From IMG/VR virus record IMGVR_UViG_3300049216_000249, positions 1 through 64,000 of that record: 64,000 nucleotides of DNA. One strand, written 5' to 3'. Each line of letters opens with the position of its first letter. Position 1 is the first letter of the stretch. Of this stretch, positions 1 to 64,000 are shown piece after piece. The stretch is from a virus. A model generated the notes under the pieces. The model was not told the DNA's origin. It did not search any database and saw only the letters and a list, made by a program, of their open reading frames with translations. A program made the translations under genes and the position numbers.

Positions 1-340
1 CCCCGGCGGCGGCCCAGGCGGCGTCCCCGGCGGCGGCCCAGGCGGCGTCCCTGGCGGCGTCCCTGGCGGCGTCCCTGGCGGCGTCCCTGGCGGCGTCCCT
101 GGCGGCGTCCCTGGCGGCGTCCCTGGCGGCGGCCCCGGCGGCGGCCCCGGCGGCGGCCCCGGCGGCGTCCCAGGCGGCGGCCCCGGCGGCGGCCCAGGCG
201 GCGTCCCTGGCGGCGTCCCTGGCGGCGTCCCTGGCGGCGGCCCTGGCGGCGTCCCTGGCGGCGGCCCCGGCGGCGTCCCTGGCGGCGTCCCTGGCGGCGG
301 CCCCGGCGGCGGCCCAGGCGGCGTCCCTGGCGGCGGCCGC
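1..340. repeat. GC-rich 12-bp tandem repeat array
   Basis: The first 340 bases are an almost uninterrupted array built on the 12-mer GGCGGCGTCCCT, with variant units in which GTCCCT becomes GGCCCC, GGCCCA or GTCCCA. Every unit is 12 bp and so keeps a reading frame. On the minus strand it encodes the Ala-rich repeat of the gene starting at 778 (AARD/AAGA/AAWA units). There are no unique spacers, so it is not a CRISPR. The array continues past the left edge. Confidence 0.95.
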
Positions 341-778
341 ATCGGATCGTGCCGCCGTCAACACGGGCATTAACGACGGGCATTGCGCAAAATCAGTAAT
401 TTCCGGCAATCCGGCCAGAGCATCAGCGTTTGCGGTCAATCCAGCCAAGCGCAACCATGCCGGCGTATGGACGCGGATAAGCCAGTCTGCCGCCATTGTA
501 GCGCGGCGCTGTTCGGTGGCGGCGTCAGCGCGGGTGCCGATCACCAACGGGATAAGCGGCCGCAATAAATCGTCCCGCTGGTCATCCGGCAACCCGTCGT
601 TCCAAGCGCGCAGAAACGCTGCAATGACAGGGCAGGCGCATTGCGGGCTATCAGACCACGGTTCGCCTGCGATGTACGCCACGGCCTCCATGATACACAT
701 TTCCCCGTCGGTCGGAGAGTGACCGCCAGACGACAGCGTGGGGATGCGAGATAGATCGATGGTTGCGGCACTGGTCAT
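1..778 (-). CDS. Phage protein with Ala-Ala-Arg-Asp repeat domain (C-terminus off window)
   Basis: The reading frame starts at the ATG at 778 (minus), with AGGA about ten bases upstream, and stays open to the window edge. The first ~145 residues form a non-repetitive domain that includes the segments MEAVAYIAGEPWSDSPQC and NDGLPDDQRDDLLRPLIPLV. I recognise these from memory in small 'early' proteins of many actinobacterial and proteobacterial phages, of unknown function. The remainder is the 12-bp repeat array read as AARDAARDAAGAAA, which should form a long helix or coiled coil rich in Arg-Asp pairs. It is the last visible gene of the leftward early operon. Repeat-copy variation is likely. 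Confidence 0.85.
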   Translation of the reverse strand, partial: MTSAATIDLSRIPTLSSGGHSPTDGEMCIMEAVAYIAGEPWSDSPQCACPVIAAFLRAWNDGLPDDQRDDLLRPLIPLVIGTRADAATEQRRATMAADWLIRVHTPAWLRLAGLTANADALAGLPEITDFAQCPSLMPVLTAARSDAAAARDAAWAAAGAAARDAARDAAGAAARDAARAAARDAARDAARDAAWAAAGAAAWDAAGAAAGAAAGAAARDAARDAARDAARDAARDAARDAARDAAWAAAGDAAWAAAG

Positions 779-874
779 TGGATCGTCCTAATTGATAGAA
801 TGATTGGTCAGGAGTCTTGACGGTCGCTCATGCGCCCGCTCCCTGCCGGTAAACGTCGGGGCTGGTGAAGGTGG

Positions 875-1054
875 TCATGCTGGGTCTTCCACCGTTGCCA
901 ACGCATCCCGTGCAAGGTCGCCCAGGACCGTCAGGGGCCGGACACAAATGATGCTGTTCTCGACACCCCGTGCGACACCCGCAAATTTCTCGGATTGTGC
1001 AGCAATCTTTCGGTGAGCAGCAGACAACACTTTGATTTTTTCAGCGTCGGTCAT
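875..1054 (-). CDS. Small early phage protein, unknown
   Basis: Encodes 59 residues beginning MTDAEKIKVLSAAHRKIAAQ. It overlaps the upstream gene's end by 14 bases in another frame, as is usual in this operon. AAAGG lies about ten bases upstream of the ATG at 1054. The protein is helical, mildly basic at the N-terminus, and has no recognised domain. Its stop overlaps the ATG of a possible 16-residue peptide (878-828). Function unknown. Confidence 0.6.
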   Translation of the reverse strand: MTDAEKIKVLSAAHRKIAAQSEKFAGVARGVENSIICVRPLTVLGDLARDALATVEDPA

Positions 1055-1262
1055 GACGGTAACCTTTCAACATTTTCAAGCGCGTGCGATCGGCAACGCG
1101 AATCTCGCCAGGCATTGGCGACCGCAGATGGCGCAGTCGTTTAACCCATATCCACCCGTCCAGGGTCCGGCACCGCACGGCTCGGCCACCGAAAACGCGC
1201 TCCACGAACACCAGCGTTCTGCCGGACACGGTGTCGACCAGGTAGCGTGGGCTGCAGATCAT
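1041..1262 (-). CDS. Small basic early protein, unknown
   Basis: Encodes 73 residues, starting MICSPRYLVDTVSGRTLVFV. It is rich in Arg (about 15) with alternating hydrophobic residues, suggesting a small beta-rich, possibly nucleic-acid-binding fold. The ATG at 1262 overlaps the TGA of the preceding gene (ATGA), which supports a real co-translated gene. No family recognised. Confidence 0.6.
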   Translation of the reverse strand: MICSPRYLVDTVSGRTLVFVERVFGGRAVRCRTLDGWIWVKRLRHLRSPMPGEIRVADRTRLKMLKGYRHDRR

Positions 1263-1447
1263 CCTGCTGCCCAGATCCGAAGCGCCGCCGCGGCCTCGCG
1301 TTGCTGTTGAAGGGTTCCGGAGACTATCGCGACCTCGGCCGCCACAATGTCGCGCCGCATGAATGCCTCTCGGGTGTACCGGTCAGCGCTGTTTGTCAGC
1401 CGCATCCGCACAGCCTGAATTAGCGCAGCGAATTCTTCGGGTTTCAC
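1259..1447 (-). CDS. Small helical early protein, unknown
   Basis: Encodes 62 residues, predicted all-helical (MKPEEFAALIQAVRMRLTNS, then an Ala/Glu-rich second half). The GTG start at 1447 overlaps the stop of the gene before it (GTGA), and its own stop overlaps the next ATG. That overlap architecture is the main evidence that it is genuine. No domain recognised. Confidence 0.65.
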   Translation of the reverse strand: MKPEEFAALIQAVRMRLTNSADRYTREAFMRRDIVAAEVAIVSGTLQQQREAAAALRIWAAG

Positions 1448-1725
1448 GCCGCGATTCCCATCTGGCTTTCGGCGATCATTTCGGCATCGGCCAGGCGCAA
1501 CCCGTCCGAGTAGTACTCGATGAATTCCGGGTATTCGTTGCTGCGGCTAATCTGCCGATCGGGCTTGCCCCCATCTTCGCGGCAGAGTCGCCGGGCATGA
1601 TCGCAAGCGCGCCGTTCGCGTTCGTGGTGCTGGGCAGGCGGCAAGCGCCGGACTGGAATGGCGGGAAGGGTTTCGCCGCGGGGAAATAACCGGGGCGCTT
1701 CAGCATCAGTGTGCATTTGGGGCAT
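1444..1725 (-). CDS. Early operon protein with basic N-terminal half, unknown
   Basis: Encodes 93 residues. The first half is Arg/His/Pro rich (RRLPPAQHHERERRACDHARR), and the second half is acidic and aromatic, ending in a helix (LADAEMIAESQMGIAA). The initiating ATG at 1725 is embedded in an operator-like sequence (1710-1724), so a repressor bound there would sit on the start of the gene. A start at the second ATG (Met-4) is also possible. TGAGGG immediately precedes the first ATG. It leads the block of short genes down to position 778. Function unknown. Confidence 0.6.
   Translation of the reverse strand: MPQMHTDAEAPRLFPRGETLPAIPVRRLPPAQHHERERRACDHARRLCREDGGKPDRQISRSNEYPEFIEYYSDGLRLADAEMIAESQMGIAA
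1710..1724. promoter_or_regulatory. Half-conserved copy of repressor operator
   Basis: Reads TGTGCATTTGGGGCA. The left arm matches the operator TGTGCA-N3-TGCACA exactly and the right arm is degenerate. A 19-base block GTGTGCATTTGGGGCATCC around it is repeated exactly at 18673-18691. Here it covers the start codon of the minus-strand gene at 1725. Confidence 0.4.
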
Positions 1726-1792
1726 CCCTCAGTTGCGCGGTGGCCAACCCCCGTCTTGCATCAGCACATTACACAGTCGGCGGCCGGAGTGA

Positions 1793-1807
1793 AGTGCAAT
1801 TTGCACA
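1793..1807. promoter_or_regulatory. Repressor operator copy (one mismatch)
   Basis: AGTGCAATTTGCACA has dyad symmetry and one departure from TGTGCA-N3-TGCACA. It lies about 70 bases upstream of the minus-strand gene at 1725. Confidence 0.7.
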
Positions 1808-2005
1808 CTGGGATAACAAATATCAAGTTTGTTTCGGCTTGGCTTTAGAACGACCAATGGCCCCGAACTCTTTCGGACCGAAGCCTGGTCGGCGGATGGC
1901 ATGGGTCCGCCTGGGGCGGTTACAGGATCGTCTCCTGCGCCTGGCCTTGTTGGACGGGAAACTGCGGGGTCGGCGGCATCGGAAACTCCGTGTCTATTGA
2001 AGCCG

Positions 2006-2020
2006 TGTGCATTTTGCGCA
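2006..2020. promoter_or_regulatory. Repressor operator copy (one mismatch)
   Basis: TGTGCATTTTGCGCA differs at one base from TGTGCA-N3-TGCACA. It lies in the same gene-poor gap as the 1793 copy. Confidence 0.65.
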
Positions 2021-2112
2021 CGTTCGGAGAATTCGCAACTCCTTTTTGCACGCGGATCCGTGAAATCGTGAATACGCGGAGTAACGATGCGGTGGGTGCT
2101 GCACCAAGCACT

Positions 2113-2412
2113 CTATTGCATGCGGTCAGGTCCGACCACTATTCGGCCGTTCACATCAGCAACTCTGCGTTCAGCAATGACACGCTGGCGGGCGGCCTCG
2201 ATTACCTCCACGGCGGCGGGATTATTCAGGATCGTAAACACGGAAATCAGCAAATCCGCGATCACGTCCTGCAGATCCCGCTCAGCCTGGGTCATTACGG
2301 CAACGATAGGCGGATTTTCCCACCCGCATCGTGCATCACAGGACCGCAATCGGAACCGCCTTTTACAGGGCGCAAAAAGTCCTTCATCAGGCCACGTTTC
2401 CGAAGAAATCAT
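2113..2412 (-). CDS. Early phage protein, unknown
   Basis: Encodes 99 residues from the ATG at 2412, which lies 26 bases inside the end of the upstream gene. An internal ATG at 2295 would give a 60-residue product (MTQAERDLQDVIADLLISVF...) carrying the best-conserved-looking helical part. No strong ribosome site decides between them. The C-terminal half (VIEAARQRVIAERRVADVNG) is helix then strand. Function unknown. Confidence 0.5.
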   Translation of the reverse strand: MISSETWPDEGLFAPCKRRFRLRSCDARCGWENPPIVAVMTQAERDLQDVIADLLISVFTILNNPAAVEVIEAARQRVIAERRVADVNGRIVVGPDRMQ

Positions 2413-3418
2413 CGAAGGCGATTGCGATCCGGTAGAAGTCCGAAAGCGTCATCAGGATGCCGATCAGCTTGCCCATTTCGACCTCGGGATTCCACGTCAT
2501 GTCGGGCTGGGCTTTCTTCCGGACCCGGCACCAGGTCGCGATGTCCGTGTTGCCGATGACCACCTCCATCAGCATGCGGTGATGGCTCGCGCCAACGACA
2601 CGGCAGGCCCGGGCAAACTGCTTGGCCTTCTCCACCCTGGCCTCCGCTGCGGCGCCGTGGCTGGTCTTGGGCATTGGGTTGGATGCGTCGCCGCCCGAAG
2701 GCTCGTACGCGTTTCCCGAGCCGTACCCAAGCCGGGCCACATCATAGGCCAGCCGGAGCTTGTTCGCCGCCCGGATAAATTCCGGGGTGATCTGGCTTCC
2801 GGCCCGGCGGGACATGCGCACCAGCACGTCGGCGGTCCGATAACCCTTGATCTTTTTTGGGGGCGTCGTTTTTGGCCGGTCGGGGTCCGCGGTGTCGATC
2901 GGACAGTCCCATTCCCCCATTTCGACTTCCCCAGCGCTGCGCGGGGTATCGTCGCCTGCATTGGCTTTGGGCAACCGGACCTTTTCAACCAGGGCGTTTT
3001 TTGTGTCAGAATTTGCTTTTAACGCTTTGGCCAGTTCCGCCGCCCGATGATCTTGCCGTTTCCGGGCCTTCCGGTTGGCCTTGGCGGCGGCTGGCGCCTC
3101 GGGGGGCTTCGTGGTGCATGGGGATGCCTGGCGGCCCGTGTGCGCCCACGGCAGGGCCGAATTGACGTCCTCTGGACTGCACTCGGATGTCAGAAAGGGC
3201 TGGACGATGATTTTCAGCCGCGGGCGGGCGGACAGCATGGCCCGGTGCAAATGCTCCACTGCCAGCACCTGGTAGATCATCTTGCCCTTGGTCGACACGA
3301 TCAGGGCGCCGGGCTCGGGGTCCGGTGCGCCGGACCAGCAGACCCGAATGCAGCATTCTGGGATGGGCTTTTGTGGGTCCGCGGTTTTTTCGGCCTCCGG
3401 GACTTTAGCCGTATCCAC
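2387..3418 (-). CDS. Early phage protein with Lys-rich linker, possible antitermination- or DUF6456-like C-terminus
   Basis: Encodes 343 residues from a GTG start at 3418, six bases after the preceding stop. The N-terminal ~65 residues are compact. They are followed by a low-complexity Ala/Lys-rich linker (AAAKANRKARKRQDHRAAEL) and a C-terminal helical domain of about 150 residues (FIRAANKLRLAYDVARLGYG, then AKQFARACRVVGASHHRML). That arrangement recalls phage late regulators and the DUF6456 group, from memory only. Its position near the end of the replication operon would fit a late-gene regulator, which is otherwise missing in this window. Confidence 0.6.
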   Translation of the reverse strand: MDTAKVPEAEKTADPQKPIPECCIRVCWSGAPDPEPGALIVSTKGKMIYQVLAVEHLHRAMLSARPRLKIIVQPFLTSECSPEDVNSALPWAHTGRQASPCTTKPPEAPAAAKANRKARKRQDHRAAELAKALKANSDTKNALVEKVRLPKANAGDDTPRSAGEVEMGEWDCPIDTADPDRPKTTPPKKIKGYRTADVLVRMSRRAGSQITPEFIRAANKLRLAYDVARLGYGSGNAYEPSGGDASNPMPKTSHGAAAEARVEKAKQFARACRVVGASHHRMLMEVVIGNTDIATWCRVRKKAQPDMTWNPEVEMGKLIGILMTLSDFYRIAIAFDDFFGNVA

Positions 3419-3423
3419 CCCGA

Positions 3424-3852
3424 TCAGGATTGCACCGGCGCGGCAGCCGCCTCCACCATGGCGCGGTAGATGCCGATGTAAACCATGTCGGGCAGGGCGC
3501 TGCCATCATCGCGGTGAACAGCGGCCCGGCCGGCTAGCATCTGGGCGTCGGTAGGCGCCCTTGGCACGACCACAGTCGCCTCATGCGCCTGCTTCAGGGC
3601 GATAACCTGGTCGCGGGCAAGTTCTTGGTCCAGGCGCTTCCATGGGCGGTTTTCCAGCACGGCCAGCAGCTCGCACCAAGACAGACCACCACACGCATGA
3701 AGGCGGAGAAGCGTTTGGCCGTGGTTCGCCCGCGCCTGGGCTTCATGTGGGGAAACCAGTGACCATGGCACGAAGCCGCCCGTGATCTTGGATCCAGGCC
3801 GGCTGCCCGTGGTGTCCATCACCCGGAACCAACGCGGGGTTTCCTCGGTCAT
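3424..3852 (-). CDS. Early phage protein, unknown
   Basis: Encodes 142 residues beginning MTEETPRWFRVMDTTGSRPG. The ATG at 3852 overlaps the stop of the gene before it. The central part (HGQTLLRLHACGGLSWCELL, then ENRPWKRLDQELARDQVIAL) is helical with two Cys close together but no zinc pattern. No family recognised. It sits in the unbroken overlapping series behind the DUF1376 gene, so it is probably co-expressed with replication functions. Confidence 0.65.
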   Translation of the reverse strand: MTEETPRWFRVMDTTGSRPGSKITGGFVPWSLVSPHEAQARANHGQTLLRLHACGGLSWCELLAVLENRPWKRLDQELARDQVIALKQAHEATVVVPRAPTDAQMLAGRAAVHRDDGSALPDMVYIGIYRAMVEAAAAPVQS

Positions 3853-4037
3853 ATTGCCCTCACTTCCAGAATGTTGCGGCCGTTGCGTTGGATCTGGCGT
3901 GTTTCCACGACCTCGGCGGATGCCAGCGAATAGGCCTCGTCGACGGTCCATGGGGCATTTGGCAGGGCATCCCATTGGCCCGTGTGGCTGCGGATAGCCA
4001 CCGGGTTCCAGCCCGGTTTGGGCGCCTTCTTGGTCAC
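3849..4037 (-). CDS. Small early protein, unknown
   Basis: Encodes 62 residues (VTKKAPKPGWNPVAIRSHTG...) from a GTG at 4037 that overlaps the upstream TGA (GTGA). Its TGA overlaps the next ATG. The longer frame starting at 4313 runs antiparallel to nothing useful and overlaps the neighbour completely, so the short form is preferred. One predicted beta-alpha unit; no domain recognised. Confidence 0.6.
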   Translation of the reverse strand: MTKKAPKPGWNPVAIRSHTGQWDALPNAPWTVDEAYSLASAEVVETRQIQRNGRNILEVRAI

Positions 4038-4306
4038 GATGCCACCGCAGGGATGTCCAGACGGGACTCGTCCGCCGTCATCACCCCGGCCTGGATGACG
4101 CACGTCTTGCCGCCGTCCTTGGTTTCGATCGGGCTCAACATCCCACCGGACCGGTAGAGCGGCATGGCCGATAGGTCGACCGTGATAGTGCCACCCTGGG
4201 CCATGGCAAGGCACCACAGGGCCGCGTGCAACTCGGTAGCGCGGCCGTTCAGGATTGCTACCTGGTTGCGCAGGGCCACGCGTTCGGCCTTCTCGGCGCG
4301 GGTCAT
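4034..4306 (-). CDS. Small early protein with N-terminal coiled segment, unknown
   Basis: Encodes 90 residues. An amphipathic N-terminal helix (RAEKAERVALRNQVAILNGR) precedes a short mixed domain. Both ends use four-base stop/start overlaps with neighbours. Function unknown. Confidence 0.65.
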   Translation of the reverse strand: MTRAEKAERVALRNQVAILNGRATELHAALWCLAMAQGGTITVDLSAMPLYRSGGMLSPIETKDGGKTCVIQAGVMTADESRLDIPAVAS

Positions 4307-5187
4307 GCTGCATCCTCGTTCCAGGGCAACCGGACTTCCCGCCGGCGGGGTTTGGCGGCCTCTTCCGCCCGTGTCCGTGCCATCCGCTGTTCGATCAGCG
4401 CGGCCTGCACCAGCCGATTGGATGATCGCGCAATGGTCAACGTCTCGCCCTTGATCGACACGTCCGGCAGTGGCGCCCCCACCGGCAACACAAGACGCTT
4501 GGCCGCTTCACGGTCGATACGCTCGGCATGGACCTGGGCCATCTTCTTCCGGAAATCGGCCAAAATGGCGTCCCGTTCCTCCTGGGTCGGCACCTTCGGC
4601 GGTTCCGGCTCCGGGAGGGCCACCACCTTGCACAGCGCCGCGCGGTCGCGCTGCCAGGTGCGGACATCCGGCCGGCCGCTGCCGTCGTAATGGAACCCGG
4701 CCCGGCAGGAATTGGTGCAGCGCGCCTCGCGCTTGCAATCGGACCTTGCGGTGCAGGCTGGGGGCGTCTCGTTCAGTAACCATGCATTCAGGTCCGCCAG
4801 CCCCGGGAAATAGGGGAAGGTCAGCATGGCCTGCTTCAGCACCTGCGGACCAAACAACGCCGTCGGCAACGCTTCCAGTTGCGGCAACATCGCCCCAGAC
4901 CGAATGGCAAAATCGTTCGCGGTCAAGGGAATCGTTGACCCAGCATTCAGCGAAAGCAACCAGGTGCGCACCTTTCCCGGGGTATCCCCAGCGGGCCGGC
5001 ACACCCCGTCCAAGGCGGTTAACGCATTCTGGGCCTCGGCGCGCACCACAGCGGGCAGTGGGCGAAGTGGCTGGTTCTGGCCGACGTCGTTGATCCAGAT
5101 GGCCAAGTTGGACGTGATACGGGGCGGGGCGGGGGTGGTGGCCGTCATGACGGCGCTGGCGGTGCGGGTGGTGGTGACGGCGGTCAT
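4303..5187 (-). CDS. Replication-operon protein of unknown function with Cys cluster
   Basis: Encodes 294 residues. A Thr/Ala-rich start is followed by a helical domain and a Cys-containing stretch (PPACTARSDCKREARCTNSC, residues ~147-166) whose spacing could bind a metal. A long helix (EERDAILADFRKKMAQVHAE) and a basic C-terminus follow. Its ATG overlaps the stop of the DUF1376 replication gene (ATGA), so the two are translationally coupled. In many temperate phages the partner of the DUF1376 protein is a helicase loader, but no P-loop is visible here, so no function is assigned. Confidence 0.65.
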   Translation of the reverse strand: MTAVTTTRTASAVMTATTPAPPRITSNLAIWINDVGQNQPLRPLPAVVRAEAQNALTALDGVCRPAGDTPGKVRTWLLSLNAGSTIPLTANDFAIRSGAMLPQLEALPTALFGPQVLKQAMLTFPYFPGLADLNAWLLNETPPACTARSDCKREARCTNSCRAGFHYDGSGRPDVRTWQRDRAALCKVVALPEPEPPKVPTQEERDAILADFRKKMAQVHAERIDREAAKRLVLPVGAPLPDVSIKGETLTIARSSNRLVQAALIEQRMARTRAEEAAKPRRREVRLPWNEDAA

Positions 5188-6182
5188 AGCGCGATCCCCT
5201 CGATGTCGTCGAATTTGGGTTCTTCAGCGGGCGGCGTGGCGCGGAGAAGTTCATCCGCCATCCAGTCAAGACGGCCTGCAGGTGCGCGGCCGCCACGGAT
5301 AAGCGCGAAGTCCCCCTTTGGCCGGAAAAGCCCCGTCCATCCGCGAGTGGTCGATTGATCCAACACGACCGTAGGGTCAAAACCCTCGATCCTCATTGCG
5401 TCGAGATCGGCGATCAGATTGCCAATGGCCCGGGTTGTGTAGGGCGCTTTCTTGGCGCGTCGAACCTCCATGAAGCCATCCCATGCGTCCTTCGGAAGCC
5501 AATCGGGAAACGTAACTCCGATTTTCGCCTTGGGGTCCCCCGTTAGGGGGGGGGTATCTTTCTTACTTAACTGTGAAGGTGAAGGTGGTACCGCGCCCGC
5601 GTGTGTCTGCAATTGCTCATGCAATTGCTTCGGGTTTGTACGGTGTTTTGCTGATTTTTGGGGGTTTTGCGTGCATTTTGCGTCGGAAAACAGGCCGGAC
5701 GACCTATTATCATCCAAAGTTGCATCAGCATCATCGCCGTTTTGCTCATGCAATTGATCCTGCTTTTGCTTTAGCAATTGCTCATGCAATTGTTCATCAT
5801 TTGCCTCCGATTTGCTGCCCCCTTGTCCGCCAGAACCGCCGCCGGAAGGCTTCGGCTTGCGAGGCTGACGTGCTGCGCTGCTCCGCTTCTCACTTAACTC
5901 GATCGCCTTGCCGCGCTCCTGGTCGACCCGTTTCTGACGAAGCGTCCCGTCCTCATTGGCGGTGAAGAAGCGACGGATTGATTTCGATATGCTGGCGTCC
6001 CAGGTCGGGCGGTCGATCTTGACGATGGCGGCCAGTTCGTCATCGTCGTTGGGAAGCGGACCTTGCTTCCAATATTCCATCAGCAGCAACAGGTAGGCGC
6101 CGTGCTGAAGGGTCGTAAGGCGCATTGTGTCGGAGAGGTAATCGCCGATGTAGAGCGGCATCCAGGTGTCGGTCCGGGCCAT
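5184..6182 (-). CDS. DUF1376 (YdaU-like) phage replication protein
   Basis: Encodes 332 residues. The N-terminal ~90 residues (WMPLYIGDYLSDTMRLTTLQ, HGAYLLLLMEYWKQGPLP) match the DUF1376/YdaU winged-helix domain found in lambdoid-type replication initiators. A long polar low-complexity linker with Gly, Gln and His follows, then a C-terminal ~100-residue helical domain. GGAGGG lies about 12 bases before the ATG at 6182. The gene heads a leftward series of overlapping genes and sits behind a gap with repressor operators (6233 and 6403). Probable role: melting or loading step in lytic replication (inference from family). Confidence 0.85.
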   Translation of the reverse strand: MARTDTWMPLYIGDYLSDTMRLTTLQHGAYLLLLMEYWKQGPLPNDDDELAAIVKIDRPTWDASISKSIRRFFTANEDGTLRQKRVDQERGKAIELSEKRSSAARQPRKPKPSGGGSGGQGGSKSEANDEQLHEQLLKQKQDQLHEQNGDDADATLDDNRSSGLFSDAKCTQNPQKSAKHRTNPKQLHEQLQTHAGAVPPSPSQLSKKDTPPLTGDPKAKIGVTFPDWLPKDAWDGFMEVRRAKKAPYTTRAIGNLIADLDAMRIEGFDPTVVLDQSTTRGWTGLFRPKGDFALIRGGRAPAGRLDWMADELLRATPPAEEPKFDDIEGIAL

Positions 6183-6232
6183 CAGGAAGCCCTCCGACCG
6201 CTATCGCGAAGCGTTTCCCCGGATGCGAAAAT

Positions 6233-6247
6233 TGTGCACATTGCACA
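6233..6247. promoter_or_regulatory. Repressor operator (perfect dyad)
   Basis: TGTGCACATTGCACA matches the 15-bp consensus fully. It sits 51-65 bases upstream of the DUF1376 start codon, a natural place to block its promoter. Confidence 0.8.
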
Positions 6248-6402
6248 TTCAACCCTTGAAAGGGACCTGCGAACATGCCAGAAAAGGGTAGTCAGCGGCC
6301 CTTCTCTGGCCGGTCCGTATGGTCCGGTTATTTCCGATTTAGCACCCCTGCCATTTTCCCGAATGGTGGGGGTTTGCATTTTGGGCACGGCGATGACTCT
6401 GA

Positions 6403-6417
6403 TGTGCAATAAGCACA
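6403..6417. promoter_or_regulatory. Repressor operator copy (one mismatch)
   Basis: TGTGCAATAAGCACA has one arm mismatch against TGTGCA-N3-TGCACA. It is located just downstream of the RuvC-like stop and upstream of the DUF1376 operon. Confidence 0.65.
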
Positions 6418-6433
6418 CCAGAAAGGCAAGCCT

Positions 6434-7042
6434 TCATGCAGCTTTCGGTCGAGATTGCCGCTCCTTGGCGCGCAGCGTGTCGCATGCATTCTGCCACAGG
6501 ACAGCAGCATCAGCAGCATTGTGGTCGACGATTGGCCAGCCGCGGTCCCGGCACCAAGCCACTATCGTGACCTTTACCTCGGCCCCCTTGATTTGCCAGA
6601 TGCGCCGGCCGATGACCCGGTCGCGCACCGGCAACACGTCTTCCTCGTAGAGCTTGACGCCGGCGCGGTGGCATTCGCCCTCGGTGTAGGCGCAAAGCCC
6701 ATATTGCTGGCGGGCCGCGGCCTCGGTCCCCTTTTTGGCCACCTGGGCATAGAGCCGCATCGGCGCCTCCATCACGACAAGGGACGGCTTGAACCGGCCC
6801 AGCGCATCGATCAGTTCATTCTCGTAGGCGGCATACCGCGCGCCAATGCCGCTGCGCTGTGGCAGAAGCCATACGCCGGTCAGCGGGCAGTAATCGCTGA
6901 CATGGCCATAGGCAAAGCCGACGCAAGACGAGAGATCCAGGGCAAGCACGCCGCCGGGCCGTTCAGGCGCCGGGCGGATCGGGCCGGACGGCCGCTGAAC
7001 CCGCATGAGGTCCGCCTCCGACCATGTTCGGCTACGGGCCAT
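6434..7042 (-). CDS. RuvC-like Holliday-junction resolvase / RNase H-fold nuclease
   Basis: Encodes 202 residues. Acidic residues typical of the RuvC fold are in order: Asp-36 in LALDLSSCVGFAYG, Glu-92 in SLVVMEAPM, and Asp-173 and Asp-178 in IVDHNAADAAVLW. Phage RuvC-like enzymes resolve branched DNA during replication or before packaging. It lies between the Rmf-like gene (15-base gap) and the replication operon. The ribosome site is weak. The assignment rests on motif spacing and length, which agree with small phage RuvC homologues. Confidence 0.8.
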   Translation of the reverse strand: MARSRTWSEADLMRVQRPSGPIRPAPERPGGVLALDLSSCVGFAYGHVSDYCPLTGVWLLPQRSGIGARYAAYENELIDALGRFKPSLVVMEAPMRLYAQVAKKGTEAAARQQYGLCAYTEGECHRAGVKLYEEDVLPVRDRVIGRRIWQIKGAEVKVTIVAWCRDRGWPIVDHNAADAAVLWQNACDTLRAKERQSRPKAA

Positions 7043-7057
7043 TTTTTGGCCGTCAGG

Positions 7058-7615
7058 TCAGTGTGTGATTGCCGCGGTACGGTTTTTCCCGCGCCGGGTC
7101 GAAGCCGTCTTGCCCGTGGTAGCGACGTCCTCGCCAGCCAAGAACCGCTTGCCACGCAGGAACCCAGCATCCCATTGAGCGTGAAGCTCAGCACCAGGGG
7201 GAAACGGGTTGTCCTCACGGCTTCCGTTAGCCTTCCCGCATTCAAACCCAGCTTCTTCTGCGGCCCATTGGCCTTGCTTGGCCGCGGCATCGGGATCAAG
7301 CGCTGTCAGGTCGAGGTTGTCGAAAAGCCCACTGACCGACATTTCGATTTTTGCGACATGGGAATAACGGATGGTGTTGCGCAACAGCCGGACCACCTCG
7401 TCGGTCTCGCGCTTTTTTGCCTTGCTGACAAACCCAAGCGCCTCAAGATCCAGCCCTTCGCTTTTTGCCCGCTTCAGAAGCGCCCGGCGGCGGCCGGTAG
7501 CTTCGCTGACCTCGCGATCTGCTACCGCAATTTCATGCAAAAACCCTGAAATAGTGTCGTTGGTTACATTCGACCCGGAATTCGTATTACTGCCGTTATT
7601 CAGTTTGTTCGCCAT
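7058..7615 (-). CDS. Early protein with possible ribosome-modulation-factor-like C-terminus
   Basis: Encodes 185 residues from the ATG at 7615, chosen for the GAAGGA ten to twelve bases upstream; a longer frame to 7723 would read through the operator at 7710. The N-terminus is Asn/Ser rich. The middle (residues ~20-95) is a helical pair (GFLHEIAVADREVSEATGRR, KSEGLDLEALGFVSKAKKRE) like proteins I recall from rhizobial phages. The end has GFECGKANGSREDNPFPPGA followed by a Trp-containing segment, resembling the Rmf/CrpP signature (Gly-Pro-Trp spacing). Role unknown. Repression through the 7710 operator is likely. Confidence 0.6.
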   Translation of the reverse strand: MANKLNNGSNTNSGSNVTNDTISGFLHEIAVADREVSEATGRRRALLKRAKSEGLDLEALGFVSKAKKRETDEVVRLLRNTIRYSHVAKIEMSVSGLFDNLDLTALDPDAAAKQGQWAAEEAGFECGKANGSREDNPFPPGAELHAQWDAGFLRGKRFLAGEDVATTGKTASTRRGKNRTAAITH

Positions 7616-7709
7616 TTGACCATTTCCTTCAAAGACGCTTCGGCAAAAAATGACATGCGTATTCGGGCGGGAATTCGCGTCGAAAGTTGACATTGGCTTC
7701 CCATCCCCA

Positions 7710-7724
7710 TGTGCGATATGCACA
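7710..7724. promoter_or_regulatory. Repressor operator copy (one mismatch)
   Basis: TGTGCGATATGCACA lies 95 bases upstream of the gene at 7615, in the gap behind the Cro-like gene. Confidence 0.7.
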
Positions 7725-7784
7725 CGGACGCCTTAGTGCTTACGGAGCCCAACCCATGTCTATTCGATCAATTTCGCCCGTAAT

Positions 7785-8021
7785 TCATGGCCTTGCAGCG
7801 GTGATCAGTTTCGCAATTGCTTCGATCGAAACGCCCTTGATGCCGTTGCGCGCCGCCGAATTGACGAGATCGCTCCAAGCATTTGATGGAACGGAATTCC
7901 TGCGCACCCAAGACGTAACGGTATTGCGTGACCGGCCGATATCGGCGGCCAGTATACCCGGCGTTGGCCAGAGCGCGATCAGCTCACGAAAAGACGTCGG
8001 ACCTGGTTGCGAGGGTTGCAT
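7785..8021 (-). CDS. Cro-like helix-turn-helix regulator
   Basis: Encodes 78 residues. The helix-turn-helix (GILAADIGRSRNTVTSWVRR, residues ~22-41) is followed by NSVPSNAWSDLVNSAARNGI and ends in helix VSIEAIAKLI. This is the layout of small Cro-type proteins of temperate phages. It diverges from the CI-like repressor, and the perfect operator at 8031-8045 is only ten bases from its start codon. It is therefore the likely lytic counterpart of the switch. It could also act as activator; no direct evidence. Confidence 0.8.
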   Translation of the reverse strand: MQPSQPGPTSFRELIALWPTPGILAADIGRSRNTVTSWVRRNSVPSNAWSDLVNSAARNGIKGVSIEAIAKLITAARP

Positions 8022-8030
8022 GTCCCAGAA

Positions 8031-8045
8031 TGTGCATTCTGCACA
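8031..8045. promoter_or_regulatory. Central switch operator (perfect dyad)
   Basis: TGTGCATTCTGCACA sits between the divergent Cro-like and CI-like genes. It is the reference copy of the operator repeated through the window. Confidence 0.85.
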
Positions 8046-8066
8046 CCTCGCGTCAAGGGGGGCGTG

Positions 8067-8744
8067 ATGGGAAAAGTTGACCCAGAAAAATTAAAACGGG
8101 CCAAAACGCCAGCCGACCGGCTGCGCATGCTGAGGATAGCGGCGGGATATGATCGGGCAAAAGATGCTGGCAACGCGATCGGTGTTGGATCGCCGGTAAG
8201 CTACCAGCATCATGAAAGCGGGCAGCGAAACGTCACAAGGGAAAAAGCAAAGGTGTACGCCAAATTTTATGACGTATCTGCCTCCATGATTCTTTACGGT
8301 GAAGATTCGGCTTCCCCCACCGTTAAAGTACCGGTAACTGGGACGTTGGGCATGCATTTCCGGATTATAAAAATGCGGGATTCGACTGAGATTGCGACTG
8401 AAATTGATCCACCACCGGTAATGGTGCACCATAAACTTGAGGCAATTGCGGTACTAGATAACAAGAACTATCCCGAATACCGCGCGGGTGACGCTGTTTA
8501 TTTTGAACCAGGCGCCCTACCTCCAGGACTTGCTGGCAAAGAGTGCGTTGTCGAAATTAGCAACGGCGAACGAATGATCTGCGACGTCACTGAGCAAGCG
8601 AACGGGCTGTTTACGTTGACGGCCAAAGACCGCGCGCCAATGACCGATATGGCCATCAATTTTGCTGCGCCCATTTTATGGGTCAGGCGAGACGCTTTTG
8701 ACGTAAAGGTGCTGACCTCTACCCCGCGCGTCAAAGCAAGCTAA
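8067..8744 (+). CDS. CI-like prophage repressor (HTH + S24-like C-terminal domain)
   Basis: Encodes 225 residues. The ATG at 8067 is preferred because AAGGGGGG lies just upstream; an upstream in-frame start would translate the operator. Residues ~15-70 form an HTH (TPADRLRMLRIAAGYDRAKD, followed by GVGSPVSYQHHESGQRNV). Residues ~110-220 look like the LexA/S24 fold (YRAGDAVYFEPGALPPGLAG). The position where S24 proteases carry the Ser of GDSM reads VLDNKNYPEYRAGD, with no Ser, so autocleavage is doubtful. A strong hairpin terminator follows. It probably binds the TGTGCA-N3-TGCACA sites and maintains the quiescent state. Confidence 0.85.
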   Translation: MGKVDPEKLKRAKTPADRLRMLRIAAGYDRAKDAGNAIGVGSPVSYQHHESGQRNVTREKAKVYAKFYDVSASMILYGEDSASPTVKVPVTGTLGMHFRIIKMRDSTEIATEIDPPPVMVHHKLEAIAVLDNKNYPEYRAGDAVYFEPGALPPGLAGKECVVEISNGERMICDVTEQANGLFTLTAKDRAPMTDMAINFAAPILWVRRDAFDVKVLTSTPRVKAS

Positions 8745-8772
8745 CCCCTCCATTTCATTCCCCGCATGAAGG

Positions 8773-8796
8773 TGCCCGCTTAGCTGCGGGCATTTT
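8773..8796 (+). terminator. Rho-independent terminator after repressor
   Basis: TGCCCGC and GCGGGCA form a 7-bp stem with a TTAGCT loop, followed by TTTTCATTTT. It separates the repressor transcript from the rightward early operon. Confidence 0.8.
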
Positions 8797-8809
8797 CATT
8801 TTCGGCTAG

Positions 8810-8824
8810 TGTGCATTTTGGGGC
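8810..8824. promoter_or_regulatory. Half-conserved operator copy
   Basis: TGTGCATTTTGGGGC has an intact left arm and a lost right arm. It is 44 bases upstream of the perfect copy at 8854, so the pair may bind cooperatively. Confidence 0.4.
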
Positions 8825-8853
8825 TTGCGCGCGTAATAATTGCGCCGTTATGG

Positions 8854-8868
8854 TGTGCATGTTGCACA
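8854..8868. promoter_or_regulatory. Repressor operator of the rightward early operon (perfect dyad)
   Basis: TGTGCATGTTGCACA lies 16 bases before the first start codon of the rightward early operon (8884). It would overlap the transcription start or ribosome-site region. It is on the far side of the repressor terminator, so it controls a separate promoter. Confidence 0.8.
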
Positions 8869-8883
8869 TCGGGAGACGGCGCA

Positions 8884-9234
8884 ATGGCCAACGTTAAGTA
8901 CTTCAATGGGACGACCTTGCTGACGGGCATCCAGACGATGGGTCGCAAGGAATTCGAGGCCCGCTTTCCTGGGGTCGTTGGCCGGCGCGCGGATAGCTTC
9001 AGCTTTTATGTCGGTCAGCCTGAAGACTTTGCCCCCGTGTTCGTTCAGGGCAAGGGGTGGGATCGGAATCTATTGCCGGTCCAGCGGGTGGTGACCTTCA
9101 AGTCCAACCCGTCCCGCCATCTGTGCGATAGCCGCTGCTACAACGCAACCGGTCGTACCATGCAGTGCGAATGCTCCTGCGGCGGCAAGAACCACGGCCA
9201 GGGCGCATTCAACTGCACTGCGGAAGCGGCATGA
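8884..9234 (+). CDS. Early phage protein with CxC/CGG zinc-like motif
   Basis: Encodes 116 residues from the ATG at 8884, with GGGAGA upstream. The first ~70 residues are mixed alpha/beta. The C-terminus carries Cys and His in the pattern CDSRCYNATGRTMQCECSCG followed by GKNHG, which I recognise from memory as a conserved motif in many phage hypothetical proteins and which probably binds zinc. First gene of the rightward operon, directly under the 8854 operator. Function unknown. Confidence 0.75.
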   Translation: MANVKYFNGTTLLTGIQTMGRKEFEARFPGVVGRRADSFSFYVGQPEDFAPVFVQGKGWDRNLLPVQRVVTFKSNPSRHLCDSRCYNATGRTMQCECSCGGKNHGQGAFNCTAEAA

Positions 9235-9392
9235 TGGGCGCCAGATTGGAAGTCGGCAGGCAACAGCCGATGCGCCACGTGAATTGGGCCGCGGTAATTG
9301 GCCTGCTGGCCTGCGCCATGTCGGCCGTGATCATGGTCTTGCTGGCGTACGGCGCGATCGACGCGATGGTCCAGATTGGCCGCATGTCATGA
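9231..9392 (+). CDS. Small single-span membrane protein
   Basis: Encodes 53 residues; ATG at 9231 (or 9234) overlaps the preceding TGA. A single hydrophobic span (AAVIGLLACAMSAVIMVLLA, residues ~21-40) follows a short basic N-terminus. It ends before a TGA overlapping the next ATG. Possibly an inner-membrane exclusion or accessory protein; function not deducible. Confidence 0.65.
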   Translation: MMGARLEVGRQQPMRHVNWAAVIGLLACAMSAVIMVLLAYGAIDAMVQIGRMS

Positions 9393-9670
9393 AAACCGCA
9401 CACGGCCCAATCCCGAATCTCAAGGTTGATCCCAGCCACGAGGTCCGCGCGATCGCCGAAGCCCTATCTAAGGCGCTGAACGATGGCCGGATGGCCACCC
9501 TCCCCCAGGAACGCCGTACTCGCCTTGCGGAAATTGGCTTCGAATTGTTGGGCATGGCGGACGCCGAGCATGAGGACGAGCAGGCCCGACTGCACTGGCG
9601 CCTGCAGAGTTCGGCCCCTAGCAACAAGCGAGTGATACCCATCGCGTTCTTGGGCAGCCGCCATGCGTGA
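9389..9670 (+). CDS. Small early helical protein, unknown
   Basis: Encodes 93 residues (MKTAHGPIPNLKVDPSHEVR...). The middle is two amphipathic helices, the end basic. Its ATG overlaps the stop of the membrane protein gene. The longer frame from 9284 is rejected because it overlaps that gene entirely. No family recognised. Confidence 0.65.
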   Translation: MKTAHGPIPNLKVDPSHEVRAIAEALSKALNDGRMATLPQERRTRLAEIGFELLGMADAEHEDEQARLHWRLQSSAPSNKRVIPIAFLGSRHA

Positions 9671-10004
9671 TTGGGGCGAACCATCCCGGCGGGTTGATTT
9701 GCCCGAACCGGGATTTTTCGAACTTACGCTGGTTCGGTCGGGCCCTTTGGTTGCGGCAAAGATCACCTTTGCTGACGGCCTATGGGGTGCCTGGATTGAT
9801 GGCGTGCCCTGCGGGGACATGAATGCCGATCCCGCTTTGGCTGACGGCGTGTTTCGCATCTGGCACGGCGCCCGGCGCATTTCCGAGTCCGATTACAATT
9901 ACCGCCTTTCCGTGAAGTCGTGGGCACTGAAACACGACAACACGCATCCAGCAGCCAATCCACGGCAATCCATCGACCTCGATGCGAGGCCGAGCATCTT
10001 TTGA
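9663..10004 (+). CDS. Early phage protein, unknown
   Basis: Encodes 113 residues overlapping the previous gene by eight bases. The residue pattern is strand-rich (GFFELTLVRSGPLVAAKITF, then DGLWGAWIDGVPCGD), suggesting a small beta fold. Conserved-looking Trp residues are spaced through it. No domain recognised. Confidence 0.65.
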   Translation: MRDWGEPSRRVDLPEPGFFELTLVRSGPLVAAKITFADGLWGAWIDGVPCGDMNADPALADGVFRIWHGARRISESDYNYRLSVKSWALKHDNTHPAANPRQSIDLDARPSIF

Positions 10005-10018
10005 AGGAGTTTAACGCC

Positions 10019-10864
10019 ATGTCCACTTCCGTTGCAGATATCGCTTACGCCGCAGTGACCAAACCGGCCCCGTTAGGTCACAACCATCCCCCTTCCCCCA
10101 TGACGCCCGTCGAGGTTCAGCTTTACCTGACCGATACCGAGGCGCCCCTTCTAAAGCGCCGTGACGATCTGCTGGCCGGCGTCGCCCGTTTCCAAGCGAA
10201 ATATCCCAAGATCACCAATGATGAGGATCAGGCCAAAGCGTCCGATTTTGCCAAGCAGATCATGGGCGCGATCAAGATCAGCAAGGATCATTTCACCCCG
10301 GCGAAAAAGCCGTTTCTTGATGGTGGACGCGCGGTCGACGCATTCTTTAAGGGGATTGCGGAACCGCTTGAGTACGGCCTGAACAAGGTTCGGGCTACCA
10401 TGACGGTATATGCCAACGAGCAGGAACAAATTCGGCGCGCCGAGGCTCAGCGCAAGGCCGCGGAAGCTGCCGCCGAAGCCCGCCGCGTGGCCGACGAGTT
10501 AGCCGAGCAGCAGCGCTTGGAAGCCGAGCGCGCTGCGGCAAAGGCCCGGGATGAGTATGTGGCTCCTGCCCCCGATGATGTTGCGCCGCTATCGTTGACC
10601 GACGTCATCGTGGCCGCCCAGGCCAAGCAGGACGCGCTGAAAGAGGCCACCGCCCGGCCGGCCGATCTATCCCGCACCCGCGGCGAAATGGGATCGGTGT
10701 CTAGTTTGCGCGAACGGATCTCGGTTGAGTTGATTGATATCTCGTTAGTGCCCCTGGAATTCCTGATCTTCAACGAGCGTGCGGCAATCATCGCCGTGCA
10801 GAACGGACGCACGGACATTCCCGGGGTCGAGATTATCCGTAGTAACCATATTCAGGTGCGATGA
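10019..10864 (+). CDS. RecT-adjacent coiled-coil protein (GHNHPP family)
   Basis: Encodes 281 residues. GAAGGAG ten bases before the ATG at 10019 fixes the start. Residues ~18-24 contain GHNHPPS. An alpha-helical domain with DDLLAGVARFQAKYPKITND and KKPFLDGGRAVDAFFKGIAE follows, then an Ala/Glu/Arg coiled coil (~140-185). From memory this type recurs immediately upstream of recT in alphaproteobacterial phages, with no known activity. It may partner the recombinase. Two genes separate it from nothing else: the RecT gene starts 176 bases later in the same operon. Confidence 0.7.
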   Translation: MSTSVADIAYAAVTKPAPLGHNHPPSPMTPVEVQLYLTDTEAPLLKRRDDLLAGVARFQAKYPKITNDEDQAKASDFAKQIMGAIKISKDHFTPAKKPFLDGGRAVDAFFKGIAEPLEYGLNKVRATMTVYANEQEQIRRAEAQRKAAEAAAEARRVADELAEQQRLEAERAAAKARDEYVAPAPDDVAPLSLTDVIVAAQAKQDALKEATARPADLSRTRGEMGSVSSLRERISVELIDISLVPLEFLIFNERAAIIAVQNGRTDIPGVEIIRSNHIQVR

Positions 10865-11037
10865 TGGATTCCCAATCTGAGGCAATGGAACCTCTTGCGG
10901 CGGGTGACACCAATGTCTCTCGCGCAATCAGCGCCAAACGCATTGCCGACGCTCTCGAGCGCATTACTTCGGTCGAAGGCATCATCAATCTGATTGGCGA
11001 ATTGAAGCCAATCATTGAGCAAATGGATAAGGAATAG
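10861..11037 (+). CDS. Small acidic protein between the coiled-coil and RecT genes
   Basis: Encodes 58 residues (MMDSQSEAMEPLAAGDTNVS...) and ends in a helix INLIGELKPIIEQMDKE. The ATG at 10861 overlaps the preceding TGA, and the RecT gene starts three bases after its TAG. Net acidic. Likely a genuine coupled gene; no function recognised. Confidence 0.7.
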   Translation: MMDSQSEAMEPLAAGDTNVSRAISAKRIADALERITSVEGIINLIGELKPIIEQMDKE

Positions 11038-11040
11038 ACC

Positions 11041-12897
11041 ATGTCCGCCACCACCAATCCCCCCGGCAGCAATATTGCACCCATGCCAAAGCGGACGCAC
11101 CATGCTCCGCTGAACAAAAATACGTCCCTTTCTGATGCGTTCGACCATCCTGAGTTTATGTCCCGCATCAAGCAGGCGATCCCGCGCCACATGACGCCAG
11201 AACGCATGTTGTCCGTCTTCATTCAGGCAGTGAAGAAGACGCCCAAATTGCGCGAGGTCGATACACTTTCTTTGCTCGGCGCATTTGTCAGCGTGGCGAG
11301 CGTCGGGCTGGAACCCAACACGGCCCTTCAGCACGCTCACATCATTCCTTTTGAAAAAAACAAATGGAACCCGACCACACGGGAAAGGGAAAAAGTGGGC
11401 GTCGAAGTCAACATCATCTTTGGTTACCAGGGCCTCCTTGAACTGGTCTATCGTTCGGGGCTTTTGCGCAGCGTCCACGCTGATGTAATATGGGCCGACG
11501 AAGATAATCCTGATCATTTTCGGTTTCACTATGGCAGTGGGTCCGAGCTATTTCACAAGCCAATCGGCGGCGAACACCAGCCAGGCGAAATGCCGGTCTG
11601 GGCATATACGCATGCCAACATGAAGGGCGACGCAGAAATGTTTGAGGTGATGCCCATGTCGAGCATCCTTCGCATTCGTGATGCTTCGCAGGGTTATCAG
11701 TCGGCCATGCACTGGATCGACGAAGCAAATAAGAAGAAAAAAAAGCCGCCCGTTTCTTCGCTCGAAACGCCATGGATAAAGCACTTTATTCCCATGGCAA
11801 AAAAGACGGCTTTTCGGGCCGCAGCCAAGTGGCTTCCGAAATCGATCGAACTTGCGTCTGCGATTAGTTTGGACGAAGCGCAGGAACGGGGACGAATCCC
11901 ATACGGGAACGTCATCGAAGGTAAAGCCAGCGTCCTTGACGGAAGTCTGGAAGCCCTCACCGATGAATACACCGATCGTGAGGACATGACATTCGACACG
12001 GGTTTCAGCACCCAGGAAAGCCGCCAGACGGTCGATGTCGGCAGTGGCATGCCCACGAATACGGAAACACGGAAAGACTCAAGCACGGCTTCACAGAGTT
12101 CCGCATCCACGACAACCCGCACCACGCCGGCGGCCGGCACGGGCTTTGCCGCATACCTTACGGACCAGTGGGGCGAGCTGGTGCAGGACGATGAATTTAC
12201 CGACGCGATCAACTATGCCCGGGCATTGGTCGCGACGTCTGAAAAGGCGGACGATATTTCAACTTTGTTGGAAATGAATGCGCCGGGAATCGAGGACGCC
12301 TGCCGGGCCAATAGCGTCGCTCGCAGCATCATCGGCAAAATATCGGCGCCCGCGAAACCTGCTACCCCGGTGCAGGTACCAGAAGGACGCGGCGGCGCAT
12401 TGGCGTGGATACCATACGTCAAAGCGGCAAAGGATGATCTCTCCCAGGTCCCGGCGGCCGGGTTGGAAGCATGGGCAACGCTCAACCTGCCCACGATCCT
12501 CCGGGCTCCCGACCCCCAGCGCCTGCTGATTATCAAAGCAGTCAGCGACCATGCGGCAAAGGTTGGGGCGCAGGTGCCCGCCAGCATCGCCGCGGCCGTC
12601 GTCAAGCCTGCCACCACCAGCAGTACGGCCGCAGCAGCCAAGGATGATCCCGACGATAAATGGGCCGAAAGTACGATCGCCGAACTGGCGAAGCAAATGA
12701 CCGAAGATGATGTCGTCGCCATGGCCAATAACGGCGCTATTCGCTCGAAGCTTGCCGGTTACAAAACCAGCCGCCCAGATCTTTTCAAGCGGGTGGACGA
12801 AGCCTTCCGCGACCGGATCACCGAAGTTTCGGAGCGGTCAAGCGAACCAGAAGACGACATGGGCATCCAAGACGGTGACCCGGGCTTTTCCGGCTGA
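11041..12897 (+). CDS. recT: RecT-family single-strand annealing protein with long C-terminal extension
   Basis: Encodes 618 residues. Residues ~35-300 match the RecT/Redbeta-type annealase layout: TPERMLSVFIQAVKKTPKL, LGAFVSVASVGLEPNTALQH, GVEVNIIFGYQGLLELVYRS, then AKKTAFRAAAKWLPKS. RecT proteins anneal single strands for phage recombination. Usual RecT length is 270-360, so the last ~300 residues are extra: a Ser/Thr-rich linker, then two small helical domains (YLTDQWGELVQDDEFTDAIN; KWAESTIAELAKQMTEDDVV) that may recruit replication partners. No separate exonuclease gene is adjacent. Confidence 0.9.
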   Translation: MSATTNPPGSNIAPMPKRTHHAPLNKNTSLSDAFDHPEFMSRIKQAIPRHMTPERMLSVFIQAVKKTPKLREVDTLSLLGAFVSVASVGLEPNTALQHAHIIPFEKNKWNPTTREREKVGVEVNIIFGYQGLLELVYRSGLLRSVHADVIWADEDNPDHFRFHYGSGSELFHKPIGGEHQPGEMPVWAYTHANMKGDAEMFEVMPMSSILRIRDASQGYQSAMHWIDEANKKKKKPPVSSLETPWIKHFIPMAKKTAFRAAAKWLPKSIELASAISLDEAQERGRIPYGNVIEGKASVLDGSLEALTDEYTDREDMTFDTGFSTQESRQTVDVGSGMPTNTETRKDSSTASQSSASTTTRTTPAAGTGFAAYLTDQWGELVQDDEFTDAINYARALVATSEKADDISTLLEMNAPGIEDACRANSVARSIIGKISAPAKPATPVQVPEGRGGALAWIPYVKAAKDDLSQVPAAGLEAWATLNLPTILRAPDPQRLLIIKAVSDHAAKVGAQVPASIAAAVVKPATTSSTAAAAKDDPDDKWAESTIAELAKQMTEDDVVAMANNGAIRSKLAGYKTSRPDLFKRVDEAFRDRITEVSERSSEPEDDMGIQDGDPGFSG

Positions 12898-12916
12898 TTC
12901 CCTTCGCTGACCAGCG

Positions 12917-12936
12917 CCCTCCCCAACCGGGGAGGG
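12917..12936 (+). terminator. Strong GC hairpin after recT
   Basis: CCCTCCCC-AACC-GGGGAGGG, an 8-bp perfect stem, sits 20 bases after the RecT stop. No T-run follows, so it may be an attenuator or an mRNA-stabilising end rather than a full terminator. Confidence 0.5.
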
Positions 12937-12967
12937 TTGCCACCCACCCTGCCCCGAGGAAATTGCC

Positions 12968-13294
12968 ATGACGATCGCTCAATACCGCCAGACATCCATC
13001 GCCCTCATGCAGGCCGGAGCCACCCGGCGCGACCTAACGCAGCGCCAGACTGTCGTCCTGCTGACCTGCTACATCGAGCCATCCCAGCAAACGGTTCGCG
13101 GCCTGGCGGATAGGCTGGATCTGAGCAAGCCGGTTATCAGCCGAGCGGTTGATGTCCTGGCGCGGGAGGGACTGCTGCGCCGGAAAACGGACAAAGACGA
13201 TCGCCGGTCCGTGCTGGTCTGCCACACCGCCAAGGGCATGCAGTTGATCACGCGGCTGTTCGGCGAGCCCGAAGCAGATCGGAAGGCAGCATGA
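12968..13294 (+). CDS. MarR-family winged-helix regulator
   Basis: Encodes 108 residues. GAGGAAAT precedes the ATG. The winged-helix core is clear: LTQRQTVVLLTCYIEPSQQT, VRGLADRLDLSKPVISRAVD, REGLLRRKTDKDDRRSVLVC. The DxRR wing (DKDDRRS) is typical of MarR. It is shorter than most MarR proteins (~140), lacking the N-terminal dimer helix. It stands directly upstream of the DUF6197-like and methylase-helicase genes with ATGA overlaps, so it probably regulates that cassette. Confidence 0.85.
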   Translation: MTIAQYRQTSIALMQAGATRRDLTQRQTVVLLTCYIEPSQQTVRGLADRLDLSKPVISRAVDVLAREGLLRRKTDKDDRRSVLVCHTAKGMQLITRLFGEPEADRKAA

Positions 13295-13644
13295 ACGTCA
13301 CCGGCCCGTCGCCCCAAACGGTCACCGTCCTGCGGGTGGTTCGGTCCCTGATCTCCGGGCCAGGCCGGTGGATACAAGGCGAAGTGGCGCGGGATGCCCA
13401 TGGCAACGCCGTGCTGGCGGGTGCCCCCACGGCAACCTGCTTTTGCATTGCCGGCGCCATTATCCGCGGTCACAGCGACCCATTTGAGCAGGACTGCGCC
13501 GCCTGGGTATTGGATCGGATCGCCAGCGCGCGAGGATACGAGATGCTAGTGACTCTTAACGATGATCCCAACACCACACAGGCGGACATCGTGGCCTGGA
13601 TCGACGAAGGCATCGCAAGCCTGCAGACGGAAGCCACAGCATGA
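13291..13644 (+). CDS. DUF6197-like protein
   Basis: Encodes 117 residues. The order of features fits the DUF6197 group found in actinobacteria and phages: GPGRWIQGEVARDAHGNAV, AGAPTATCFCIAGAIIRG, then VTLNDDPNTTQADIVAWIDE. The function of that group is unknown. Overlaps both neighbours by four bases, forming a MarR / DUF6197 / methylase-helicase cassette. Confidence 0.75.
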   Translation: MNVTGPSPQTVTVLRVVRSLISGPGRWIQGEVARDAHGNAVLAGAPTATCFCIAGAIIRGHSDPFEQDCAAWVLDRIASARGYEMLVTLNDDPNTTQADIVAWIDEGIASLQTEATA

Positions 13645-16600
13645 ACGATCTGTTTCAGCCCACCACGCCCGCCGTCGTCTCACTGTTCAGCGACATGGCG
13701 GACGCACAGAATTACAGATTCACGGGGACACGTGGGCTGGCCCCGACGTGGAAGGAGCGGGCGGAGGATAACGTTCGAGCCATCAAGTTGATGCAATCGA
13801 TCGAGGAACAAGGGCGCCATGCCACCCCGATTGAGCAGCGCTTGCTTGCCAAGTTCATGGGATTCGGCGCCAGCGAACTGGCCAACGGGATATTCCCGAT
13901 CAAGGGCAAGCCATGCCGCCCCGGGTGGGAGAAGATCGTATCAGATCTGAGCGGCTCCACCTCCTACCTCGAATGGGCCAGCCTATCCCGCGCCACCCAA
14001 TATGCCCACTTCACCCCGGAATTCCTGGTTCAGGCTATGTGGCTGGCTGTCCACCGACTGGGCTTCCGCGGCGGGGCTGTACTCGAGCCTGGTTGCGGCA
14101 CCGGGCTATTCTTGTCCTTGATGCCCGACGAAATGGTAAGCACCTCGGTCCTGACGGGGGTTGAGTCCGATACCGTCACAGCCCGGATTGCCCGGCTGCT
14201 GCATCCCCTTGCGGATATCCGTGAATGCGATTTCACGGATCCGGAGCTTCGGCTGCCGAAGCAATGCCTGGCCATCGGCAATCCGCCATTTTCGGACAGG
14301 ATCGTCCGCGGCGCCGGGTTGAAAAGCACGGGCATGTCGTTGCACGAATTTTTCGTCTGGCGATCGATTAAAGCCCTCCGGCCAGGCGGACTGGCTGCGT
14401 TCGTCGTTTCGCGGTACTTGATGGATAAGGCCACCAGTGTGGCGCGGCACTCCATCGAGGACATGGCCGACCTCCTGGGCGCCATTCGGCTACCGGCCGG
14501 GGCGCTATTGGCCGACGCGGGCACTTCCGTGGTGGTCGACCTCCTGTTCCTACGCCGGCGTGCCGAGGCGGACGCGATCGGCGGGGAGTCATGGAACACC
14601 CTGCGCGAGGTGGAGGCCGACGGCGCGGCCGATCCGGTGCAAATCAACCGCTATTTTGCGACCCATCCCGACATGGTGCTGGGTCGCCATGCTGTGCGCA
14701 GCGGCCAATATGGCCCGACCTACACCGTCCTGCCGCGCGAGGGTGTGGACATTGGCGATGCCCTGTCGGCAGCGATCTTCTGCATCGGACAAAATGACGC
14801 GGTTGAACCCGAAATCACGGCAACATCTCGCCAGCCAGACGTCCAGCAGAATCCTGACGTCGAGGCGACCGCTGCGCTACCGCCGCAGCGTCCGGTTAGC
14901 GTGCGGATCGGCAAGGCCGCCGACGGCGCAACCATAAAGGAAGGCAGCTACTTCATTAACCCCGAAGACGACGGACTCTACCAGGTCGTGGACGGCGTCG
15001 CGAAGGCGGTCAAGATCAAGGCCGGGCGCAGCGGGGAGGGCATGTTCGTCAGCCACGCCCGCACGATCCGGGGGCTTATCCCTATCCGCGACGCGATTCG
15101 AGAGGTGCTACGGGCCCAGGAGGCCGATCGACCATGGGAAGCCGCCCAGGCCCGGCTGTCGGCCGCGTACGGCGCCTTCGTGCGCCGGAACGGGCCCGTC
15201 AATAAGATTCTGGTCAGCCACGCCGAGCCGAACGAGGACGGGGATGTAATCGAGCGGTCCCGTCGACCGAACTTGGCCCCGATGATGGACGATCCCGATG
15301 CTTTCCTTGTGGCGGCGATCGAGGAATACGACCCGACAACCGGACTGGCCACACGCGGCCCAATCTTCAGCGAGCGCGTCATTTCGCCGCCGCCGGAACG
15401 GGTCATTAATTCGGCGGCTGACGCGCTGGCCGTGACGCTGAACGAAGTGGGGTTTGTCGACCTGGACCGGGTCGCGGAAGTGTTGGGGACCGAGCGCGGC
15501 GCGGTCATCGAGGCCCTGGGCCCGGCCATCTATCACAACCCAGCCGACGACGCCTGGCAGACAGACGACGAATACCTGTCCGGCTCGGTGCGAACCAAGC
15601 TAGCTCAGGCAGTCGCCATGGCGGCGGCCGACCCGGGCTACGAACGCAACGTCGAGGCGCTGAAGGCCGTCCAGCCGGTCGATCTTAAGCCCAGCGAGAT
15701 CACAGCCCGGTTGGGCGCGCCATGGATACCGGCGGCAGACGTGATGCAGTACGTGCTCGACGTGATCGGGGTCGCGGTTCCGATCGACCATGTTCCCGAA
15801 CTGGCAACCTGGTCGGTTGACCTGTCGCGTTTCAAAGGCCTGGCCAGCGCCACCTCCGAATGGGGCACCGCCCGGCGGGATGCCGGATTACTACTGGAAG
15901 ACGCGCTCAATAGCCGCGTTCCCCAGGTCTACGACTATGAGTGGTCGGGAGGTGTGAAGGTGGCCACCCTGAACGCGGCTGCCACCGAAGCGGCCAAGGA
16001 AAAGCTGACCAAGATGCGGGAAGCGTTCCTTGGGTGGGTCTGGACGGACACAGATCGGGCCGAACGGCTGGCGCGCATTTACAATGACCGGTTCAATAAC
16101 TTGGTGCCGCGGCAGTTCACCGGGGCGCACCTGATGCTGCCCGGCGCCAGCACCGCCGTAAAATTGCGGCCGCACCAACTCCGAGTGATCTGGCGGGGCA
16201 TCAGTTCCGGCAGCACCTACATTGCACACGCCGTCGGCGCAGGAAAAACCTTCGCAATCGCCGCTTTACTGATGGAACAACGGCGGCTCGGACTGGTCGA
16301 TAAGCCCATGCTGGTGGTTCCCAGCCATTGCCTGGCGCAGTTCAGCCGGGAATTCGTGCAACTTTACCCGAATGCCCAAATCCTGGTGGCCGACGAGACG
16401 AACTTCTCGAAAGCCAAACGGCATCGGTTCGTCGCCCGGGCGGCCGTGGGCAAGTGGGACGCGATCATCATCACCCACAGTGCCTTCAAACTGATCTCGG
16501 TGCCGGCCGATTTCGAACGGGACATGATCTTCGCCCAAATCCAGAACTATGAGGCCATGGAGAACCGGGTCGGGGTTGACGACCGGGTGTCCCGCAAGCG

Positions 16601-18665
16601 GCTTGAGCGGCTGAAGGAAGGCCTGCTGGCCCGCCTGGGGGCGTTACGCGGGTCAAAGGACGACATGCTGACCATCGCGGAAATCGGGGTTGACCAAATC
16701 GTGGTCGACGAGGCGCAGGAATTCCGCAAGCTGAGCTTCGCCACCAATATGACCAATCTGCGGGGGATTGATCCAACCGGCAGTCAGCGGGCCTGGGATT
16801 TGTTCGTCAATACCCGCTTTGTCGAGCAAAAGCAGCCGCGCCGACCGCTGATCCTGGCCAGTGGCACGCCCATCACCAACACAATGGGGGAAATGTTCAG
16901 CCTGCAGCGCTTCATGCAGCCCGCGGTGCTGGAAGAACGGGGTCTGAGCGAATTCGATAGCTGGGCCCAAACCTTCGGCGATACCCGGACCGAAATGGAG
17001 CTTCAGCCGTCGGGCCTCTACAAGCCGGTCACCCGGTTCAGCGAGTTCGTCAACGTGCCGGAATTGGTCGCCATGTTCCGTTTGGTCGCCGACGTCGTGC
17101 AGATGCCTGATTTACGTGAATACGTGAATCTGCCTCGTGTCAGCACCGGCCAGCGCCAACTGATCACCGCGCCTGGGACGCCAGATTTCAAGGCTTATCA
17201 GAAGGTTCTGGCCGCCCGGATCAAGGCCATCGAAGCCCGCGGCGGGGTTCCAAAGAAGGGCGATGATATCCTGCTTTCCGTGATCACGGATGGTCGGCAT
17301 GCCGCGATCGACCTTCGCTTGGTTGGGCATAATGAAGACGAGCCTGGCAACAAGCTGAACCTGCTGATCGAAAACGTGCACCGGATTTGGCTGGAAACCA
17401 AAGAGCGGGCGTATTTGCAGCCCAATGGGGTGCCGTACGACCGGACCGGCGCGGCGCAGATGATCTTCAGCGACCTGGGGACGTTGGCGGTGGAGGACAA
17501 GCGGGGATTCAGCGCCTACCGGTGGATCAAAGAACGTCTGGTAGCCTTGGGGGTGCCTGGGACCGAGATCGCCTTCATGCAGCAGCATAAGACCAGCGCC
17601 GCCAAGCAAAAGCTCTTCGACGCGGTGAACGCCGGGCTGGTCCGGTTCCTGATCGGGTCCAGCGAGACGATGGGAACGGGAGTGAACGTGCAGACCAGGC
17701 TCAAGGCCCTGCACCACCTCGATGTGCCATGGCTACCCTCGCAGATCGGTCAGCGTGAAGGGCGCATCGAGCGGCAGGGCAACCAGAACGAGGAAATCGG
17801 CCTTTATGCCTATGCGACATTGGGCAGCCTGGACGCCAGCATGTGGCAGACCAACGAGCGCAAGGCCCGCTTTATCGCGGCGGTGCTGGCCGGGGACCGG
17901 TCCATTCGGCGGTTAGAAGATCTGGAAAGCAGCCAATCCAGCCAGTTCGCGATGGCCAAGGCGATTGCCAGCGGTGACGCCCGGCTGATGCACAAGGCGG
18001 GGCTGGAAGCGGACATCGCGCGGCTGCAGCGCCAGGCGGACGCCCACTTCGACGACCAGCACAACGTCAAATGGACCATCAAGCAGGCAGAGGAAACGAT
18101 TGCAAAATCCGAGCGGCTTCTCCCGCTGATCGCTGCCGACCTTGCCCAGTTGCAGGACACCCGGGGGGATCTGTTCCGCATGGAGGTAAAGGGCGAGGTC
18201 TATCAGGAGCGCAAGGCGGCCGGCGCGGCGCTGCTTCGCCACATGCGGATGATGGATGTGAACCGCCCCATCGGATCGACCGTCATCGGCACTTTTGCCG
18301 GGTTTGATCTATCGGCCGAGGGGCACATCCACCACATCGGCTGGGGCGACGATCGGACCGAGCGCTACGAGGTAGACCTGATCATTGGGCGGAATGTAGG
18401 CGACAAGGAAATCCGCCACGAACCCAACATGTCAGGGCTTGGCCTGATCGCGCGCATGGAGCGGATGTTCGACTGGATTGAGGAAGAAGCACCGTACCAC
18501 CAGCAGGAACTTGCCAAGGCCAAGGCCAAACTGGCCGACTACCTGCCGCGGCTTGGCGGCCCGTTTCCGTATCAGGCGGACCTGGCTGCCAAGGTGGAAG
18601 AGTTGCGGCTGCTGGACCGTGATCTTGCGGCCACCGCGGCGGTTGAAGACGAGGTTTCCGCTTGA
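13641..18665 (+). CDS. DarB-like N6-adenine methyltransferase / SF2 helicase fusion (N12-class methylase)
   Basis: Encodes 1674 residues. An N-terminal methyltransferase has the SAM motif VLEPGCGTGLF (residues ~147-157) and catalytic NPPF (~214-217). A helicase follows with Walker A AVGAGKT (~863-869), motif II VDEAQEF (~1020) and later helicase motifs TMGTGVNVQTRL and QREGRIERQGN (~1375). This is the architecture of P1 DarB-type antirestriction proteins and of N12-class methylases on conjugative plasmids. In P1, DarB is packaged into virions and shields DNA from type I restriction. Whether that holds here is inference. The gene closes the rightward operon, next to the partition locus. Confidence 0.85.
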   Translation: MNDLFQPTTPAVVSLFSDMADAQNYRFTGTRGLAPTWKERAEDNVRAIKLMQSIEEQGRHATPIEQRLLAKFMGFGASELANGIFPIKGKPCRPGWEKIVSDLSGSTSYLEWASLSRATQYAHFTPEFLVQAMWLAVHRLGFRGGAVLEPGCGTGLFLSLMPDEMVSTSVLTGVESDTVTARIARLLHPLADIRECDFTDPELRLPKQCLAIGNPPFSDRIVRGAGLKSTGMSLHEFFVWRSIKALRPGGLAAFVVSRYLMDKATSVARHSIEDMADLLGAIRLPAGALLADAGTSVVVDLLFLRRRAEADAIGGESWNTLREVEADGAADPVQINRYFATHPDMVLGRHAVRSGQYGPTYTVLPREGVDIGDALSAAIFCIGQNDAVEPEITATSRQPDVQQNPDVEATAALPPQRPVSVRIGKAADGATIKEGSYFINPEDDGLYQVVDGVAKAVKIKAGRSGEGMFVSHARTIRGLIPIRDAIREVLRAQEADRPWEAAQARLSAAYGAFVRRNGPVNKILVSHAEPNEDGDVIERSRRPNLAPMMDDPDAFLVAAIEEYDPTTGLATRGPIFSERVISPPPERVINSAADALAVTLNEVGFVDLDRVAEVLGTERGAVIEALGPAIYHNPADDAWQTDDEYLSGSVRTKLAQAVAMAAADPGYERNVEALKAVQPVDLKPSEITARLGAPWIPAADVMQYVLDVIGVAVPIDHVPELATWSVDLSRFKGLASATSEWGTARRDAGLLLEDALNSRVPQVYDYEWSGGVKVATLNAAATEAAKEKLTKMREAFLGWVWTDTDRAERLARIYNDRFNNLVPRQFTGAHLMLPGASTAVKLRPHQLRVIWRGISSGSTYIAHAVGAGKTFAIAALLMEQRRLGLVDKPMLVVPSHCLAQFSREFVQLYPNAQILVADETNFSKAKRHRFVARAAVGKWDAIIITHSAFKLISVPADFERDMIFAQIQNYEAMENRVGVDDRVSRKRLERLKEGLLARLGALRGSKDDMLTIAEIGVDQIVVDEAQEFRKLSFATNMTNLRGIDPTGSQRAWDLFVNTRFVEQKQPRRPLILASGTPITNTMGEMFSLQRFMQPAVLEERGLSEFDSWAQTFGDTRTEMELQPSGLYKPVTRFSEFVNVPELVAMFRLVADVVQMPDLREYVNLPRVSTGQRQLITAPGTPDFKAYQKVLAARIKAIEARGGVPKKGDDILLSVITDGRHAAIDLRLVGHNEDEPGNKLNLLIENVHRIWLETKERAYLQPNGVPYDRTGAAQMIFSDLGTLAVEDKRGFSAYRWIKERLVALGVPGTEIAFMQQHKTSAAKQKLFDAVNAGLVRFLIGSSETMGTGVNVQTRLKALHHLDVPWLPSQIGQREGRIERQGNQNEEIGLYAYATLGSLDASMWQTNERKARFIAAVLAGDRSIRRLEDLESSQSSQFAMAKAIASGDARLMHKAGLEADIARLQRQADAHFDDQHNVKWTIKQAEETIAKSERLLPLIAADLAQLQDTRGDLFRMEVKGEVYQERKAAGAALLRHMRMMDVNRPIGSTVIGTFAGFDLSAEGHIHHIGWGDDRTERYEVDLIIGRNVGDKEIRHEPNMSGLGLIARMERMFDWIEEEAPYHQQELAKAKAKLADYLPRLGGPFPYQADLAAKVEELRLLDRDLAATAAVEDEVSA

Positions 18666-18673
18666 CCTCTGGG

Positions 18674-18688
18674 TGTGCATTTGGGGCA
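18674..18688. promoter_or_regulatory. Half-conserved operator copy after the methylase-helicase gene
   Basis: TGTGCATTTGGGGCA, inside a 19-base block identical to the one at 1709-1727. It is nine bases after the methylase-helicase stop codon, between that operon and the partition genes. The rest of the 123-base gap shows no gene. Confidence 0.4.
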
Positions 18689-18788
18689 TCCAGCCGTAGG
18701 GTGGCGTGCCGCCGGCACATCCCGGGGGCCAGGCCGGGGACCACCGGGCGGCCGGATGCCCGCAATTGGGAAAGGGTGGGAGGGGGAA

Positions 18789-19052
18789 TCACCCGTGCCG
18801 CTTGATCCAGCCTTCGATCATTTTTGTCACTTCGCCGATCATGTTCGTCCGGTGGATTGCGCACGCAGCCTTGAATTTCGCGTGCGTGTCCGGCGCCAGG
18901 TCGATCGTTAGCCGGACCGGCTTCGGTGGCCTGGGCGGCTTGATTGGATCGACCTCGGGGGCAGGGACCGGCTCCGGGGTGCTACCGCCCACCCAGGCGT
19001 CCAGCGCCGGGTCAGCGGGGCGCGCAGGATGCCGTATCGTCACCTTTTTCAT
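18789..19052 (-). CDS. Ribbon-helix-helix partition protein (ParB/ParG-type partner of ParA)
   Basis: Encodes 87 residues. A Pro-rich flexible N-terminus precedes a ribbon-helix-helix (VRLTIDLAPDTHAKFKAACA, then HRTNMIGEVTKMIEGWIKRH). Small RHH centromere-binding proteins that follow a ParA gene are typical of type Ib plasmid partition. Its ATG overlaps the ParA stop (ATGA). It probably binds the par region upstream of parA or the adjacent origin region and represses the operon. Confidence 0.8.
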   Translation of the reverse strand: MKKVTIRHPARPADPALDAWVGGSTPEPVPAPEVDPIKPPRPPKPVRLTIDLAPDTHAKFKAACAIHRTNMIGEVTKMIEGWIKRHG

Positions 19053-19678
19053 GACCCCATCTTCCTGACCTCAATTGCGATTGCGCGGATCTCCGTGGCC
19101 GCCGGCCCTTTGGGTTGCAGGCCGATCACGGTCGTACCGCCAGACAGTGCCTCGGCGTAGACGATTCGCTGGGTTGTGCTGGCCTTCAAGACTGGGATGT
19201 CGAATTCGGCGAGGGCGGTTTCGATGTCCCGGGCAAGTGCCGTCCGGCCGATTTTCCGTGAAATCACGAACACGGCTTTCTGTGTTCCCTTGAAGTCGCG
19301 GACCTCTCGGACAAGTTTGACCGTCTCGCGCGTGGCCCACAGGTCGGCACCGGACGGCTGGACGGGGATCAGCACCAGGTCGGCGGCGCCAATCGCCGAT
19401 CTGGCAACTTCGTAGGCCCGCGGCGCACCATCGACGATGATGTCGTCGTAATCGGCCGCCAGACCCGGCAAGTCCCGGTGCAGCACGGGTTTGGACATCC
19501 CAATAACCTGGAACCCCGGCACGCCCTGGCAGGCGGCCGCCCAGTCCTGCGCGGTCTGCTGTGGGTCAGCGTCCGCCAGCAAAACGCGCCTGCCCTTCTC
19601 CGACCAGGCCGCGGCCAGGTTGAGGGCAATCGTCGTTTTTCCGGCCCCGCCCTTTTGGTTGATGACGGCCACGATCAT
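19049..19678 (-). CDS. parA: ParA-family partition ATPase
   Basis: Encodes 209 residues with the deviant Walker A NQKGGAGKTTIALNLAAAWS (residues 7-26), DADPQQTAQDWA (motif A'), and IIVDGAPR (Walker B, ~80). Its length fits the short type Ib ParA without an N-terminal HTH. GGAAGGAC precedes the ATG. With the overlapping RHH gene it forms a partition operon reading away from the iteron origin. It segregates the unintegrated genome between daughter cells. Confidence 0.9.
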   Translation of the reverse strand: MIVAVINQKGGAGKTTIALNLAAAWSEKGRRVLLADADPQQTAQDWAAACQGVPGFQVIGMSKPVLHRDLPGLAADYDDIIVDGAPRAYEVARSAIGAADLVLIPVQPSGADLWATRETVKLVREVRDFKGTQKAVFVISRKIGRTALARDIETALAEFDIPVLKASTTQRIVYAEALSGGTTVIGLQPKGPAATEIRAIAIEVRKMGS

Positions 19679-19798
19679 TTAAGCGATGTCCTTCCCGAAC
19701 ACAGAAATACGTGTTTCATGATCAGCGTGCGTTGGCAAGGATTAGCCATGGCGGGTCAGTATGCGTGACGGCAAAGCCTGTAACGACCTCGTATAAAT

Positions 19799-19818
19799 TC
19801 CCACGCAGGTTCACCCAC
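19799..19818 (-). repeat. Inverted-orientation iteron
   Basis: On the minus strand this reads GTGGGTGAACCTGCGTGGGA, 17 of 20 bases like the iteron consensus. It stands alone, 130 bases away from the direct cluster, possibly a control or handcuffing site. Confidence 0.7.
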
Positions 19819-19904
19819 CTTTTCGAACTTGATCGAAAGTCTGGTGGGGCATGGCCAGAAGCTTTTCAAAGATTTATCAAATCGCTCTTTCCCTAGCCAA
19901 CGGG

Positions 19905-19929
19905 TCCTATAGGTAATGATCGTATAGGA
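19905..19929. repeat. Inverted repeat in the origin region
   Basis: TCCTATA and TATAGGA are separated by 11 bases. It lies between the inverted iteron and the first direct iteron and could be a partition-protein or promoter element. Confidence 0.5.
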
Positions 19930-19947
19930 CTCTATATAGGAAGTGTG

Positions 19948-20199
19948 GTGGGCGATCCTGCGTGGATTACACCATATCTAGTGGGAATGCCTGCGTGGAT
20001 ACCGAAAATGAAGTGGGCGACACTGCGCAGACTCGGTGGGATCGTCTGCGTGGATAGATCCGACTGCCATAAAGGTGGGACTTCCTGCGTGGGTAACCCA
20101 TTCGCGCGCCCGGTCAGGTGGGTGATCCTGCACAAAATGGACCGTTGGCGGCTATTTTCGCCGGGCTGGTGCGTGTCGGGTGGGCGATCCTGCGCGCCG
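19948..20199 (+). repeat. Seven direct iterons, consensus GTGGGCGATCCTGCGTGGAT
   Basis: Copies start at 19948, 19981, 20013, 20036, 20075, 20118 and 20180 (20 bp each). The core GTGGG(N)5-6CTGCG is kept in all but the sixth, which ends CTGCAC. Spacings are 33, 32, 23, 39, 43 and 62 bases, mostly not whole turns. They lie directly upstream of the RepA gene, as expected for initiator binding sites. Confidence 0.9.
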
Positions 20200-20246
20200 A
20201 ATCGCTCTGGCGGCGTTATGCACGGACACGGAAGGGGCCGACCGCC

Positions 20247-21230
20247 ATGGATATCGCCAAGCAGCTTGAACTGTCCGGGCTGGAAGAGACGAAGCGTCTT
20301 GCGCTTGCGCATACTGACACACCCTCCGGCCGTCGGCGGATCGTCCGTCAGATCGAAACGGCGCACGATATCATGTCGGCTCTACCGTCCGATGATGATC
20401 TGTCGTTCCTGCACTCCGGCCTGTGTCAAACCTGCTTGCCGCACAGCCGCCCGGCCGAGAACCACACCATCTGGCGCCGAACCAGTGGCCGGTTCACCCT
20501 ATCAATTTCCCCTGGATCGGTGGCGGCCGGCGCCGACGGCGGGGACGGGTACGTCGGGGTGCCATACGGCAGCAAGGCCCGGCTGATCCTGATCCATCTG
20601 CAGACCGAGGGCATGAAGAGCCGGACCGTTCACCTGGGCCCGTCGTTGTCGGCCTTCATGCGGTCGTTGGGCCTGGCGGTGACGGGCGGCGCCAAGGGCA
20701 CGATCGCCAGCACCAAGGAGCAGGTGTTGCGGATCGCCCGGTGTTCCTTCTCCCTGCAATGGTCGGACACCGAAAACGACGGCATTCGGACGCGCTTCGA
20801 AGATCACAAGATCGTCGATGGGCTGGATCTCTGGCAGGCGGGCAGGGGGGATCGGTGGGACGGGACGGTTCAGCTTTCCGAGCGCTTCCACGCCGAGCTT
20901 CAGGAGCATTGCGTGCCGCTGGACAAGCGCGCTATCGCCGAACTGAGCAGCAATTCGCTGGGCCTCGACCTTTACGCCCTGCTTGCGTATCGGCTGCCGC
21001 GGCTGCGGGAAAGCCTGCACCTGCGCTGGCGCATGCTGCAGGGCCAAGTGGGGTCGGAAGAGACGCAGATGAAGGAGTTGGCCCGCCGGGTCCGCAATGT
21101 CATGCCGGACGTCATGGCGGTCTATCCGCACGCGAAGGTGGAGGTGACGTCTAGCGGCCTGACGCTGCGAAAGAGCGAGCCTGCGGTACCATCCAGGGCC
21201 GTGCGCGGCTACCGGGTGATCGAGAGCTAG
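20247..21230 (+). CDS. repA: RepA-type plasmid replication initiator (RepA_C family)
   Basis: Encodes 327 residues from the ATG at 20247; an upstream start at 20118 would translate the last iterons. Recognisable parts of the RepA_C initiator family are GVPYGSKARLILIHLQTEGM, SLSAFMRSLGLAVTGGAKGT and RIARCSFSLQW, then SSNSLGLDLYALLAYRLPRL near the C-terminus. These proteins bind iterons and start theta replication of alpha- and gammaproteobacterial plasmids. Its position next to iterons and parA makes a self-replicating prophage state very likely. Confidence 0.9.
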   Translation: MDIAKQLELSGLEETKRLALAHTDTPSGRRRIVRQIETAHDIMSALPSDDDLSFLHSGLCQTCLPHSRPAENHTIWRRTSGRFTLSISPGSVAAGADGGDGYVGVPYGSKARLILIHLQTEGMKSRTVHLGPSLSAFMRSLGLAVTGGAKGTIASTKEQVLRIARCSFSLQWSDTENDGIRTRFEDHKIVDGLDLWQAGRGDRWDGTVQLSERFHAELQEHCVPLDKRAIAELSSNSLGLDLYALLAYRLPRLRESLHLRWRMLQGQVGSEETQMKELARRVRNVMPDVMAVYPHAKVEVTSSGLTLRKSEPAVPSRAVRGYRVIES

Positions 21231-21240
21231 AGGCCCCCCG

Positions 21241-21471
21241 TTATTTGGAATGGTCTATGAGATCAGTCTGAATTGCCAGGCCAAAATGCTTGCGCACCGC
21301 ACGGCTGGATATGAGGGCCTCCGTCAGCACTTGGACTGGCCCGGGAATGTCTCGCTCGCCTGCTTCCCACCGACGGACCGTGCGCCCACTCTCGACATGT
21401 ACCAGCTTGGCGAAAGCGTCGGTACTCAGCCCAAGAGCTGCGCGGGCGGCGCGAAAGATATCGGGTGCCAT
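21241..21471 (-). CDS. Small XRE-type helix-turn-helix regulator
   Basis: Encodes 76 residues. The HTH is RAARAALGLSTDAFAKLVHV followed by ESGRTVRRWEAGERDIPG. GAAAGGGG precedes the start. It is encoded six bases after the ParB-like gene and converges with repA. It likely autoregulates through the palindrome at 21859-21877, although that is inference. Confidence 0.75.
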   Translation of the reverse strand: MAPDIFRAARAALGLSTDAFAKLVHVESGRTVRRWEAGERDIPGPVQVLTEALISSRAVRKHFGLAIQTDLIDHSK

Positions 21472-21477
21472 TAAATA

Positions 21478-21810
21478 TCAGCCCCTTTCGAACGAGTAAG
21501 GCACGGCATATCGCGGTGAGAACAACTCGCCCGCAACCTCGCCAGCCGGATAAACCGTCTCAGCCCAATTTTGCGGCTCAAACCAGTCGTAGCCGCTGAT
21601 GTCCAGATCGGTGTCCTGATCATGGATGGTCAGTTCGGGGGTCAGGCCGAGAGCGTGCGCCGCGGCCAGCCGATGCGAGCCTTCTAGCGCCATGTAGTGG
21701 TCGCCGCAGTCCACAACCTCAATCGTTGGGGCGCCCAGGACGCGCATTTCCGCGGTCACTTCGGCCAGTTTGTCAGCATCGACACCGTGGATTGCATAGA
21801 TGGTTGTCAT
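21478..21810 (-). CDS. ParB/Srx-like fold protein
   Basis: Encodes 110 residues from the ATG at 21810 (AAAGGAAT nine bases upstream). The segment DHYMALEGSHRLAAAHALGL is the GSHR/GxxR motif of ParB-N/sulfiredoxin-like folds, which hydrolyse CTP, act as nucleases or bind DNA. Only this minimal domain is present; no HTH. It is followed by an HTH gene in the same transcript, so the two might be a regulator-effector or toxin-antitoxin-like pair. It is not the partner of ParA at 19049. Confidence 0.65.
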   Translation of the reverse strand: MTTIYAIHGVDADKLAEVTAEMRVLGAPTIEVVDCGDHYMALEGSHRLAAAHALGLTPELTIHDQDTDLDISGYDWFEPQNWAETVYPAGEVAGELFSPRYAVPYSFERG

Positions 21811-21858
21811 TGTCGAAATTCCTTTGCTGGACACCAGCGCCCTTGCAATAAGCACAAA

Positions 21859-21877
21859 ATAGGGCCATTGGCCCTAT
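21859..21877. promoter_or_regulatory. Perfect palindrome upstream of the ParB-like/HTH pair
   Basis: ATAGGGCC-ATT-GGCCCTAT, 8-bp arms, 49 bases upstream of the ParB-like start. A degenerate operator-like CTTGCAATAAGCACA adjoins it at 21842. It is unlike the TGTGCA operators and is a candidate binding site for the HTH protein at 21241. Confidence 0.6.
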
Positions 21878-21966
21878 ACGTCAACCACGAATATCGCATT
21901 CCAAACGCGATAAGGATCACTATCGCGCCTGGTGGATTTCCAGGCCAAGATCGGCCCAAACGCAAA

Positions 21967-22006
21967 CAAGCCCGCCACCGCCCGGTAAGGGGCAGCGGCG
22001 GGCTTG
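21967..22006 (-). terminator. Terminator of the leftward late transcript
   Basis: CAAGCCCGCC and GGCGGGCTTG form a 10-bp stem about 24 bases beyond the last late gene (stop at 22030, minus). No T-run is present on the minus side. It may work in both directions. Confidence 0.6.
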
Positions 22007-22029
22007 CGGGCAGGCTGGGCGGGGCGATT

Positions 22030-22389
22030 TCAGGCCGGAGGCGCGGTCACAACCTCAACCGGGGTCAGGTGGATCGCCACCGATCCGACGGCAGATGGCA
22101 CCGGCGGTGGACTGACCGGGATGCCAGCGACGGCTTTGACCGAAGCCGCAGCCTTTGCGCAATCATCCGCGACAACGGCGGCGGCGATACCCGTCACTAG
22201 GACCGCGCCGGGCACATCCGCATCAATCACCGAAACGATCGTGCTGACGCCCGTGCTTTGCGAGATCTGGCAAAACAGTTGCCCCGGGGTTTCCCCAGCC
22301 GCGGCCGTGGTATCGAACGCGGAGGCTAGCGCCGTGCAGCCGCCGAGCAATCCGAGAGAGAAAAGGGTTGCAAGACGAAGGCGGATCAT
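22030..22389 (-). CDS. Small lipoprotein of the lysis region
   Basis: Encodes 119 residues. The N-terminus MIRLRLATLFSLGLLGGC has a lipobox (LLGGC, Cys-18), so it is secreted and lipid-anchored. The mature part is Ala/Val rich and ends in a Pro-rich stretch. It is the last gene of the late unit, after the endolysin, with a good AGGAG site. An outer-membrane spanin subunit (o-spanin) is possible from the location, but the protein is larger than usual and no matching inner-membrane partner is clear. Confidence 0.65.
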   Translation of the reverse strand: MIRLRLATLFSLGLLGGCTALASAFDTTAAAGETPGQLFCQISQSTGVSTIVSVIDADVPGAVLVTGIAAAVVADDCAKAAASVKAVAGIPVSPPPVPSAVGSVAIHLTPVEVVTAPPA

Positions 22390-22506
22390 TGTTATTGCTC
22401 CTACAAACAGGTTTGCGATAGGCTTTGGAAATACGGAAGTTGAGGCGCCTCAGCGACCACCAGCACGGAGCGTGTCATGTGACTGCACCAGAACTGCCAA
22501 ACAATT

Positions 22507-22541
22507 AAGCCCCGGCCGCCAGCAAGGCGTGACCGGGGCTT
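22507..22541 (-). terminator. Hairpin after the post-endolysin gene
   Basis: AAGCCCCGG and CCGGGGCTT form a 9-bp stem with a 17-base loop, five bases after the stop at 22546. It is probably a partial terminator within the late transcript. Confidence 0.6.
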
Positions 22542-22545
22542 TTCG

Positions 22546-23049
22546 TTATGCGGCGGTCGCGACCGCCGGAGGTGTCGCGACCGGCGAAGCGGCGACGGCG
22601 CCCTTGACGGCAGACACCAGGGCCATCGCATCGTTTACGGCCTGAAGCGGCGCCACGCTGGCCGAGGCCGCCTGCGCCGTTGCATCCAGCGTGTTCTTTA
22701 CCGCCGAACCCACCGCGTTCTTGGCGATGCGGGCCACGTCATCGGGCGAGGCTTTTAGCGAGGCGATGGTGGCGTCGTGGGTCGCCGTCAGGGATGCCTT
22801 CAGGGATGCCTCCACATCCGCGATGACGGTCGGATCGGTGATCGACTTGCCCTGGATCATCACGTCCTTCAGCAGCGTCGGAGCCGCATTCATGGCTGCG
22901 CCAACCAGTCGGTTATTCTGAATCGCCGCGGTGTCGATGCCCTTAGCCTGTAGCCATTTCACCGCCATGGCGGCGGCGCCGGACGTGACGGCGAGTTCCA
23001 TGACGAGTTGTGCGCTTTTGGCGATGGTGTCGAATGTTTCGGGACTCAT
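22546..23049 (-). CDS. Late protein next to endolysin, unknown
   Basis: Encodes 167 residues, Ala-rich and mostly helical (AQLVMELAVTSGAAAMAVKWLQ at the N-terminus is amphipathic rather than a true membrane span). The C-terminal 50 residues are nearly all Ala/Val. The ATG overlaps the endolysin stop and has a GGAGA site. Its position suggests a lysis accessory or holin-like role, but no transmembrane evidence supports calling it a holin. Confidence 0.55.
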   Translation of the reverse strand: MSPETFDTIAKSAQLVMELAVTSGAAAMAVKWLQAKGIDTAAIQNNRLVGAAMNAAPTLLKDVMIQGKSITDPTVIADVEASLKASLTATHDATIASLKASPDDVARIAKNAVGSAVKNTLDATAQAASASVAPLQAVNDAMALVSAVKGAVAASPVATPPAVATAA

Positions 23050-23786
23050 TGTGCGTCTCCTTCAGGAACGGTGGGATTAAAGGCGTCCATCAGCTCGTCG
23101 GCCGTTGGTTCTGGTGTGGACTGCGCCGGGCTGACGACGGGGGTTGGTTTGCTGAGGGGCTTGGGAGCGGCAACGGCCACCGCTGCCCCGGCATGCAGCG
23201 CGACGGCTGGCGTATCGGGTTGCCATCCCCACGCCTTGGCCTCGGCAAATGCTCGCTGATACAGCGGCATCAGGTCGGCCGTGCCGAGCCGCCACACGGC
23301 GTCATAGGCCGCTTGGCTCTCCGCCGCCTCGCCGGCAAACAAGCGACGCTCATACTCCCGCCGCCGCAGCAGGCCCAGTTGAGGCGCACCGCCGGCGACA
23401 GCCCAGCCGTTGAGTTGGTCGGCCGCCAGATCGATGCGCCCGGCATTGGCCATTTTCGCGAGCGTTGAGCCGGACAGCGCCCCGGCGCCGAGGTTGTGCG
23501 TGAACGAAATCAAGACCGATGCCTGCACATCGTCGATAGCCCACGACACGGCCTTGGCAACATCCACCACCCATTGCTCGCACTGTTCGGCCAGCAATTC
23601 GTCAGCCTGGGCGTCGGTGATCTTGTCGCCTGCCTGGACTCGGCGGCCGGATAACATCAGGGTCGAGCCTATGCCTATAGTCCAAATTCCAACACTGTCT
23701 TTGTAGGCAGAGAGCCGGACGCCCTCGCATCGGCGGATCAGCGACACGGCGGTCGCGGGCACAGTCTTTCGGTCCCAGGTTGTCAT
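23046..23786 (-). CDS. Endolysin, glycoside hydrolase family 24 (T4-lysozyme-like)
   Basis: Encodes 246 residues. The catalytic triad order of GH24 is visible: Glu-21 in RRCEGVRLSAYKD, Asp-30, and Thr-36 in GIWTIGIGST. The ~150-residue lysozyme domain is followed by a C-terminal extension of ~95 residues with a Pro/Ala linker. There is no signal peptide, so export needs a holin. GAAGGG lies upstream of the ATG. It cleaves peptidoglycan glycan strands at the end of the lytic cycle. Confidence 0.9.
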   Translation of the reverse strand: MTTWDRKTVPATAVSLIRRCEGVRLSAYKDSVGIWTIGIGSTLMLSGRRVQAGDKITDAQADELLAEQCEQWVVDVAKAVSWAIDDVQASVLISFTHNLGAGALSGSTLAKMANAGRIDLAADQLNGWAVAGGAPQLGLLRRREYERRLFAGEAAESQAAYDAVWRLGTADLMPLYQRAFAEAKAWGWQPDTPAVALHAGAAVAVAAPKPLSKPTPVVSPAQSTPEPTADELMDAFNPTVPEGDAQ

Positions 23787-23905
23787 GGGGGGGCTACCCT
23801 TCGGATGCGGGGTTGGGGTATTGTGGGGTCGGGCGCGAACCTGCGCTGCTGCGGCAACTTGCCGCGTTGACCGTCCGGTAAAACTCCGGCCCGCAGCAGC
23901 CTTCT

Positions 23906-24364
23906 TTACTGAGCCTCAATCGTCACAGGCCGGTCCGGCGACTGCCGCGGCGGTTGGATCTCCGTCAGCCACCCGCAATGCTCCATCGTAATGGTGCGCT
24001 CATACCACTGGCCTGGGGGAAACCCCTTTGGGATAGTCAGGGTCAACATGTATTGGAAATGTCCCTTGCCGGGGACTGGGGTAAGCGGCGGGTTGTCGAT
24101 CGCCCGGAATTCCTTCACGGGACGGCCACGGTAATTGACGTTGCGCCAGAGATAGCGGGACACCTGTATCGGGCAACTCTTGCTTCGCTCTCCGGAAACC
24201 ACGAACGAAATCGTGTCATCGCCAGGGCTGACAATGGCGTCCGTCTCGTCCACAGACTCAATCACGACAGATGGCCCTGAATTGACCCAGACCATCGTTC
24301 CAACGCCGGCAAACAGTCCAACGGTGGCACTTGCTAGGGCTACCGCCCAAATGCGTATTTTCAT
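23906..24364 (-). CDS. Membrane-anchored periplasmic protein of the lysis region
   Basis: Encodes 152 residues from the ATG at 24364, which overlaps the stop of the previous gene. One N-terminal span (IWAVALASATVGLFAGVGTM) precedes a ~125-residue beta-rich exported domain with two Cys (KSCPIQ, EHCGWL) that could form a disulphide. The location invites a spanin-like role, but no coiled coil is seen. Superinfection exclusion is another possibility. Confidence 0.6.
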   Translation of the reverse strand: MKIRIWAVALASATVGLFAGVGTMVWVNSGPSVVIESVDETDAIVSPGDDTISFVVSGERSKSCPIQVSRYLWRNVNYRGRPVKEFRAIDNPPLTPVPGKGHFQYMLTLTIPKGFPPGQWYERTITMEHCGWLTEIQPPRQSPDRPVTIEAQ

Positions 24365-24696
24365 GGCTTCGGCCCTCCGAAGTGCACGAACCCGGTCGCC
24401 AGTCCGACCACCCAAGATGCCGCGGCTGCGGCTGCGGCTGTGAGCGCCGCGATCATTGTCGTTTTTCCAACGCCGGGTTGTTCCGATGCTGACCGCTCGC
24501 GACGGGTCCAGCGCAGATCGTCCCGCAGGTTGTTAACGGCATCTTGGTCTGACATATCAATACCGAGTAGCCGAAACGTGGATTCGACTGCCTTGGCTGC
24601 CGCCTTTTCCGCTACCCGCTCAAGCGATATCTCGCGTTGTTGCTCGTTGGCGCGCTCATGGCGACGCGCTCGCTCCGGGTCGAATTCGTCAGCCAT
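24361..24696 (-). CDS. Small phage protein with C-terminal membrane span (possible holin)
   Basis: Encodes 111 residues from the ATG at 24696, chosen because GGAG lies nine bases upstream; the TTG at 24711 is less likely. An acidic/basic helical N-terminus with TFRLLGIDMSDQDAVNNLRD leads to a hydrophobic Ala-rich segment (MIAALTAAAAAAASWVVGLA). The 'D-QDAVN-LR-D' helix followed by a C-terminal span recurs, from memory, in phage lysis regions. One span makes it a holin/antiholin or spanin candidate. Confidence 0.6.
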   Translation of the reverse strand: MADEFDPERARRHERANEQQREISLERVAEKAAAKAVESTFRLLGIDMSDQDAVNNLRDDLRWTRRERSASEQPGVGKTTMIAALTAAAAAAASWVVGLATGFVHFGGPKP

Positions 24697-24771
24697 CCAT
24701 CGGTTCTCCAATTCGGCGAGATTTTGGCGGGTTGGGCGGGTTGTGCGGCGGCCGGAATGGGTTGCGCAGGA

Positions 24772-26205
24772 TCACGCCCCGCCTTGCGCGGCCACCAGCA
24801 CCTTGCGCGTGGACATCCGGCAGAATTTCACGACACCGCTGACACCGCCCGATGCTGTCGTATCGCCGATGACGGAGAGGCGAAGCTGATAGCTGGCGGT
24901 TCCCGCCGGCGTGCGCGTCGTTGTCTGCGGTGTCTTCGTCAGACCGCTAAAGGCCGCCGGAAGAGGATACCCGGCAACATTATAGGCGGAGAGCGAGTAG
25001 TGGTCGAAAACCGTGGTCCCGTCTGAATCCTTCACGTGAATGCCAACACCGCGAATGTTCGATCCGCCTGTCACCGTCACGTTGACCATGCTCTCGATCA
25101 CATCGCCCGGGTTGATGTTTGACCCATTGGTGATGCTTTGGAGCAGGAATATTTCGCCGCTCGTGTTGGTCCCGGTGACGCCGGTAAGAGTCAGCACTGC
25201 GCACTGCCCGGCCACCGCATCCGCGATCAAAGACCACACAGCCGTGCCGCCCGTCGTCGTGCCGAGCGAGTTAGTCGCCGTCCAGCTTGTCGGCTGCACG
25301 CCGCTCATCACGCCGTTGGTGGTGGCCGCCACCGATCCCGTAAGCAGGCCATTGGCAGCCAGATTTCCGGTTGGGTGCGCGGTTGTGTAGGTATCAAGCG
25401 GATCGGCAAACGATGGGTCTACCGCCGGAAATATCTGGTTGATGATGGCCGCAACCGCCGATCCCCACAGATATGCCCCAGCCGGGCTGTTATGCAGTTT
25501 GTCCGCAATTGTGTTGACCGTGGCGGCATAGCCCGTCGTCGTGTCGATATACGACTTGCGCGCATCCGCCCAATAGACACCAGGAGTTTGCTTGGCAAAG
25601 GCGGCATACTGCGCGTTGATCTCGGCCGCCTGCTGCTGGTATGCCACCTCAGATGGCGTGCTTCCGGTGTTCCACGCCCCAGGGCCGCGCGGGAACACCG
25701 GGAGCAGGATCACCTTGGCACCAACCGCCTGAAACAGCGCGACCGCCGCCTGCATATTGGCCACGGTCTGCGCCACGGTGATAGCGGATAACGGGTCGTT
25801 TTCGCCCATGTCCAGCACGACCGCGCCATATCGTTTAGCCGCCAGCGCCGCCGGTATCCGGGCTAGGATTTGCGTGCTCGTCTGCCCGACGATGCCGCGG
25901 TTGTCCGTGATCTCCGAAACGATCCGGCCGCCGGTCAAAAACTGCACCCACGACATCAAGCCGTTCGAAGCGAATGCCAGAGATTGCGTGCCAGGAGTGG
26001 CAATGGCTACAGCATCACCGCAGCTAGAAACGCTGCCGAACGTGGCGAAGCAGATTAGGCTGTCCCCCATCGCCAACACCCGATTGTTGGGGCCGGAAAT
26101 GAGCGGGGTTCCGATGGCAGAGACGGGCACGCTGGGAACCGGGGGCGCCCCAGCGGCAACTGCCTGCCCGCACAGCAGCAGCCAAATTGCGAGAGATGCG
26201 CGCAT
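24772..26205 (-). CDS. Secreted SGNH/GDSL hydrolase, tail-associated
   Basis: Encodes 477 residues from the ATG at 26205. A Sec signal peptide (MRASLAIWLLLCGQAVAAGA) is followed by an SGNH hydrolase: Ser-49 in AMGDSL, Asn-136 in GENDP, Asp-234/His-237 in DKLHNSP. The last ~210 residues are a beta-rich carbohydrate-binding-like domain. SGNH esterases deacetylate polysaccharides, so this may trim host capsule or envelope sugar. It sits just after tail-fibre genes in the late unit. A signal peptide on a tail-module protein is unusual (see findings). Confidence 0.85.
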   Translation of the reverse strand: MRASLAIWLLLCGQAVAAGAPPVPSVPVSAIGTPLISGPNNRVLAMGDSLICFATFGSVSSCGDAVAIATPGTQSLAFASNGLMSWVQFLTGGRIVSEITDNRGIVGQTSTQILARIPAALAAKRYGAVVLDMGENDPLSAITVAQTVANMQAAVALFQAVGAKVILLPVFPRGPGAWNTGSTPSEVAYQQQAAEINAQYAAFAKQTPGVYWADARKSYIDTTTGYAATVNTIADKLHNSPAGAYLWGSAVAAIINQIFPAVDPSFADPLDTYTTAHPTGNLAANGLLTGSVAATTNGVMSGVQPTSWTATNSLGTTTGGTAVWSLIADAVAGQCAVLTLTGVTGTNTSGEIFLLQSITNGSNINPGDVIESMVNVTVTGGSNIRGVGIHVKDSDGTTVFDHYSLSAYNVAGYPLPAAFSGLTKTPQTTTRTPAGTASYQLRLSVIGDTTASGGVSGVVKFCRMSTRKVLVAAQGGA

Positions 26206-26207
26206 GG

Positions 26208-26699
26208 TCAGTTCCCTTCGAACACAAGCAACGTCCCGGCAGCCACGCATATCCCGTCCCACTCGTCCGTGCTGGTGCTGGCCGCGTCGTAGATCGGCGT
26301 CGAACCGCCCTGGTGCCCCGCAGCTGATGCGGCCTCCAGTGGGTAGCCCACCAGCCCGGTGACAGTCCCCGGCGCGACGACAGTGTTGCTGGTGGCGCTG
26401 TTCTGGCCGGGGGTTGTGGGCACGGTGCCACCGGTTCCGGCTGCCGAGAACGAGCTTGCAGTGCAGAACGATGTGTTGATGTTGAGGATCTGGATGCTTT
26501 TGCGGGTGGGGTTTAACAGCGACAGCAGCACGCTCTGTCCGGCGGGCATGGCAATGGCTTTAGGTGGGACGGATTGGGGGGTGCGGACGCCGATGGGGTT
26601 TGGCACCGGGGTATTCCCGATGATGCTGGGCGCCTGAGCGTGGGCCGACCCGATCAACGCGGCAAATAATATCGCAAATAGGACGCTTTTGAATCGCAT
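26208..26699 (-). CDS. Secreted tail-module protein, unknown
   Basis: Encodes 163 residues from the ATG at 26699; the longer frame to 26759 overlaps the upstream gene. A signal peptide (FKSVLFAILFAALIGSAHA) precedes a beta-rich mature part with AGQSVLLSLLNPTRKSIQIL and a Gly/Ser/Thr-rich middle. Second of three consecutive genes with export signals between the tail fibres and the lysis group. Function unknown; a receptor-binding or cell-surface accessory is plausible. Confidence 0.65.
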   Translation of the reverse strand: MRFKSVLFAILFAALIGSAHAQAPSIIGNTPVPNPIGVRTPQSVPPKAIAMPAGQSVLLSLLNPTRKSIQILNINTSFCTASSFSAAGTGGTVPTTPGQNSATSNTVVAPGTVTGLVGYPLEAASAAGHQGGSTPIYDAASTSTDEWDGICVAAGTLLVFEGN

Positions 26700-26713
26700 G
26701 GTGCTCGCGTCCT

Positions 26714-27715
26714 TTATCGGGCCGTGGTGACTATGGTCGTCGCCCCAGATGCCACGCACCGGACGACGTTCGTTGGGGTGTCCACCGTGCCGATAGCGGG
26801 CCAGATGAGATAATAACCCGGAGCCGCCGTGTATCCCGCCGCGTTGATAACCGGCAGAGTGCCATCACCGCGGCACGTGATGGTTTGATCCGGCGACATG
26901 ATCGAGATCGCGACATAGTTGCCCGGCGGGTAAACCCCGACCGGGGCATTCGTTATTGACGTGGTGAGTGGGGATATGGCCGCGCGGTTGACCAGGGTTG
27001 ACGCCGAGACCTTGGTGTTGGCGTCCAGCGTCGCTGGGCCGGACGGCTGGCCAAGAGATGACGATTGGATGGCGCCGACGATCCGACTATCGTTGCCGGC
27101 CGCGATCGTCCCGCTGGCTGTGCCTACCGACAATCGAACAGTCGCCAGCGTCCCCGACGTGATGTTGCTGGCATTGGTCGGATCGACGTAGCCGGCCAGA
27201 GCGGAAATCGCAGGCAACCGAACCGCGGCGACCGTGCCGCTGGTCAGGTTGGAAGCGTTTCGGGCTGTGGTGGCTTCAGTGTTGATCGCGCCATAGACCG
27301 CGCCCGCGTCCGGCACCGTCCCGGTCGTTGTGCCCACGTTCAGAACCGCCGCACCGCCGAGCCCGAGGTTCACTCGCGCCGTCGCTGTGCTGATCACGTC
27401 GGAGAGGTTGTTGGACGCCACCAGCGCGCCCAGCGTGCCAGCCGCGGGGAGGTTGGCCAAGGGGACCTTGGATGTGGAGTCTAGGGGGGCCAAGCCATTC
27501 GCCGCCCCCTTTTGCGCGGCCAACGCAGCCAGCGCGTCGCCACCGGCAACCGGGCACGGAGAGCCGTTCGCCACGGTCCCCTTGACGGTGCCAATGATGA
27601 CACGGCCGGACGGGATTACCGTACCGGATGGGCATGTCGCGGTCTGAGCCTTGGCAAAGCCGCCCATCGAAAGCCCAAGCGCCATCGCTGCCATAAGCAG
27701 GTTATTCACGCGCAT
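26714..27715 (-). CDS. Tail-fibre-like protein with signal peptide
   Basis: Encodes 333 residues. The N-terminus MRVNNLLMAAMALGLSMGGF followed by AKAQ looks like a cleavable signal peptide. The body is a phage fibre type: LAPLDSTSKVPLANLPA, repeated NASNLTSGTVAAVRLPA / NASNITSGTLATVRLSV units and a compact C-terminal head. Fibre shafts of this kind are common in virions, but normally are not exported. It is 28 bases downstream of a structural gene in the late unit. Confidence 0.75.
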   Translation of the reverse strand: MRVNNLLMAAMALGLSMGGFAKAQTATCPSGTVIPSGRVIIGTVKGTVANGSPCPVAGGDALAALAAQKGAANGLAPLDSTSKVPLANLPAAGTLGALVASNNLSDVISTATARVNLGLGGAAVLNVGTTTGTVPDAGAVYGAINTEATTARNASNLTSGTVAAVRLPAISALAGYVDPTNASNITSGTLATVRLSVGTASGTIAAGNDSRIVGAIQSSSLGQPSGPATLDANTKVSASTLVNRAAISPLTTSITNAPVGVYPPGNYVAISIMSPDQTITCRGDGTLPVINAAGYTAAPGYYLIWPAIGTVDTPTNVVRCVASGATTIVTTAR

Positions 27716-27743
27716 AGATGTCTCCGCTTTGTGGGTGCGGGCG

Positions 27744-28463
27744 CTAGGCCGCGGTTGGCGTAAAGGTGCCGGACCAAGTGATGGGCGTGCCCGCCAAGCC
27801 GGTTCCGGTCAGGATGATACCCAACGGCCCAACCGTCGGAACCAGGTTGCATCCAACCATCGTGGGGTCCTGGGCATTGATCGTGGCCAGCGGATCTCCG
27901 ACGAATGCCGGTGCACCGCTGCCAAGGCCCTGGACTGTCGCTGACACGTTCCAGACGATCGGTGCACCCGTAGCGATGTTGCGCGCCATCACCGTGCCCT
28001 GAAGCTGTAGGGCGGTGCTGTTGAGAATCATGCTCCCGAAAGTGCCCAGCACGATCGGCGTGGCGTCAGGCGTGACAATGCCGGAAAACTGGACTGCCAT
28101 TTGGACCTCTCCAAGCTCCGGCGCGGCGGTTATGACCGGGATGGTGATGACCTGGCGGATTGTCTCGTTTGCCGACGTGTTGATAATCAGGGCCAACGTC
28201 CCGGATATGCCGACTGTGCCGCCCGAAAGGCCGACTGAAACGGTTGAGCCAAAGATGCCGGACTGGTTGACCGTAATGCCTTCACTGCGCACCAGCAGGC
28301 CGGTGATGGCGGCCGATCCGATCACCTGGCTGAAATCGACCGTGCAGAGGACGGTGTCCTCCGGGTCTTTCGCGGGCCACGATGGGGGAACAAGGATATC
28401 CGTGTTTCCGTGAATAATGACCGGCCGCGACGGCAAGACAATCAGGCGGGAGATCGGGGCCAT
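27744..28463 (-). CDS. Beta-rich virion protein, unknown
   Basis: Encodes 239 residues of almost continuous beta-strand pattern (SVGLSGGTVGISGTLALIIN, then VQMAVQFSGIVTPDA). It has two Cys and no membrane segment or signal. Ends in TGTGLAGTPITWSGTFTPTAA. Probably an Ig-like or jelly-roll accessory of the tail tip; no family recognised. Confidence 0.6.
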   Translation of the reverse strand: MAPISRLIVLPSRPVIIHGNTDILVPPSWPAKDPEDTVLCTVDFSQVIGSAAITGLLVRSEGITVNQSGIFGSTVSVGLSGGTVGISGTLALIINTSANETIRQVITIPVITAAPELGEVQMAVQFSGIVTPDATPIVLGTFGSMILNSTALQLQGTVMARNIATGAPIVWNVSATVQGLGSGAPAFVGDPLATINAQDPTMVGCNLVPTVGPLGIILTGTGLAGTPITWSGTFTPTAA

Positions 28464-28477
28464 GGGCGACGGGCCTC

Positions 28478-28702
28478 CTAGGTCGTGGTGTGCGTGACGA
28501 CGCCGTTAACGACGGTCCAGTGATCCTGGCGAATGTCCGTCAGATGCAGCGCCCAAATATCCTCTGTTACCTCAATAAAATCTGAGGGGATGCTTTCAGA
28601 TTCCGGGGGTAGAGATGGATAGGGAATAGTGTCCGTGTCATACCACGCGGCCACTACTTGCGGAGATGTCGCGGTGGGGTCAAATTTCGCAAATTTCGGC
28701 AT
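28478..28702 (-). CDS. Tail-fibre assembly chaperone-like protein
   Basis: Encodes 74 residues from the ATG at 28702, directly after the tail-fibre gene. It has the short Trp-containing pattern of fibre-assembly proteins (MPKFAKFDPTATSPQVVAAW..., WTVVNGVVT near the end) and the expected position. The longer frame starting at 28828 is the shadow of the fibre gene. Confidence 0.6.
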   Translation of the reverse strand: MPKFAKFDPTATSPQVVAAWYDTDTIPYPSLPPESESIPSDFIEVTEDIWALHLTDIRQDHWTVVNGVVTHTTT

Positions 28703-28703
28703 G

Positions 28704-29783
28704 CTAATATCCCATTGCTTTCCAATAGACATTGTATCCGGCGCCCCCGCCCGTATCCGTGCATCGCGCCTGAAACCCGTTGACGTCCACCAATTGAGAA
28801 CCCAGATTGTGGGCGTCAGGCGCCCCAACGCCCCACCATACTTCGACGCTAACAGCGGTGTGCGGGAATGAAGTCACGTAGCTGTACCCGTGAGTTGCAC
28901 CGTCCGCAGGGATCGTAAACGTCCCGTATTGGATTATAAACGAGTAGCCGGTGTTGGACCCCGCTGGAAAAGCCTGTATGCCATTGCCTCCAATCGAGTT
29001 AAAGAACTGATTAATACTTACCGCTTGGTTTCCCGTTGTTCCGTTTGCTAAGTTCAAAGTGCCAAGTGAGCTAGACGTTGAATTTAGTATGACGACAGGG
29101 TTGCCAGCTAGGCCTAATTGGCCGCCTGTGCGCTGAACAACCAGATCCGTTATTACGTCGCTAACAGCCGTTATCTGGTTATTAACAGTAAGCGAGCCGC
29201 TAAGTGCGCCTCCTGTTAAATTCAAATAGTTTGAACCCACCCATGTTTCGGTGGCGACGTTAAACGGGGCATTAGCATCAATGGCGACGGTGAGCTTACC
29301 GGTTGTGCCATTCCATCCCTCATAGATCTTGTTGGTTCCTTGGCCCGAAGCTCCGCCCTGCTGGACCGGCGTGAAGCCAGATGAGGCGGCAGTGAGTCGA
29401 CCATCTAATCCAACGGTAAGCGAGGTGTTAGTATAGGATCCGGAGGTGACACCAGTGTTGGTGAGGCCAAGCGCAGCGGCGCTTCCTGCAGTCCACAGAT
29501 TTGCTGCGATATCCCCGGCCTGCCATGTTTCTGCTGTCGTTCCCTCTTGCGCGCGGACGATCGTGCATACATCGCCGGACCGCGCCGTCACCTGGACAAT
29601 TTCATTGGTCAGTTGCGTCGCCGCATCAACGAACGTCAGCAGGAAGTACTGGCCTGCGGCCGGGTTGGGAAATTCGGCCCCTGTTCCTGCTGCAAGAGTG
29701 CACGATGTCGCAGATGCCGTGATAGCACCAGCAAGTGTTGTCGACGCGTTGTTCGCGAAAAGGATCGGAGAGGAAGAGGACAT
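28704..29783 (-). CDS. Tail fibre protein
   Basis: Encodes 359 residues. The N-terminal ~110 residues (NNASTTLAGAITASATSCTL, EIVQVTARSGDVCTIVRAQE) match the virion-attachment domain of many phage fibres. The middle shaft is rich in Gly, Asn, Ser and Thr. The C-terminal ~90 residues (YGTFTIPADGATHGYSYVTS, FPHTAVSVEVW) resemble gp53-type fibre tips that bind receptors. Follows the baseplate genes. Its A+T content in the shaft is visibly higher than in neighbours, suggesting horizontal exchange. Confidence 0.85.
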   Translation of the reverse strand: MSSSSPILFANNASTTLAGAITASATSCTLAAGTGAEFPNPAAGQYFLLTFVDAATQLTNEIVQVTARSGDVCTIVRAQEGTTAETWQAGDIAANLWTAGSAAALGLTNTGVTSGSYTNTSLTVGLDGRLTAASSGFTPVQQGGASGQGTNKIYEGWNGTTGKLTVAIDANAPFNVATETWVGSNYLNLTGGALSGSLTVNNQITAVSDVITDLVVQRTGGQLGLAGNPVVILNSTSSSLGTLNLANGTTGNQAVSINQFFNSIGGNGIQAFPAGSNTGYSFIIQYGTFTIPADGATHGYSYVTSFPHTAVSVEVWWGVGAPDAHNLGSQLVDVNGFQARCTDTGGGAGYNVYWKAMGY

Positions 29784-29812
29784 GTGATTTCCTAATCGGC
29801 GGCCGGCGTGGC

Positions 29813-30463
29813 TCAGGAGGTCAGGTTCACCACGTAGGTGTATTGGAATGGTGTCTCGACCGCGCCAGCAGCAATAGCGGCCTTTAGGATGGCCGCTGCT
29901 GCCACAGTGCTGGTCGTTGTCTTGATGGTGATGGTGTAGACACCAGCGACTACAACGATGCTGACATCTGACGTATCGGCCACGCTGACGTCAGTGCCAT
30001 TGGTACCCAGCAGGAACCGCATGATCCGGCGCTTCAGCCAACGGACACAGAACTGCTTCCCGTCGCCCAGGTAAAGGTGCCATGTCATCACCCTCTTATA
30101 GTAATCGTCGTTCAGCGTGACATAGGAAGTCGGCGCGATTGTCTTTCTGGCATTGAAGGGAAGCGTGTTCAGCATCCACGTGTTGAACGGTCCGATAGTG
30201 CGGGCTGCTGATAGCGGGATGCTTGGCCGGGCAATATTGTAAACACCCTGACCAACCCAATCCAGCAGCAGACCCGCGATCATCACCCCGGTATAGACCG
30301 GCAAATTGATAGCATTGAACCAGTCGATATATTGCTGCGTCATGATGTTGAACGCGGCAAAAAATGCCTGGATATCGTCGTCGTCGGAATACTGAAAGTA
30401 CGGATAGGCTGGTATCGTTTTCTGCGGCGATAGAGGGGCTGCCAGGGGAAGCGTCACGGGCAT
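29813..30463 (-). CDS. Baseplate-peripheral tail protein (DUF2612-like)
   Basis: Encodes 216 residues. The N-terminal half (DDDIQAFFAAFNIMTQQYID, GLLLDWVGQGVYNIARPSIP) resembles the DUF2612/tail-protein-I-type proteins that link the baseplate wedge to the fibre. Encoded right after baseplate J, which supports this. The C-terminus is a Thr/Val-rich beta segment. Confidence 0.65.
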   Translation of the reverse strand: MPVTLPLAAPLSPQKTIPAYPYFQYSDDDDIQAFFAAFNIMTQQYIDWFNAINLPVYTGVMIAGLLLDWVGQGVYNIARPSIPLSAARTIGPFNTWMLNTLPFNARKTIAPTSYVTLNDDYYKRVMTWHLYLGDGKQFCVRWLKRRIMRFLLGTNGTDVSVADTSDVSIVVVAGVYTITIKTTTSTVAAAAILKAAIAAGAVETPFQYTYVVNLTS

Positions 30464-30469
30464 ATCGGG

Positions 30470-31891
30470 TTACCCCTGACTGACGATGGCGGCTGTGGGT
30501 GCCGCGGTGAAATAGCCCTCCGGATCTCCGGCGATGATCCCTGTGCCGGTTGATGGAGCCACGCCGATGCCATCGATCGAGACGGTGAACACCATCCGGG
30601 TCAGCAACTGTGTGGGAAGGATCGAAGCCACGGCCATCTGGAAGGTCGCCTGCAACTCAAACAGGTTCATCGGCTGACCGGCCGACAAGCTGTTCACGTA
30701 ATTCACCAGGGCCTGCGCGCCCAGCACATTCACAGCGGCGCCAGACACAAAGTTCACCGCCGAGGTGTTCCAGGTCAGCGATATGACGACTACCTGGGCA
30801 GGCGGTCGCACAAAGGGGATCACATATGTGTCCGGCGGCTCGCTGATGGTGACGCTGACGTTGCGCAGGTTCGGGGTCACAATGCCACCGCTGATATAGG
30901 CGCCATATCCGGTCGTATTGACCCCGATGCTGAAAGTGGTGGGGGTCAATACGGTCACGGTCAGCGGCGTGTTGTTCACGGCCGTCATGCCTACCACGCT
31001 GGCTATATTGATCACCTGTCCAGTGGCGAATTCGTGCTTGAGCGTCGTGGTCACAACGCCAGGGCTGGCCTGGGTGATCCCTTCGACCGCCAGCACCGAT
31101 CCTTTTAGCGTCGAAATATCGCCGACAGACGAATAGATGGCATTTGCAATTTCATAAATATCGCCGCCACCGACGATGACTTCCCAGCCGCCGCCCGTGA
31201 GTTGTCGGATGCTGATCAGCCGCGGCTGTACCCCGGATATGGCAAGAAGTTGCTTGCGCAGGTAGGACGGCATCGAAAGAGCAGGGGCCTTCTGCGCCCC
31301 CAGCACCTGAGCCCGATAATCCGTCTCAGTTTGCGCTCCGGTGCTCGCAATTCCCGCCAGCGGGTTCGTCACGGCCAAGGAGATACCAGTCGGCACCGAG
31401 GTCACAATCTGCGTCACTGTGCCAGCGGGGACAGGCCAAGAGCCCGCCACCGTGGCCACGGTGGACAGGGTAGCGCTGACCCCGCTGCTGGCGATAATGC
31501 CGCCGTCCTGTACCGTGTATTGATAGGTGCCGTCGCCAACCGTGAACCCAGGCGCGATCACGAAGCCGGGCGGCCCGGTGAACTGGACGTCGACTTCGGT
31601 GTTGGTGTCCAAGCCAATCGGGATGCCAAGCGTCCCGCCAAGCATCTGCAGGATGTAAGCATTCGCGCCATTGGGCGTGATCGAGTTGACCAAATCCACC
31701 CTGGCCTGGTCACATAGTACCACCGCAGCCGTACCGGTGCTGGCCAGATCCTCGATCAGCGACGCGGGCAGGTTGGCTGTGAGCCCCGGCGACATGCCGA
31801 CTGCAAGGGCAACCAACTGCGCGCGGAGGTCCGCCGGCGCCTGGGGCTGAAGGCCTGCGGCCGTCATGACCGTCGGCAGCGACCCGCTCAT
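30470..31891 (-). CDS. Baseplate wedge protein J
   Basis: Encodes 473 residues. GpJ features: VALAVGMSPGLTANLPASLI, SIEDLASTGTAAVVLCDQAR-like N-terminal helices, and the core with GAQTETDYRAQVLGAQKAPA and SMPSYLRKQLLAISGVQPRL. Residues ~268-335 contain an inserted beta-domain (GVVTTTLKHEFATGQVINIA ... TTFSIGV) that is related to those in the sheath and in the capsid-region protein at 44172. J forms the wedges of contractile-tail baseplates. Overlaps the upstream gene by four bases. Confidence 0.85.
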   Translation of the reverse strand: MSGSLPTVMTAAGLQPQAPADLRAQLVALAVGMSPGLTANLPASLIEDLASTGTAAVVLCDQARVDLVNSITPNGANAYILQMLGGTLGIPIGLDTNTEVDVQFTGPPGFVIAPGFTVGDGTYQYTVQDGGIIASSGVSATLSTVATVAGSWPVPAGTVTQIVTSVPTGISLAVTNPLAGIASTGAQTETDYRAQVLGAQKAPALSMPSYLRKQLLAISGVQPRLISIRQLTGGGWEVIVGGGDIYEIANAIYSSVGDISTLKGSVLAVEGITQASPGVVTTTLKHEFATGQVINIASVVGMTAVNNTPLTVTVLTPTTFSIGVNTTGYGAYISGGIVTPNLRNVSVTISEPPDTYVIPFVRPPAQVVVISLTWNTSAVNFVSGAAVNVLGAQALVNYVNSLSAGQPMNLFELQATFQMAVASILPTQLLTRMVFTVSIDGIGVAPSTGTGIIAGDPEGYFTAAPTAAIVSQG

Positions 31892-32247
31892 GCGTAGTAG
31901 GACACATCCAGGGTCGCGGTGGCGGCCTGCTGGATGAATTCAATGGCGGCCAGCGGCCCGGAATAGGTAGTGGTTCCACCCATCGCGATCGGCATGCCAA
32001 CGGTGGCCGTCGGTGCCACGCCATCATCGCGATAGCGCACGGCCGCGCCCTCGACAGTAATCACGGCATAGGTTGCCCCAGCCGGGGGCGTCAGGTGGGT
32101 CGCTGCGGTCAACACGGTGATCTGCTGATAGCCAAGCGGGCTCGGGACATAAGGGCTTCCAGGCGCGCCCTGACCGCCGTTTGGATTGGGTGCGATCCAG
32201 ACCGGGATTGCCGAGGCCGGGTTGCTTTGGCTGTTTGGGTAGGCCAT
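31888..32247 (-). CDS. Small baseplate/tail protein, unknown
   Basis: Encodes 119 residues, beta-rich, with a Pro/Gly/Asn-rich N-terminal third and the segment YAVITVEGAAVRYRDDGVAP. It is placed between the W/gp25-like gene and baseplate J and overlaps J by four bases. A jelly-roll or plug role in the baseplate is plausible; no family named. Confidence 0.6.
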   Translation of the reverse strand: MAYPNSQSNPASAIPVWIAPNPNGGQGAPGSPYVPSPLGYQQITVLTAATHLTPPAGATYAVITVEGAAVRYRDDGVAPTATVGMPIAMGGTTTYSGPLAAIEFIQQAATATLDVSYYA

Positions 32248-32259
32248 GCGGATTTGCTC

Positions 32260-32607
32260 CTATGTCGGGACCGGGACCGAGATCGTTGCGCCTGACGTCG
32301 TGGTAACGTCGATGTCGTAGGTTGGCACGGGGCTGGCGGATGTTCTGGTGACGGTCAGGGCCGCGAAATACTGGGCGAATTGCTGCTGGGTGCGGGACAG
32401 ATACAGGTCAGGAGGCACCTGCATCTGCACTGCTTGCAGATACGGCACCCCGTAGTTCGCGAAGAAAGGCGACTCACCCGGCGATAGTTGAAGAACCTGC
32501 GTGAGGGTCGTGAGCATGACGCCATCGTCTGATCCACCGGCGTCCGTCTCGACCATAATCCAGGTCTTGGTGCCGTCCTCGGCTGTTTCCCGCCCATAGG
32601 TGCGCAT
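32260..32607 (-). CDS. Baseplate W/gp25-like protein
   Basis: Encodes 115 residues. The middle (VMLTTLTQVLQLSPGESPFF, then ANYGVPYLQAVQ) fits the size and gene order of gp25/W-type sheath-initiator proteins, which sit between the spike (V) and J genes. The sequence similarity is limited, so the assignment is mostly positional. Confidence 0.6.
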   Translation of the reverse strand: MRTYGRETAEDGTKTWIMVETDAGGSDDGVMLTTLTQVLQLSPGESPFFANYGVPYLQAVQMQVPPDLYLSRTQQQFAQYFAALTVTRTSASPVPTYDIDVTTTSGATISVPVPT

Positions 32608-32610
32608 TGA

Positions 32611-33267
32611 TCAACTTCCTGGGGTTGGCGGGGCGCCATTTGATGGATGGCCATGGGTGATCAGCGATGTGCCAAGTGGCGATGCGGTGACGTCGCCATC
32701 GCTATGGACGCCGGCTGAGGTGATTGTCGTGACAACGCCGCCCGCGGTCACCACCAGGCCCGACGCGCTAAAAGCGAAGGTGGTGGTGCCAATCTTCAGC
32801 AGGGCGCCCGACGGGGTTTGGGTCCAAACGCATTGCTTTTCGGTGTCTTGCATCACGATGCCATTCGGGCCCGTCATCGTGACGGCGTTGGGATCAACCG
32901 CCGGAAACGCCGTGCTGCTGATGGGATAGAAGGTCAGAGCCGATAAGTTGCCCGGCGCGGAAAGATCGGCCGTGGCCGGGCCGCCCATGCCCGTGATGCC
33001 GCCGATCCGGGCGTCCGCCGGCAGGCACTCCCCTGTGTCCCCGATTTGGATGGGGATGCGCGCATATTTTGATTGCGCAGTCGGCACTTCAATTTCCGGC
33101 AGGGTGAACCCGCTGACGTCGAAATTTACCGTCACCAGCGTTCCGTTGACCTCTGTGACCGTGCAGGGGAGCGCCTTGCCAGTGAGATGAACGGCATCGA
33201 TGGCCTTGGCATGGCTGATCTTGTCCAAGGAGCGCCCCATGGGCGTCTTGAGGTGGTTGATGCTCAT
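32611..33267 (-). CDS. Baseplate central spike (gpV-like)
   Basis: Encodes 218 residues. An OB-fold-like N-terminal region (LPCTVTEVNGTLVTVNFDVS), then a beta-helical repeat (MTGPNGIVMQDTEKQCVWTQ, VVTAGGVVTTITSAGVHSDG) and a C-terminal HGHP motif. The His-X-His apex binds an iron ion in P2 and phi92 spikes, and the tip pierces the outer membrane. Spacing and order before W and J fit. TPGS is the extreme C-terminus. Confidence 0.8.
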   Translation of the reverse strand: MSINHLKTPMGRSLDKISHAKAIDAVHLTGKALPCTVTEVNGTLVTVNFDVSGFTLPEIEVPTAQSKYARIPIQIGDTGECLPADARIGGITGMGGPATADLSAPGNLSALTFYPISSTAFPAVDPNAVTMTGPNGIVMQDTEKQCVWTQTPSGALLKIGTTTFAFSASGLVVTAGGVVTTITSAGVHSDGDVTASPLGTSLITHGHPSNGAPPTPGS

Positions 33268-33282
33268 AAGACGGTGCGCCTG

Positions 33283-34263
33283 TTACGATTGGGTCTGCAC
33301 GAACAGGTTTGCCACGGTCACCCAGGAGGCACCGTCCGGCTGCCGGAACCGGCCAACGTGGCGAAGCGAGTTGATGAAAAACGAGCCCTGAAACACGCTG
33401 GCCTGACGATACTGTGGCAACGATGCAGCCGTGGTCGTCGTCGCCAAGGACGTGAGGCCAGTAGGAAGCTTCAGAAATCTGCCCACCTTCAGGTCACCGC
33501 GCATCACGAGGCAGGCCGATATTTCGACTGGGCCAAGCCACGTCGGCTGTCCGATGAGGTCAGTAAAGGCGATCTGCTTCGGGCCCACGGCGGCGGCCAG
33601 CGGCGTGGCGTCATATGCAGTGATCACGCCATTCACGACCGAGATTGCGACGCCGGGATAGTTGGGCGTCTTGCCCAGGATGTGTTGGGACAGGCTGCGG
33701 ATATAGGTCGCGAACTGCCCCAGGTTGGCATAGAAGCCAAACTCAGCCGTCGGCAGGACCAGGTTCGGGCTGACGTTGATGTCCTGCTTCATACCCGGAA
33801 AGGCGCCGCTGAAGGTGGTCGCAAGCGCCTGCGCCAGCGGGGTATTCGGCGGCCAGTTGAAGACGATGTTGCTGGACGGCGTCGGGCTGACCGTGGACGG
33901 CTGAATAGCGATCAGGATCAGGTCGAGCGATTGGTTCGTGCCCTGCCAGTTGCCAAATGCGAAGAAGATGCTGCCCGAAAAAATCTGCCCGGCCTGAGTT
34001 GGATTGGCGAGCGGAAGACCCTTCTGCATTCCGGCGCTCATGGTGATGAACTTGCCGTTTAGATCGCTGGCCTGGCCAATGTCCTGCAACGACACGCCAA
34101 AAATGCGAACGTAGGGATTATTGATCGGCGCATCATAGGCGGTCACTGCGACGTCGATCTCGATATCCAACGCGCCGGGGTCATTTTTCCCGCCCGGGAA
34201 CGAGTTGTATGTCCGAAATACCGATCCGTCGGCATTCGATATCGTGATCAGATAGTATCTCAT
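33283..34263 (-). CDS. Baseplate hub protein (gpD/gp27-like)
   Basis: Encodes 326 residues, beta-rich N-terminal half with GALDIEIDVAVTAYDAPINN and a C-terminal half containing LRHVGRFRQPDGASWVTVAN. Size and position immediately before the spike gene fit the hub that connects tail tube and spike. Overlaps the upstream 87-residue gene by four bases. The family match is by layout, not by a strong motif. Confidence 0.7.
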   Translation of the reverse strand: MRYYLITISNADGSVFRTYNSFPGGKNDPGALDIEIDVAVTAYDAPINNPYVRIFGVSLQDIGQASDLNGKFITMSAGMQKGLPLANPTQAGQIFSGSIFFAFGNWQGTNQSLDLILIAIQPSTVSPTPSSNIVFNWPPNTPLAQALATTFSGAFPGMKQDINVSPNLVLPTAEFGFYANLGQFATYIRSLSQHILGKTPNYPGVAISVVNGVITAYDATPLAAAVGPKQIAFTDLIGQPTWLGPVEISACLVMRGDLKVGRFLKLPTGLTSLATTTTAASLPQYRQASVFQGSFFINSLRHVGRFRQPDGASWVTVANLFVQTQS

Positions 34264-34523
34264 GGGCCGATCACGAACTGAGAGTCCGCCTCATTGAAAT
34301 ACATCGTTGACGTGAAGTATCCGAAAAGCAAGTTTTGCGGCGAATCGTCGGATGAACCCGTCATTGCTCGGCAAACAACCAGAGTTCCATCCTGTGAATA
34401 CACGTTGATGTAATAGCGGCCGAACAAGTTCCAGGTGCAGATGACGGTATAAAGCGCGCCGTCGAAGGTCGCCTGAAACTGTGGCGCCCCGGTGCTGGAC
34501 GGGACGAAAGTGACGACGGTCAT
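34260..34523 (-). CDS. Small baseplate-hub-associated protein
   Basis: Encodes 87 residues with GAPQFQATFDGALYTVICTW and NLFGRYYINVYSQDGTLVVC. The 'F-A-L-DG--Y-V---WN--G--YY--V---DG' pattern recurs, from memory, in a small protein family encoded beside hub genes of contractile-tailed phages. Beta-rich, no membrane span. Overlaps both neighbours. Confidence 0.7.
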   Translation of the reverse strand: MTVVTFVPSSTGAPQFQATFDGALYTVICTWNLFGRYYINVYSQDGTLVVCRAMTGSSDDSPQNLLFGYFTSTMYFNEADSQFVIGP

Positions 34524-35272
34524 GCAACGCTCGTCGTCGTCGAGGTGACGCTATCGGTCTGGAACGGCTGTAGCGGACTCGCCCCCTGCACGGTCCCACC
34601 CACGTTGCTCTGGGCGCCCGGCACGGCCGCGGTTGCGGCGCCACCCACTTGGCTGCCAACGGTCGACGGCGTGCCGGACAGGGCGCCATCTGTGCGCACC
34701 CCCGCGCTGATTTTGCTCATCATGTTGTTCTGGGCCATCTGCGCCTGCTGCAGCGTGATCAACGGCAGTTCGAAGTCCCACTGCCACCGAGCCTGAACTT
34801 GGGGACCGTCCGGGGTGATATCGGTCACGTCTTTGTAAATGGCGTTCTCATAAATGAGCGCCGGCGTGCAGACGATAAACAGACCGCCCAGTGCTGTGTG
34901 ATTATCAAGGGTGGCTTTGAGCGTGGTGAAAATCGGTAGTTTAGCGGGCATCGACCCAACAGTGGCGGCCGGGGTGAACATTTCCAGGCTGATGTTCAGC
35001 GGTTGCGCGATGATCGCGTTGCCCGCGGTAGCCTGGTTGGCGAAGGGATATCGACCAATCTCATTGCTGCCGAGCTTGCCGCCCGGCATCACCTTGAAGC
35101 TGGCGAACGGTTGGCCGGTCACAATGCTGGTGAGGCCTGGCTGCAGAACGGACGTGATCGGCAACAGGCCGCCAGGTAGGTTCGCTGCGATGCCGCCGGA
35201 GAAAAATATCGGGCAGACCTCGAAGCTGTTTTTGAACTGCGCAATATTGGCGCCGGCCAGGGAGAAGCTCAT
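34520..35272 (-). CDS. Baseplate/tail protein, unknown
   Basis: Encodes 250 residues. The first ~175 residues are mixed alpha/beta (FASFKVMPGGKLGSNEIGRY, TPDGPQVQARWQWDFELPLI) and the last ~60 are a Gly/Ala/Ser/Thr tail. Between the tape measure and the hub genes, where DUF-type baseplate adaptors (sometimes LysM-like) are usually encoded. No LysM motif is visible. Confidence 0.65.
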   Translation of the reverse strand: MSFSLAGANIAQFKNSFEVCPIFFSGGIAANLPGGLLPITSVLQPGLTSIVTGQPFASFKVMPGGKLGSNEIGRYPFANQATAGNAIIAQPLNISLEMFTPAATVGSMPAKLPIFTTLKATLDNHTALGGLFIVCTPALIYENAIYKDVTDITPDGPQVQARWQWDFELPLITLQQAQMAQNNMMSKISAGVRTDGALSGTPSTVGSQVGGAATAAVPGAQSNVGGTVQGASPLQPFQTDSVTSTTTSVA

Positions 35273-35354
35273 CGGTTGGCCCCTCGTTGCCGCCCACTAT
35301 CCGGGGGCTCTCGTTCCGCCTACCGTCCGGTGGCAAAGAAAGGGACGGACGGCC

Positions 35355-35702
35355 ATGCGTTGGGTTGTGGTGTGCGGCGTGGCGCTGGCATTGGCCGGGG
35401 CGGTGACGATCGGCATTGCCCGCGGGCAACCCCAGGCTGATAATCCCGCCGATCCCCTGACTTGGTGCCTTGGCGAGGGGTTCGACCAACGGGTGCCGAC
35501 CTCGGTCTGCCAGCGGGCCAGCATATCCCGTCTGATGGCAAGCCGGAACGCCCATCAGGCAGAGGATGCGGCCCGGCAGCGCGAGCTTTACGATTGCGAG
35601 AACCGGTTTGCCGCGTCCGGGTATCGCCCCCGTTCTTCCGACTCCCTAGGCCCGTGCGGCGCGATCCTGGCCCGCCCTTATGGCCCGGCCGCGCCGCCCT
35701 GA
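35355..35702 (+). CDS. Plus-strand moron: secreted Cys-containing protein
   Basis: Encodes 115 residues. The N-terminal signal/anchor (WVVVCGVALALAGAVTIGIA) precedes a ~90-residue exported part with four Cys (LTWCLGEG, TSVCQRA, YDCENRF, GPCGAIL), which could form two disulphides. It runs opposite to the surrounding late genes. It begins 25 bases after a CTACCGTCCGG block that also precedes the other plus-strand moron. Function unknown; lysogenic expression (surface exclusion or similar) is typical of morons. Confidence 0.7.
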   Translation: MRWVVVCGVALALAGAVTIGIARGQPQADNPADPLTWCLGEGFDQRVPTSVCQRASISRLMASRNAHQAEDAARQRELYDCENRFAASGYRPRSSDSLGPCGAILARPYGPAAPP

Positions 35703-35715
35703 AAGCCCATCGCAA

Positions 35716-37803
35716 TCACCCATAGGCGAGCTGCGCCGATGTCACGACGGCGTTGCCCCCGGTCCGGTCCTCGATCACTACCCGGCTTCCGCCCGAGGTG
35801 TTCCGGCGGGATAGCCGATCCAAGACGCCGGATAGGCTTCGGCCGGAGCCGCCGGGCACAAGGGGGGGCGCCGCCTGCTGGGGTTGAGCTGAAATACCGT
35901 AGCGCTGCATCAGCCGATGCACGTACGCCCGGGTTTCGGCCGGCAGTCCCGCTTCGTCCCCAGTGGCCGCAAAATGCTCCAGCACCGCCGTGTGAGAGCC
36001 GTTTGGACCCCAATTATATGCCGCCGCCGCGGCCAACTGGTTGCCGTGGAACCGATCCAGCATCATGCGCATGTAGTGCGTCGCGCCTTCGATATTTTGC
36101 TTGGTATCGAATGGGTTGACCTTCAGGTCATTGGCTGTGCCCGGCATCAACTGACCGGCGCCGATCGCCCCGCTGCTGGCATTGACCCGCGGCGAACCGT
36201 CCGGATTTAGGCCGCCCTCGACCCCGAAAATGCCGGTGGCAAAGTTGCCCGGGACGTTCCAGCGCTGCGCCGCCTCCTGCTGAAGGCTGAAGACTTGGCT
36301 TATGGGCGAGACCACCGCGCTCTGGCGCCAAGCGGCTGTATCCGGGCGGTTGCCAGGGTCGGTGGTGGGATCGTAGCCGGGGTCGCCTACCCGGCGCCCA
36401 TTGGCGTCAACGCCGTGCTGGTGGAAGCCTATATGCCCCAATCCCTGGCGCACCCAGGCGCCTGGGTGCCACCACAAACTTGGAGGCGGGGACTGCTCGG
36501 GAACGCTGGGAGATCCCGGGGCGCCGGGCGGCGGTGCAGGGGCTGGCTTCGGTGGAATGAGCCAAGGATTAATCCGGGTGAACCATGACGACGGCTTTCC
36601 ATCGTTTTGGACATTGCCTCCCGGCGCGCCGGGGGTTTGATCGCCGTTCCCGACCACAATGTCGAATTTGCTCTCGATCCACTTGACGGCCTTGCCCATG
36701 GCTACCACGAACTTGTGGAATTCATCCTCAGCCCATAGCAAGTCCTGTTTGAATTCGGGCGAAGACAAAAAAGTGGCTAGGTTTTCAATCCCATGCCCAA
36801 GCGATACGATCCAATCACCTAGATCGGGGTCGGCCAGCAACGTCGAAATCGCCGACGTGATCGACTTCGATAGCTCCGTCAGCGGCCCGGCCAGCGGGGC
36901 CAGTTTGCCGATCAGCACGTCCTCCATGGTCGTGCCGGCGCGGTGCATCTGGTTGGTGAAATTGGTCCAGGCGGCAAGCGCTTTTGGATCAAGGGCAAAA
37001 TTCCGCCGATCCTGCTGGGCATCCCGGTCCGACTGCGCCAGATCGGAGCGCGACGTGCTGCCGATGCGCTTCCAGTCCTGCAAGCCGCCGGGAAGCAACT
37101 GGTCCAGCCCATGCGCCTGCATGAACTGCGTGGTGTGCCCATCCGGTCCGGCCTGGTCCCACAGATCCCGGGCCCGGCGGATCACTTCCCGGGATAGCTG
37201 CTCCGGGTCAGACTGTTGGACTTCCCTTGTCCCGATGCCGGCCGCAAGGAATGCACCCCACCGCGACATGTCCGCCTGCATCTCGGCGGTGTTCGAAAGC
37301 ATGGCATCTGGGCTGACATAGCGACCAAAGTTGACGCCGAACGCCTGCTGCGCTTCGGGGGCCACGCCCAGGCCGCGGGCGCTGCGGCTGATTCGGGAAG
37401 CGGATGCCGCCAGCTTATCAATGCCGAGAAAGCTGAAGCCGCTCAATCCCGCGAAGGCAAGCCCGGCCAGGCCGCCCCATTTTACCAGTTCCAGCGTCAT
37501 CTTGCCGGCCTGCTTCGTGGCGCCCTCCAGCTTCTTGCTGATGCTTCCCATCACGGCATCGACCCGCGAGGCAGCCTTTTCCACATCCTTCTGACCCGAC
37601 GCCGTGTCCCGCAACAGTTCGTTCTGGGCCAACAGCGCCGCGGCAAGCTCGTTCATGGTGATGCCGGTTTCGCCGGCCGCATGATCCACGCTCTGCCACG
37701 CCTCGGGTAGCGTCTTCAGCGATTCCGCATACTGAGTGTAGATCGCATGGAATTTCTGAAAAGCGCCATCGTCGATTGGAATGCTGATGATCGGCGTTGC
37801 CAT
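35716..37803 (-). CDS. Tape-measure protein with soluble-lytic-transglycosylase domain
   Basis: Encodes 695 residues. A helical N-terminal two-thirds contains one hydrophobic stretch (LVKWGGLAGLAFAGLSGFSF). A Pro-rich linker (~430-480) and a C-terminal SLT-like domain (~515-620) follow: GIFGVEGGLNPDGSPRVNAS with the catalytic Glu, GAIGAGQLMPGTANDL and AAAAAYNWGPNGS. It sets tail length and locally opens peptidoglycan during injection. It lies directly downstream of the frameshift chaperone, the standard order. 695 residues imply a fairly short tail, if ~1.5 angstrom per residue holds. Confidence 0.85.
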   Translation of the reverse strand: MATPIISIPIDDGAFQKFHAIYTQYAESLKTLPEAWQSVDHAAGETGITMNELAAALLAQNELLRDTASGQKDVEKAASRVDAVMGSISKKLEGATKQAGKMTLELVKWGGLAGLAFAGLSGFSFLGIDKLAASASRISRSARGLGVAPEAQQAFGVNFGRYVSPDAMLSNTAEMQADMSRWGAFLAAGIGTREVQQSDPEQLSREVIRRARDLWDQAGPDGHTTQFMQAHGLDQLLPGGLQDWKRIGSTSRSDLAQSDRDAQQDRRNFALDPKALAAWTNFTNQMHRAGTTMEDVLIGKLAPLAGPLTELSKSITSAISTLLADPDLGDWIVSLGHGIENLATFLSSPEFKQDLLWAEDEFHKFVVAMGKAVKWIESKFDIVVGNGDQTPGAPGGNVQNDGKPSSWFTRINPWLIPPKPAPAPPPGAPGSPSVPEQSPPPSLWWHPGAWVRQGLGHIGFHQHGVDANGRRVGDPGYDPTTDPGNRPDTAAWRQSAVVSPISQVFSLQQEAAQRWNVPGNFATGIFGVEGGLNPDGSPRVNASSGAIGAGQLMPGTANDLKVNPFDTKQNIEGATHYMRMMLDRFHGNQLAAAAAYNWGPNGSHTAVLEHFAATGDEAGLPAETRAYVHRLMQRYGISAQPQQAAPPLVPGGSGRSLSGVLDRLSRRNTSGGSRVVIEDRTGGNAVVTSAQLAYG

Positions 37804-38503
37804 TAGACGACCCTCCGCATCATTTCACGCAGCACCTTCATGAGCACCCGCTGCCGCCATTCGTGCGCGCTTTGGTATGGCAGATCGTGCCGCTCGAAAT
37901 ACGCGCTGGCGCCCTCGTCGGACGCCCAGCCCAAGATCTCGCCTAGGATGCCGGTTGGCTCGTCTCGGAACTGGCGGTCTCGGTCGATGTCGGCAAAGAA
38001 TTCGCGTATTCCGTAGAGTTTAACAATGTGGTCTGCGCTTTCCACAAGCCATTCGTCTGGGAAAGGAACATTGGGAGCAGGCGCTTTGGGGAGAGTGCAG
38101 AGGTCAAAGTAAAAAAACAGATGCGACCCATCACCTCCGAAAACTCGTCTTCGGAAAGCATGTCCTGCGCGCACGCCACATCAAAGGGAATGCTCGTCCA
38201 CCCGCCTTGCCCCGGCATGATGACAAACGCCAGACGCCGGATTTCTGTGAAGAACCCCGCCTCGACGCCCGCCGGGCCCTCCCACATCCCCATAGCCTTA
38301 GCCGCGTCACGCACCATCAGATGCGCCACGCGCGGACCTGTGATGCTTTCCAGGCCAAGCCGGAAGATCTCGGCTCGAGCGGCAGCCATGACCTTGTAGT
38401 ACGTCTCGAAAACCACCCGCCCGATCGGCGTCGAGTGCACGTAGATGGTGCCCCCGTCATGATCAAGCTCAGTGACGATGTTCAGCTTGCGATCAATCCG
38501 CAT
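37803..38503 (-). CDS. Tail-assembly chaperone, -1 frameshift fusion product
   Basis: The frame beginning at 38503 and the frame ending at 37803 overlap. At minus-strand 38117-38111 the heptamer T_TTT_TTT would allow a -1 slip. Residues 1-131 of the first frame (to GRICFF) then join 102 residues of the second (YFDLCTLPKAPAPN...), giving a 233-residue product. The second part reads as normal protein (ADHIVKLYGIREFFADIDRD, YFERHDLPYQSAHEW) with no start of its own. Position between tail tube and tape measure is where gpG/gpGT-type frameshift chaperones lie. A sequencing error in the T7 run would give the same picture. Confidence 0.75.
37943..38503 (-). CDS. Tail-assembly chaperone, unshifted short form
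   Basis: Encodes 186 residues in the zero frame (MRIDRKLNIVTELDHDGGTI...). The first 131 look like a conserved helical/beta domain (VFETYYKVMAAARAEIFRLG). The last ~55 after the slip site (SPKRLLPMFLSQTNG, TSTETASSETSQPAS) look like low-quality out-of-frame read-through. In gpG/GT systems the short form ends soon after the slip; here it runs 55 codons on, which is unusual. Confidence 0.6.
   Translation of the reverse strand: MRIDRKLNIVTELDHDGGTIYVHSTPIGRVVFETYYKVMAAARAEIFRLGLESITGPRVAHLMVRDAAKAMGMWEGPAGVEAGFFTEIRRLAFVIMPGQGGWTSIPFDVACAQDMLSEDEFSEVMGRICFFTLTSALSPKRLLPMFLSQTNGLWKAQTTLLNSTEYANSLPTSTETASSETSQPAS
38111..38117 (-). other. Probable -1 ribosomal frameshift site
   Basis: Seven consecutive T on the minus strand, read as TTT TTT in the zero frame and followed by ACT; preceded by G. 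It is a classic X_XXY_YYZ slippery heptamer. No stimulatory structure was identified by eye. Confidence 0.65.
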
Positions 38504-38506
38504 GGC

Positions 38507-38968
38507 TTACGACCCGGCGAAAAGCGACGAGTTGATGTAATAGACCCCGCGCAGCACGACGTTGTAATCCGCATCCTGCCCGGCGAAGTCCAGCGGAGGT
38601 GCTGAGCGGATCGCGCAGTTGACCAACGTGTACGGGATAAACCCCGTGGCATCGGTCGTGACCAAGATGTCCCCGATCGTGCTGAGCAATTCCATCTGCG
38701 CCCGCCATAGGAGCGACAGGCTTTGCGTGCGCAGCAGGTTGGCCGTGACGGTTACCATCTGAAACGGGATCGGCGACTGAACCACGCCCGTGGCCGTCTC
38801 GATCTCGTCCGTGGCTTGGCCCTCCGGCTCCCACCGGATCATCTTCTTTCCGAGATTGGAATTGACGATCTGAAGGGTGGGAAACAGCGGCACGGTGATG
38901 GACGAGGCCAGCCGGTTGATCTGGCCTTGGTTGACGTAGGGGTTGCCCGGCGTAAGTGAAAACGACAT
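38507..38968 (-). CDS. Tail tube protein
   Basis: Encodes 153 residues. Length and strand-helix-strand pattern (SSITVPLFPTLQIVNSNLGK, PFQMVTVTANLLRTQSLSLL) fit small contractile-tail tube proteins such as DUF3277. It lies 12 bases after the sheath gene and just before the frameshift chaperone. Expected to form hexameric rings inside the sheath. Confidence 0.75.
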   Translation of the reverse strand: MSFSLTPGNPYVNQGQINRLASSITVPLFPTLQIVNSNLGKKMIRWEPEGQATDEIETATGVVQSPIPFQMVTVTANLLRTQSLSLLWRAQMELLSTIGDILVTTDATGFIPYTLVNCAIRSAPPLDFAGQDADYNVVLRGVYYINSSLFAGS

Positions 38969-38980
38969 GGTGCTAGCCCC

Positions 38981-40303
38981 TTATGCCGTCAAATTGACGG
39001 TGATGTTGATCGTCACCGAAATGAAGCCATTTTGCGGCGTGAAGCTGGCGGCTTCGCCGCTGTAGATGCCCGCCGGGTAATCGTCCGGGTTCTCCTGCAC
39101 ATACTGGGCAAATGGGGTCGCTGTTGCGGTGATCGGCGCGTCTGGGTTGATCATGCCGAACGTGATGCCGTTTTTCAGGACGCCCTGCAGGATGGCCAGC
39201 AGGGTGTTAATTCCCGATTGGTTATATTTCAGAGGCGCTTCCGGGTTGTTGTTCCCGTTGATGACGCCGGCCGTGTTCTGGATTCCCAACTGAATTTGCA
39301 CCCAGTCGATCGTGTACCAGACGTTGAATGGTATCCCGTCCATGCCCGTGCCGTTGCGCAGAATGGTGTCCGAGATGTTTGCCTCAGCGCCCGTCCCAAC
39401 ATAGTTCAGGTTGGCATTCAGCAGCGTGAGCAGGGTCGGTTGGTTTCCCTGTTGTGGCCAAGCCGTGACACCAAAAAGGAAGGCATAGGCCGCAGGCGTG
39501 CGCTGGTTGGTGGCCGAGGGGTTCTGGTTCAGTTCTTTGTAAAACACCGAGGCCATGCTGAATTCGGTCGCCGCAATTACCGGGGACTCGATCATCAGGC
39601 GCAGGCATTTCAACGTCGTCGGGAAGGTCGCGGCCTGGGCCTGTGTCGCGGTGCCGTAAAAGTAAACCATCGACGTGGGCGCATTGTAATTCAGTAGGAA
39701 CGATTCAAGCGCCGCTGCGTTGGCGGCTGTCGTCCACTCGCGGGGCAGCAGGAAGCTGTAGATGGTCTTCAGGTTGGCCTGGATATAGGTGTTCAGCGCC
39801 GCGATTGCGGCCGTCACCGTCAATTCGCCCAGTTCCAGCACCAGCACCGGAATGTTGCTTCCCTGGGCATAGAAGGTGCCCACCTGATCAACCAACTCCG
39901 GCTGCGCACCATTCTGGTAGCTGCCCACCGTCGTGGCCGTGCCTGGCGTGGTGGCCATGGCATAGCTGAAGGTGGTGGAGGTGACGGCCGTCAGGATGAA
40001 CGTGCCATTGTAGCCAGCGGGCACGCAGCCCATCACCGTGATTTCGTCGCCGACGGCCAGCGTTTCGGTGGGCGCTGTCGCCGTCACCACGCCGCTGGCC
40101 CATGAGATGGCCGACAAGGCGATGGTGTTCGACAGGAGCGGCGTCAGGCTGCTTTCCTGGGTGAGCAGCCCCGTCGTTCCGGGCGTGATGGTGGTCGACC
40201 CGACGCTGACGATCGCCCCCGTGCGCTGAAGCGTGGAGGGGACCGATGCGGGCTCAACATTGACGTTGAGGTTGGTGATATTCAGATTTGCTAGAGCCGC
40301 CAT
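38981..40303 (-). CDS. Contractile tail sheath protein with inserted beta-domain
   Basis: Encodes 440 residues. The core has the DUF3383-like sheath layout: LVDQVGTFYAQGSNIPVLVL, LKTIYSFLLPREWTTAANAA, and a long C-terminal domain ending NGFISVTINITVNLTA. Residues ~62-128 are an insert (ISWASGVVTATAPTETLAVG, DEITVMGCVPAGYNGTF) closely similar to residues 174-245 of the protein at 44172. Sheath plus tube plus baseplate J establish a myovirus morphotype. The insert probably faces outward as a decoration. Confidence 0.85.
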   Translation of the reverse strand: MAALANLNITNLNVNVEPASVPSTLQRTGAIVSVGSTTITPGTTGLLTQESSLTPLLSNTIALSAISWASGVVTATAPTETLAVGDEITVMGCVPAGYNGTFILTAVTSTTFSYAMATTPGTATTVGSYQNGAQPELVDQVGTFYAQGSNIPVLVLELGELTVTAAIAALNTYIQANLKTIYSFLLPREWTTAANAAALESFLLNYNAPTSMVYFYGTATQAQAATFPTTLKCLRLMIESPVIAATEFSMASVFYKELNQNPSATNQRTPAAYAFLFGVTAWPQQGNQPTLLTLLNANLNYVGTGAEANISDTILRNGTGMDGIPFNVWYTIDWVQIQLGIQNTAGVINGNNNPEAPLKYNQSGINTLLAILQGVLKNGITFGMINPDAPITATATPFAQYVQENPDDYPAGIYSGEAASFTPQNGFISVTINITVNLTA

Positions 40304-40337
40304 GCGGGCCTCCTACAGGCGTGAGGGCGAGCGAGGC

Positions 40338-40715
40338 TTAGGCGAACAGGACCGCGATGGTCTGACCGGTCCCAGGAGTCACCACGATCCCGACCGCGCA
40401 CGGCCAGTCCAGAGTCGACGGGCCCACGGTGTTGGGTAGGGACGCGATTTCGTTTGCCGCCGCGACAGCGCCCGTCGTCGCACAATCGTTGATCGACCCC
40501 ACGGTGCTGCCGGCGACCACGACGTTGAAACGTAGCACCGTGCCGGGAGTCGCCTTGATGACGGTGGCGGCCGTGATGTTGTAATGCGCCTGCGGCGCAG
40601 CGGGCAGCGGCAGATCGGGCGCAGTAACAATCAGGGCGCCGTCTGCATCGACCTTTAAGGGAACGCCCGCACCAAGGGAATTGACGGCCACGAAATTCTG
40701 CGAGTTTTGGGGCAT
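40338..40715 (-). CDS. Virion-associated protein, unknown
   Basis: Encodes 125 residues, beta-rich with two Cys in the C-terminal half (NDCATTG, WPCAVG). The segment YNITAATVIKATPGTVLRFN is the type of jelly-roll or Ig-like minor structural protein found near sheath genes in Bcep781-like phages (memory). Function unknown. Confidence 0.6.
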   Translation of the reverse strand: MPQNSQNFVAVNSLGAGVPLKVDADGALIVTAPDLPLPAAPQAHYNITAATVIKATPGTVLRFNVVVAGSTVGSINDCATTGAVAAANEIASLPNTVGPSTLDWPCAVGIVVTPGTGQTIAVLFA

Positions 40716-40721
40716 GAAGGT

Positions 40722-41711
40722 CTAGCTCCGGCTGGCGGTGAGGGGAGTTGTGATCGACGGGATGACGCGGCTGATCATCTGTTGGGCGATGTCGTTCACG
40801 CGCGTCTGGTAGTACGAGATCTCGAAATCCACGGCCTTCTTCATGGCGATGGCGGCCAGTTCGACTTGCGTGCGCTTTTCATCGCGGACGGCAGGCTGGT
40901 TCATCACGCCGATTGCGTTGGTGAACTCCGCAAACCGATAGACCTCTTTTAGAAAGTCGTTGGCCAAATCGTTGCGAATTCCGTACAGCGTGATCTTTAC
41001 CCGCTCGGCCATAAGCTGCGTGGCCGTGTTCATCAGATCGTATTGCGGGTAGGCCTGAATGGCCCGCAGGCTGTCCGGAATGACGTGCGCGACGGCATAT
41101 GGCGGCGGCAAGTTGTCGGGCACCAGGAACGACGGGAAGACCGGGAACAGCTTATTCAGCGACAGCCATACCGGCAGGCTGTTGCTGACCACGCGCTGCG
41201 TGATGTTCAGGTCCGCCACGCTATCGATGATCTGGGACAGCAGCGCCGGGTAGATGGCGTCGCCCATGTAGTGGTGCAGATCGGCCTGCTTGTAGTACGA
41301 ACGCCGCTGGGCGAAAGCGAACCGCACCCCGTTGAATGACCCCACGAACATGATCACGGGGCTGATCTCGTTGAACGGCTGCACCTCTGCGGTTGCGGTA
41401 AACCTGACCTTGTTGACGCCGATTGTCTCGTCCTCAAGCTGTCGGCGTTCGGTGGCAAAGTGTAGCGACCCGGTGGCGCAGAACGTGGCCTGGCTTGATA
41501 CCGGGTTGGGGCCGATCTGGGTTATGTTTTTCAGTTCGGCCGCGCCCAGCAGATCAGAGCGGACCCAAAATACAAAGCCGTCCAGAGGAAGGATGACCTT
41601 CACGTATTTGGTGAAGGTGATCTCCTGATCGCTCGAAATGCTCTCGACGCCAGCCGCCAGCGTCGCCGCTAACTGACCCTTGGAAGACATCAGCTCATCG
41701 ATTGTCGGCAT
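40722..41711 (-). CDS. Neck or tail-head virion protein, unknown
   Basis: Encodes 329 residues. The N-terminal half is mixed (ITFTKYVKVILPLDGFVFWV, FTATAEVQPFNEISPVIMFV). The C-terminal half is helical (ITLYGIRNDLANDFLKEVYR, MKKAVDFEISYYQTRVNDIA). Encoded between neck proteins and the sheath. It is probably a structural connector; no motif names it. Confidence 0.6.
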   Translation of the reverse strand: MPTIDELMSSKGQLAATLAAGVESISSDQEITFTKYVKVILPLDGFVFWVRSDLLGAAELKNITQIGPNPVSSQATFCATGSLHFATERRQLEDETIGVNKVRFTATAEVQPFNEISPVIMFVGSFNGVRFAFAQRRSYYKQADLHHYMGDAIYPALLSQIIDSVADLNITQRVVSNSLPVWLSLNKLFPVFPSFLVPDNLPPPYAVAHVIPDSLRAIQAYPQYDLMNTATQLMAERVKITLYGIRNDLANDFLKEVYRFAEFTNAIGVMNQPAVRDEKRTQVELAAIAMKKAVDFEISYYQTRVNDIAQQMISRVIPSITTPLTASRS

Positions 41712-41714
41712 GGT

Positions 41715-42134
41715 TTATTCAACCCAGGGGACGAAGCTGTCCTCGAAAAGGCCGGTGTCTTGAAAGCTGGGCCGGTTCTTGGGTCCGCGTTTGCTCTTGA
41801 AGCGGTGGCTCACCCCGTCTTTTGCGGCCTGCGTGGGCACGCCGGGGATGCCCAGATGCTCCATTTCCTTCATGTCGATGAAGGTCTTGAACCGGGCGCC
41901 GATCACGGCCATGGCGTCGCCATAAGGGTCGACGGACACGGGCGCGCCCATCAGCATGTTGGTTACGGCGTCCTGCAGAGACTCCACAATGGTCGTTTCG
42001 ATCAGATCGCGGTGGATCTCCGAGAAAACCTCGATGACGTGATATTTGGCCTCAAGGATGCGTGCGACCTCGACCGTCGTCTTGCCGTCGTTGACGTAGG
42101 GAATGTCGACTTCGCCGAGGTGCAATGTCGTCAT
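41715..42134 (-). CDS. Neck protein, possible tail-completion/tail-terminator role
   Basis: Encodes 139 residues from the ATG at 42134 (ATGA overlap with the upstream stop). Helical N-terminus (TVEVARILEAKYHVIEVFSE, IHRDLIETTIVESLQDAVTN) and a basic end (SHRFKSKRGPKNRPSFQDTG). Position among head-tail joining genes suggests a connector or tail terminator; sequence alone does not decide. Confidence 0.6.
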   Translation of the reverse strand: MTTLHLGEVDIPYVNDGKTTVEVARILEAKYHVIEVFSEIHRDLIETTIVESLQDAVTNMLMGAPVSVDPYGDAMAVIGARFKTFIDMKEMEHLGIPGVPTQAAKDGVSHRFKSKRGPKNRPSFQDTGLFEDSFVPWVE

Positions 42135-42577
42135 GATATGCCCCACGCCGTGCCCACGCGCTGCGCGATCGACAGATACTCGCGGCCGTACTGCGTTTTT
42201 AGGTTCTGCAGGTTGGCCAGCGAAAGCGTCTTGAATGCTTCAGGCACCACCAGGGTATCCGACGTGCTCTCGTCGCCCGCCCCCGTCACAACCCCGGCCA
42301 CGAAATCGTTGACGCCCCATTCCTTGCGGATATCCGCAAAATAAGTGGACGGTGGAGCATCCGGGGCCAGGTTGATTAGCGTGTCGCCGGCCAGGTTGTA
42401 GACGGCCACGAGGTAAAGAGTCGGCGACGCCGCCTGGATCGTCCGCGACACCGTATCAATCGCGATGTTGTAGGACCAAAGGATTTGCTCGGTGCCATCC
42501 GGCAGTGCCGTGGTGGAAATGCCCATCTGCCCTCGTACGAAGGCGACGAAGCCCCCGAACGAAGGACAGGGGGGCAT
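42131..42577 (-). CDS. Head-tail joining protein (DUF4054-like)
   Basis: Encodes 148 residues. ILWSYNIAIDTVSRTIQAAS, TLYLVAVYNLAGDTLINLAP and SLANLQNLKTQYGREYLSIA follow the pattern I associate with DUF4054 neck adaptor proteins. Encoded two genes after the major capsid protein, as in related myophages. Overlaps the next gene by four bases. Confidence 0.6.
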   Translation of the reverse strand: MPPCPSFGGFVAFVRGQMGISTTALPDGTEQILWSYNIAIDTVSRTIQAASPTLYLVAVYNLAGDTLINLAPDAPPSTYFADIRKEWGVNDFVAGVVTGAGDESTSDTLVVPEAFKTLSLANLQNLKTQYGREYLSIAQRVGTAWGIS

Positions 42578-42580
42578 GAT

Positions 42581-43123
42581 TTACGCGACCTTGCGGCGGC
42601 GGCCGGACTTGGCGGACCCGCGTGGACTGCCATCGGGATTGACGGTCCGGCTGACGCGAATTCCTTCTGCGACCGGTGGGGTATCGTTGCGGGCGTCGGG
42701 GTTATGCTCGACGATGGTTGCCTCGTATCCGACAAGGCGCTCCTGCCGCCCGGATTCAATCACGGTGTTTTCCATCCGGACCGCGTCAGCAATTGCTGCT
42801 TCCTGCCGCTGTTTCTTGCCGCGTTCGATCAGGATGAACTGGTTGGATCGCATCGCGCTTTCCAGCCGGTTGGTCGAGATCACCTTGTCGACCGAGTAGC
42901 ACAAGCTGGTGAACCGGCGGTTGGTGTCCACTTCGTCCGCCCGTACCAGGCCGTACTTGGCATGCTGATCGACGATATAGCTGATGTCATCCGGGGACAG
43001 CGGCCCGGCGATCTGGATTTGACCGCCGATCGGAATGTCCTGCCGAAGCACTTTCTTGTTTTCCAGCTTCCGATACAGGAACGTAGCCGGCTGATTGGTC
43101 GGATTGCCGATGAAAAGCTGCAT
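42581..43123 (-). CDS. Head-region virion protein, unknown
   Basis: Encodes 180 residues from the ATG at 43123; a TTG two codons earlier is closer to AAGGGA and cannot be excluded. The N-terminal half is beta-rich (ATFLYRKLENKKVLRQDIPI). The middle is helical (TNRLESAMRSNQFILIERGK). The C-terminal 40 residues are polar and basic. Directly after the capsid gene; possibly a minor head or neck protein. Confidence 0.6.
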   Translation of the reverse strand: MQLFIGNPTNQPATFLYRKLENKKVLRQDIPIGGQIQIAGPLSPDDISYIVDQHAKYGLVRADEVDTNRRFTSLCYSVDKVISTNRLESAMRSNQFILIERGKKQRQEAAIADAVRMENTVIESGRQERLVGYEATIVEHNPDARNDTPPVAEGIRVSRTVNPDGSPRGSAKSGRRRKVA

Positions 43124-43136
43124 GGGCAAATATCCC

Positions 43137-44159
43137 TTACTGATAGGCGATCGAGATCAGCGTGACGCACTCAGGGCGAAGCCCCCAGCCGGACGTCAGG
43201 CGCATCTCGGAGCCAACGTGGATGGTGCCGAAGGCCAGCGGCGTCGGGATCTCCCGCGGCGCTGCCATATCGCAAAGCTGCAGCAGGCAGGCCTCGATTC
43301 CCGGCGCAACCTCGGCGAACTTGTTGGTGTTCCAGCCATCGTTCGAGGATGGCTTCTTTACCTCGGGCATCGCCAGGACGATTAGGTCCGTACCGCCGGC
43401 GCCCTGACCGATCAGGGTGTCGTCGTAGCCCCAAATGATCTCGTCGCCGTTGTCCATTAAGACGTGCTTCAGAACGCCAACGCTGCTGTCCGTGCCGGCG
43501 CCAACCCGCTGGAATTGGGTCGTCTGCACGACGTTGTATTCCCAAAGCAGGCCGATCCGCTGCGGCATCAGGAACACAAACTTGTTCCCGTATCCAAGCG
43601 ACACCGTCTTCGCTTTGATCTGCGCAACCTGCTGCATCAGGAAAAAGGCGATCTGGCCGTTGTCGTAGGTCACGGCGGTGTCATTGCCGTTGCTATCCGG
43701 CGGCAGAGACACGCGCGTGGCGCCCGGGGTATTGACGATGCCCTCGCCATTGGCCGGATTGTAGCCATACAGCAACGCCTGGCGGGCGAGCTGCATGTGC
43801 CCCTGCCACATGCCCAAGCGCTGGGCCTGGACGATGCTCATTCCGCGCTGCGCCATGGCGGATGTATCGTGGTGATCGTACTGCGCCACAACCCGCTGGT
43901 TGTAGGTCGCCGTGTTGATCTGGCTCATCACGATCTCGACTGACGGCAATTCGTTGGCACTCGACTGGCCGGCCGCCATCTTGGTGCGAATGTCCACCCG
44001 GTTGGCGTAGACCATCAGGTCGCCCTCGCCCAGGCGGACCATCGGCTCTCCGGAGGGCAGAAGATCGAAAGCACCGGAGGCCTGGCTGTAAGGCAGAAGG
44101 ACCCCGGGCAGCGTCATACTTGGGTTTACGGTGACGAAGGCTGGCGTAAGGTTCGACAT
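43137..44159 (-). CDS. Major capsid protein (DUF2184-like, HK97 fold expected)
   Basis: Encodes 340 residues. Segments IRTKMAAGQSSANELPSVEI, AQRGMSIVQAQRLGMWQGHM and FVFLMPQRIGLLWEYNVVQT, with the end TSGWGLRPECVTLISIAYQ, resemble DUF2184-type major capsid proteins of myophages. Order protease/scaffold, decoration, capsid is canonical. Length fits a shell protein without a large N-terminal prodomain, consistent with a separate scaffold in the gene at 45039. Confidence 0.8.
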   Translation of the reverse strand: MSNLTPAFVTVNPSMTLPGVLLPYSQASGAFDLLPSGEPMVRLGEGDLMVYANRVDIRTKMAAGQSSANELPSVEIVMSQINTATYNQRVVAQYDHHDTSAMAQRGMSIVQAQRLGMWQGHMQLARQALLYGYNPANGEGIVNTPGATRVSLPPDSNGNDTAVTYDNGQIAFFLMQQVAQIKAKTVSLGYGNKFVFLMPQRIGLLWEYNVVQTTQFQRVGAGTDSSVGVLKHVLMDNGDEIIWGYDDTLIGQGAGGTDLIVLAMPEVKKPSSNDGWNTNKFAEVAPGIEACLLQLCDMAAPREIPTPLAFGTIHVGSEMRLTSGWGLRPECVTLISIAYQ

Positions 44160-44171
44160 TTCGGTTGCTCC

Positions 44172-45035
44172 TTAGATCAGGATCAGGGCGGTCGAACCCG
44201 CGCGATTCCAGGTTGCGAACCCGGTAACCGGGTCGATAACGACGGTCATGCTGTTGCCCGGCTCGACATTCAGCACCCGAACCGGCAGTGCGCCGCCGCC
44301 AGCCGCGATGGTGCCGGGGGTCGTTTCCGTGCCCGGATTGACGGCCAGGGCATACGTAAACGTGGTGGTGGTGGGAACGGTCAGGATGGTCTGATCGCCG
44401 CTGTATCCCGCCGGAACCTGGCCGATCAGGGTCACATCATCGCCGACGACGTAGCCGTGTGCCGCGGACGTGGTGACCGTGGCGATGCCGTTTGCCCATG
44501 TGATGCCGGTGATCGTCTCGGCCGCCTCTGCCGGGGCATAGGGCACAAGCCGCTGCAGGTTGAAATCCCACGACACCTGGCTGGTGATCACCGAGCCATC
44601 AAGGTTGATCAGCGACGGATCGCAGTTCACAGCGATGCGCGCGCCGGACCCAAGCCGGTAGAACATCACACCGGAACCGCTGCCAACTTGCGGAACCGGA
44701 CTTTGCGGGGTCTGGACCGCGGAGTGGTTCTGGTCGAACACCGTGAATCCGGTCAGCGACCCGGCGGCGCCGGCCGTGACGCTGGTTGCCCGGCTGATGA
44801 TGCTGCCGAGCGCCCTCAGCGGGTTGCCCGGGCCGCCGGTGGGGATCACCTCAGTGATGCCCATGCCGCCGAATGCCGTCACCGTCTCGGTGGGCGACCA
44901 GATGCCCCCAGCAAGCTTGTAGCGGATCGCCGGATCGTCCTGGGCGGTGCCCTGGACATAGCCGTCGGACCGGACGCCAAACGAGCCCGCTGCATTGGTC
45001 GTCACGAACGGGTTGAACGCGATGGATGCGACCAT
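44172..45035 (-). CDS. Capsid-region structural protein with the shared beta-domain
   Basis: Encodes 287 residues. Residues 1-170 and 246-287 form a beta-rich body (VTAFGGMGITEVIPTGGPGN, SWDFNLQRLVPYAPAEAAET). Residues ~174-245 (ITWANGIATVTTSAAHGYVV, TTTTFTYALAVNPGTETTPG) are an insert like the one in the sheath. Being between scaffold and capsid genes, it is probably a decoration or cement protein. The type resembles DUF2190-like or other capsid accessory proteins, but I cannot name one firmly. Confidence 0.65.
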   Translation of the reverse strand: MVASIAFNPFVTTNAAGSFGVRSDGYVQGTAQDDPAIRYKLAGGIWSPTETVTAFGGMGITEVIPTGGPGNPLRALGSIISRATSVTAGAAGSLTGFTVFDQNHSAVQTPQSPVPQVGSGSGVMFYRLGSGARIAVNCDPSLINLDGSVITSQVSWDFNLQRLVPYAPAEAAETITGITWANGIATVTTSAAHGYVVGDDVTLIGQVPAGYSGDQTILTVPTTTTFTYALAVNPGTETTPGTIAAGGGALPVRVLNVEPGNSMTVVIDPVTGFATWNRAGSTALILI

Positions 45036-45038
45036 GGC

Positions 45039-46709
45039 TTAGTGGCTCCGGTTCGAGTTGGGGGTGTTGAAGCCGCTGACGCGGGCGGATGGCCGCTTCA
45101 GGCTCGCGATGAAGGTTCCCTGGCCGTAAAACGACGTGGTGCGGACGCCCGTGCTTGGATCGACGCGGGTGATCTCGCGAAGCTGGCCCGCCGGCACATC
45201 AGTGGGATGCACGGCCGCCTGCATAGCGTCGGCAAACACCCGCTTTTCGACAACGGCTAGCAGGGCCGAGTCATTGATGACGCTGATGTCCACGTCCTTG
45301 TAGTCGGCGCTATGGGCCTTGTAGCTGCTCAGCAAACGCTTGCGGTAAGCCAGGGCTTTTTCGCCGCGCAACGGGGCAGGGGCGCGCTTTCCGAACGCCT
45401 GCGCGACCGCATCGCACTTCTCCTGAGCGTCGGCCATCTCGGGGTCCATGTCGTCGTCCGCCTTTTCGCGCGCCAGCTTTTCGGCCACCTCGGCGTCGGC
45501 CTTTTCCTTGGCCGCCTTGGCCTCCTTTTCCTCGGCGTCCTTTTTGTCGGCCTTGGCCTTCTCTTCAGCTTCGGACTTTTCCTTGTCCTCAGCGTCCTTT
45601 TTGTCCTTTTTCGCCTGCTCTTCGGCGTCCTTTTTCGCTTTGTCCTCGGCGTCGAAACGGGAATTCACGCTGTCGGCAAGCTTGCTCATGCTCTCGCAGA
45701 GCATGTCCACTTTTGACCGCAGTTCGGCATCGGCCTTGTCGCGGGCGTCCTCGGCATCCTTCTTCGCGCGATCGGCAATGGCCGCCGCAGCTTTCTCTTC
45801 GTCGGTCATTGTCTCGTCTCCGATGATGGTTGAATTGACGCCAGTCGGGGGCCCGCCCTTGTCCCAAACCCCCAAAGGGGCGACTGCCAAGTGGTCCAGC
45901 AAATGCGGGTTTCCCTCCAGAAGGAGGGACGATCCGCCTTCCAGCGGAACCGTTGTCGTGACAGCCAGAGTGCGGAATTTCACACCTGGCGATGTCGAAA
46001 GCTGCTCGGCCCGCATTTCGGCGATGGCCGTGTCGTCGTAGACCCGGCAAATCGCCCAGACCTCTTCGCCCTTGATGTAGGGGAGGAAGATCGTGCCGAT
46101 GATGCGTTCCTCAAATTCCTTCGAGTTTAGCATTCCCTTGACCGGGTGCAGCCAGATCACAGGCAGGCCGTTGCATCGCGCCAGGAATTCCGGCGTCAGA
46201 TAATGCTCGTCCGGGCGAAAGACATGCTGTTTGCCGGCGCTGCGGAAGGTCTGCCCCGTGCCGGTGACCCGAAGGTCGAACATCGTCACGCCCATGAACT
46301 TCTGGGGCGAGTCCAACGCACCGACGGACATGTCCCGCGCCACGTCCAGTTCGGTGCGGGTCAGCTTTTCCAGAGTCGCCGCGGCGCCCGGGTGCAGGGG
46401 CTGCGGATAGTCCTTGAGGGTCGCCCACACGAACCCGGTATGCTCTTCGTTCAGCACCGGGTTGAACGGCGGGCAGGCTTGCACAAAGGTCGTGTACTCG
46501 ACGGCATCATCGGCCGAAACGTCGAACGGCTCTCGCTTGCCTTCGGGCAGACTCCCCATTTCCTCGACGCACTCACGGGTGGCGGCTTCTTCGATCGACT
46601 CGCCGTCTTCGACCTTACCGCCTGGAAATGCCCATTCGCCGGTATCGGATCGCTTGAGCAGAAGCACCTGATCGTGGGCTACGAAGAGAATGCCCGCGGC
46701 TTTGATCAT
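45039..46709 (-). CDS. Nudix hydrolase - DUF2213 prohead protease - scaffold fusion
   Basis: Encodes 556 residues from the ATG at 46709, where GGAGG is nine bases upstream (an in-frame ATG at 46784 is weaker). Residues 1-~130 are a Nudix domain; the box GKVEDGESIEEAATRECVEE continues MG, matching GX5EX7REUXEEXGU at residues 31-53. Residues ~135-270 resemble DUF2213 (PVIWLHPVKGMLNSKEFEER, IIGTIF). Residues ~300-420 are a Lys/Asp/Glu/Ala coiled coil (KKDAEEQAKKDKKDAEDKEK), typical of scaffolds. The C-terminal domain ends in the basic segment IASLKRPSARVSGFN. Role: capsid assembly plus an unexplained nucleotide-processing domain. Confidence 0.85.
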   Translation of the reverse strand: MIKAAGILFVAHDQVLLLKRSDTGEWAFPGGKVEDGESIEEAATRECVEEMGSLPEGKREPFDVSADDAVEYTTFVQACPPFNPVLNEEHTGFVWATLKDYPQPLHPGAAATLEKLTRTELDVARDMSVGALDSPQKFMGVTMFDLRVTGTGQTFRSAGKQHVFRPDEHYLTPEFLARCNGLPVIWLHPVKGMLNSKEFEERIIGTIFLPYIKGEEVWAICRVYDDTAIAEMRAEQLSTSPGVKFRTLAVTTTVPLEGGSSLLLEGNPHLLDHLAVAPLGVWDKGGPPTGVNSTIIGDETMTDEEKAAAAIADRAKKDAEDARDKADAELRSKVDMLCESMSKLADSVNSRFDAEDKAKKDAEEQAKKDKKDAEDKEKSEAEEKAKADKKDAEEKEAKAAKEKADAEVAEKLAREKADDDMDPEMADAQEKCDAVAQAFGKRAPAPLRGEKALAYRKRLLSSYKAHSADYKDVDISVINDSALLAVVEKRVFADAMQAAVHPTDVPAGQLREITRVDPSTGVRTTSFYGQGTFIASLKRPSARVSGFNTPNSNRSH

Positions 46710-46853
46710 CTCAGGCGCCTCCAATATCTGCGGCGGCGAAGATGGTTTTCGCGCACCTTGGCTTTCAGCCGCACGAAGCACCATCTAAGCGGGGCATCTG
46801 CGGCTGGGGCAAATTGCCACTGGCCGCGGCACGATGGATCTGAACCGATCGGC

Positions 46854-47699
46854 TCATGCCGCCACCTTCAATCGCTGCAGTTCGGTCTTGCCCAACGCCG
46901 TCAGCATGTCCTGCGGCAACTTGCGGATCGCGTAGACCCATTGAACGAAGCACCTGCAGAACACTTCCTCGCCCGGCTGCGTCATCTCATCAAGATACCC
47001 GGCAGGTCCGACCTTCATCAGGCCTTTCTCGATCGCCCAGCAGCCTCGCACGGCATAGAATTTGCCATCACGCTCAGCATGATCCTTGCGGAATTTGTAT
47101 CCGGCCTGGCGGAAATGGCTCTTCCAGATCGCCCCGATTGCGCCGCCGTCCACCGCGATAATGTTTGACAGCGACGCGACGAGCTTGTGCCCCTGGTCGA
47201 TCGCCACACGGCGTTCTTCCCATGGCAATTGGGTGAGCGACTTGCGGATGTCGTCCTTGGTGTCGACCTTGTCAACCACACGGCTGCCGCCGGCGGGGAT
47301 GCTGCTTGACCATCCAACGAATCGTTGCACCGTTTGCTCGACGGCCTGCTTTTGGTTCAGCCGGATTAGGCCTGCGGACGCCAGTATGGACCGGTCGACT
47401 GCCGCCCGGAGCTTCGGCTTTACCCGATTGATCGTGAAGGCCGAAACGTCAGGATGGTATTTGAGGATCGCACCCTTATCCACCATTCGGCTGTAGACCG
47501 TCGTCAGCGCGTCCCGCAGACCCTTTTCAAGCACCTCCGGCGGAGTCAACGAAGCGATAGCCGCCGCGCGAATGCGTTCGACCCACATGTCCAGGCGCCA
47601 CTGGGCGTCGTAGCCGTGAAGGGTGAAATCGCGAATCGCATCGGTAACGGTCTGGTAGAAGCCAGCGCGGCCTGAACCGTTTCCGCCATCCGGGGCCAT
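46854..47699 (-). CDS. MuF-like head morphogenesis protein
   Basis: Encodes 281 residues. The N-terminal helical region (LEKGLRDALTTVYSRMVDKG) and middle (WEERRVAIDQGHKLVASLSN) precede a C-terminal domain: KFRKDHAERDGKFYAVRGCW, AIEKGLMKVGPAGYL, then FCRCFVQWVYAIRKLP. His, Arg, Gly and the CRC element match MuF/SPP1 gp7 minor head proteins encoded after the portal. Portal stop and this ATG are contiguous. The C-terminal domain recurs as a separate gene at 60867. Confidence 0.8.
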   Translation of the reverse strand: MAPDGGNGSGRAGFYQTVTDAIRDFTLHGYDAQWRLDMWVERIRAAAIASLTPPEVLEKGLRDALTTVYSRMVDKGAILKYHPDVSAFTINRVKPKLRAAVDRSILASAGLIRLNQKQAVEQTVQRFVGWSSSIPAGGSRVVDKVDTKDDIRKSLTQLPWEERRVAIDQGHKLVASLSNIIAVDGGAIGAIWKSHFRQAGYKFRKDHAERDGKFYAVRGCWAIEKGLMKVGPAGYLDEMTQPGEEVFCRCFVQWVYAIRKLPQDMLTALGKTELQRLKVAA

Positions 47700-49178
47700 C
47701 TAAGCTGCCGCGGCGAAGGGCTTTGGCTTTGCCGGCTCCTTATCGTTGTCGGCTTCCTCGCTCTGAGCAGCCGCGGCTGCTTCAGCTACCGCCTCCGCGG
47801 ACGTGGCCTGCTCGCCGATGAAATCAGAGAGATCGTCGTAGTCAAGGAGGAGCGGCGTTGGGAACATCAGCTTGTTCTCCCCGATCGTCTCATTTGCCCA
47901 CTGGATCGTGCGCGCCTTGTTCCGAGGGTCGAGGTTCGGAAGAAGGACCTCAAGCAGGGCGATGACGCCCTTGAGTTTCACGTCTTCGACTTCAACCTTT
48001 TTCGAGTCAGGTTCCGTCAGCAGAGACGGCCACTCGGCCTGGAACGAATTCACCCACTGCCAATAGGCGTCCTTGTATTTCATCTTCCCGTATTCAGCGG
48101 GAAAATCGTCTTGTATCGTCTTGAAGAAGTCCTCGGTCCAAGCCTTACGCTGCACCACGTTGTCAAGAAACGCGTAGGCGGGCGCCATGTCAGCGCGCAC
48201 GCCATCAATGAACTGGGCAACGGTCTTGGCATCCTCGGTGCCCTCACCAAAGCCCTCAGCGAAGGTCTGGCTGTTCAGGATGATGGCCGGCATTGGTGTG
48301 GACGAGGCGATGTTCTCTAAGATATTGCGGCGAGCCGTCGTGGATGCCTTATCCACGTTTTGCATGTCCAACGTCTCGATCGACTCATCGACGTCGATGT
48401 TGATCACGTTGGTGGTCTGGGCTTCCTTGACGATATCGCGCTTCAGGCCAAAGACGGCCTGCACGAACCCGTCAGTCATTGAGGCAACGGCCTTCATCTT
48501 GGCGACGATGACGCCCGCCTTCTTCGTCACCAGGTCATCGGTGATCATCGACTGCACAAACGATCGCAGCGGGAACAACGAGCGCTGGAAGACACTGCGG
48601 CCGGTATAACCGAAGGCGGATGACGACCACGCGATATAGATCGGCGCCTCGTTGAATGTCACCAACGCGCGCGATGGGTGATAGACCTGACCCTGAACGA
48701 TGACCGCAGTTGGCTTCTGATAGGTCGGCGAATTCGGGTCTTGGTCGTAGCCGATTGACCCTGCCGAGTTGAGGGGGTCGATGACGTTGAAGAACACGTT
48801 CGCCTGGCCAAGCCGATCTGGCGGTATGGCCTCAGCAGATAGTTTCCCGACCTCACCCAGAACGATGGTTCCAACGCCGTAGATACGCGCCACACGCATG
48901 TGATTGGCGACGGTCTTGTCGCAGTCCATCGCCTTCCACTGGTCGACGAAAGCGTCGCGCACCCGCGTGCCCGGGCTGTCGGTGATGGTGATGATCCGCT
49001 GCTGGCTTTGAGCCATCTGGATCGGCGTATCGACGATCTTCGAACCCAGAGGATGATAGAGATAGATCTCCTTGCATAGCTGGTACGACGGTTCCGCGCC
49101 CGGTGTGATCTCGTCGCACATCAGCAGGTTCTGAAGCGTCGATCCCAGGGCCGAGCCGTTGATGGTGAGGGCTGCCAT
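47700..49178 (-). CDS. Portal protein (DUF1073-like)
   Basis: Encodes 492 residues. Segments YQLCKEIYLYHPLGSKIVDT, FGYTGRSVFQRSLFPLRSFV and NILENIASSTPMPAIILNSQ, followed by TFAEGFGEGTEDAKTV, correspond to DUF1073-type phage portals. The acidic Ala-rich C-terminal tail is typical. Flanked by terminase and MuF-like genes. The portal is the dodecameric packaging and ejection channel. Confidence 0.85.
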   Translation of the reverse strand: MAALTINGSALGSTLQNLLMCDEITPGAEPSYQLCKEIYLYHPLGSKIVDTPIQMAQSQQRIITITDSPGTRVRDAFVDQWKAMDCDKTVANHMRVARIYGVGTIVLGEVGKLSAEAIPPDRLGQANVFFNVIDPLNSAGSIGYDQDPNSPTYQKPTAVIVQGQVYHPSRALVTFNEAPIYIAWSSSAFGYTGRSVFQRSLFPLRSFVQSMITDDLVTKKAGVIVAKMKAVASMTDGFVQAVFGLKRDIVKEAQTTNVINIDVDESIETLDMQNVDKASTTARRNILENIASSTPMPAIILNSQTFAEGFGEGTEDAKTVAQFIDGVRADMAPAYAFLDNVVQRKAWTEDFFKTIQDDFPAEYGKMKYKDAYWQWVNSFQAEWPSLLTEPDSKKVEVEDVKLKGVIALLEVLLPNLDPRNKARTIQWANETIGENKLMFPTPLLLDYDDLSDFIGEQATSAEAVAEAAAAAQSEEADNDKEPAKPKPFAAAA

Positions 49179-49302
49179 GCGGTGACGCCTTTGCAGTGGT
49201 CGCCTGAGCGGCGGCAGGGGGTGGCGGGGCTAGCCAGAGGGCGCCGTCGCCATCTACGGTCTACCGTCCGGCGCAACGGATGCGCGGCCATGGAGTAGAC
49301 GC

Positions 49303-49587
49303 ATGATCGGCGCCATTATCTTGCTGCTGTTTATCGACCTGTTCTTCTGGGTCCCGTTGGCTTCCGAGAAGTCCAACGATCCCTGCGGCGCGCTCGTTTC
49401 AATAATGGCGACGATCGCGACAAGTCAGGGCGACCCACCGCCGCCTCTCGTATCAGCCATCGGCACCCCGATAGTCGAAGCGGCAGTCTCCAGGCGCTAT
49501 AATGTGCCAGCGTTTCTTGGATGCACGGCCCTCTATTGGAAGCTCAAGATATCGCCGAACTCCATCAAGGATTTCCAGGCCCCCTAA
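49303..49587 (+). CDS. Plus-strand moron: small exported/membrane protein
   Basis: Encodes 94 residues. A strongly hydrophobic N-terminus (MIGAIILLLFIDLFFWVPLA) acts as signal or anchor. A ~70-residue exported part with two Cys (NDPCGAL, LGCTALY) follows. GGAG lies about ten bases upstream. It is opposite to all flanking late genes and is preceded, 42 bases upstream, by the CTACCGTCCGG block shared with the moron at 35355. Function unknown. Confidence 0.65.
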   Translation: MIGAIILLLFIDLFFWVPLASEKSNDPCGALVSIMATIATSQGDPPPPLVSAIGTPIVEAAVSRRYNVPAFLGCTALYWKLKISPNSIKDFQAP

Positions 49588-49775
49588 CCCTTGCTGGCCT
49601 TCAGCAGCGCAGCCGACATATCAGCATGGCTACCGAGGTGGGCGGCTCCGGCCTGGCGGCTTTGGTGTTGCCGGATATCCTCCAGCATCGCCTGCACGTC
49701 GGTCCACGCGATGGCGATGCTGCCCGCCGGGGAATTCAGGGCAATGCCCTGCTGGTTGGACGAAACCTTGACCAT
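49584..49775 (-). CDS. Small late protein between terminase and portal
   Basis: Encodes 63 residues (MVKVSSNQQGIALNSPAGSI..., TDVQAMLEDIRQHQSR). It starts two bases after the terminase stop and overlaps the 3' end of the plus-strand moron by four bases. Mixed beta then helix, no motif. Likely a late gene of unknown role. Confidence 0.6.
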   Translation of the reverse strand: MVKVSSNQQGIALNSPAGSIAIAWTDVQAMLEDIRQHQSRQAGAAHLGSHADMSAALLKASKG

Positions 49776-49777
49776 GG

Positions 49778-51064
49778 TCAGATGCCCTTATTGTTGCCCA
49801 GGGAACACGCGATGCCGTACACGAAGGCATCGAGCAGATCGTCTTCCTTGTTTTCCACGCCGATACGGAAGCCGAACACCTGGGTCAGCATGTGATTTCG
49901 GCTACGTTCCTTGAACGTCACGATCTTGTCGTAGGCATGGGCCGATATCTTGACCTTGCCCTGGTAGACGTAATCCGAGACGCTGATGGCGCGCTCGTCC
50001 TTGCCAAGCGAGGTCAGCACGCTATCGATCGCATGGGCCGGCCAGTTCCGACGCTTCGCCTGCTGAAGCAGGATCGTGCCGCTCACCTTGTCCTCGATCC
50101 ATGTGCCCACGCTGCCCATCCGGGCGCTGCACGCCGTGGCGAAGTCGTTCAGTCGCCGGAACACCCCCGGTAGCCACGTCGCCAGCAGGTCGCCCTCGAT
50201 CTGGATGACCTCCCAATCCAGTAGGATCAGGGGGTGCCCGGCGAACCGGCTGCGCGCCCAGAAGCAGACGGCTGTGGCGTCGTTCTCACGCCCAGTCTTG
50301 ACCGCGGTGTCGATGGTGGCGAACACCATGTCGCACTTGGCCGGATAGGGGACCGGATTTCCATCGACCAGGCAGTTCGCCAGATCGAAGAACTGCACAC
50401 CAGACCAGTCGATGAACTTGGCGTTGTATTCCTGGCTGAACACCAGGGGAGGCTTTGTCGCTTCCAAACGCGTTAATTCGGCGGCCGGCATGTACGGATT
50501 GGTCGAGGTCGGCGCGTGGAACTCGGTGAACCCATGCTCGGGCTCGTTGCAGATGCGCCAGAAGAAGTTGTCCTGGCTGATCCCGTTTGGCGTCGACATA
50601 ACGACTGCGCTGCCGGAATAGTCCAGCAGGGTAGGCGAGATGGAAAGGTTCCAGGTGTCCATCATCTCCGGCTTGGTGAAAGCCGCTTCGTCGATGATGA
50701 TCAGATGATACTTGCGGCCGCGGCCGGCCCGGTCGTTGTCCAGCGTCCAGAAGTCGAGCCGACCGCCAGACACCGTGCGTATGCCGCCAGCGATCGACCC
50801 GCGCTTTCGGATCGGCGCCACCAGGTCCATGATCTCGTTGTAGGGCTCGGTCAGGAACTTATAGACCGGCGTGAACCATCCGACTCGCTTGCCCTTTGCG
50901 ATGGCGTCACAGGCAAGCACCTTGCCCATGTCCGTCTTGCCCCAGCGCCGCCCGCATCGAATGGCCTTGAAGCGCGCCCGGTTCCCATCAGCATCTTGCT
51001 GATGGTAGGCGTCGATCTGACCTTGATGCAGAGTGGGCAAACGCAGCGTGTACTCGCGGGTCAA
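49778..51064 (-). CDS. Terminase large subunit
   Basis: Encodes 428 residues. ATPase Walker A CGRRWGKTD (residues 37-45), Walker B LIIIDEAAF (121-129) and motif III SAVVMSTPNG are clear. The nuclease domain has acidic residues in VFATIDTAVKTGRENDATAV and near the end NKEDDLLDAFVYG. The start is a TTG at 51064 that overlaps the small-subunit stop (TTGA); no ATG precedes Walker A. It packages DNA into proheads. Type of ends (cos or pac) cannot be told from the sequence. Confidence 0.9.
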   Translation of the reverse strand: MTREYTLRLPTLHQGQIDAYHQQDADGNRARFKAIRCGRRWGKTDMGKVLACDAIAKGKRVGWFTPVYKFLTEPYNEIMDLVAPIRKRGSIAGGIRTVSGGRLDFWTLDNDRAGRGRKYHLIIIDEAAFTKPEMMDTWNLSISPTLLDYSGSAVVMSTPNGISQDNFFWRICNEPEHGFTEFHAPTSTNPYMPAAELTRLEATKPPLVFSQEYNAKFIDWSGVQFFDLANCLVDGNPVPYPAKCDMVFATIDTAVKTGRENDATAVCFWARSRFAGHPLILLDWEVIQIEGDLLATWLPGVFRRLNDFATACSARMGSVGTWIEDKVSGTILLQQAKRRNWPAHAIDSVLTSLGKDERAISVSDYVYQGKVKISAHAYDKIVTFKERSRNHMLTQVFGFRIGVENKEDDLLDAFVYGIACSLGNNKGI

Positions 51065-51486
51065 TCGGGCAACCCGCCGATGATGGTGATCTTCACCGAC
51101 TCCTTCGGGCCGTCGTCATCACCGCCGCTTCCGGGTGGAGGGGGCGGTGGCGCGGACTGGTTCCAGTTTTCCCGATCGTGCGTGCGCAGGTAGAAGATGG
51201 CGGCCGTCAGGTTTCCCTTGATCGCCTGGATGGCCAGGCTGGCGCCGATCTTCGCGACGATGCGTGCCTTGCCGGTTTCCATCTCGACCCGGAAATGCCG
51301 GTAGAGAGTGTTTTCCGAGCAGCCGATTTCCGAGGCGATGTCCGCAGGGTCGATGCCGTTCGATCGCAAGATCATGACCATGTTGCGCTGCTGGTCGGTC
51401 GGCTTAAAGAGAGGCCGTCCCATCTTCTTCGGGGTCGTCACCTTGCGCTTGCGAGGCGGCTTTGTTCCTGTGCCTTTTGTCGCCAC
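51061..51486 (-). CDS. Terminase small subunit
   Basis: Encodes 141 residues from a GTG at 51486. A basic N-terminus (KPPRKRKVTTPKKMGRPLFK) precedes a DNA-binding HTH (DPADIASEIGCSENTLYRHF), a helical oligomerisation segment (MAIQAIKGNLTAAIFYLRTH type), and a Pro/Gly/Asp tail. TTGA overlap with the large subunit. First gene of the late unit. Confidence 0.8.
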   Translation of the reverse strand: MATKGTGTKPPRKRKVTTPKKMGRPLFKPTDQQRNMVMILRSNGIDPADIASEIGCSENTLYRHFRVEMETGKARIVAKIGASLAIQAIKGNLTAAIFYLRTHDRENWNQSAPPPPPPGSGGDDDGPKESVKITIIGGLPD

Positions 51487-51630
51487 TGGGGCCGCTCCGA
51501 TACGGAGAAAAAGACCTGCTCCGTTTGGTCGGATTGCGCTCGACGGGCTGGACTTGTCGGATTAGAGCCAGAGACCAGCGTGGGCATAGGCCCCGGCAGA
51601 CACGGGGGAAAGCCCCCAGGAGACGAACAG
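51487..51630. promoter_or_regulatory. Divergent region: presumed late promoter and moron promoter
   Basis: This 144-base gap lies between the leftward terminase genes and the rightward gene at 51631. It must contain the start of the late transcript unless that begins in the 53-kb region. No TGTGCA operator was found in it. A small GGGGG-AAAG-CCCCC hairpin (51604-51617) sits just before the rightward ribosome site. No clear promoter boxes. Confidence 0.4.
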
Positions 51631-51897
51631 ATGAGCTACATCGTTCCTGGCCGGAAGCCACGCAAGCCGCATCCTGCCGACGTCTATCATGCGCAGCAGG
51701 TAGCAAGGGCCGTTAGCTTCATGGCCTATTTTCGCAAGGGTCCCGATCAGACATTCCGCGTGCCGGCTACAACCCTTGAAGAGGCGCGCCGCCTTGCCGG
51801 CGTTCTTACAAAAGAACACGGGCAGTGGGGGCGTCGCGCGGTGATCTATGCCATCACGCCCGAGGGAAACTCGTTTCCCGTTGGATTAAACGATTGA
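51631..51897 (+). CDS. Small plus-strand protein, unknown
   Basis: Encodes 88 residues. CCAGGAGA nine bases upstream fixes the ATG at 51631. Begins MSYIVPGRKPRKPHPADVYH; the middle TFRVPATTLEEARRLAGVLT and end RRAVIYAITPEGNSFPVGLN are alpha/beta. Proteins with 'HPADVYHA..VARAVSFM' occur in alphaproteobacterial replicons as far as I recall, with no function. Its 3' end overlaps the opposing methyltransferase gene by 52 bases. Confidence 0.65.
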   Translation: MSYIVPGRKPRKPHPADVYHAQQVARAVSFMAYFRKGPDQTFRVPATTLEEARRLAGVLTKEHGQWGRRAVIYAITPEGNSFPVGLND

Positions 51898-52685
51898 TCG
51901 GGCACGTCGCCAAATTCGACCGGCCCGATTGCCTGGGTTGCCTTTTTTGGATCGCCCTTCACAAACACGAAGATGTTCTGGTGGGTCTTGCCCAGCTTGC
52001 GGCCTGACTCAAATTGCTTTCCGGCGCGCACGGGCAAGGAGCCCACTGCCGTCACCAGAACCGCCTCGTTGTAGAGGTGCAGGCCTGCGTCCTGAAATGC
52101 CTTCACGGTATGCCATGGGAAGCCGTAGTAGAGGCCGCGCTTGTCTCGCACGTCGCCGACCACGATACAGGCAAAGCGGTTTGCCTTGAGCCGTCCGCAA
52201 GCCGCGGTGATGATGGCGCGGTAGGACACCAGAAAGTCGCCGTATTTCATGGTCGACAGGTCTGCTGGGTTTTCACTGTAGACTTCGAGGTCCGCGTAGG
52301 GCGGGCAGGTGAACACGAAGTCAGCGTCGACGTCGGCCGCTGCGGTGGCGATCGTGGCGCTATCGCCCTCGATCCATCGCGGAAGCGGGTCGCTGCAGAT
52401 GGCCGACGCCTGCGCCCGGTTGGCGGCGATCTGCATGCCGGATAGGTCCATGCCCACGTAGGTTCGGCCAAGCTTGCTGGCGACGATGCCGCGCACGCTG
52501 CCTCCGGCAAATGGGTCTAGTACGGTGCCGCCCTTGGGGCAGAACCAGCGATAGGCCAGTTCGCACAACACCGGGTCGAAGATGGATGTTCCGCTACTCG
52601 GTACGCCCGGGCCTTTACCGATCCGATGTTCATCACGCATGAGATCTTGCCCGAACGTGCGGGCATCTGCTTTACGCTGCGGCAT
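51846..52685 (-). CDS. DNA methyltransferase half of a split ParB-methylase gene
   Basis: Encodes 279 residues from an ATG at 52685. SAM motif: GGTVLDPFAGGSVRGIVASK, catalytic motif FTCPPYADLEVYS (CPPY in place of DPPY/SPPY, common in this family). Preceding SGTSIFDPVLCELAYRWFCP is a hallmark of phage ParB-methylase fusions. It overlaps the end of the upstream ParB-like gene by 14 bases in another frame and lacks a ribosome site. Homologues as I recall are one continuous protein, so a frameshift near 52672-52685 is likely. Probably an N4-cytosine or N6-adenine enzyme. Confidence 0.75.
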   Translation of the reverse strand: MPQRKADARTFGQDLMRDEHRIGKGPGVPSSGTSIFDPVLCELAYRWFCPKGGTVLDPFAGGSVRGIVASKLGRTYVGMDLSGMQIAANRAQASAICSDPLPRWIEGDSATIATAAADVDADFVFTCPPYADLEVYSENPADLSTMKYGDFLVSYRAIITAACGRLKANRFACIVVGDVRDKRGLYYGFPWHTVKAFQDAGLHLYNEAVLVTAVGSLPVRAGKQFESGRKLGKTHQNIFVFVKGDPKKATQAIGPVEFGDVPDQSFNPTGNEFPSGVMA

Positions 52686-53328
52686 GCTTCGCCCGATCAA
52701 GCGGCATAGGCGCCCCCCCCGGTATCGCATTTTCACCGCGGCCGAGCTCTGACTGGATGCCCATCGACAGCCAAGCACGCTTACGATCCTGCCACCAGCC
52801 ATCGCGGGCCGATAAGACTGAAAACGGCGGCACACCGAAGCGATCGGCCAAGCGCCCATGTGGTTCATCGCCTGGCGCGGCGCCGGGATCGCCCGATCGA
52901 CCCAGAAGCGAAGTCAGATCGCCAATATCGAAGCCCGTCAGCGCCAGGTTAAAGCCTTCGACTTCGAGATCAGCGATTTCGAGTTTCAGCATATCGCTGT
53001 CCCACCCGCTGTCCAGCGCGATGGCGTTGTCGGCTAGGACGTAGGCTTTACGCTGCGCCTTCGTCATGTGCGAAAGGTCAACGGTTGGGCCCATGGCGGG
53101 ATCGTCGTTGCCCGGTATTGCGATACCCGAACCATGCAACGCGATAGCGGCCGCAAGCCGGCCGTGCCCGGCAATCATCACATTGTCCGCAACAAGCATC
53201 GGGTTGGTCCAACCGAACTCGACCAAGCTTGCCTTGATCTTGTTCAACTGGCCGGGCGAATGCGTCCGAGCATTTCGGGCGTAGGGGACCAAATCGGCGA
53301 GCGGCCGGTAAACGATCTCGATGGCCAT
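52672..53328 (-). CDS. ParB-like nuclease-fold half of a split ParB-methylase gene
   Basis: Encodes 218 residues from the ATG at 53328. ParB-N features: YRPLADLVPYARNARTHSPG, GWTNPMLVADNVMIAGHGRL and KAYVLADNAIALDSGWDSDM. The end, FGVPPFSVLSARDGWWQDRK followed by SELGRGEN, is the linker that in other phages runs on into the methylase. Translation stops at 52672 (RAKHAAA-stop). A +1 shift there would continue KADARTFGQDLMR, which also reads as family-like sequence. The frame is open further upstream to 53634, but that extension is unconvincing. Confidence 0.75.
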   Translation of the reverse strand: MAIEIVYRPLADLVPYARNARTHSPGQLNKIKASLVEFGWTNPMLVADNVMIAGHGRLAAAIALHGSGIAIPGNDDPAMGPTVDLSHMTKAQRKAYVLADNAIALDSGWDSDMLKLEIADLEVEGFNLALTGFDIGDLTSLLGRSGDPGAAPGDEPHGRLADRFGVPPFSVLSARDGWWQDRKRAWLSMGIQSELGRGENAIPGGAPMPLDRAKHAAA

Positions 53329-53690
53329 GGGACCGCCATGCAATAGATGGCCGAACCCGGCGGCTCGGCGCTCACGTTTCCAGGCCCGTGAGATGGCGCC
53401 CAGGGGACGCCGCCGGCCCGTTGCCCCTATGGGCTCTGTATGCGGGCGCGCCTCCCAAAAAGACACGCCTGCGACGCCGTGAAGCAGCGGAGGCGGGTAG
53501 TTTGGTTGGGAGGAAACGTCCAGCCGGCGGACCGTTCGGGAAGAACCATTCGCGCCAGCGTGGTAATTCCTGCCTTTCCGGCTCGGCGTGCCGCAAGCCC
53601 ATTTTGCACATTGCCGTGATCGAATTGGGATCATGAAACACTAGAACATTGATTTTGGCTGATAGAATTTCATTGCGCGCGCCACCCGGA
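53329..53690. promoter_or_regulatory. Gap upstream of the ParB-methylase gene
   Basis: About 360 bases without a convincing gene. The ParB-like frame stays open through most of it (to 53634), giving a Gly/Arg/Pro-rich string without family resemblance that I could confirm. The operator at 53691 lies at its right end. It should contain the leftward promoter of the methylase gene. Confidence 0.35.
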
Positions 53691-53705
53691 TGTGCAGAAT
53701 GCACA
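53691..53705. promoter_or_regulatory. Repressor operator of the 53.7-kb operon (perfect dyad)
   Basis: TGTGCAGAATGCACA, a full match to the switch operator 45 kb away, between the leftward ParB-methylase gene and the rightward operon that starts at 53724/53757. Confidence 0.8.
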
Positions 53706-53723
53706 CCAAGGACAACGAGGTGT

Positions 53724-53759
53724 GATGATGACCCGCCAAAGCCAAGCGATCCCGGCATG
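53724..53759 (+). CDS. Possible 11-residue leader peptide
   Basis: ATG ATG then MMTRQSQAIPA and a TGA that overlaps the next ATG. AACGAGG is upstream. Could be a coupled leader that starts translation of the operon, or chance. Confidence 0.3.
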
Positions 53760-53915
53760 ACGCATCCTCTGACCATCTACCCTCGGGACCGGCGGGGGCA
53801 ACAATCCATCGGCCGTCAACCCAAGGTCCGAGGCGCTTCCCGTGTGTGGCGCGCTGCCATGTTTGCCGCGGTCTGCCTCGCGCTGGGGATCGTGTTCGCC
53901 CTGGTGACGGCATGA
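53757..53915 (+). CDS. Small membrane protein heading the rightward operon
   Basis: Encodes 52 residues. A basic N-terminal half (YPRDRRGQQSIGRQPKVRGA) precedes one C-terminal span (AAMFAAVCLALGIVFALVTA). Start overlaps the leader's TGA and its own TGA overlaps the next ATG. Function unknown. Confidence 0.6.
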   Translation: MTHPLTIYPRDRRGQQSIGRQPKVRGASRVWRAAMFAAVCLALGIVFALVTA

Positions 53916-54580
53916 GGACCGTGACGGTGATGCTGCCGGAGAACCACCCGGCGTTCATGGCCCTTGGCGGGGCTGAATTCGTGGCGGCGGCCGAGGACAT
54001 TGCGACCAGCGCGCGGCGCGGCATTGTCGGGACCGGCCCCATCGAACTGACGATCCCAGCCAACCACCCGGCGCTGTTTCAGCCACACGCCACCAACCCA
54101 TGCGACGAAGCGCTGAACGACCTGGTGGGCCGGGCCCGTGATGCGCGGGTGCTGTGGCAGATCACCGAACCGAACACGCGGCGGCTGATGGCGGCATATC
54201 AGCGCCTGATGTCTGGGTCTTACGAAAAGACCAACCTGCACGAAACGCTGTGCCGCCTGGGCGTGACCGACTTCCATGGCTTGATCAGCACCGCGATCCC
54301 GTCCGCCTTGGCATGCGTCCCTGGGCCGAACAGCGTCGCGCCCAACGGCCTGTCGATCGCTGGACCGCTGGTCCGGCTGAACGGCTGCGCGACCTTCGGC
54401 GGCGAGGTCGAAATCTACTGGAACGATCAGCACTCGGTGTACCGCCGCCCGGGCGAGATCAACGACTGCCGCTTTGATGCGCCCGGCGCCGAGCAGGTGT
54501 TCGTGGACGTCGACGGCAACGAGTGGCTGGCCAGCGACCTGGCCGCGCCGGAAGCCTTATCCGAACGGGCGGCAGCGTGA
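53912..54580 (+). CDS. Operon protein, unknown
   Basis: Encodes 222 residues (MRTVTVMLPENHPAFMALGG...). The motif 'T(V/I)-L/I-P-NHPA-F' occurs twice (PENHPAFMA at ~9, PANHPALFQ at ~49), suggesting an internal duplication. Later segments are TDFHGLISTAIPSALACVPG and GGEVEIYWNDQHSVYRRPG. No family recognised. Overlaps both neighbours by four bases. Confidence 0.65.
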   Translation: MRTVTVMLPENHPAFMALGGAEFVAAAEDIATSARRGIVGTGPIELTIPANHPALFQPHATNPCDEALNDLVGRARDARVLWQITEPNTRRLMAAYQRLMSGSYEKTNLHETLCRLGVTDFHGLISTAIPSALACVPGPNSVAPNGLSIAGPLVRLNGCATFGGEVEIYWNDQHSVYRRPGEINDCRFDAPGAEQVFVDVDGNEWLASDLAAPEALSERAAA

Positions 54581-54792
54581 GCCGTCGACCCTGCGATCCT
54601 GTGTCACCGCAGCAGGCGAAGGTGCTGACGCTGGTGGCCGAAGGTCTGTCCAACAAGGAGATTGCCCGCCGGGCCGGTATCTCGCCCAGCACCGTGAAAG
54701 TCCATCTGGAACGGGCCTACGCGCGGCTTTCAGCGCCCGAGCGCGTGGCGGCTGCGAATCGCTTCATCGAACTATCGGGAACGCCAACATGA
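54577..54792 (+). CDS. Stand-alone LuxR/GerE-type HTH protein
   Basis: Encodes 71 residues from a GTG that overlaps the preceding stop (GTGA). SPQQAKVLTLVAEGLSNKEI, ARRAGISPSTVKVHLERAYA is a full LuxR-type HTH with no receiver or autoinducer domain. It ends in an amphipathic helix. Such orphan HTH proteins can modulate host or phage promoters. It might be the regulator of this operon or of late genes. Confidence 0.8.
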   Translation: MSRRPCDPVSPQQAKVLTLVAEGLSNKEIARRAGISPSTVKVHLERAYARLSAPERVAAANRFIELSGTPT

Positions 54793-55208
54793 TCAAGCTC
54801 TATTTTGCCCATCCGGTTTCGGACTTCAACACGCCCTTCGAAGCCAAGGTGGTGACCGCGCTGACCGCCGCAGGGTTCGATGTCGAGAACCCCAACTCGC
54901 CGGAAAACCAGAAGGGCTATGCCGAGCGGGGGTTCAAGTTCACGAAGGAGGTGCGGGCGAAATGCGATGCCATCGCGTTCCTGCGCTTCCCGTGCCTCAT
55001 GCTTGGGTCAGGTGTGGCTGCCGAGGTGGCAGACTTCCGCAAGCGCGGCCTGCCCATCTACGAGATCGACGCCGCCACGTTGACGGTGGTCGATCGACCG
55101 GACGTGCTGGTCAACGTGCTGGACCCGATGTTCACGCGCGAGGAAACGGCGCTGATGAAGCGGCAGCCCAACGGTGGGCGTCTAGTCGACGAACAAGCCG
55201 CCGCCTGA
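54789..55208 (+). CDS. Nucleoside 2-deoxyribosyltransferase-like protein
   Basis: Encodes 139 residues. The N-terminus MIKLYFAHPVSDFNTPFEAK, then GFDVENPNSPENQKGYAERG, then CDAIAFLRFPCLMLGSGVAA and EVADFRKRGLPIYEI have the order of the deoxyribosyltransferase/DUF4406-type Rossmann-like fold (Y-A-P start, Asp cluster, Gly-x-E). Enzymes of this fold cleave N-glycosidic bonds of nucleosides or NAD-like substrates. Whether this one is active cannot be told. Confidence 0.65.
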   Translation: MIKLYFAHPVSDFNTPFEAKVVTALTAAGFDVENPNSPENQKGYAERGFKFTKEVRAKCDAIAFLRFPCLMLGSGVAAEVADFRKRGLPIYEIDAATLTVVDRPDVLVNVLDPMFTREETALMKRQPNGGRLVDEQAAA

Positions 55209-55540
55209 TGGAAGGCGCTGCCATCTCCCGGGACCTGTTCGGCGAGAACTATCCCGGCGCCGAGTGCTACCCGGAAGAGGCGAAGAAGGCCGGGTTGCCG
55301 CTGCCCATCCATCCGGCAGTCGAGATGCGCCAGGCGTTGTTGGTGCTGGGCCCGATCTACTCGGCGGTGTGCGATGGCATCCGGGTCGAGTGCGATGGTC
55401 CCATTCGCGCCTTGTGTGGCGCCATGTGGGCCTCCGGTGTGACCGATAGCGCCATGCAGGTGGTGGACGAGGCGGGCAAGGCGGTCTGCTTCGTCGAGAG
55501 CATCTACGAAATGGCCAAGATCGGGAGCATGAAGCCGTGA
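55208..55540 (+). CDS. Operon protein, unknown
   Basis: Encodes 110 residues with TGATG overlap. Contains GENYPGAECYPEEAKKAGLP and a Cys-rich middle (YSAVCDGIRVECDGPIRALC, five Cys overall). Possible metal site but no standard spacing. No family recognised. Confidence 0.6.
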   Translation: MEGAAISRDLFGENYPGAECYPEEAKKAGLPLPIHPAVEMRQALLVLGPIYSAVCDGIRVECDGPIRALCGAMWASGVTDSAMQVVDEAGKAVCFVESIYEMAKIGSMKP

Positions 55541-56478
55541 CCTACTTTGCCCGGTCACAAGACTTCGACGATCTGATGTTCGACGACGATGATATCCTGT
55601 TGCTTGTGGCAAAGCAGTTGGCAGGGCCGGTCTATCGGCACACGCGAGTTGGGCCGAAGAAGAAAGCGATATCCCTCGGCGGTTCGGATCGGCGCCAGGA
55701 CGGCGGGACGTTATCCAGGTTCGAGGGGGTAAAAGCACACGGTAGCCGGATCTCCGCGGCACTACCCGCCGATCACGCCGCTCTATCGGAAAACCGCACC
55801 ATCTTTCCGAAGTCCGTTGTGCGTGCAGACCTGTCGCCTTGGGTGCTGGTATCCGGCCACAACTCGTCCAAGATCGGCAAGCGCGTGATGAAGGGACCAT
55901 GGCGCGGCTTTCCAATCTACACAGTCACCCTGGAAGAGCGGGCAACCTGCCCGTCGTCCTGCACCCTTCTGCGCGAATGCTATGGCAATTCGATGCCATA
56001 CGCGCGGCGCCACCAGGCCGGATCGGAACTGATCGCAGCCCTGGACGCCGAGCTTCGCCAGAAGGCTAAGAAGCATCCCCGAGGGTTCGCCGTCCGGGTT
56101 CACGTCTTGGGCGACTTCTACAGCCTCGATTACGCCAAACAGTGGCTTCGGTGGATGGTCGAAATCCCGTCACTGCATGTTTGGGGCTACACGGCGCACA
56201 GCATGTGGTCCGAGATCGGCCGCTGGATTGATGCGGGCAACGACGAGTGGCCGGACCGGTGGGCGTTCAGGTTCAGTGTCGGCGAGGCCGAGGCGGACCG
56301 CGGATACACGGCCACCACCATCTGGCGCAAGCCGGGCGAGTCGATCGTGGCCGAGGGGCAGGTGTGTCCGATGCAGCAGGGCAAGACGCAGGCGTGCGCG
56401 CTGTGCTGGGCGCCGGCCGCGGCGGCAACCCGGATCGTGTTCATTGGACACGGGATGGGAACGAGGAAGGCGGCATGA
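55537..56478 (+). CDS. GP88-like Cys-motif protein
   Basis: Encodes 313 residues from a GTG overlapping the previous stop. Residues ~109-150: NSSKIGKRVMKGPWRGFPIY then LEERATCPSSCTLLRECYGN. Middle: VHVLGDFYSLDYAKQWLRWM and VWGYTAHSMWSEIGRW. End: CPMQQGKTQACALCWAP. The two Cys clusters and 'GDF-S-Y---W' core recall the mycobacteriophage gp88-type family, which is suspected to bind an Fe-S cluster or zinc. Encoded directly before the cytosine methyltransferase. Role unknown; nucleotide modification is one idea. Confidence 0.65.
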   Translation: MTYFARSQDFDDLMFDDDDILLLVAKQLAGPVYRHTRVGPKKKAISLGGSDRRQDGGTLSRFEGVKAHGSRISAALPADHAALSENRTIFPKSVVRADLSPWVLVSGHNSSKIGKRVMKGPWRGFPIYTVTLEERATCPSSCTLLRECYGNSMPYARRHQAGSELIAALDAELRQKAKKHPRGFAVRVHVLGDFYSLDYAKQWLRWMVEIPSLHVWGYTAHSMWSEIGRWIDAGNDEWPDRWAFRFSVGEAEADRGYTATTIWRKPGESIVAEGQVCPMQQGKTQACALCWAPAAAATRIVFIGHGMGTRKAA

Positions 56479-57860
56479 CCCTGTCGGTTGGATCGGTTTG
56501 CTCTGGTATCGGTGCGCCGGAATGCGCCTGGCTTGATCTTGGGTGGCGCTTTGCCTGGCAGGCTGAGATTGAGGACGCGCCCTCTGCCATTCTGCGGTTC
56601 CACATGCCGAACGTCCCCAACCTTGGCGACATGACTACGATCGCCGATCGTGTGCGGGCGGGCGAGATCGAAGCGCCCGATGTGCTGGTTGGGGGCACAC
56701 CCTGCCAATCGTTTTCCGTGGCCGGGCTCCGTGGCGGCATTGGCGATGCCCGCGGCAATCTCGCCCTCTCCTTCGTGGACCTCGCCAATGCAATCGACGC
56801 TGTTCGACGTGATGCTGGACGCCCTCCTTGCTGGGTCCTCTGGGAAAACGTCCCCGGTGTCTTTAGCGACGACGAAAATGCCTTCGGTGCCATCATGGGA
56901 GGACTGGTCGGCAGTCCACGCGCCGTCCCGGCTCGATCGGACGGAGGATGGGATAGTGCAGGTGTGGTCAATGGACCAGACCGGTGTGCCGCTTGGCGCG
57001 TCTTGGACGCCAAGCACTTCGGAGTGGCCCAGCGACGGCGCAGGGTCTTCGTGCTTGCTCGCGGAGGTGCTGTTCGATGGTCCTGTGCCAATGCGCTATT
57101 ACCTCTCGTCCAAGGCGTGCGCTGGCATCCTGCTCCGCGCAAAACGTCGGAAGAAGACGCTGCCCACGCGCTTGCGGCAGGCGCTGGAGCAGGTAGCGGA
57201 TCGGCCCGATACGACCCATTCTCCGAAGATTACATAGCCCATACGTTGCGCGGTGAGGGCTTTGATGCATCCGAAGATGGGACGGGACGCGGCACCCCGA
57301 TAGTGCCGGTTATCGCCAATCCTCTGGGCGCTAAGAAGGACGGCGGCTGGCGAGGCGATCTGGACAACGATACGTTCATTCCCATCGCTTATGCGGACCG
57401 AGGCATGTCGGATTTTGGGGAGGGCATCGGGACCGTCCGAGCCAAAGGCGGAGATGCAGGGGGCGGATCAGAAACCCTAATAGCCTTCAACTCCCGCGAA
57501 GACCCGTCGGTCACGGGGAACTGCGCGGGCTCCCTTGGTGCGAGCCATCCGCAGGCCCAGGCGATTGCCTTTCAATCCAGCCAAAGCGGTGTCCGGATAG
57601 GCGACACACATGCCACCCTGGACGCAAACAATGGAAGTCGGCGGCATAACGGGATCGTCGATGGATATGCAGTTCGGCGCTTGATGCCGATTGAGTGCGA
57701 GCGCCTTCAGGGCTTTCCAGACGGGTGGACCGAGGTGCCGCGACCTGGTGGCAACGCCGTGTTAGCTGACGGGCACCGATATAAGGCCCTGGGCAACAGC
57801 ATGGCCGTTCCGGTCCTCCGCTACATTGGCGAGCGTATCGCTGCGCAGGTGGCGGCATGA
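56475..57860 (+). CDS. C5-cytosine DNA methyltransferase
   Basis: Encodes 461 residues from the ATG at 56475. Motif I GSVCSGIGAPECAWLDLGW, motif IV GGTPCQSFSVAG with catalytic Cys ~76, motif VI WENVPGV (~123), motif VIII QRRRRVFVLA (~185), and motifs IX-X CERLQGFPDGWT and ALGNSMAVPVL. The ~150-residue target-recognition region (240-400) is unusually open and Gly/Asp rich. No cognate restriction gene is nearby, so it is likely a phage protection enzyme (anti-restriction). Confidence 0.9.
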   Translation: MTLSVGSVCSGIGAPECAWLDLGWRFAWQAEIEDAPSAILRFHMPNVPNLGDMTTIADRVRAGEIEAPDVLVGGTPCQSFSVAGLRGGIGDARGNLALSFVDLANAIDAVRRDAGRPPCWVLWENVPGVFSDDENAFGAIMGGLVGSPRAVPARSDGGWDSAGVVNGPDRCAAWRVLDAKHFGVAQRRRRVFVLARGGAVRWSCANALLPLVQGVRWHPAPRKTSEEDAAHALAAGAGAGSGSARYDPFSEDYIAHTLRGEGFDASEDGTGRGTPIVPVIANPLGAKKDGGWRGDLDNDTFIPIAYADRGMSDFGEGIGTVRAKGGDAGGGSETLIAFNSREDPSVTGNCAGSLGASHPQAQAIAFQSSQSGVRIGDTHATLDANNGSRRHNGIVDGYAVRRLMPIECERLQGFPDGWTEVPRPGGNAVLADGHRYKALGNSMAVPVLRYIGERIAAQVAA

Positions 57861-58060
57861 ACCACGCGGTCCGCTGGATCGGAACGGCCGCCACTCCCGC
57901 GCTGGCGATGCCATGTCCCACCTGCAACGTGACGATCGGCGAGGCGTGCACGGGCAAGACGTTCCCGCTGCCGCACCGCTCACGGGACGAGATCGCCGAG
58001 GTTTATGGCTTCGTGGCCGTCAAGCCGCCGGGCGGTATGTTCAAGGCCCCAGACCAATGA
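57857..58060 (+). CDS. Small zinc-binding-type protein
   Basis: Encodes 67 residues. MPCPTCNVTIGEACTGKTFP followed by LPHRSR has the CPxC...C...HR pattern seen in small phage and actinobacterial zinc proteins. ATGA overlap with the methyltransferase stop. Function unknown. Confidence 0.7.
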   Translation: MNHAVRWIGTAATPALAMPCPTCNVTIGEACTGKTFPLPHRSRDEIAEVYGFVAVKPPGGMFKAPDQ

Positions 58061-58449
58061 CCCTGCGGCGCATCTCCGGCCAAACCTTCGAAGTCGTCTC
58101 GGTCGGCACCATGGCACGCTGGGCCAAATCCAACGGCATCAAGAAGCGCGGTGCTGGGTGGGTTCAGGCCATCAACGACGCCCGCCGCGCCCTGGACCTC
58201 CATCCGTTCAAGGTCGACCCACGGATGCGGGACACGCCGGACGGTGACATGGCCAGACCGCGCCCCCCTGAGATCGTCAGCGTCATGATCGATGCGCGGG
58301 ACAAGGCTGTGTTGGCCAACGCCATCATGGACGCGGCCAAGGAGGCGCAGGACGAGGCGCGGCGGCTGGATACCGAGGGCGAGAAAATCGTGTTGCGGCA
58401 GCAGTCGATCCGGTTGCGGGCGCTCATCGGCCAGTTGGTGCCGGCGTGA
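58057..58449 (+). CDS. Operon protein, unknown
   Basis: Encodes 130 residues. N-terminal half MTLRRISGQTFEVVSVGTMA and KSNGIKKRGAGWVQAINDAR suggests a small DNA-binding helix. The C-terminal half is a helix (LANAIMDAAKEAQDEARRLD). No family recognised. Confidence 0.6.
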   Translation: MTLRRISGQTFEVVSVGTMARWAKSNGIKKRGAGWVQAINDARRALDLHPFKVDPRMRDTPDGDMARPRPPEIVSVMIDARDKAVLANAIMDAAKEAQDEARRLDTEGEKIVLRQQSIRLRALIGQLVPA

Positions 58450-58766
58450 TGCCTGTCCGCATCCAGAGGTCCCGCGCGAAGGGATGGCGCAAGCCCGAGG
58501 GCGCGGTGGACGTCAGCCGCGGCAGCCGGTGGGGCAACCCGTTCACGGTGGCCGAGCATGGCCGAACCGAGGCGGTGCGGCTGTTCTGCGAGGCGCTTGA
58601 GTCCCCGCTGTTCTGCGGCCGGGCCATCCTGAAGTTCGACATCAACGAGGTGCAGCACCACCTGCGCGGCAAGACGCTGATGTGCTGGTGCCGGGTCGGG
58701 CAGGCATGCCATGCCGACGTCCTGCTGGAAGCGGCCAACCGGCCAGACCCGGAGGCCGCCATCTGA
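58449..58766 (+). CDS. DUF4326-like protein
   Basis: Encodes 105 residues. RIQRSRAKGWRKPEGAVDVS, RGSRWGNPFTVAEHG and TLMCWCRVGQACHADVLLEA carry the three blocks of DUF4326 (basic start, WGNPF, CWC...CHADVLL). The family occurs in phages with unknown function. TGATG overlaps at both ends. Confidence 0.85.
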   Translation: MPVRIQRSRAKGWRKPEGAVDVSRGSRWGNPFTVAEHGRTEAVRLFCEALESPLFCGRAILKFDINEVQHHLRGKTLMCWCRVGQACHADVLLEAANRPDPEAAI

Positions 58767-58969
58767 TGGCCTGGCCCCCTGCAGTACCGGCGGCGGCGGC
58801 AATCGACATTGCCCAGATCGATCAAGAATTGGATCGCCGATGTCCCGGCTGGCGCGATCGCTTGGCGTTCTGCCAGGCATCCAGATGCCCCGGCCGTATT
58901 GAAGTCGATGACGAGGCCATCGGCACATGCCCATGGGAGGCGTGCGAAATGGGGCGTTGGCTAACATGA
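58766..58969 (+). CDS. Small Cys-containing protein
   Basis: Encodes 67 residues with five Cys (RRCPGW, FCQASRCPG, GTCPWEACE). Pairs with CxxxC and CxxxxC spacing may hold a metal. ATGA/TGATG overlaps with its neighbours. No family recognised. Confidence 0.6.
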   Translation: MAWPPAVPAAAAIDIAQIDQELDRRCPGWRDRLAFCQASRCPGRIEVDDEAIGTCPWEACEMGRWLT

Positions 58970-59388
58970 GCAGCACCAAGAAGCCCATCGCCGTCGATGT
59001 CCGGTGCGACTATTGCGGCAAGCCCGCGACGTTCCACCCCAACAGCAGCATCGTCTACGCCGCGGATTACGGACCGATCTGGGCCTGCCTGCCATGCAAG
59101 GCCTGGGTAGGCTGCCACCCAAACGATACCCCACTGGGACGGCTTGCTACGAAGGCGCTGCGGGTCGCCAAGGTGCAGGCGCACGCCGCGTTCGATCCCC
59201 TCTGGAAGGGCAAGATGCGCCGCGATGGCTGCAGCAAGGGGAAGGCCCGGGCGTCCGGCTACAAATGGTTGGCCGCGCAACTCGGGATCGACCCGGCCGA
59301 CTGCCACATCGGGATGATGGACGAGGCCATGTGCGCCCGTGTCGTCGCGGTCTGCAAGGATCGTCCGCGTAGCAAGGAAAGCGCCTGA
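58966..59388 (+). CDS. DUF3268-like zinc-finger protein
   Basis: Encodes 140 residues. VRCDYCGKPATFHPNSSIVY, IWACLPCKAWVGCHPND and TPLGRLATKALRVAKVQAHA, then FDPLWKG match the DUF3268 pattern: two CxxC pairs plus 'H--FDPLW'. Found in phages and mobile elements; probably binds zinc and perhaps DNA. Coupled to both neighbours. Confidence 0.8.
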   Translation: MSSTKKPIAVDVRCDYCGKPATFHPNSSIVYAADYGPIWACLPCKAWVGCHPNDTPLGRLATKALRVAKVQAHAAFDPLWKGKMRRDGCSKGKARASGYKWLAAQLGIDPADCHIGMMDEAMCARVVAVCKDRPRSKESA

Positions 59389-59714
59389 TGCCCATCAGCA
59401 AAGAGAACCGTCGCCGCTACCCGCGTGAATGGCCGCTGATCAGCCTGTCAATCCGCCACCATGCCGGATGGCGCTGCCAGTGGTGCGAGGCCAAGAACGG
59501 CAAGCCTCACCCGGTCACCGGATCAATCGTGGTTCTTACGGTCGCCCACATCAATAATCCCGCGCCGGAACGCATCGAGCCTGACAATCTGAGGGCACTT
59601 TGCCAACGGTGTCATCTCAACCACGACCGCAAGCAGCACACCGCAGTGCAGGCGGCAAACCGCCGGGCCCGGTTGCGCACGATCGAGCTTTTCATGGAGA
59701 TCCCCGATGCCTGA
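59388..59714 (+). CDS. HNH endonuclease
   Basis: Encodes 108 residues. CQWCEAKNG ... LTVAHINNPAPERIEPDNLR ... ALCQRCHLNHDRKQH gives two CxxC zinc knuckles and the His-Asn-His core. It belongs to the small stand-alone HNH group of phages, which nick DNA at packaging or act as homing nucleases. It is far from the terminase, so a packaging role is less certain. Start uses TGATG. Confidence 0.85.
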   Translation: MPISKENRRRYPREWPLISLSIRHHAGWRCQWCEAKNGKPHPVTGSIVVLTVAHINNPAPERIEPDNLRALCQRCHLNHDRKQHTAVQAANRRARLRTIELFMEIPDA

Positions 59715-60051
59715 CGAAGCCCAAACGCCCGAGCTGATCGCCGAGGAAAATGCAGCGCTGATCCGAGATACCATCCGGCGGTTCGTGGATGAGGTGGAAG
59801 CAATCGTAGACCGGTTGATGCCAGAACTTGAGATTGCCACGGCTGCTTTCATTGCGCGGATACGTGCAAATAAGGAATTGCGCGAAGTGATCATCATCGA
59901 CGGTTCATCGGACATGAAAATGCGCGATATGGTTGGTCATTTCCACCGCATACCCGATGTCAAGCCTGAGCCGTTGCCCCTACGGGAGCCAGAGAACTGG
60001 CAGGACCGGAACAAGGCCCAGCAGCGGCGTGCGCTCAAGGGTGGCCGGTGA
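59707..60051 (+). CDS. Operon protein with acidic N-terminus, unknown
   Basis: Encodes 114 residues overlapping the HNH gene by eight bases. Helical first half (ENAALIRDTIRRFVDEVEAI), C-terminal basic and polar. Downstream stop overlaps the next start (TGATG). No family recognised. Confidence 0.6.
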   Translation: MPDEAQTPELIAEENAALIRDTIRRFVDEVEAIVDRLMPELEIATAAFIARIRANKELREVIIIDGSSDMKMRDMVGHFHRIPDVKPEPLPLREPENWQDRNKAQQRRALKGGR

Positions 60052-60284
60052 TGGCTAGCGAAGGAAGAACGGCGGACTGGCTTGAGGCCACCACGCCAGT
60101 AGGCCGAGCTTTGGAACTGGCACACCGCTATGGCCAAATTGATGGGGGTCATCACAAGGCTTGGGTAATAGACCAGATGGTGCGGGCTTTGACAGGTGAC
60201 GGGTATGCCGAGTGGATTGCCAAAAGCAAAGCCGGGGACGACGGGCCCAATACCTATGGCTGGGACGAGGGGATATGCCCATGA
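60051..60284 (+). CDS. Small operon protein of a recurrent phage family
   Basis: Encodes 77 residues. HHKAWVIDQMVRALTGDGYA and TYGWDEGICP form a pattern ('HHKAWVIDQ-VR-L-GD-Y...Y-WD-GI-P') that I remember from many alphaproteobacterial phages. Function unknown. Confidence 0.65.
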   Translation: MASEGRTADWLEATTPVGRALELAHRYGQIDGGHHKAWVIDQMVRALTGDGYAEWIAKSKAGDDGPNTYGWDEGICP

Positions 60285-60517
60285 ATCGCCGGGCGATAAG
60301 GGCCCTGACGCCCGCCCTGGTGCCGGAACTGACAGAATTGGAGCGCATCAATCGGCTTCGGGATGAACTTCGGCTGCTGGAACCCTACCGATCGACCGAT
60401 GGCCTGGTGAAGCTGCGGGACCGGTGTAAGGAATTGAACGACGCCATCAATCGGTTGACGGGTCTTCCGCTGGACGAACCGGGGCGCAAGGAAGCAATGC
60501 GGAAGCGGCTTCGGTGA
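60281..60517 (+). CDS. Small helical operon protein, unknown
   Basis: Encodes 78 residues, nearly all helix (ELERINRLRDELRLLEPYRS, LVKLRDRCKELNDAINRLTG), very charged. ATGA overlap upstream and GTGA overlap downstream. No family recognised. Confidence 0.65.
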   Translation: MNRRAIRALTPALVPELTELERINRLRDELRLLEPYRSTDGLVKLRDRCKELNDAINRLTGLPLDEPGRKEAMRKRLR

Positions 60518-60783
60518 AACGGGCGGCCCAGACCATCCGCTACCGCTGCCCGGCGGCCCACGGCGCGCCCATGCCCGGCCATATCATCATGGGCACCGGC
60601 CCGCGCGTCCGACGCGCGTATCGGGTGCTGGCGTGCCAGAAGGCGAAGTCCACCCCGGCGCTAGGCGTCAGCACCTGGCGGATCACGGTCGAGTCCATGT
60701 CGGCGGCGGCAGGCCGGGCGGAGATCGAAGCCGGTTGCCCGGCTTGGCACATCCAGTGGGATAGGCGTAGGCGGCGCGGATAG
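60514..60783 (+). CDS. Small basic operon protein, unknown
   Basis: Encodes 89 residues from a GTG overlapping the previous stop. Arg-rich ends. The centre GHIIMGTGPRVRRAYRVLAC and STWRITVESMSAAAGRAEIE is a pattern seen in several phage hypothetical proteins (memory). Possibly binds nucleic acid. Confidence 0.6.
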   Translation: MKRAAQTIRYRCPAAHGAPMPGHIIMGTGPRVRRAYRVLACQKAKSTPALGVSTWRITVESMSAAAGRAEIEAGCPAWHIQWDRRRRRG

Positions 60784-60866
60784 CATTGGTTCTGCCGCTT
60801 GGTTGACGGAAAGAAGGCTTCCCGCACACTCCCCTCTCGATGCCTCGTCGAGAAGGGAACGCCAAA

Positions 60867-61316
60867 ATGCCGCGCCCAACCATTCCACAGATACGCAAGT
60901 CGTCCGCGCTTGCGGCAAAGATGCACCATGACCGAGCCATGGAAGGTAATGCCATAGCCGCTATCTGGAAATATAGGGACATCTGTTTCGAAGCGGATAA
61001 TGGCGACCCTCACCGCGAATTAGACGGTATCTTCTATGCCATCAAGGGAAACTGGGCGATTCAGAAGGGGCTTATGCATCCAGGCCGGAACGTCTTCTTG
61101 GATGACATCGAAACCGATTGGGCATCTGGATGCGGATGCCACCTACAACACATTTTCGCCCTACGCGCGCTGCCGTCAGCCATGATCACTGAACGCGGCG
61201 CGGCGAAGATGATCGAGTCACGCAAAAAGGTCGATGCGATGCTTGCCTCCACCGGCGAGACACCGACTGAACGCGCAGCAACACCCGAGAAGCGTCCGTT
61301 TTGGAAATTCTGGTAG
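60867..61316 (+). CDS. Stand-alone paralogue of the MuF-like head protein's C-terminal domain
   Basis: Encodes 149 residues from the ATG at 60867 (AAGGG upstream; a start at 60840 is possible). FYAIKGNWAIQKGLMHPGRN, then CGCHLQHIFALRALPSAMIT aligns with the C-terminal domain at 46854 (FYAVRGCWAIEKGLMKVGPA, FCRCFVQWVYAIRKLPQDML). The portal-proximal N-terminal part is missing. It is the last gene of the rightward operon, 84 bases after the previous stop, 14 kb from its relative. It might be an accessory head or effector protein. Its 3' end is overlapped by a doubtful antisense frame. Confidence 0.75.
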   Translation: MPRPTIPQIRKSSALAAKMHHDRAMEGNAIAAIWKYRDICFEADNGDPHRELDGIFYAIKGNWAIQKGLMHPGRNVFLDDIETDWASGCGCHLQHIFALRALPSAMITERGAAKMIESRKKVDAMLASTGETPTERAATPEKRPFWKFW

Positions 61317-61376
61317 CGAAGGTGCCGGGCGTCCACACAGCTGCCGTGCCGCCGCAATCGCTTCGGGATCAGCCAT
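61218..61376 (-). CDS. Doubtful small leftward gene
   Basis: Encodes 52 residues starting MADPEAIAAARQLCGRPAPS. The first half looks natural; the rest runs antisense to the end of the gene at 60867 and is Cys/Gly-rich. Its ATG overlaps the stop of the 46-residue gene upstream (ATGGCTGA). Low confidence. Confidence 0.3.
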   Translation of the reverse strand: MADPEAIAAARQLCGRPAPSLPEFPKRTLLGCCCAFSRCLAGGGKHRIDLFA

Positions 61377-61509
61377 TGGCGCCGTTCTCCGGCATGAGCC
61401 CGGCGCCCCGCAGGACCGAGTGCGGCACACGCATGCCCAGCCTCATATGCAGCGACTTCGCCAGCACGAAATCGGCCGGCTCCAGATATGCCGGGGTCAA
61501 GTCTTCCAC
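61369..61509 (-). CDS. Small leftward protein, unknown
   Basis: Encodes 46 residues from a GTG at 61509 (VEDLTPAYLEPADFVLAKSL..., then MRVPHSVLRGAGLMPENG), 13 bases after the preceding stop. The sequence has natural composition, but there is no visible ribosome site. Probable gene of the leftward operon. Confidence 0.5.
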   Translation of the reverse strand: MEDLTPAYLEPADFVLAKSLHMRLGMRVPHSVLRGAGLMPENGANG

Positions 61510-61521
61510 TGCGTTAAACCA

Positions 61522-61839
61522 CTAACGTATGCGGTCTAGATCGTGGTCGGTGAGATCCACAGCAGCCTCGGTCTTGGCCTTCGCCATGGTGTCATGCAGG
61601 TCGACGAGCGCGCCAACAACGGCGGCCACCTGGTCGGTCGGCACCACGTTCCAATCCTCCGGTGGGTTCGCCGCCAGAGCCGCCATCTGCCCAACCCACG
61701 CAGCGATCCCGGCGGGCACCGGCTCGTTTCCACCAGACCAGCGCCGGGGATTGCGGCTGTCGACGTTCAGGGCCGCCGCTAGGGTGCGTGGCGTCCAGCC
61801 GAGAATGTCCAGGGCCGCATTCAGTTCGTCGGCTGTCAT
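61522..61839 (-). CDS. HTH-type small protein
   Basis: Encodes 105 residues. MTADELNAALDILGWTPRTL then AAALNVDSRNPRRWSGGNEP is a helix-turn-helix of the phage 'RRWSGG' kind; the C-terminal part is helical. It overlaps the preceding gene's TGA by four bases. Probably a transcription regulator, role unknown. Confidence 0.75.
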   Translation of the reverse strand: MTADELNAALDILGWTPRTLAAALNVDSRNPRRWSGGNEPVPAGIAAWVGQMAALAANPPEDWNVVPTDQVAAVVGALVDLHDTMAKAKTEAAVDLTDHDLDRIR

Positions 61840-62087
61840 GGTGTGTCCTGTTCGTCGCGCATTCGTCCCAACATGGCCGCGCCAAATGGCGTCTTAGCTT
61901 CCATCGTGACGTTCACCATAAGGGGATCGGGAAAATAAGTGATATTGACGTCGATGGTGATGTGGTCAGTCGAATTGAAAGAGATGCTGGACAGCGACGC
62001 ATTCGCGCGCTGTGTGAGCCAAGCGATCCCCTCGTCGTTATATTTGAGGCCGCCATCTGGTGGTGGATCGATATCTTCTGTCGTCAT
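61836..62087 (-). CDS. Small leftward operon protein, unknown
   Basis: Encodes 83 residues from the ATG at 62087 (ATGA). Beta-rich centre (ASLSSISFNSTDHITIDVNI) and a helical end (AMLGRMRDEQDTP). No family recognised. Lower G+C than neighbours. Confidence 0.6.
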   Translation of the reverse strand: MTTEDIDPPPDGGLKYNDEGIAWLTQRANASLSSISFNSTDHITIDVNITYFPDPLMVNVTMEAKTPFGAAMLGRMRDEQDTP

Positions 62088-62440
62088 GCTTCCTTCTCCG
62101 GCCGTTGGTCTGGGTGCCTCTCGTAATAGGCCCATAGCAGTTTTCTCGCTGCCGGTTGGTCATCGCATTCCACGCCGTCGACGCGGTAGCGCCAAGCGCC
62201 TCTCGACCCGGTGCGCTGCAAAGGAGGGTGCGTCATGCTTTGCTCCCAGTGGACACCCGGCCCCTTTGGCTCGGTCACGGTCCACCAATGGGAAGGACGA
62301 TCTTGGCGTGATGGCGTATCCATTGCCCCGGCCGATTGCCGCCCAAGCCTATAGGCCGCCCCCAGCATGTGCATCAGGACATTGTTGGCGACATGGCCGT
62401 GCTGATGAATGATGGCCTCAAACTCGCGTTCGGGTGTCAT
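62084..62440 (-). CDS. Leftward operon protein, unknown
   Basis: Encodes 118 residues. First third helical (REFEAIIHQHGHVANNVLMH), then a Trp/His-rich region (SHWWTVTEPKGPGVHWEQSM) and a helical end (AARKLLWAYYERHPDQRPEK). Four-base overlaps both sides. No domain recognised. Confidence 0.6.
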   Translation of the reverse strand: MTPEREFEAIIHQHGHVANNVLMHMLGAAYRLGRQSAGAMDTPSRQDRPSHWWTVTEPKGPGVHWEQSMTHPPLQRTGSRGAWRYRVDGVECDDQPAARKLLWAYYERHPDQRPEKEA

Positions 62441-62544
62441 AGGGGATCTCCCACATTCGGGCCGGGGCCAACCCCTGGCGCCCGGTCACAGTGCACGGCA
62501 GAAACTGGCGGCGCAAGAGGCGTCGTGACGGGCGCGAGGGTCAT
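62437..62544 (-). CDS. Tiny Pro-rich leftward protein
   Basis: Encodes 35 residues (MTLAPVTTPLAPPVSAVHCD...) bridging two larger genes by ATGA overlaps on both ends. This exact fit suggests it is translated, although the function is unknown. Confidence 0.45.
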   Translation of the reverse strand: MTLAPVTTPLAPPVSAVHCDRAPGVGPGPNVGDPL

Positions 62545-63095
62545 GGCCTGAACTCCACCAGCGGCAGATCGTAGGCGATCCGGCTGCTATGCTTAGGCCA
62601 GCCGGATTTCGTCAGTCCGAGGCACATCATCTTACGCCCGTCAGCCTTGAGCAGGCGGACCAGCGTGCGAGCATGCGGCATCAGGACTTCCGGCGGATCA
62701 CCGCACGCCATGACGATCAAGGCTGCATAGGCGGCCAGCACGCGGATTTTCTGGTGGTTGTCGGGATGATTTACCGTCACCCCCGGCGCGCACATTCCCG
62801 CCGGATCAGTGCTGGCATAGCTACCGGCATTCACCTTATAGAGGCGACCAAATCCCCAGCGCGTGGCGTAGCCCCAATCTTTGCGCACTGTCAGGTCGTC
62901 GCTGTCCACGCCTGCTGTGCTTGGGTTCATGCCGCAGCACAGGACGTATGGCGCACCGGGCGCACTGTCAGACAGGTGGCGTTCGAGCCATAGCCGGTGT
63001 TCGTGCCGATCGCCGACGAACAGAGCGTCGCCGGATACGCCGGGGAGCAGGGGCAAGCGGGTTTTGCCTCCCGCGTCGTGCCGAACGTCGCTCAT
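62541..63095 (-). CDS. DUF1643-like protein
   Basis: Encodes 184 residues. VLCCGMNPSTAGVDSDDLTV, RKDWGYATRWGFGRLYKVNA and NHQKIRVLAAYAALIVMACG are the hallmarks of DUF1643 ('MNPSTA' then 'DDTVRK', then a Cys-Gly strand). Families of this type occur in phages and genomic islands, with suspected base- or nucleotide-related roles that are unproved. Overlaps both neighbours. Confidence 0.8.
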   Translation of the reverse strand: MSDVRHDAGGKTRLPLLPGVSGDALFVGDRHEHRLWLERHLSDSAPGAPYVLCCGMNPSTAGVDSDDLTVRKDWGYATRWGFGRLYKVNAGSYASTDPAGMCAPGVTVNHPDNHQKIRVLAAYAALIVMACGDPPEVLMPHARTLVRLLKADGRKMMCLGLTKSGWPKHSSRIAYDLPLVEFRP

Positions 63096-63313
63096 TGGTC
63101 ATACCCCTCACGCCACCAATTCCACTTGTCAGTTCCGCGTGGATGCGGGTTTGCCGTTATCGCCATGCCCGACAGATAGGCGCGGCGACCAGCCATAAGC
63201 TCCATATCGTATTGGGCAAATTCATCCGCCTTTAGTTCCTGGTTTTTGCCGGTGTTTTTGCACCAATCGCACCCACCGCCTCGGCAGCGCGGACAATCCA
63301 TATCAAGAGCCAT
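63092..63313 (-). CDS. Zinc-finger protein with Rmf-like C-terminus
   Basis: Encodes 73 residues from the ATG at 63313. MDCPRCRGGGCDWCKNTGKN is a CxxC...CxxC zinc knuckle like DnaJ-type repeats. The end GRRAYLSGMAITANPHPRGT followed by DKWNWWREGYDQ resembles ribosome-modulation-factor/CrpP-type sequences (Gly, Pro, Trp-x-x-Gly). The longer frame to 63496 is a shadow of the neighbouring gene. Confidence 0.65.
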   Translation of the reverse strand: MALDMDCPRCRGGGCDWCKNTGKNQELKADEFAQYDMELMAGRRAYLSGMAITANPHPRGTDKWNWWREGYDQ

Positions 63314-63720
63314 CACGCCCCTCCGCCCGCGTCTGAGAGCAAATCGCCATGGCCCGGCCATTCGCCCGGTGCATCGAAATTCGGCGTGAAGAACCCCAGC
63401 GCCCCGCGGCATGGCCGAAACGGCAGCGGCCGAGCATTCTGCAGCACGAAGCCATACCGCCCGAAAAACCAGAGTGATGCGCTGACTGTGACGCAATCCA
63501 CAATCTCGGCCACACCGACGATTCCGCCCACATCTAGATCGTCAGGAAGCGATATGTCCAACCCAGGGAAATCGCCGCGATCAAAATCCCGATCGAACTT
63601 CTTCCCCGCGTGGATCAGCACTGGGCCGCGATATCGGGTCGGCCATGACCGGTTTTCGACGTCCTTTTGGCCGGATACGATCAGGTGTGCCCATGGCTGC
63701 ATGATGGATAGCGCTTTCAT
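63313..63720 (-). CDS. ASCH/PUA-like domain protein
   Basis: Encodes 135 residues from the ATG at 63720. MKALSIMQPWAHLIVSGQKD, VENRSWPTRYRGPVLIHAGK and GGIVGVAEIVDCV are the ordered features of ASCH domains ('QPWA..I..G.K..E.R.W...Y.G...I'). These PUA-like folds bind RNA or modified nucleosides. Stop/start TGATG with the next gene. Confidence 0.85.
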   Translation of the reverse strand: MKALSIMQPWAHLIVSGQKDVENRSWPTRYRGPVLIHAGKKFDRDFDRGDFPGLDISLPDDLDVGGIVGVAEIVDCVTVSASLWFFGRYGFVLQNARPLPFRPCRGALGFFTPNFDAPGEWPGHGDLLSDAGGGA

Positions 63721-63989
63721 CCTGCCTTTCCGCCCGCGTCTGATCGGGTGACTGCATCGGCAACGCCAATCGTGTGGACCTTGAACCCCTTCTCCTGCAT
63801 GCCCTGCCAAATCTGGCGAACCACGTAACTGCTGGGGTCAAGCCATTTTGCCGAGCCGAAAACATGCTCTGGCAACCATGACCGGATCATCCAGCACTTC
63901 GCGTGGCCCTGGCTGAAGATGTTGATGCTATTGTCATCGACCTTTCCATCCGGCCAGGTGACGAAGTGGATGCTCTTGCCTTCAGCCAT
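63717..63989 (-). CDS. Leftward operon protein, unknown
   Basis: Encodes 90 residues beginning MAEGKSIHFVTWPDGKVDDN, GGAGA just upstream at the window edge. Mixed alpha/beta with Trp and His; KGFKVHTIGVADAVTRSDAG near the end. First visible gene of this operon; its own promoter lies outside the window. No family recognised. Confidence 0.6.
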   Translation of the reverse strand: MAEGKSIHFVTWPDGKVDDNSINIFSQGHAKCWMIRSWLPEHVFGSAKWLDPSSYVVRQIWQGMQEKGFKVHTIGVADAVTRSDAGGKAG

Positions 63990-64000
63990 TGGAATCTCCG

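Follow-up and report, generated by a model that had tools for sequence, protein, structure and literature searches.

It is assumed that tailed phages fold and assemble their tail fibres within the reducing cytoplasm. Why, then, would three consecutive genes that lie directly after tail-fibre genes each begin with a Sec signal peptide? We addressed this question in a 64,000-nt stretch of viral DNA (the window), taken from a 65.8-kb IMG/VR record of a soil-type bacterial virus. The three genes (the trio), all on the minus strand, follow one another head to tail and are flanked by the gene for a gp77-like fibre-tail adaptor and by the lysis cassette. The initial annotation had proposed that their products are exported and either remodel the surface of the lysogen itself or act on exopolysaccharide. 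The features considered are the following, from upstream to downstream:

31888-32247, minus strand: small protein; in related phages, its relatives often immediately precede signal-peptide genes
30470-31891, minus strand: baseplate J protein (phrog_6, 5.9e-21), 43-47% identical to those of Chronis, PdC23, and others; the query for relatives
29813-30463, minus strand: DUF2612-type tail protein (phrog_8212, 1.2e-66), homologous to the PdC23 DUF2612 protein
28704-29783, minus strand: conventional fibre with a conserved baseplate-anchor N-terminus (phrog_8469, 3.6e-18); no signal peptide
27744-28463, minus strand: gp77-like fibre-tail adaptor (PF23148, 1.6e-8, above cut-off), 28 nt upstream of the trio; no signal peptide
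26714-27715, minus strand: fibre-like protein, 333 aa, with Sec signal peptide and PHROG matches
27647-27715, minus strand: signal peptide of the fibre-like protein, probable cleavage AKA/QT, from sequence
26208-26699, minus strand: small secreted protein, 163 aa, with signal peptide and without family match
26637-26699, minus strand: signal peptide of the small protein, AHA/QA, top score in the window
24772-26205, minus strand: SGNH/GDSL hydrolase with a C-terminal domain, 477 aa, with signal peptide (PF13472, phrog_6102)
26146-26205, minus strand: signal peptide of the SGNH hydrolase, from Sec score and sequence
23906-24364, minus strand: the following gene of the late operon; protein predicted to be membrane-anchored, with an extracytoplasmic domain and a borderline Sec score of 3.6
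23046-23786, minus strand: endolysin (phage lysozyme; PF00959, 9.7e-33) of the lysis cassette that follows the trio

All window genes were scored for signal peptides with a home-made heuristic Sec/SPI score rather than SignalP. The trio was the only consecutive run of high-scoring, ribosome binding site (RBS)-preceded genes in the 64 kb. The three signal peptides of the initial annotation were thus confirmed, as were the gene ends given there; two of the starts were corrected. The fibre-like protein starts at ATG 27715. For the small protein, ATG 26699, which is preceded by an RBS-like AAGGA and lies 14 nt behind the fibre stop, is likelier than GTG 26759, and for the hydrolase ATG 26205, 2 nt behind the preceding stop, was chosen over GTG 26262. 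The resulting N-termini (slash, cleavage) are MRVNNLLMAAMALGLSMGGFAKA/QTATC for the fibre-like protein, MRFKSVLFAILFAALIGSAHA/QAPS for the small protein, and MRASLAIWLLLCGQAVAAGA/PPV for the hydrolase. Each carries the features of a Sec/SPI signal (a positive n-region, a hydrophobic core of 9 or more residues, and small residues at -3/-1), begins at an RBS-preceded ATG, and ends in an AxA-type site. In related phages, the score fired for 2/890 and 0/347 genes lying upstream of baseplate J (and for about 1% of genes if internal starts are allowed, with false hits in terminase), a background low enough that three adjacent signal-peptide genes are not a matter of chance.

We then considered what the three proteins may be. 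The fibre label of the initial annotation was borne out for the 26714-27715 product, the only member of the trio with PHROG tail-family sequence (phrog_1446 minor tail, 1.1e-7; phrog_7389 tail fibre, 2.8e-4). A AAQKGAANGLAPLD..KVP..LP stretch in this protein is shared with tail spikes that carry no signal peptide, and a direct scan for relatives returned just a 30-residue motif in three contigs. The small protein had no Pfam or PHROG family match and no relative among phages or viral contigs. Single-sequence AlphaFold models of these two proteins were poor (pLDDT of 31 and 33, respectively). The hydrolase label was likewise sound: PF13472 was matched at 5.6e-12 (47 bits versus a cut-off of 32.9) and the phrog_6102 lipase at 1.2e-44 over nearly the full length. 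SGNH blocks I, III, and V are present with their Ser, Asn, and Asp/His, and alignment with phage homologues shows no variation at the catalytic residues S49, N136, D235, and H238. These homologues, from tail or lysis regions, had no signal peptide when tested, even with the frame extended upstream, and a direct scan of viral contigs for relatives of the window hydrolase found nothing. No close homologue of the trio exists with which signal-peptide conservation within the lineage could be compared. The trio has no N-terminal baseplate or tail anchor domain; signal peptides stand there instead, and the anchor sits in the 28704-29783 fibre, whose homologues stand behind baseplate J in most relatives. 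We detected no outer-membrane anchor, barrel, lipobox, or Pfam outer-membrane protein match in the trio, nor any signal for outer-membrane passage.

The trio is embedded in a tight tail-to-lysis operon, with intergenic gaps of 28 nt (adaptor to fibre-like gene), 14 nt (to the small-protein gene), and 2 nt (to the hydrolase gene). A scan for promoters of sigma-70-type consensus and for terminators gave nothing above shuffled sequence (4 versus 3.4 and 6 versus 8.2), and the trio thus appears to lack a promoter or terminator of its own. These genes are more plausibly expressed along with the lysis genes than in a quiescent lysogen. The 23906-24364 protein, encoded between the trio and the endolysin gene, has two cysteines and resembles, by eye, a protein of a related locus (L016:12448). 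A tblastn search with the window's PF23148 protein found no relative in 50,697 phage records.

To place the locus among its relatives, we drew two locus samples from viral-contig scans with baseplate-J alignments; the baseplate J protein groups the window phage with myophages of the Chronis/PdC23/Rac-SA53 type. Signal-peptide genes, scored with the same heuristic, were enriched downstream of baseplate J (23/498 and 12/225, or 35/723 in all) compared to upstream of it (2/1237; Fisher P = 1e-13); a few of those counted are lysis or lipoprotein genes, and the near-duplicates L010/L011, L037/L069, and L053/L054 inflate the numbers slightly. About a dozen relatives of the window phage carry signal-peptide proteins of fibre or esterase type, with paired cysteines, among their tail genes. 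By labels read from their sequences, the downstream hits include fibre-like proteins (L029, L069, L202, and L209), beta-helix-like proteins (L028, L054, L016, and L225), small beta-type proteins (L028:15405 and L202:16053), and a second SGNH-like protein (L201:13944, from its GDSF/GSVND/DSTHP-like motifs). A further tail-region protein, L202:16526-17371, begins with MNRRDLLKAMATAPIIGAPNIARA, a twin-arginine-like export signal. Scans against Pfam and PHROGs matched almost none of the relatives' signal-peptide proteins that were scanned, and proteins from different phages are mostly without sequence relationship to one another. Since unrelated proteins occupy the same genomic place, it is the export trait and its placement that recur, not the protein. 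For 22/24 of the listed relative genes, the start fell between -28 and +8 nt relative to the preceding stop, a spacing tight enough to indicate that the operon gene truly begins with the signal.

A quick tree built from the baseplate J proteins of the first sample put every signal-peptide locus, along with the window, into a single set of 29 rows, within which they were scattered. No signal-peptide fibres were found in the enterobacterial members checked (Chronis/PdC23/Rac-SA53 type) or in prophages from genome samples, and the signal-peptide fibres of two relatives had no tblastn match among named phages. The small protein encoded at 31888-32247 was considered as a marker of exported fibres and rejected. 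Its family has hundreds of viral relatives and no Pfam family, and it directly precedes signal-peptide genes in L028 and L069; among 80 relatives, few have signal-peptide genes.

One family of relatives has a split fibre. In L225, L226, L228, and L246, an anchor gene of about 210 aa is followed directly by a signal-peptide gene, with a 4-nt overlap in L225, L228, and L246 and a 2-nt gap in L226. The exported products are 40 to 50% identical to that of L246, the weakest signal being that of L228. L024 instead has the homologous domain joined to the anchor as a single 575-aa protein that lacks a signal peptide. The exported forms share four invariant cysteines (C213, C219, C235, and C271 of L246), of which L024 keeps one. 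In a set of 86 anchors with a median length of 384 aa, those of this family rank among the shortest; L221, L229, and L233 likewise have short anchors, but there the next gene has no signal peptide.

Cysteine content was also consistent with export. The number of cysteines was even in 26/28 mature exported proteins, including the fibre-like protein (four; residues 28, 54, 281, and 320), the small protein (two; residues 79 and 151), and the hydrolase (four; residues 52, 62, 335, and 462, after cleavage removes an extra cysteine within the signal peptide). Cysteine-bearing nonexported genes of the same loci were even in 18/43 cases (18 even versus 25 odd; Fisher P = 8e-6), and anchored fibres (n = 52) were even in 26 and odd in 24 (P = 1.4e-4 versus the exported set); both P values are approximate, since some of the 28 proteins are homologous and the control set includes some spurious open reading frames. 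An even number is as expected of proteins that would form disulphides in a compartment permitting them. For the hydrolase, the nonexported SGNH protein of Cygsa01, a Pseudomonas phage, carries cysteines at the four equivalent positions; the cysteines of this family are therefore not specific to the exported form.

We also asked whether the trait might follow from the lifestyle of the phage. Two further genes of the window bear on this:

20118-21230, plus strand: RepA_C replication protein (PF04796, 3.6e-24)
19049-19678, minus strand: ParA-type ATPase (AAA_31, 2.6e-22)

Given RepA and ParA, the window is a probable phage-plasmid. The nearest relatives of its RepA, about 52% identical, are on plasmids of Roseomonas, Pararoseomonas, and Kozakia, which suggests a host in the Acetobacteraceae. 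Among 18 records, RepA was found in the window only; with 0/17 related records carrying it, the export trait is independent of the phage-plasmid lifestyle, which we rejected as its cause. Elsewhere, the window encodes a giant DarB-like antirestriction/methyltransferase-helicase protein of 1,674 aa (13641-18665, plus strand; phrog_10089) and a 581-aa head-region protein (45039-46784, minus strand; phrog_6216, 1e-151) whose nudix-like and head-maturation-protease matches are weak.

Taken together, the signal peptides, their recurrence in relatives, and cysteine parity support the export proposed in the initial annotation, and we hold with high confidence that the trio is truly exported. The proteins are very probably expressed late. 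We propose that the trio comprises accessory fibre- or spike-type proteins made late from the tail-to-lysis operon, in which signal peptides stand in for the N-terminal baseplate-anchor domain of ordinary fibres. The host Sec system would export them; once in the periplasm, they would be freed of the signal peptide and would fold, with disulphides forming. The downstream lysis cassette would then open the cell, and the proteins would leave with the progeny, most likely not attached to the phage particle. Once released, the fibre-like protein may bind, and the SGNH esterase may deacylate, cell-surface or extracellular polysaccharide. As a whole, we give this account an even chance. Polysaccharide is, by a small margin of probability, the expected target, in keeping with the earlier suggestion of action on exopolysaccharide, which is plausible for an SGNH esterase. 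Action as free proteins rather than bound to the virion is slightly favoured, because an apparently complete anchored fibre (28704-29783) is kept and because mixing at lysis would dilute the parts. Release at lysis needs no signal peptide, however, so that a free enzyme would explain the selection of the signal only via disulphide folding or action before lysis.

The main competitor to free release is that the exported proteins are true virion parts, a distal fibre or spike that folds in the periplasm and docks onto an anchor or adaptor when the envelope breaks. The split fibres of L225, L226, L228, and L246, set against the fused form in L024, favour such docking, as do the short anchors of that family, the position of the window fibre directly after a gp77-like adaptor, and the high sequence turnover, as seen in receptor-binding proteins. 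The short anchors of L221, L229, and L233 nevertheless occur without export, the mature N-termini share no common docking domain, most signal-peptide phages keep an anchored fibre as the window does, and dilution at lysis disfavours the encounter. We therefore regard docking as unlikely, albeit the strongest of the alternatives. Slightly more doubtful is its extension to a clade of myophages that would finish their receptor-binding fibres outside the cytoplasm. In this version, a distal fibre or esterase that has been split from its anchor and given a Sec or Tat signal would fold oxidatively in the periplasm and be joined to the virion when the envelope ruptures or later, so that assembly spans two compartments.

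The reading first offered for this locus, lysogenic conversion, holds that the proteins coat or deacylate the lysogen surface and block other phages in the manner of Lom or Cor. Signal peptides and SGNH chemistry would suit this role, phage proteins exported near tail genes are known (lambda Lom), and the late region of L225 encodes an outer membrane protein (OMP)-like signal-peptide protein (L225:18722-19519; 265 aa, beginning MRFLKTSIILAAAAAFATSAFAADMPTKAPP, mature start ADMPTKAPP) that is a possible conversion gene. No outer-membrane anchor, barrel, or lipobox was detected in the trio itself, and its late, operon-coupled placement without a promoter of its own, as judged from a sigma-70-type scan, argues against conversion; remodelling of the lysogen's own surface was thus not supported, and we consider it improbable. 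Least probable of all, to the point of being hard to credit, is that the hydrophobic N-termini are incidental or serve as membrane anchors, leaving the proteins in the cytoplasm as ordinary virion fibres. The fibre motif and the SGNH homologues do belong to ordinary tail- or lysis-region proteins without signal peptides, but three consecutive cases with AxA cleavage sites and positive n-regions, a recurrence that stays downstream of baseplate J and within a single baseplate-J clade, and cysteine parity all speak against this.

If this phage group has repeatedly swapped the anchor of fibre, spike, and esterase proteins for an export signal, with paired cysteines, that would imply either a second assembly compartment or a secreted class of receptor-binding proteins and depolymerases released with the burst. 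Signal-peptide genes in tail modules should accordingly not be annotated automatically as morons. Such loci may also yield disulphide-stabilised binding proteins and esterases.

The literature searched held no precedent for signal-peptide tail fibres, although coverage was incomplete and this absence is weak evidence. The exported conversion proteins Lom of lambda and Cor of phi80 and N15 adjoin tail genes and are outer-membrane or surface-masking proteins. The trio resembles them as phage-encoded exported proteins beside tail genes; unlike them, it is fibre- and esterase-like and lies tightly inside a late operon. The PF23148 domain of gp77, the fibre-tail adaptor of podophage GP4, is also encoded immediately upstream of the trio, and what connects it to the exported fibre is position only. 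SGNH/GDSL esterase tailspikes are described for phages Moo19 and B2 (PMC11654681), and these, together with that of Escherichia phage G7C, have the esterase activity predicted for the window hydrolase and, like it, are encoded by late-region genes. The phrog_6102-like SGNH proteins of Pseudomonas phages VCM, Cygsa01, and nickie share its catalytic blocks and late-region position. The phage SGNH relatives tested lack a signal peptide, whereas the window protein has one and has no virion-anchor N-terminus. The anchored fibres of the Chronis/PdC23/Rac-SA53 myophages agree with the window in gene order from sheath to DUF2612, in fibre-shaft motifs, and in genomic place; the window fibre differs in carrying a signal peptide where their baseplate-anchor domain stands.
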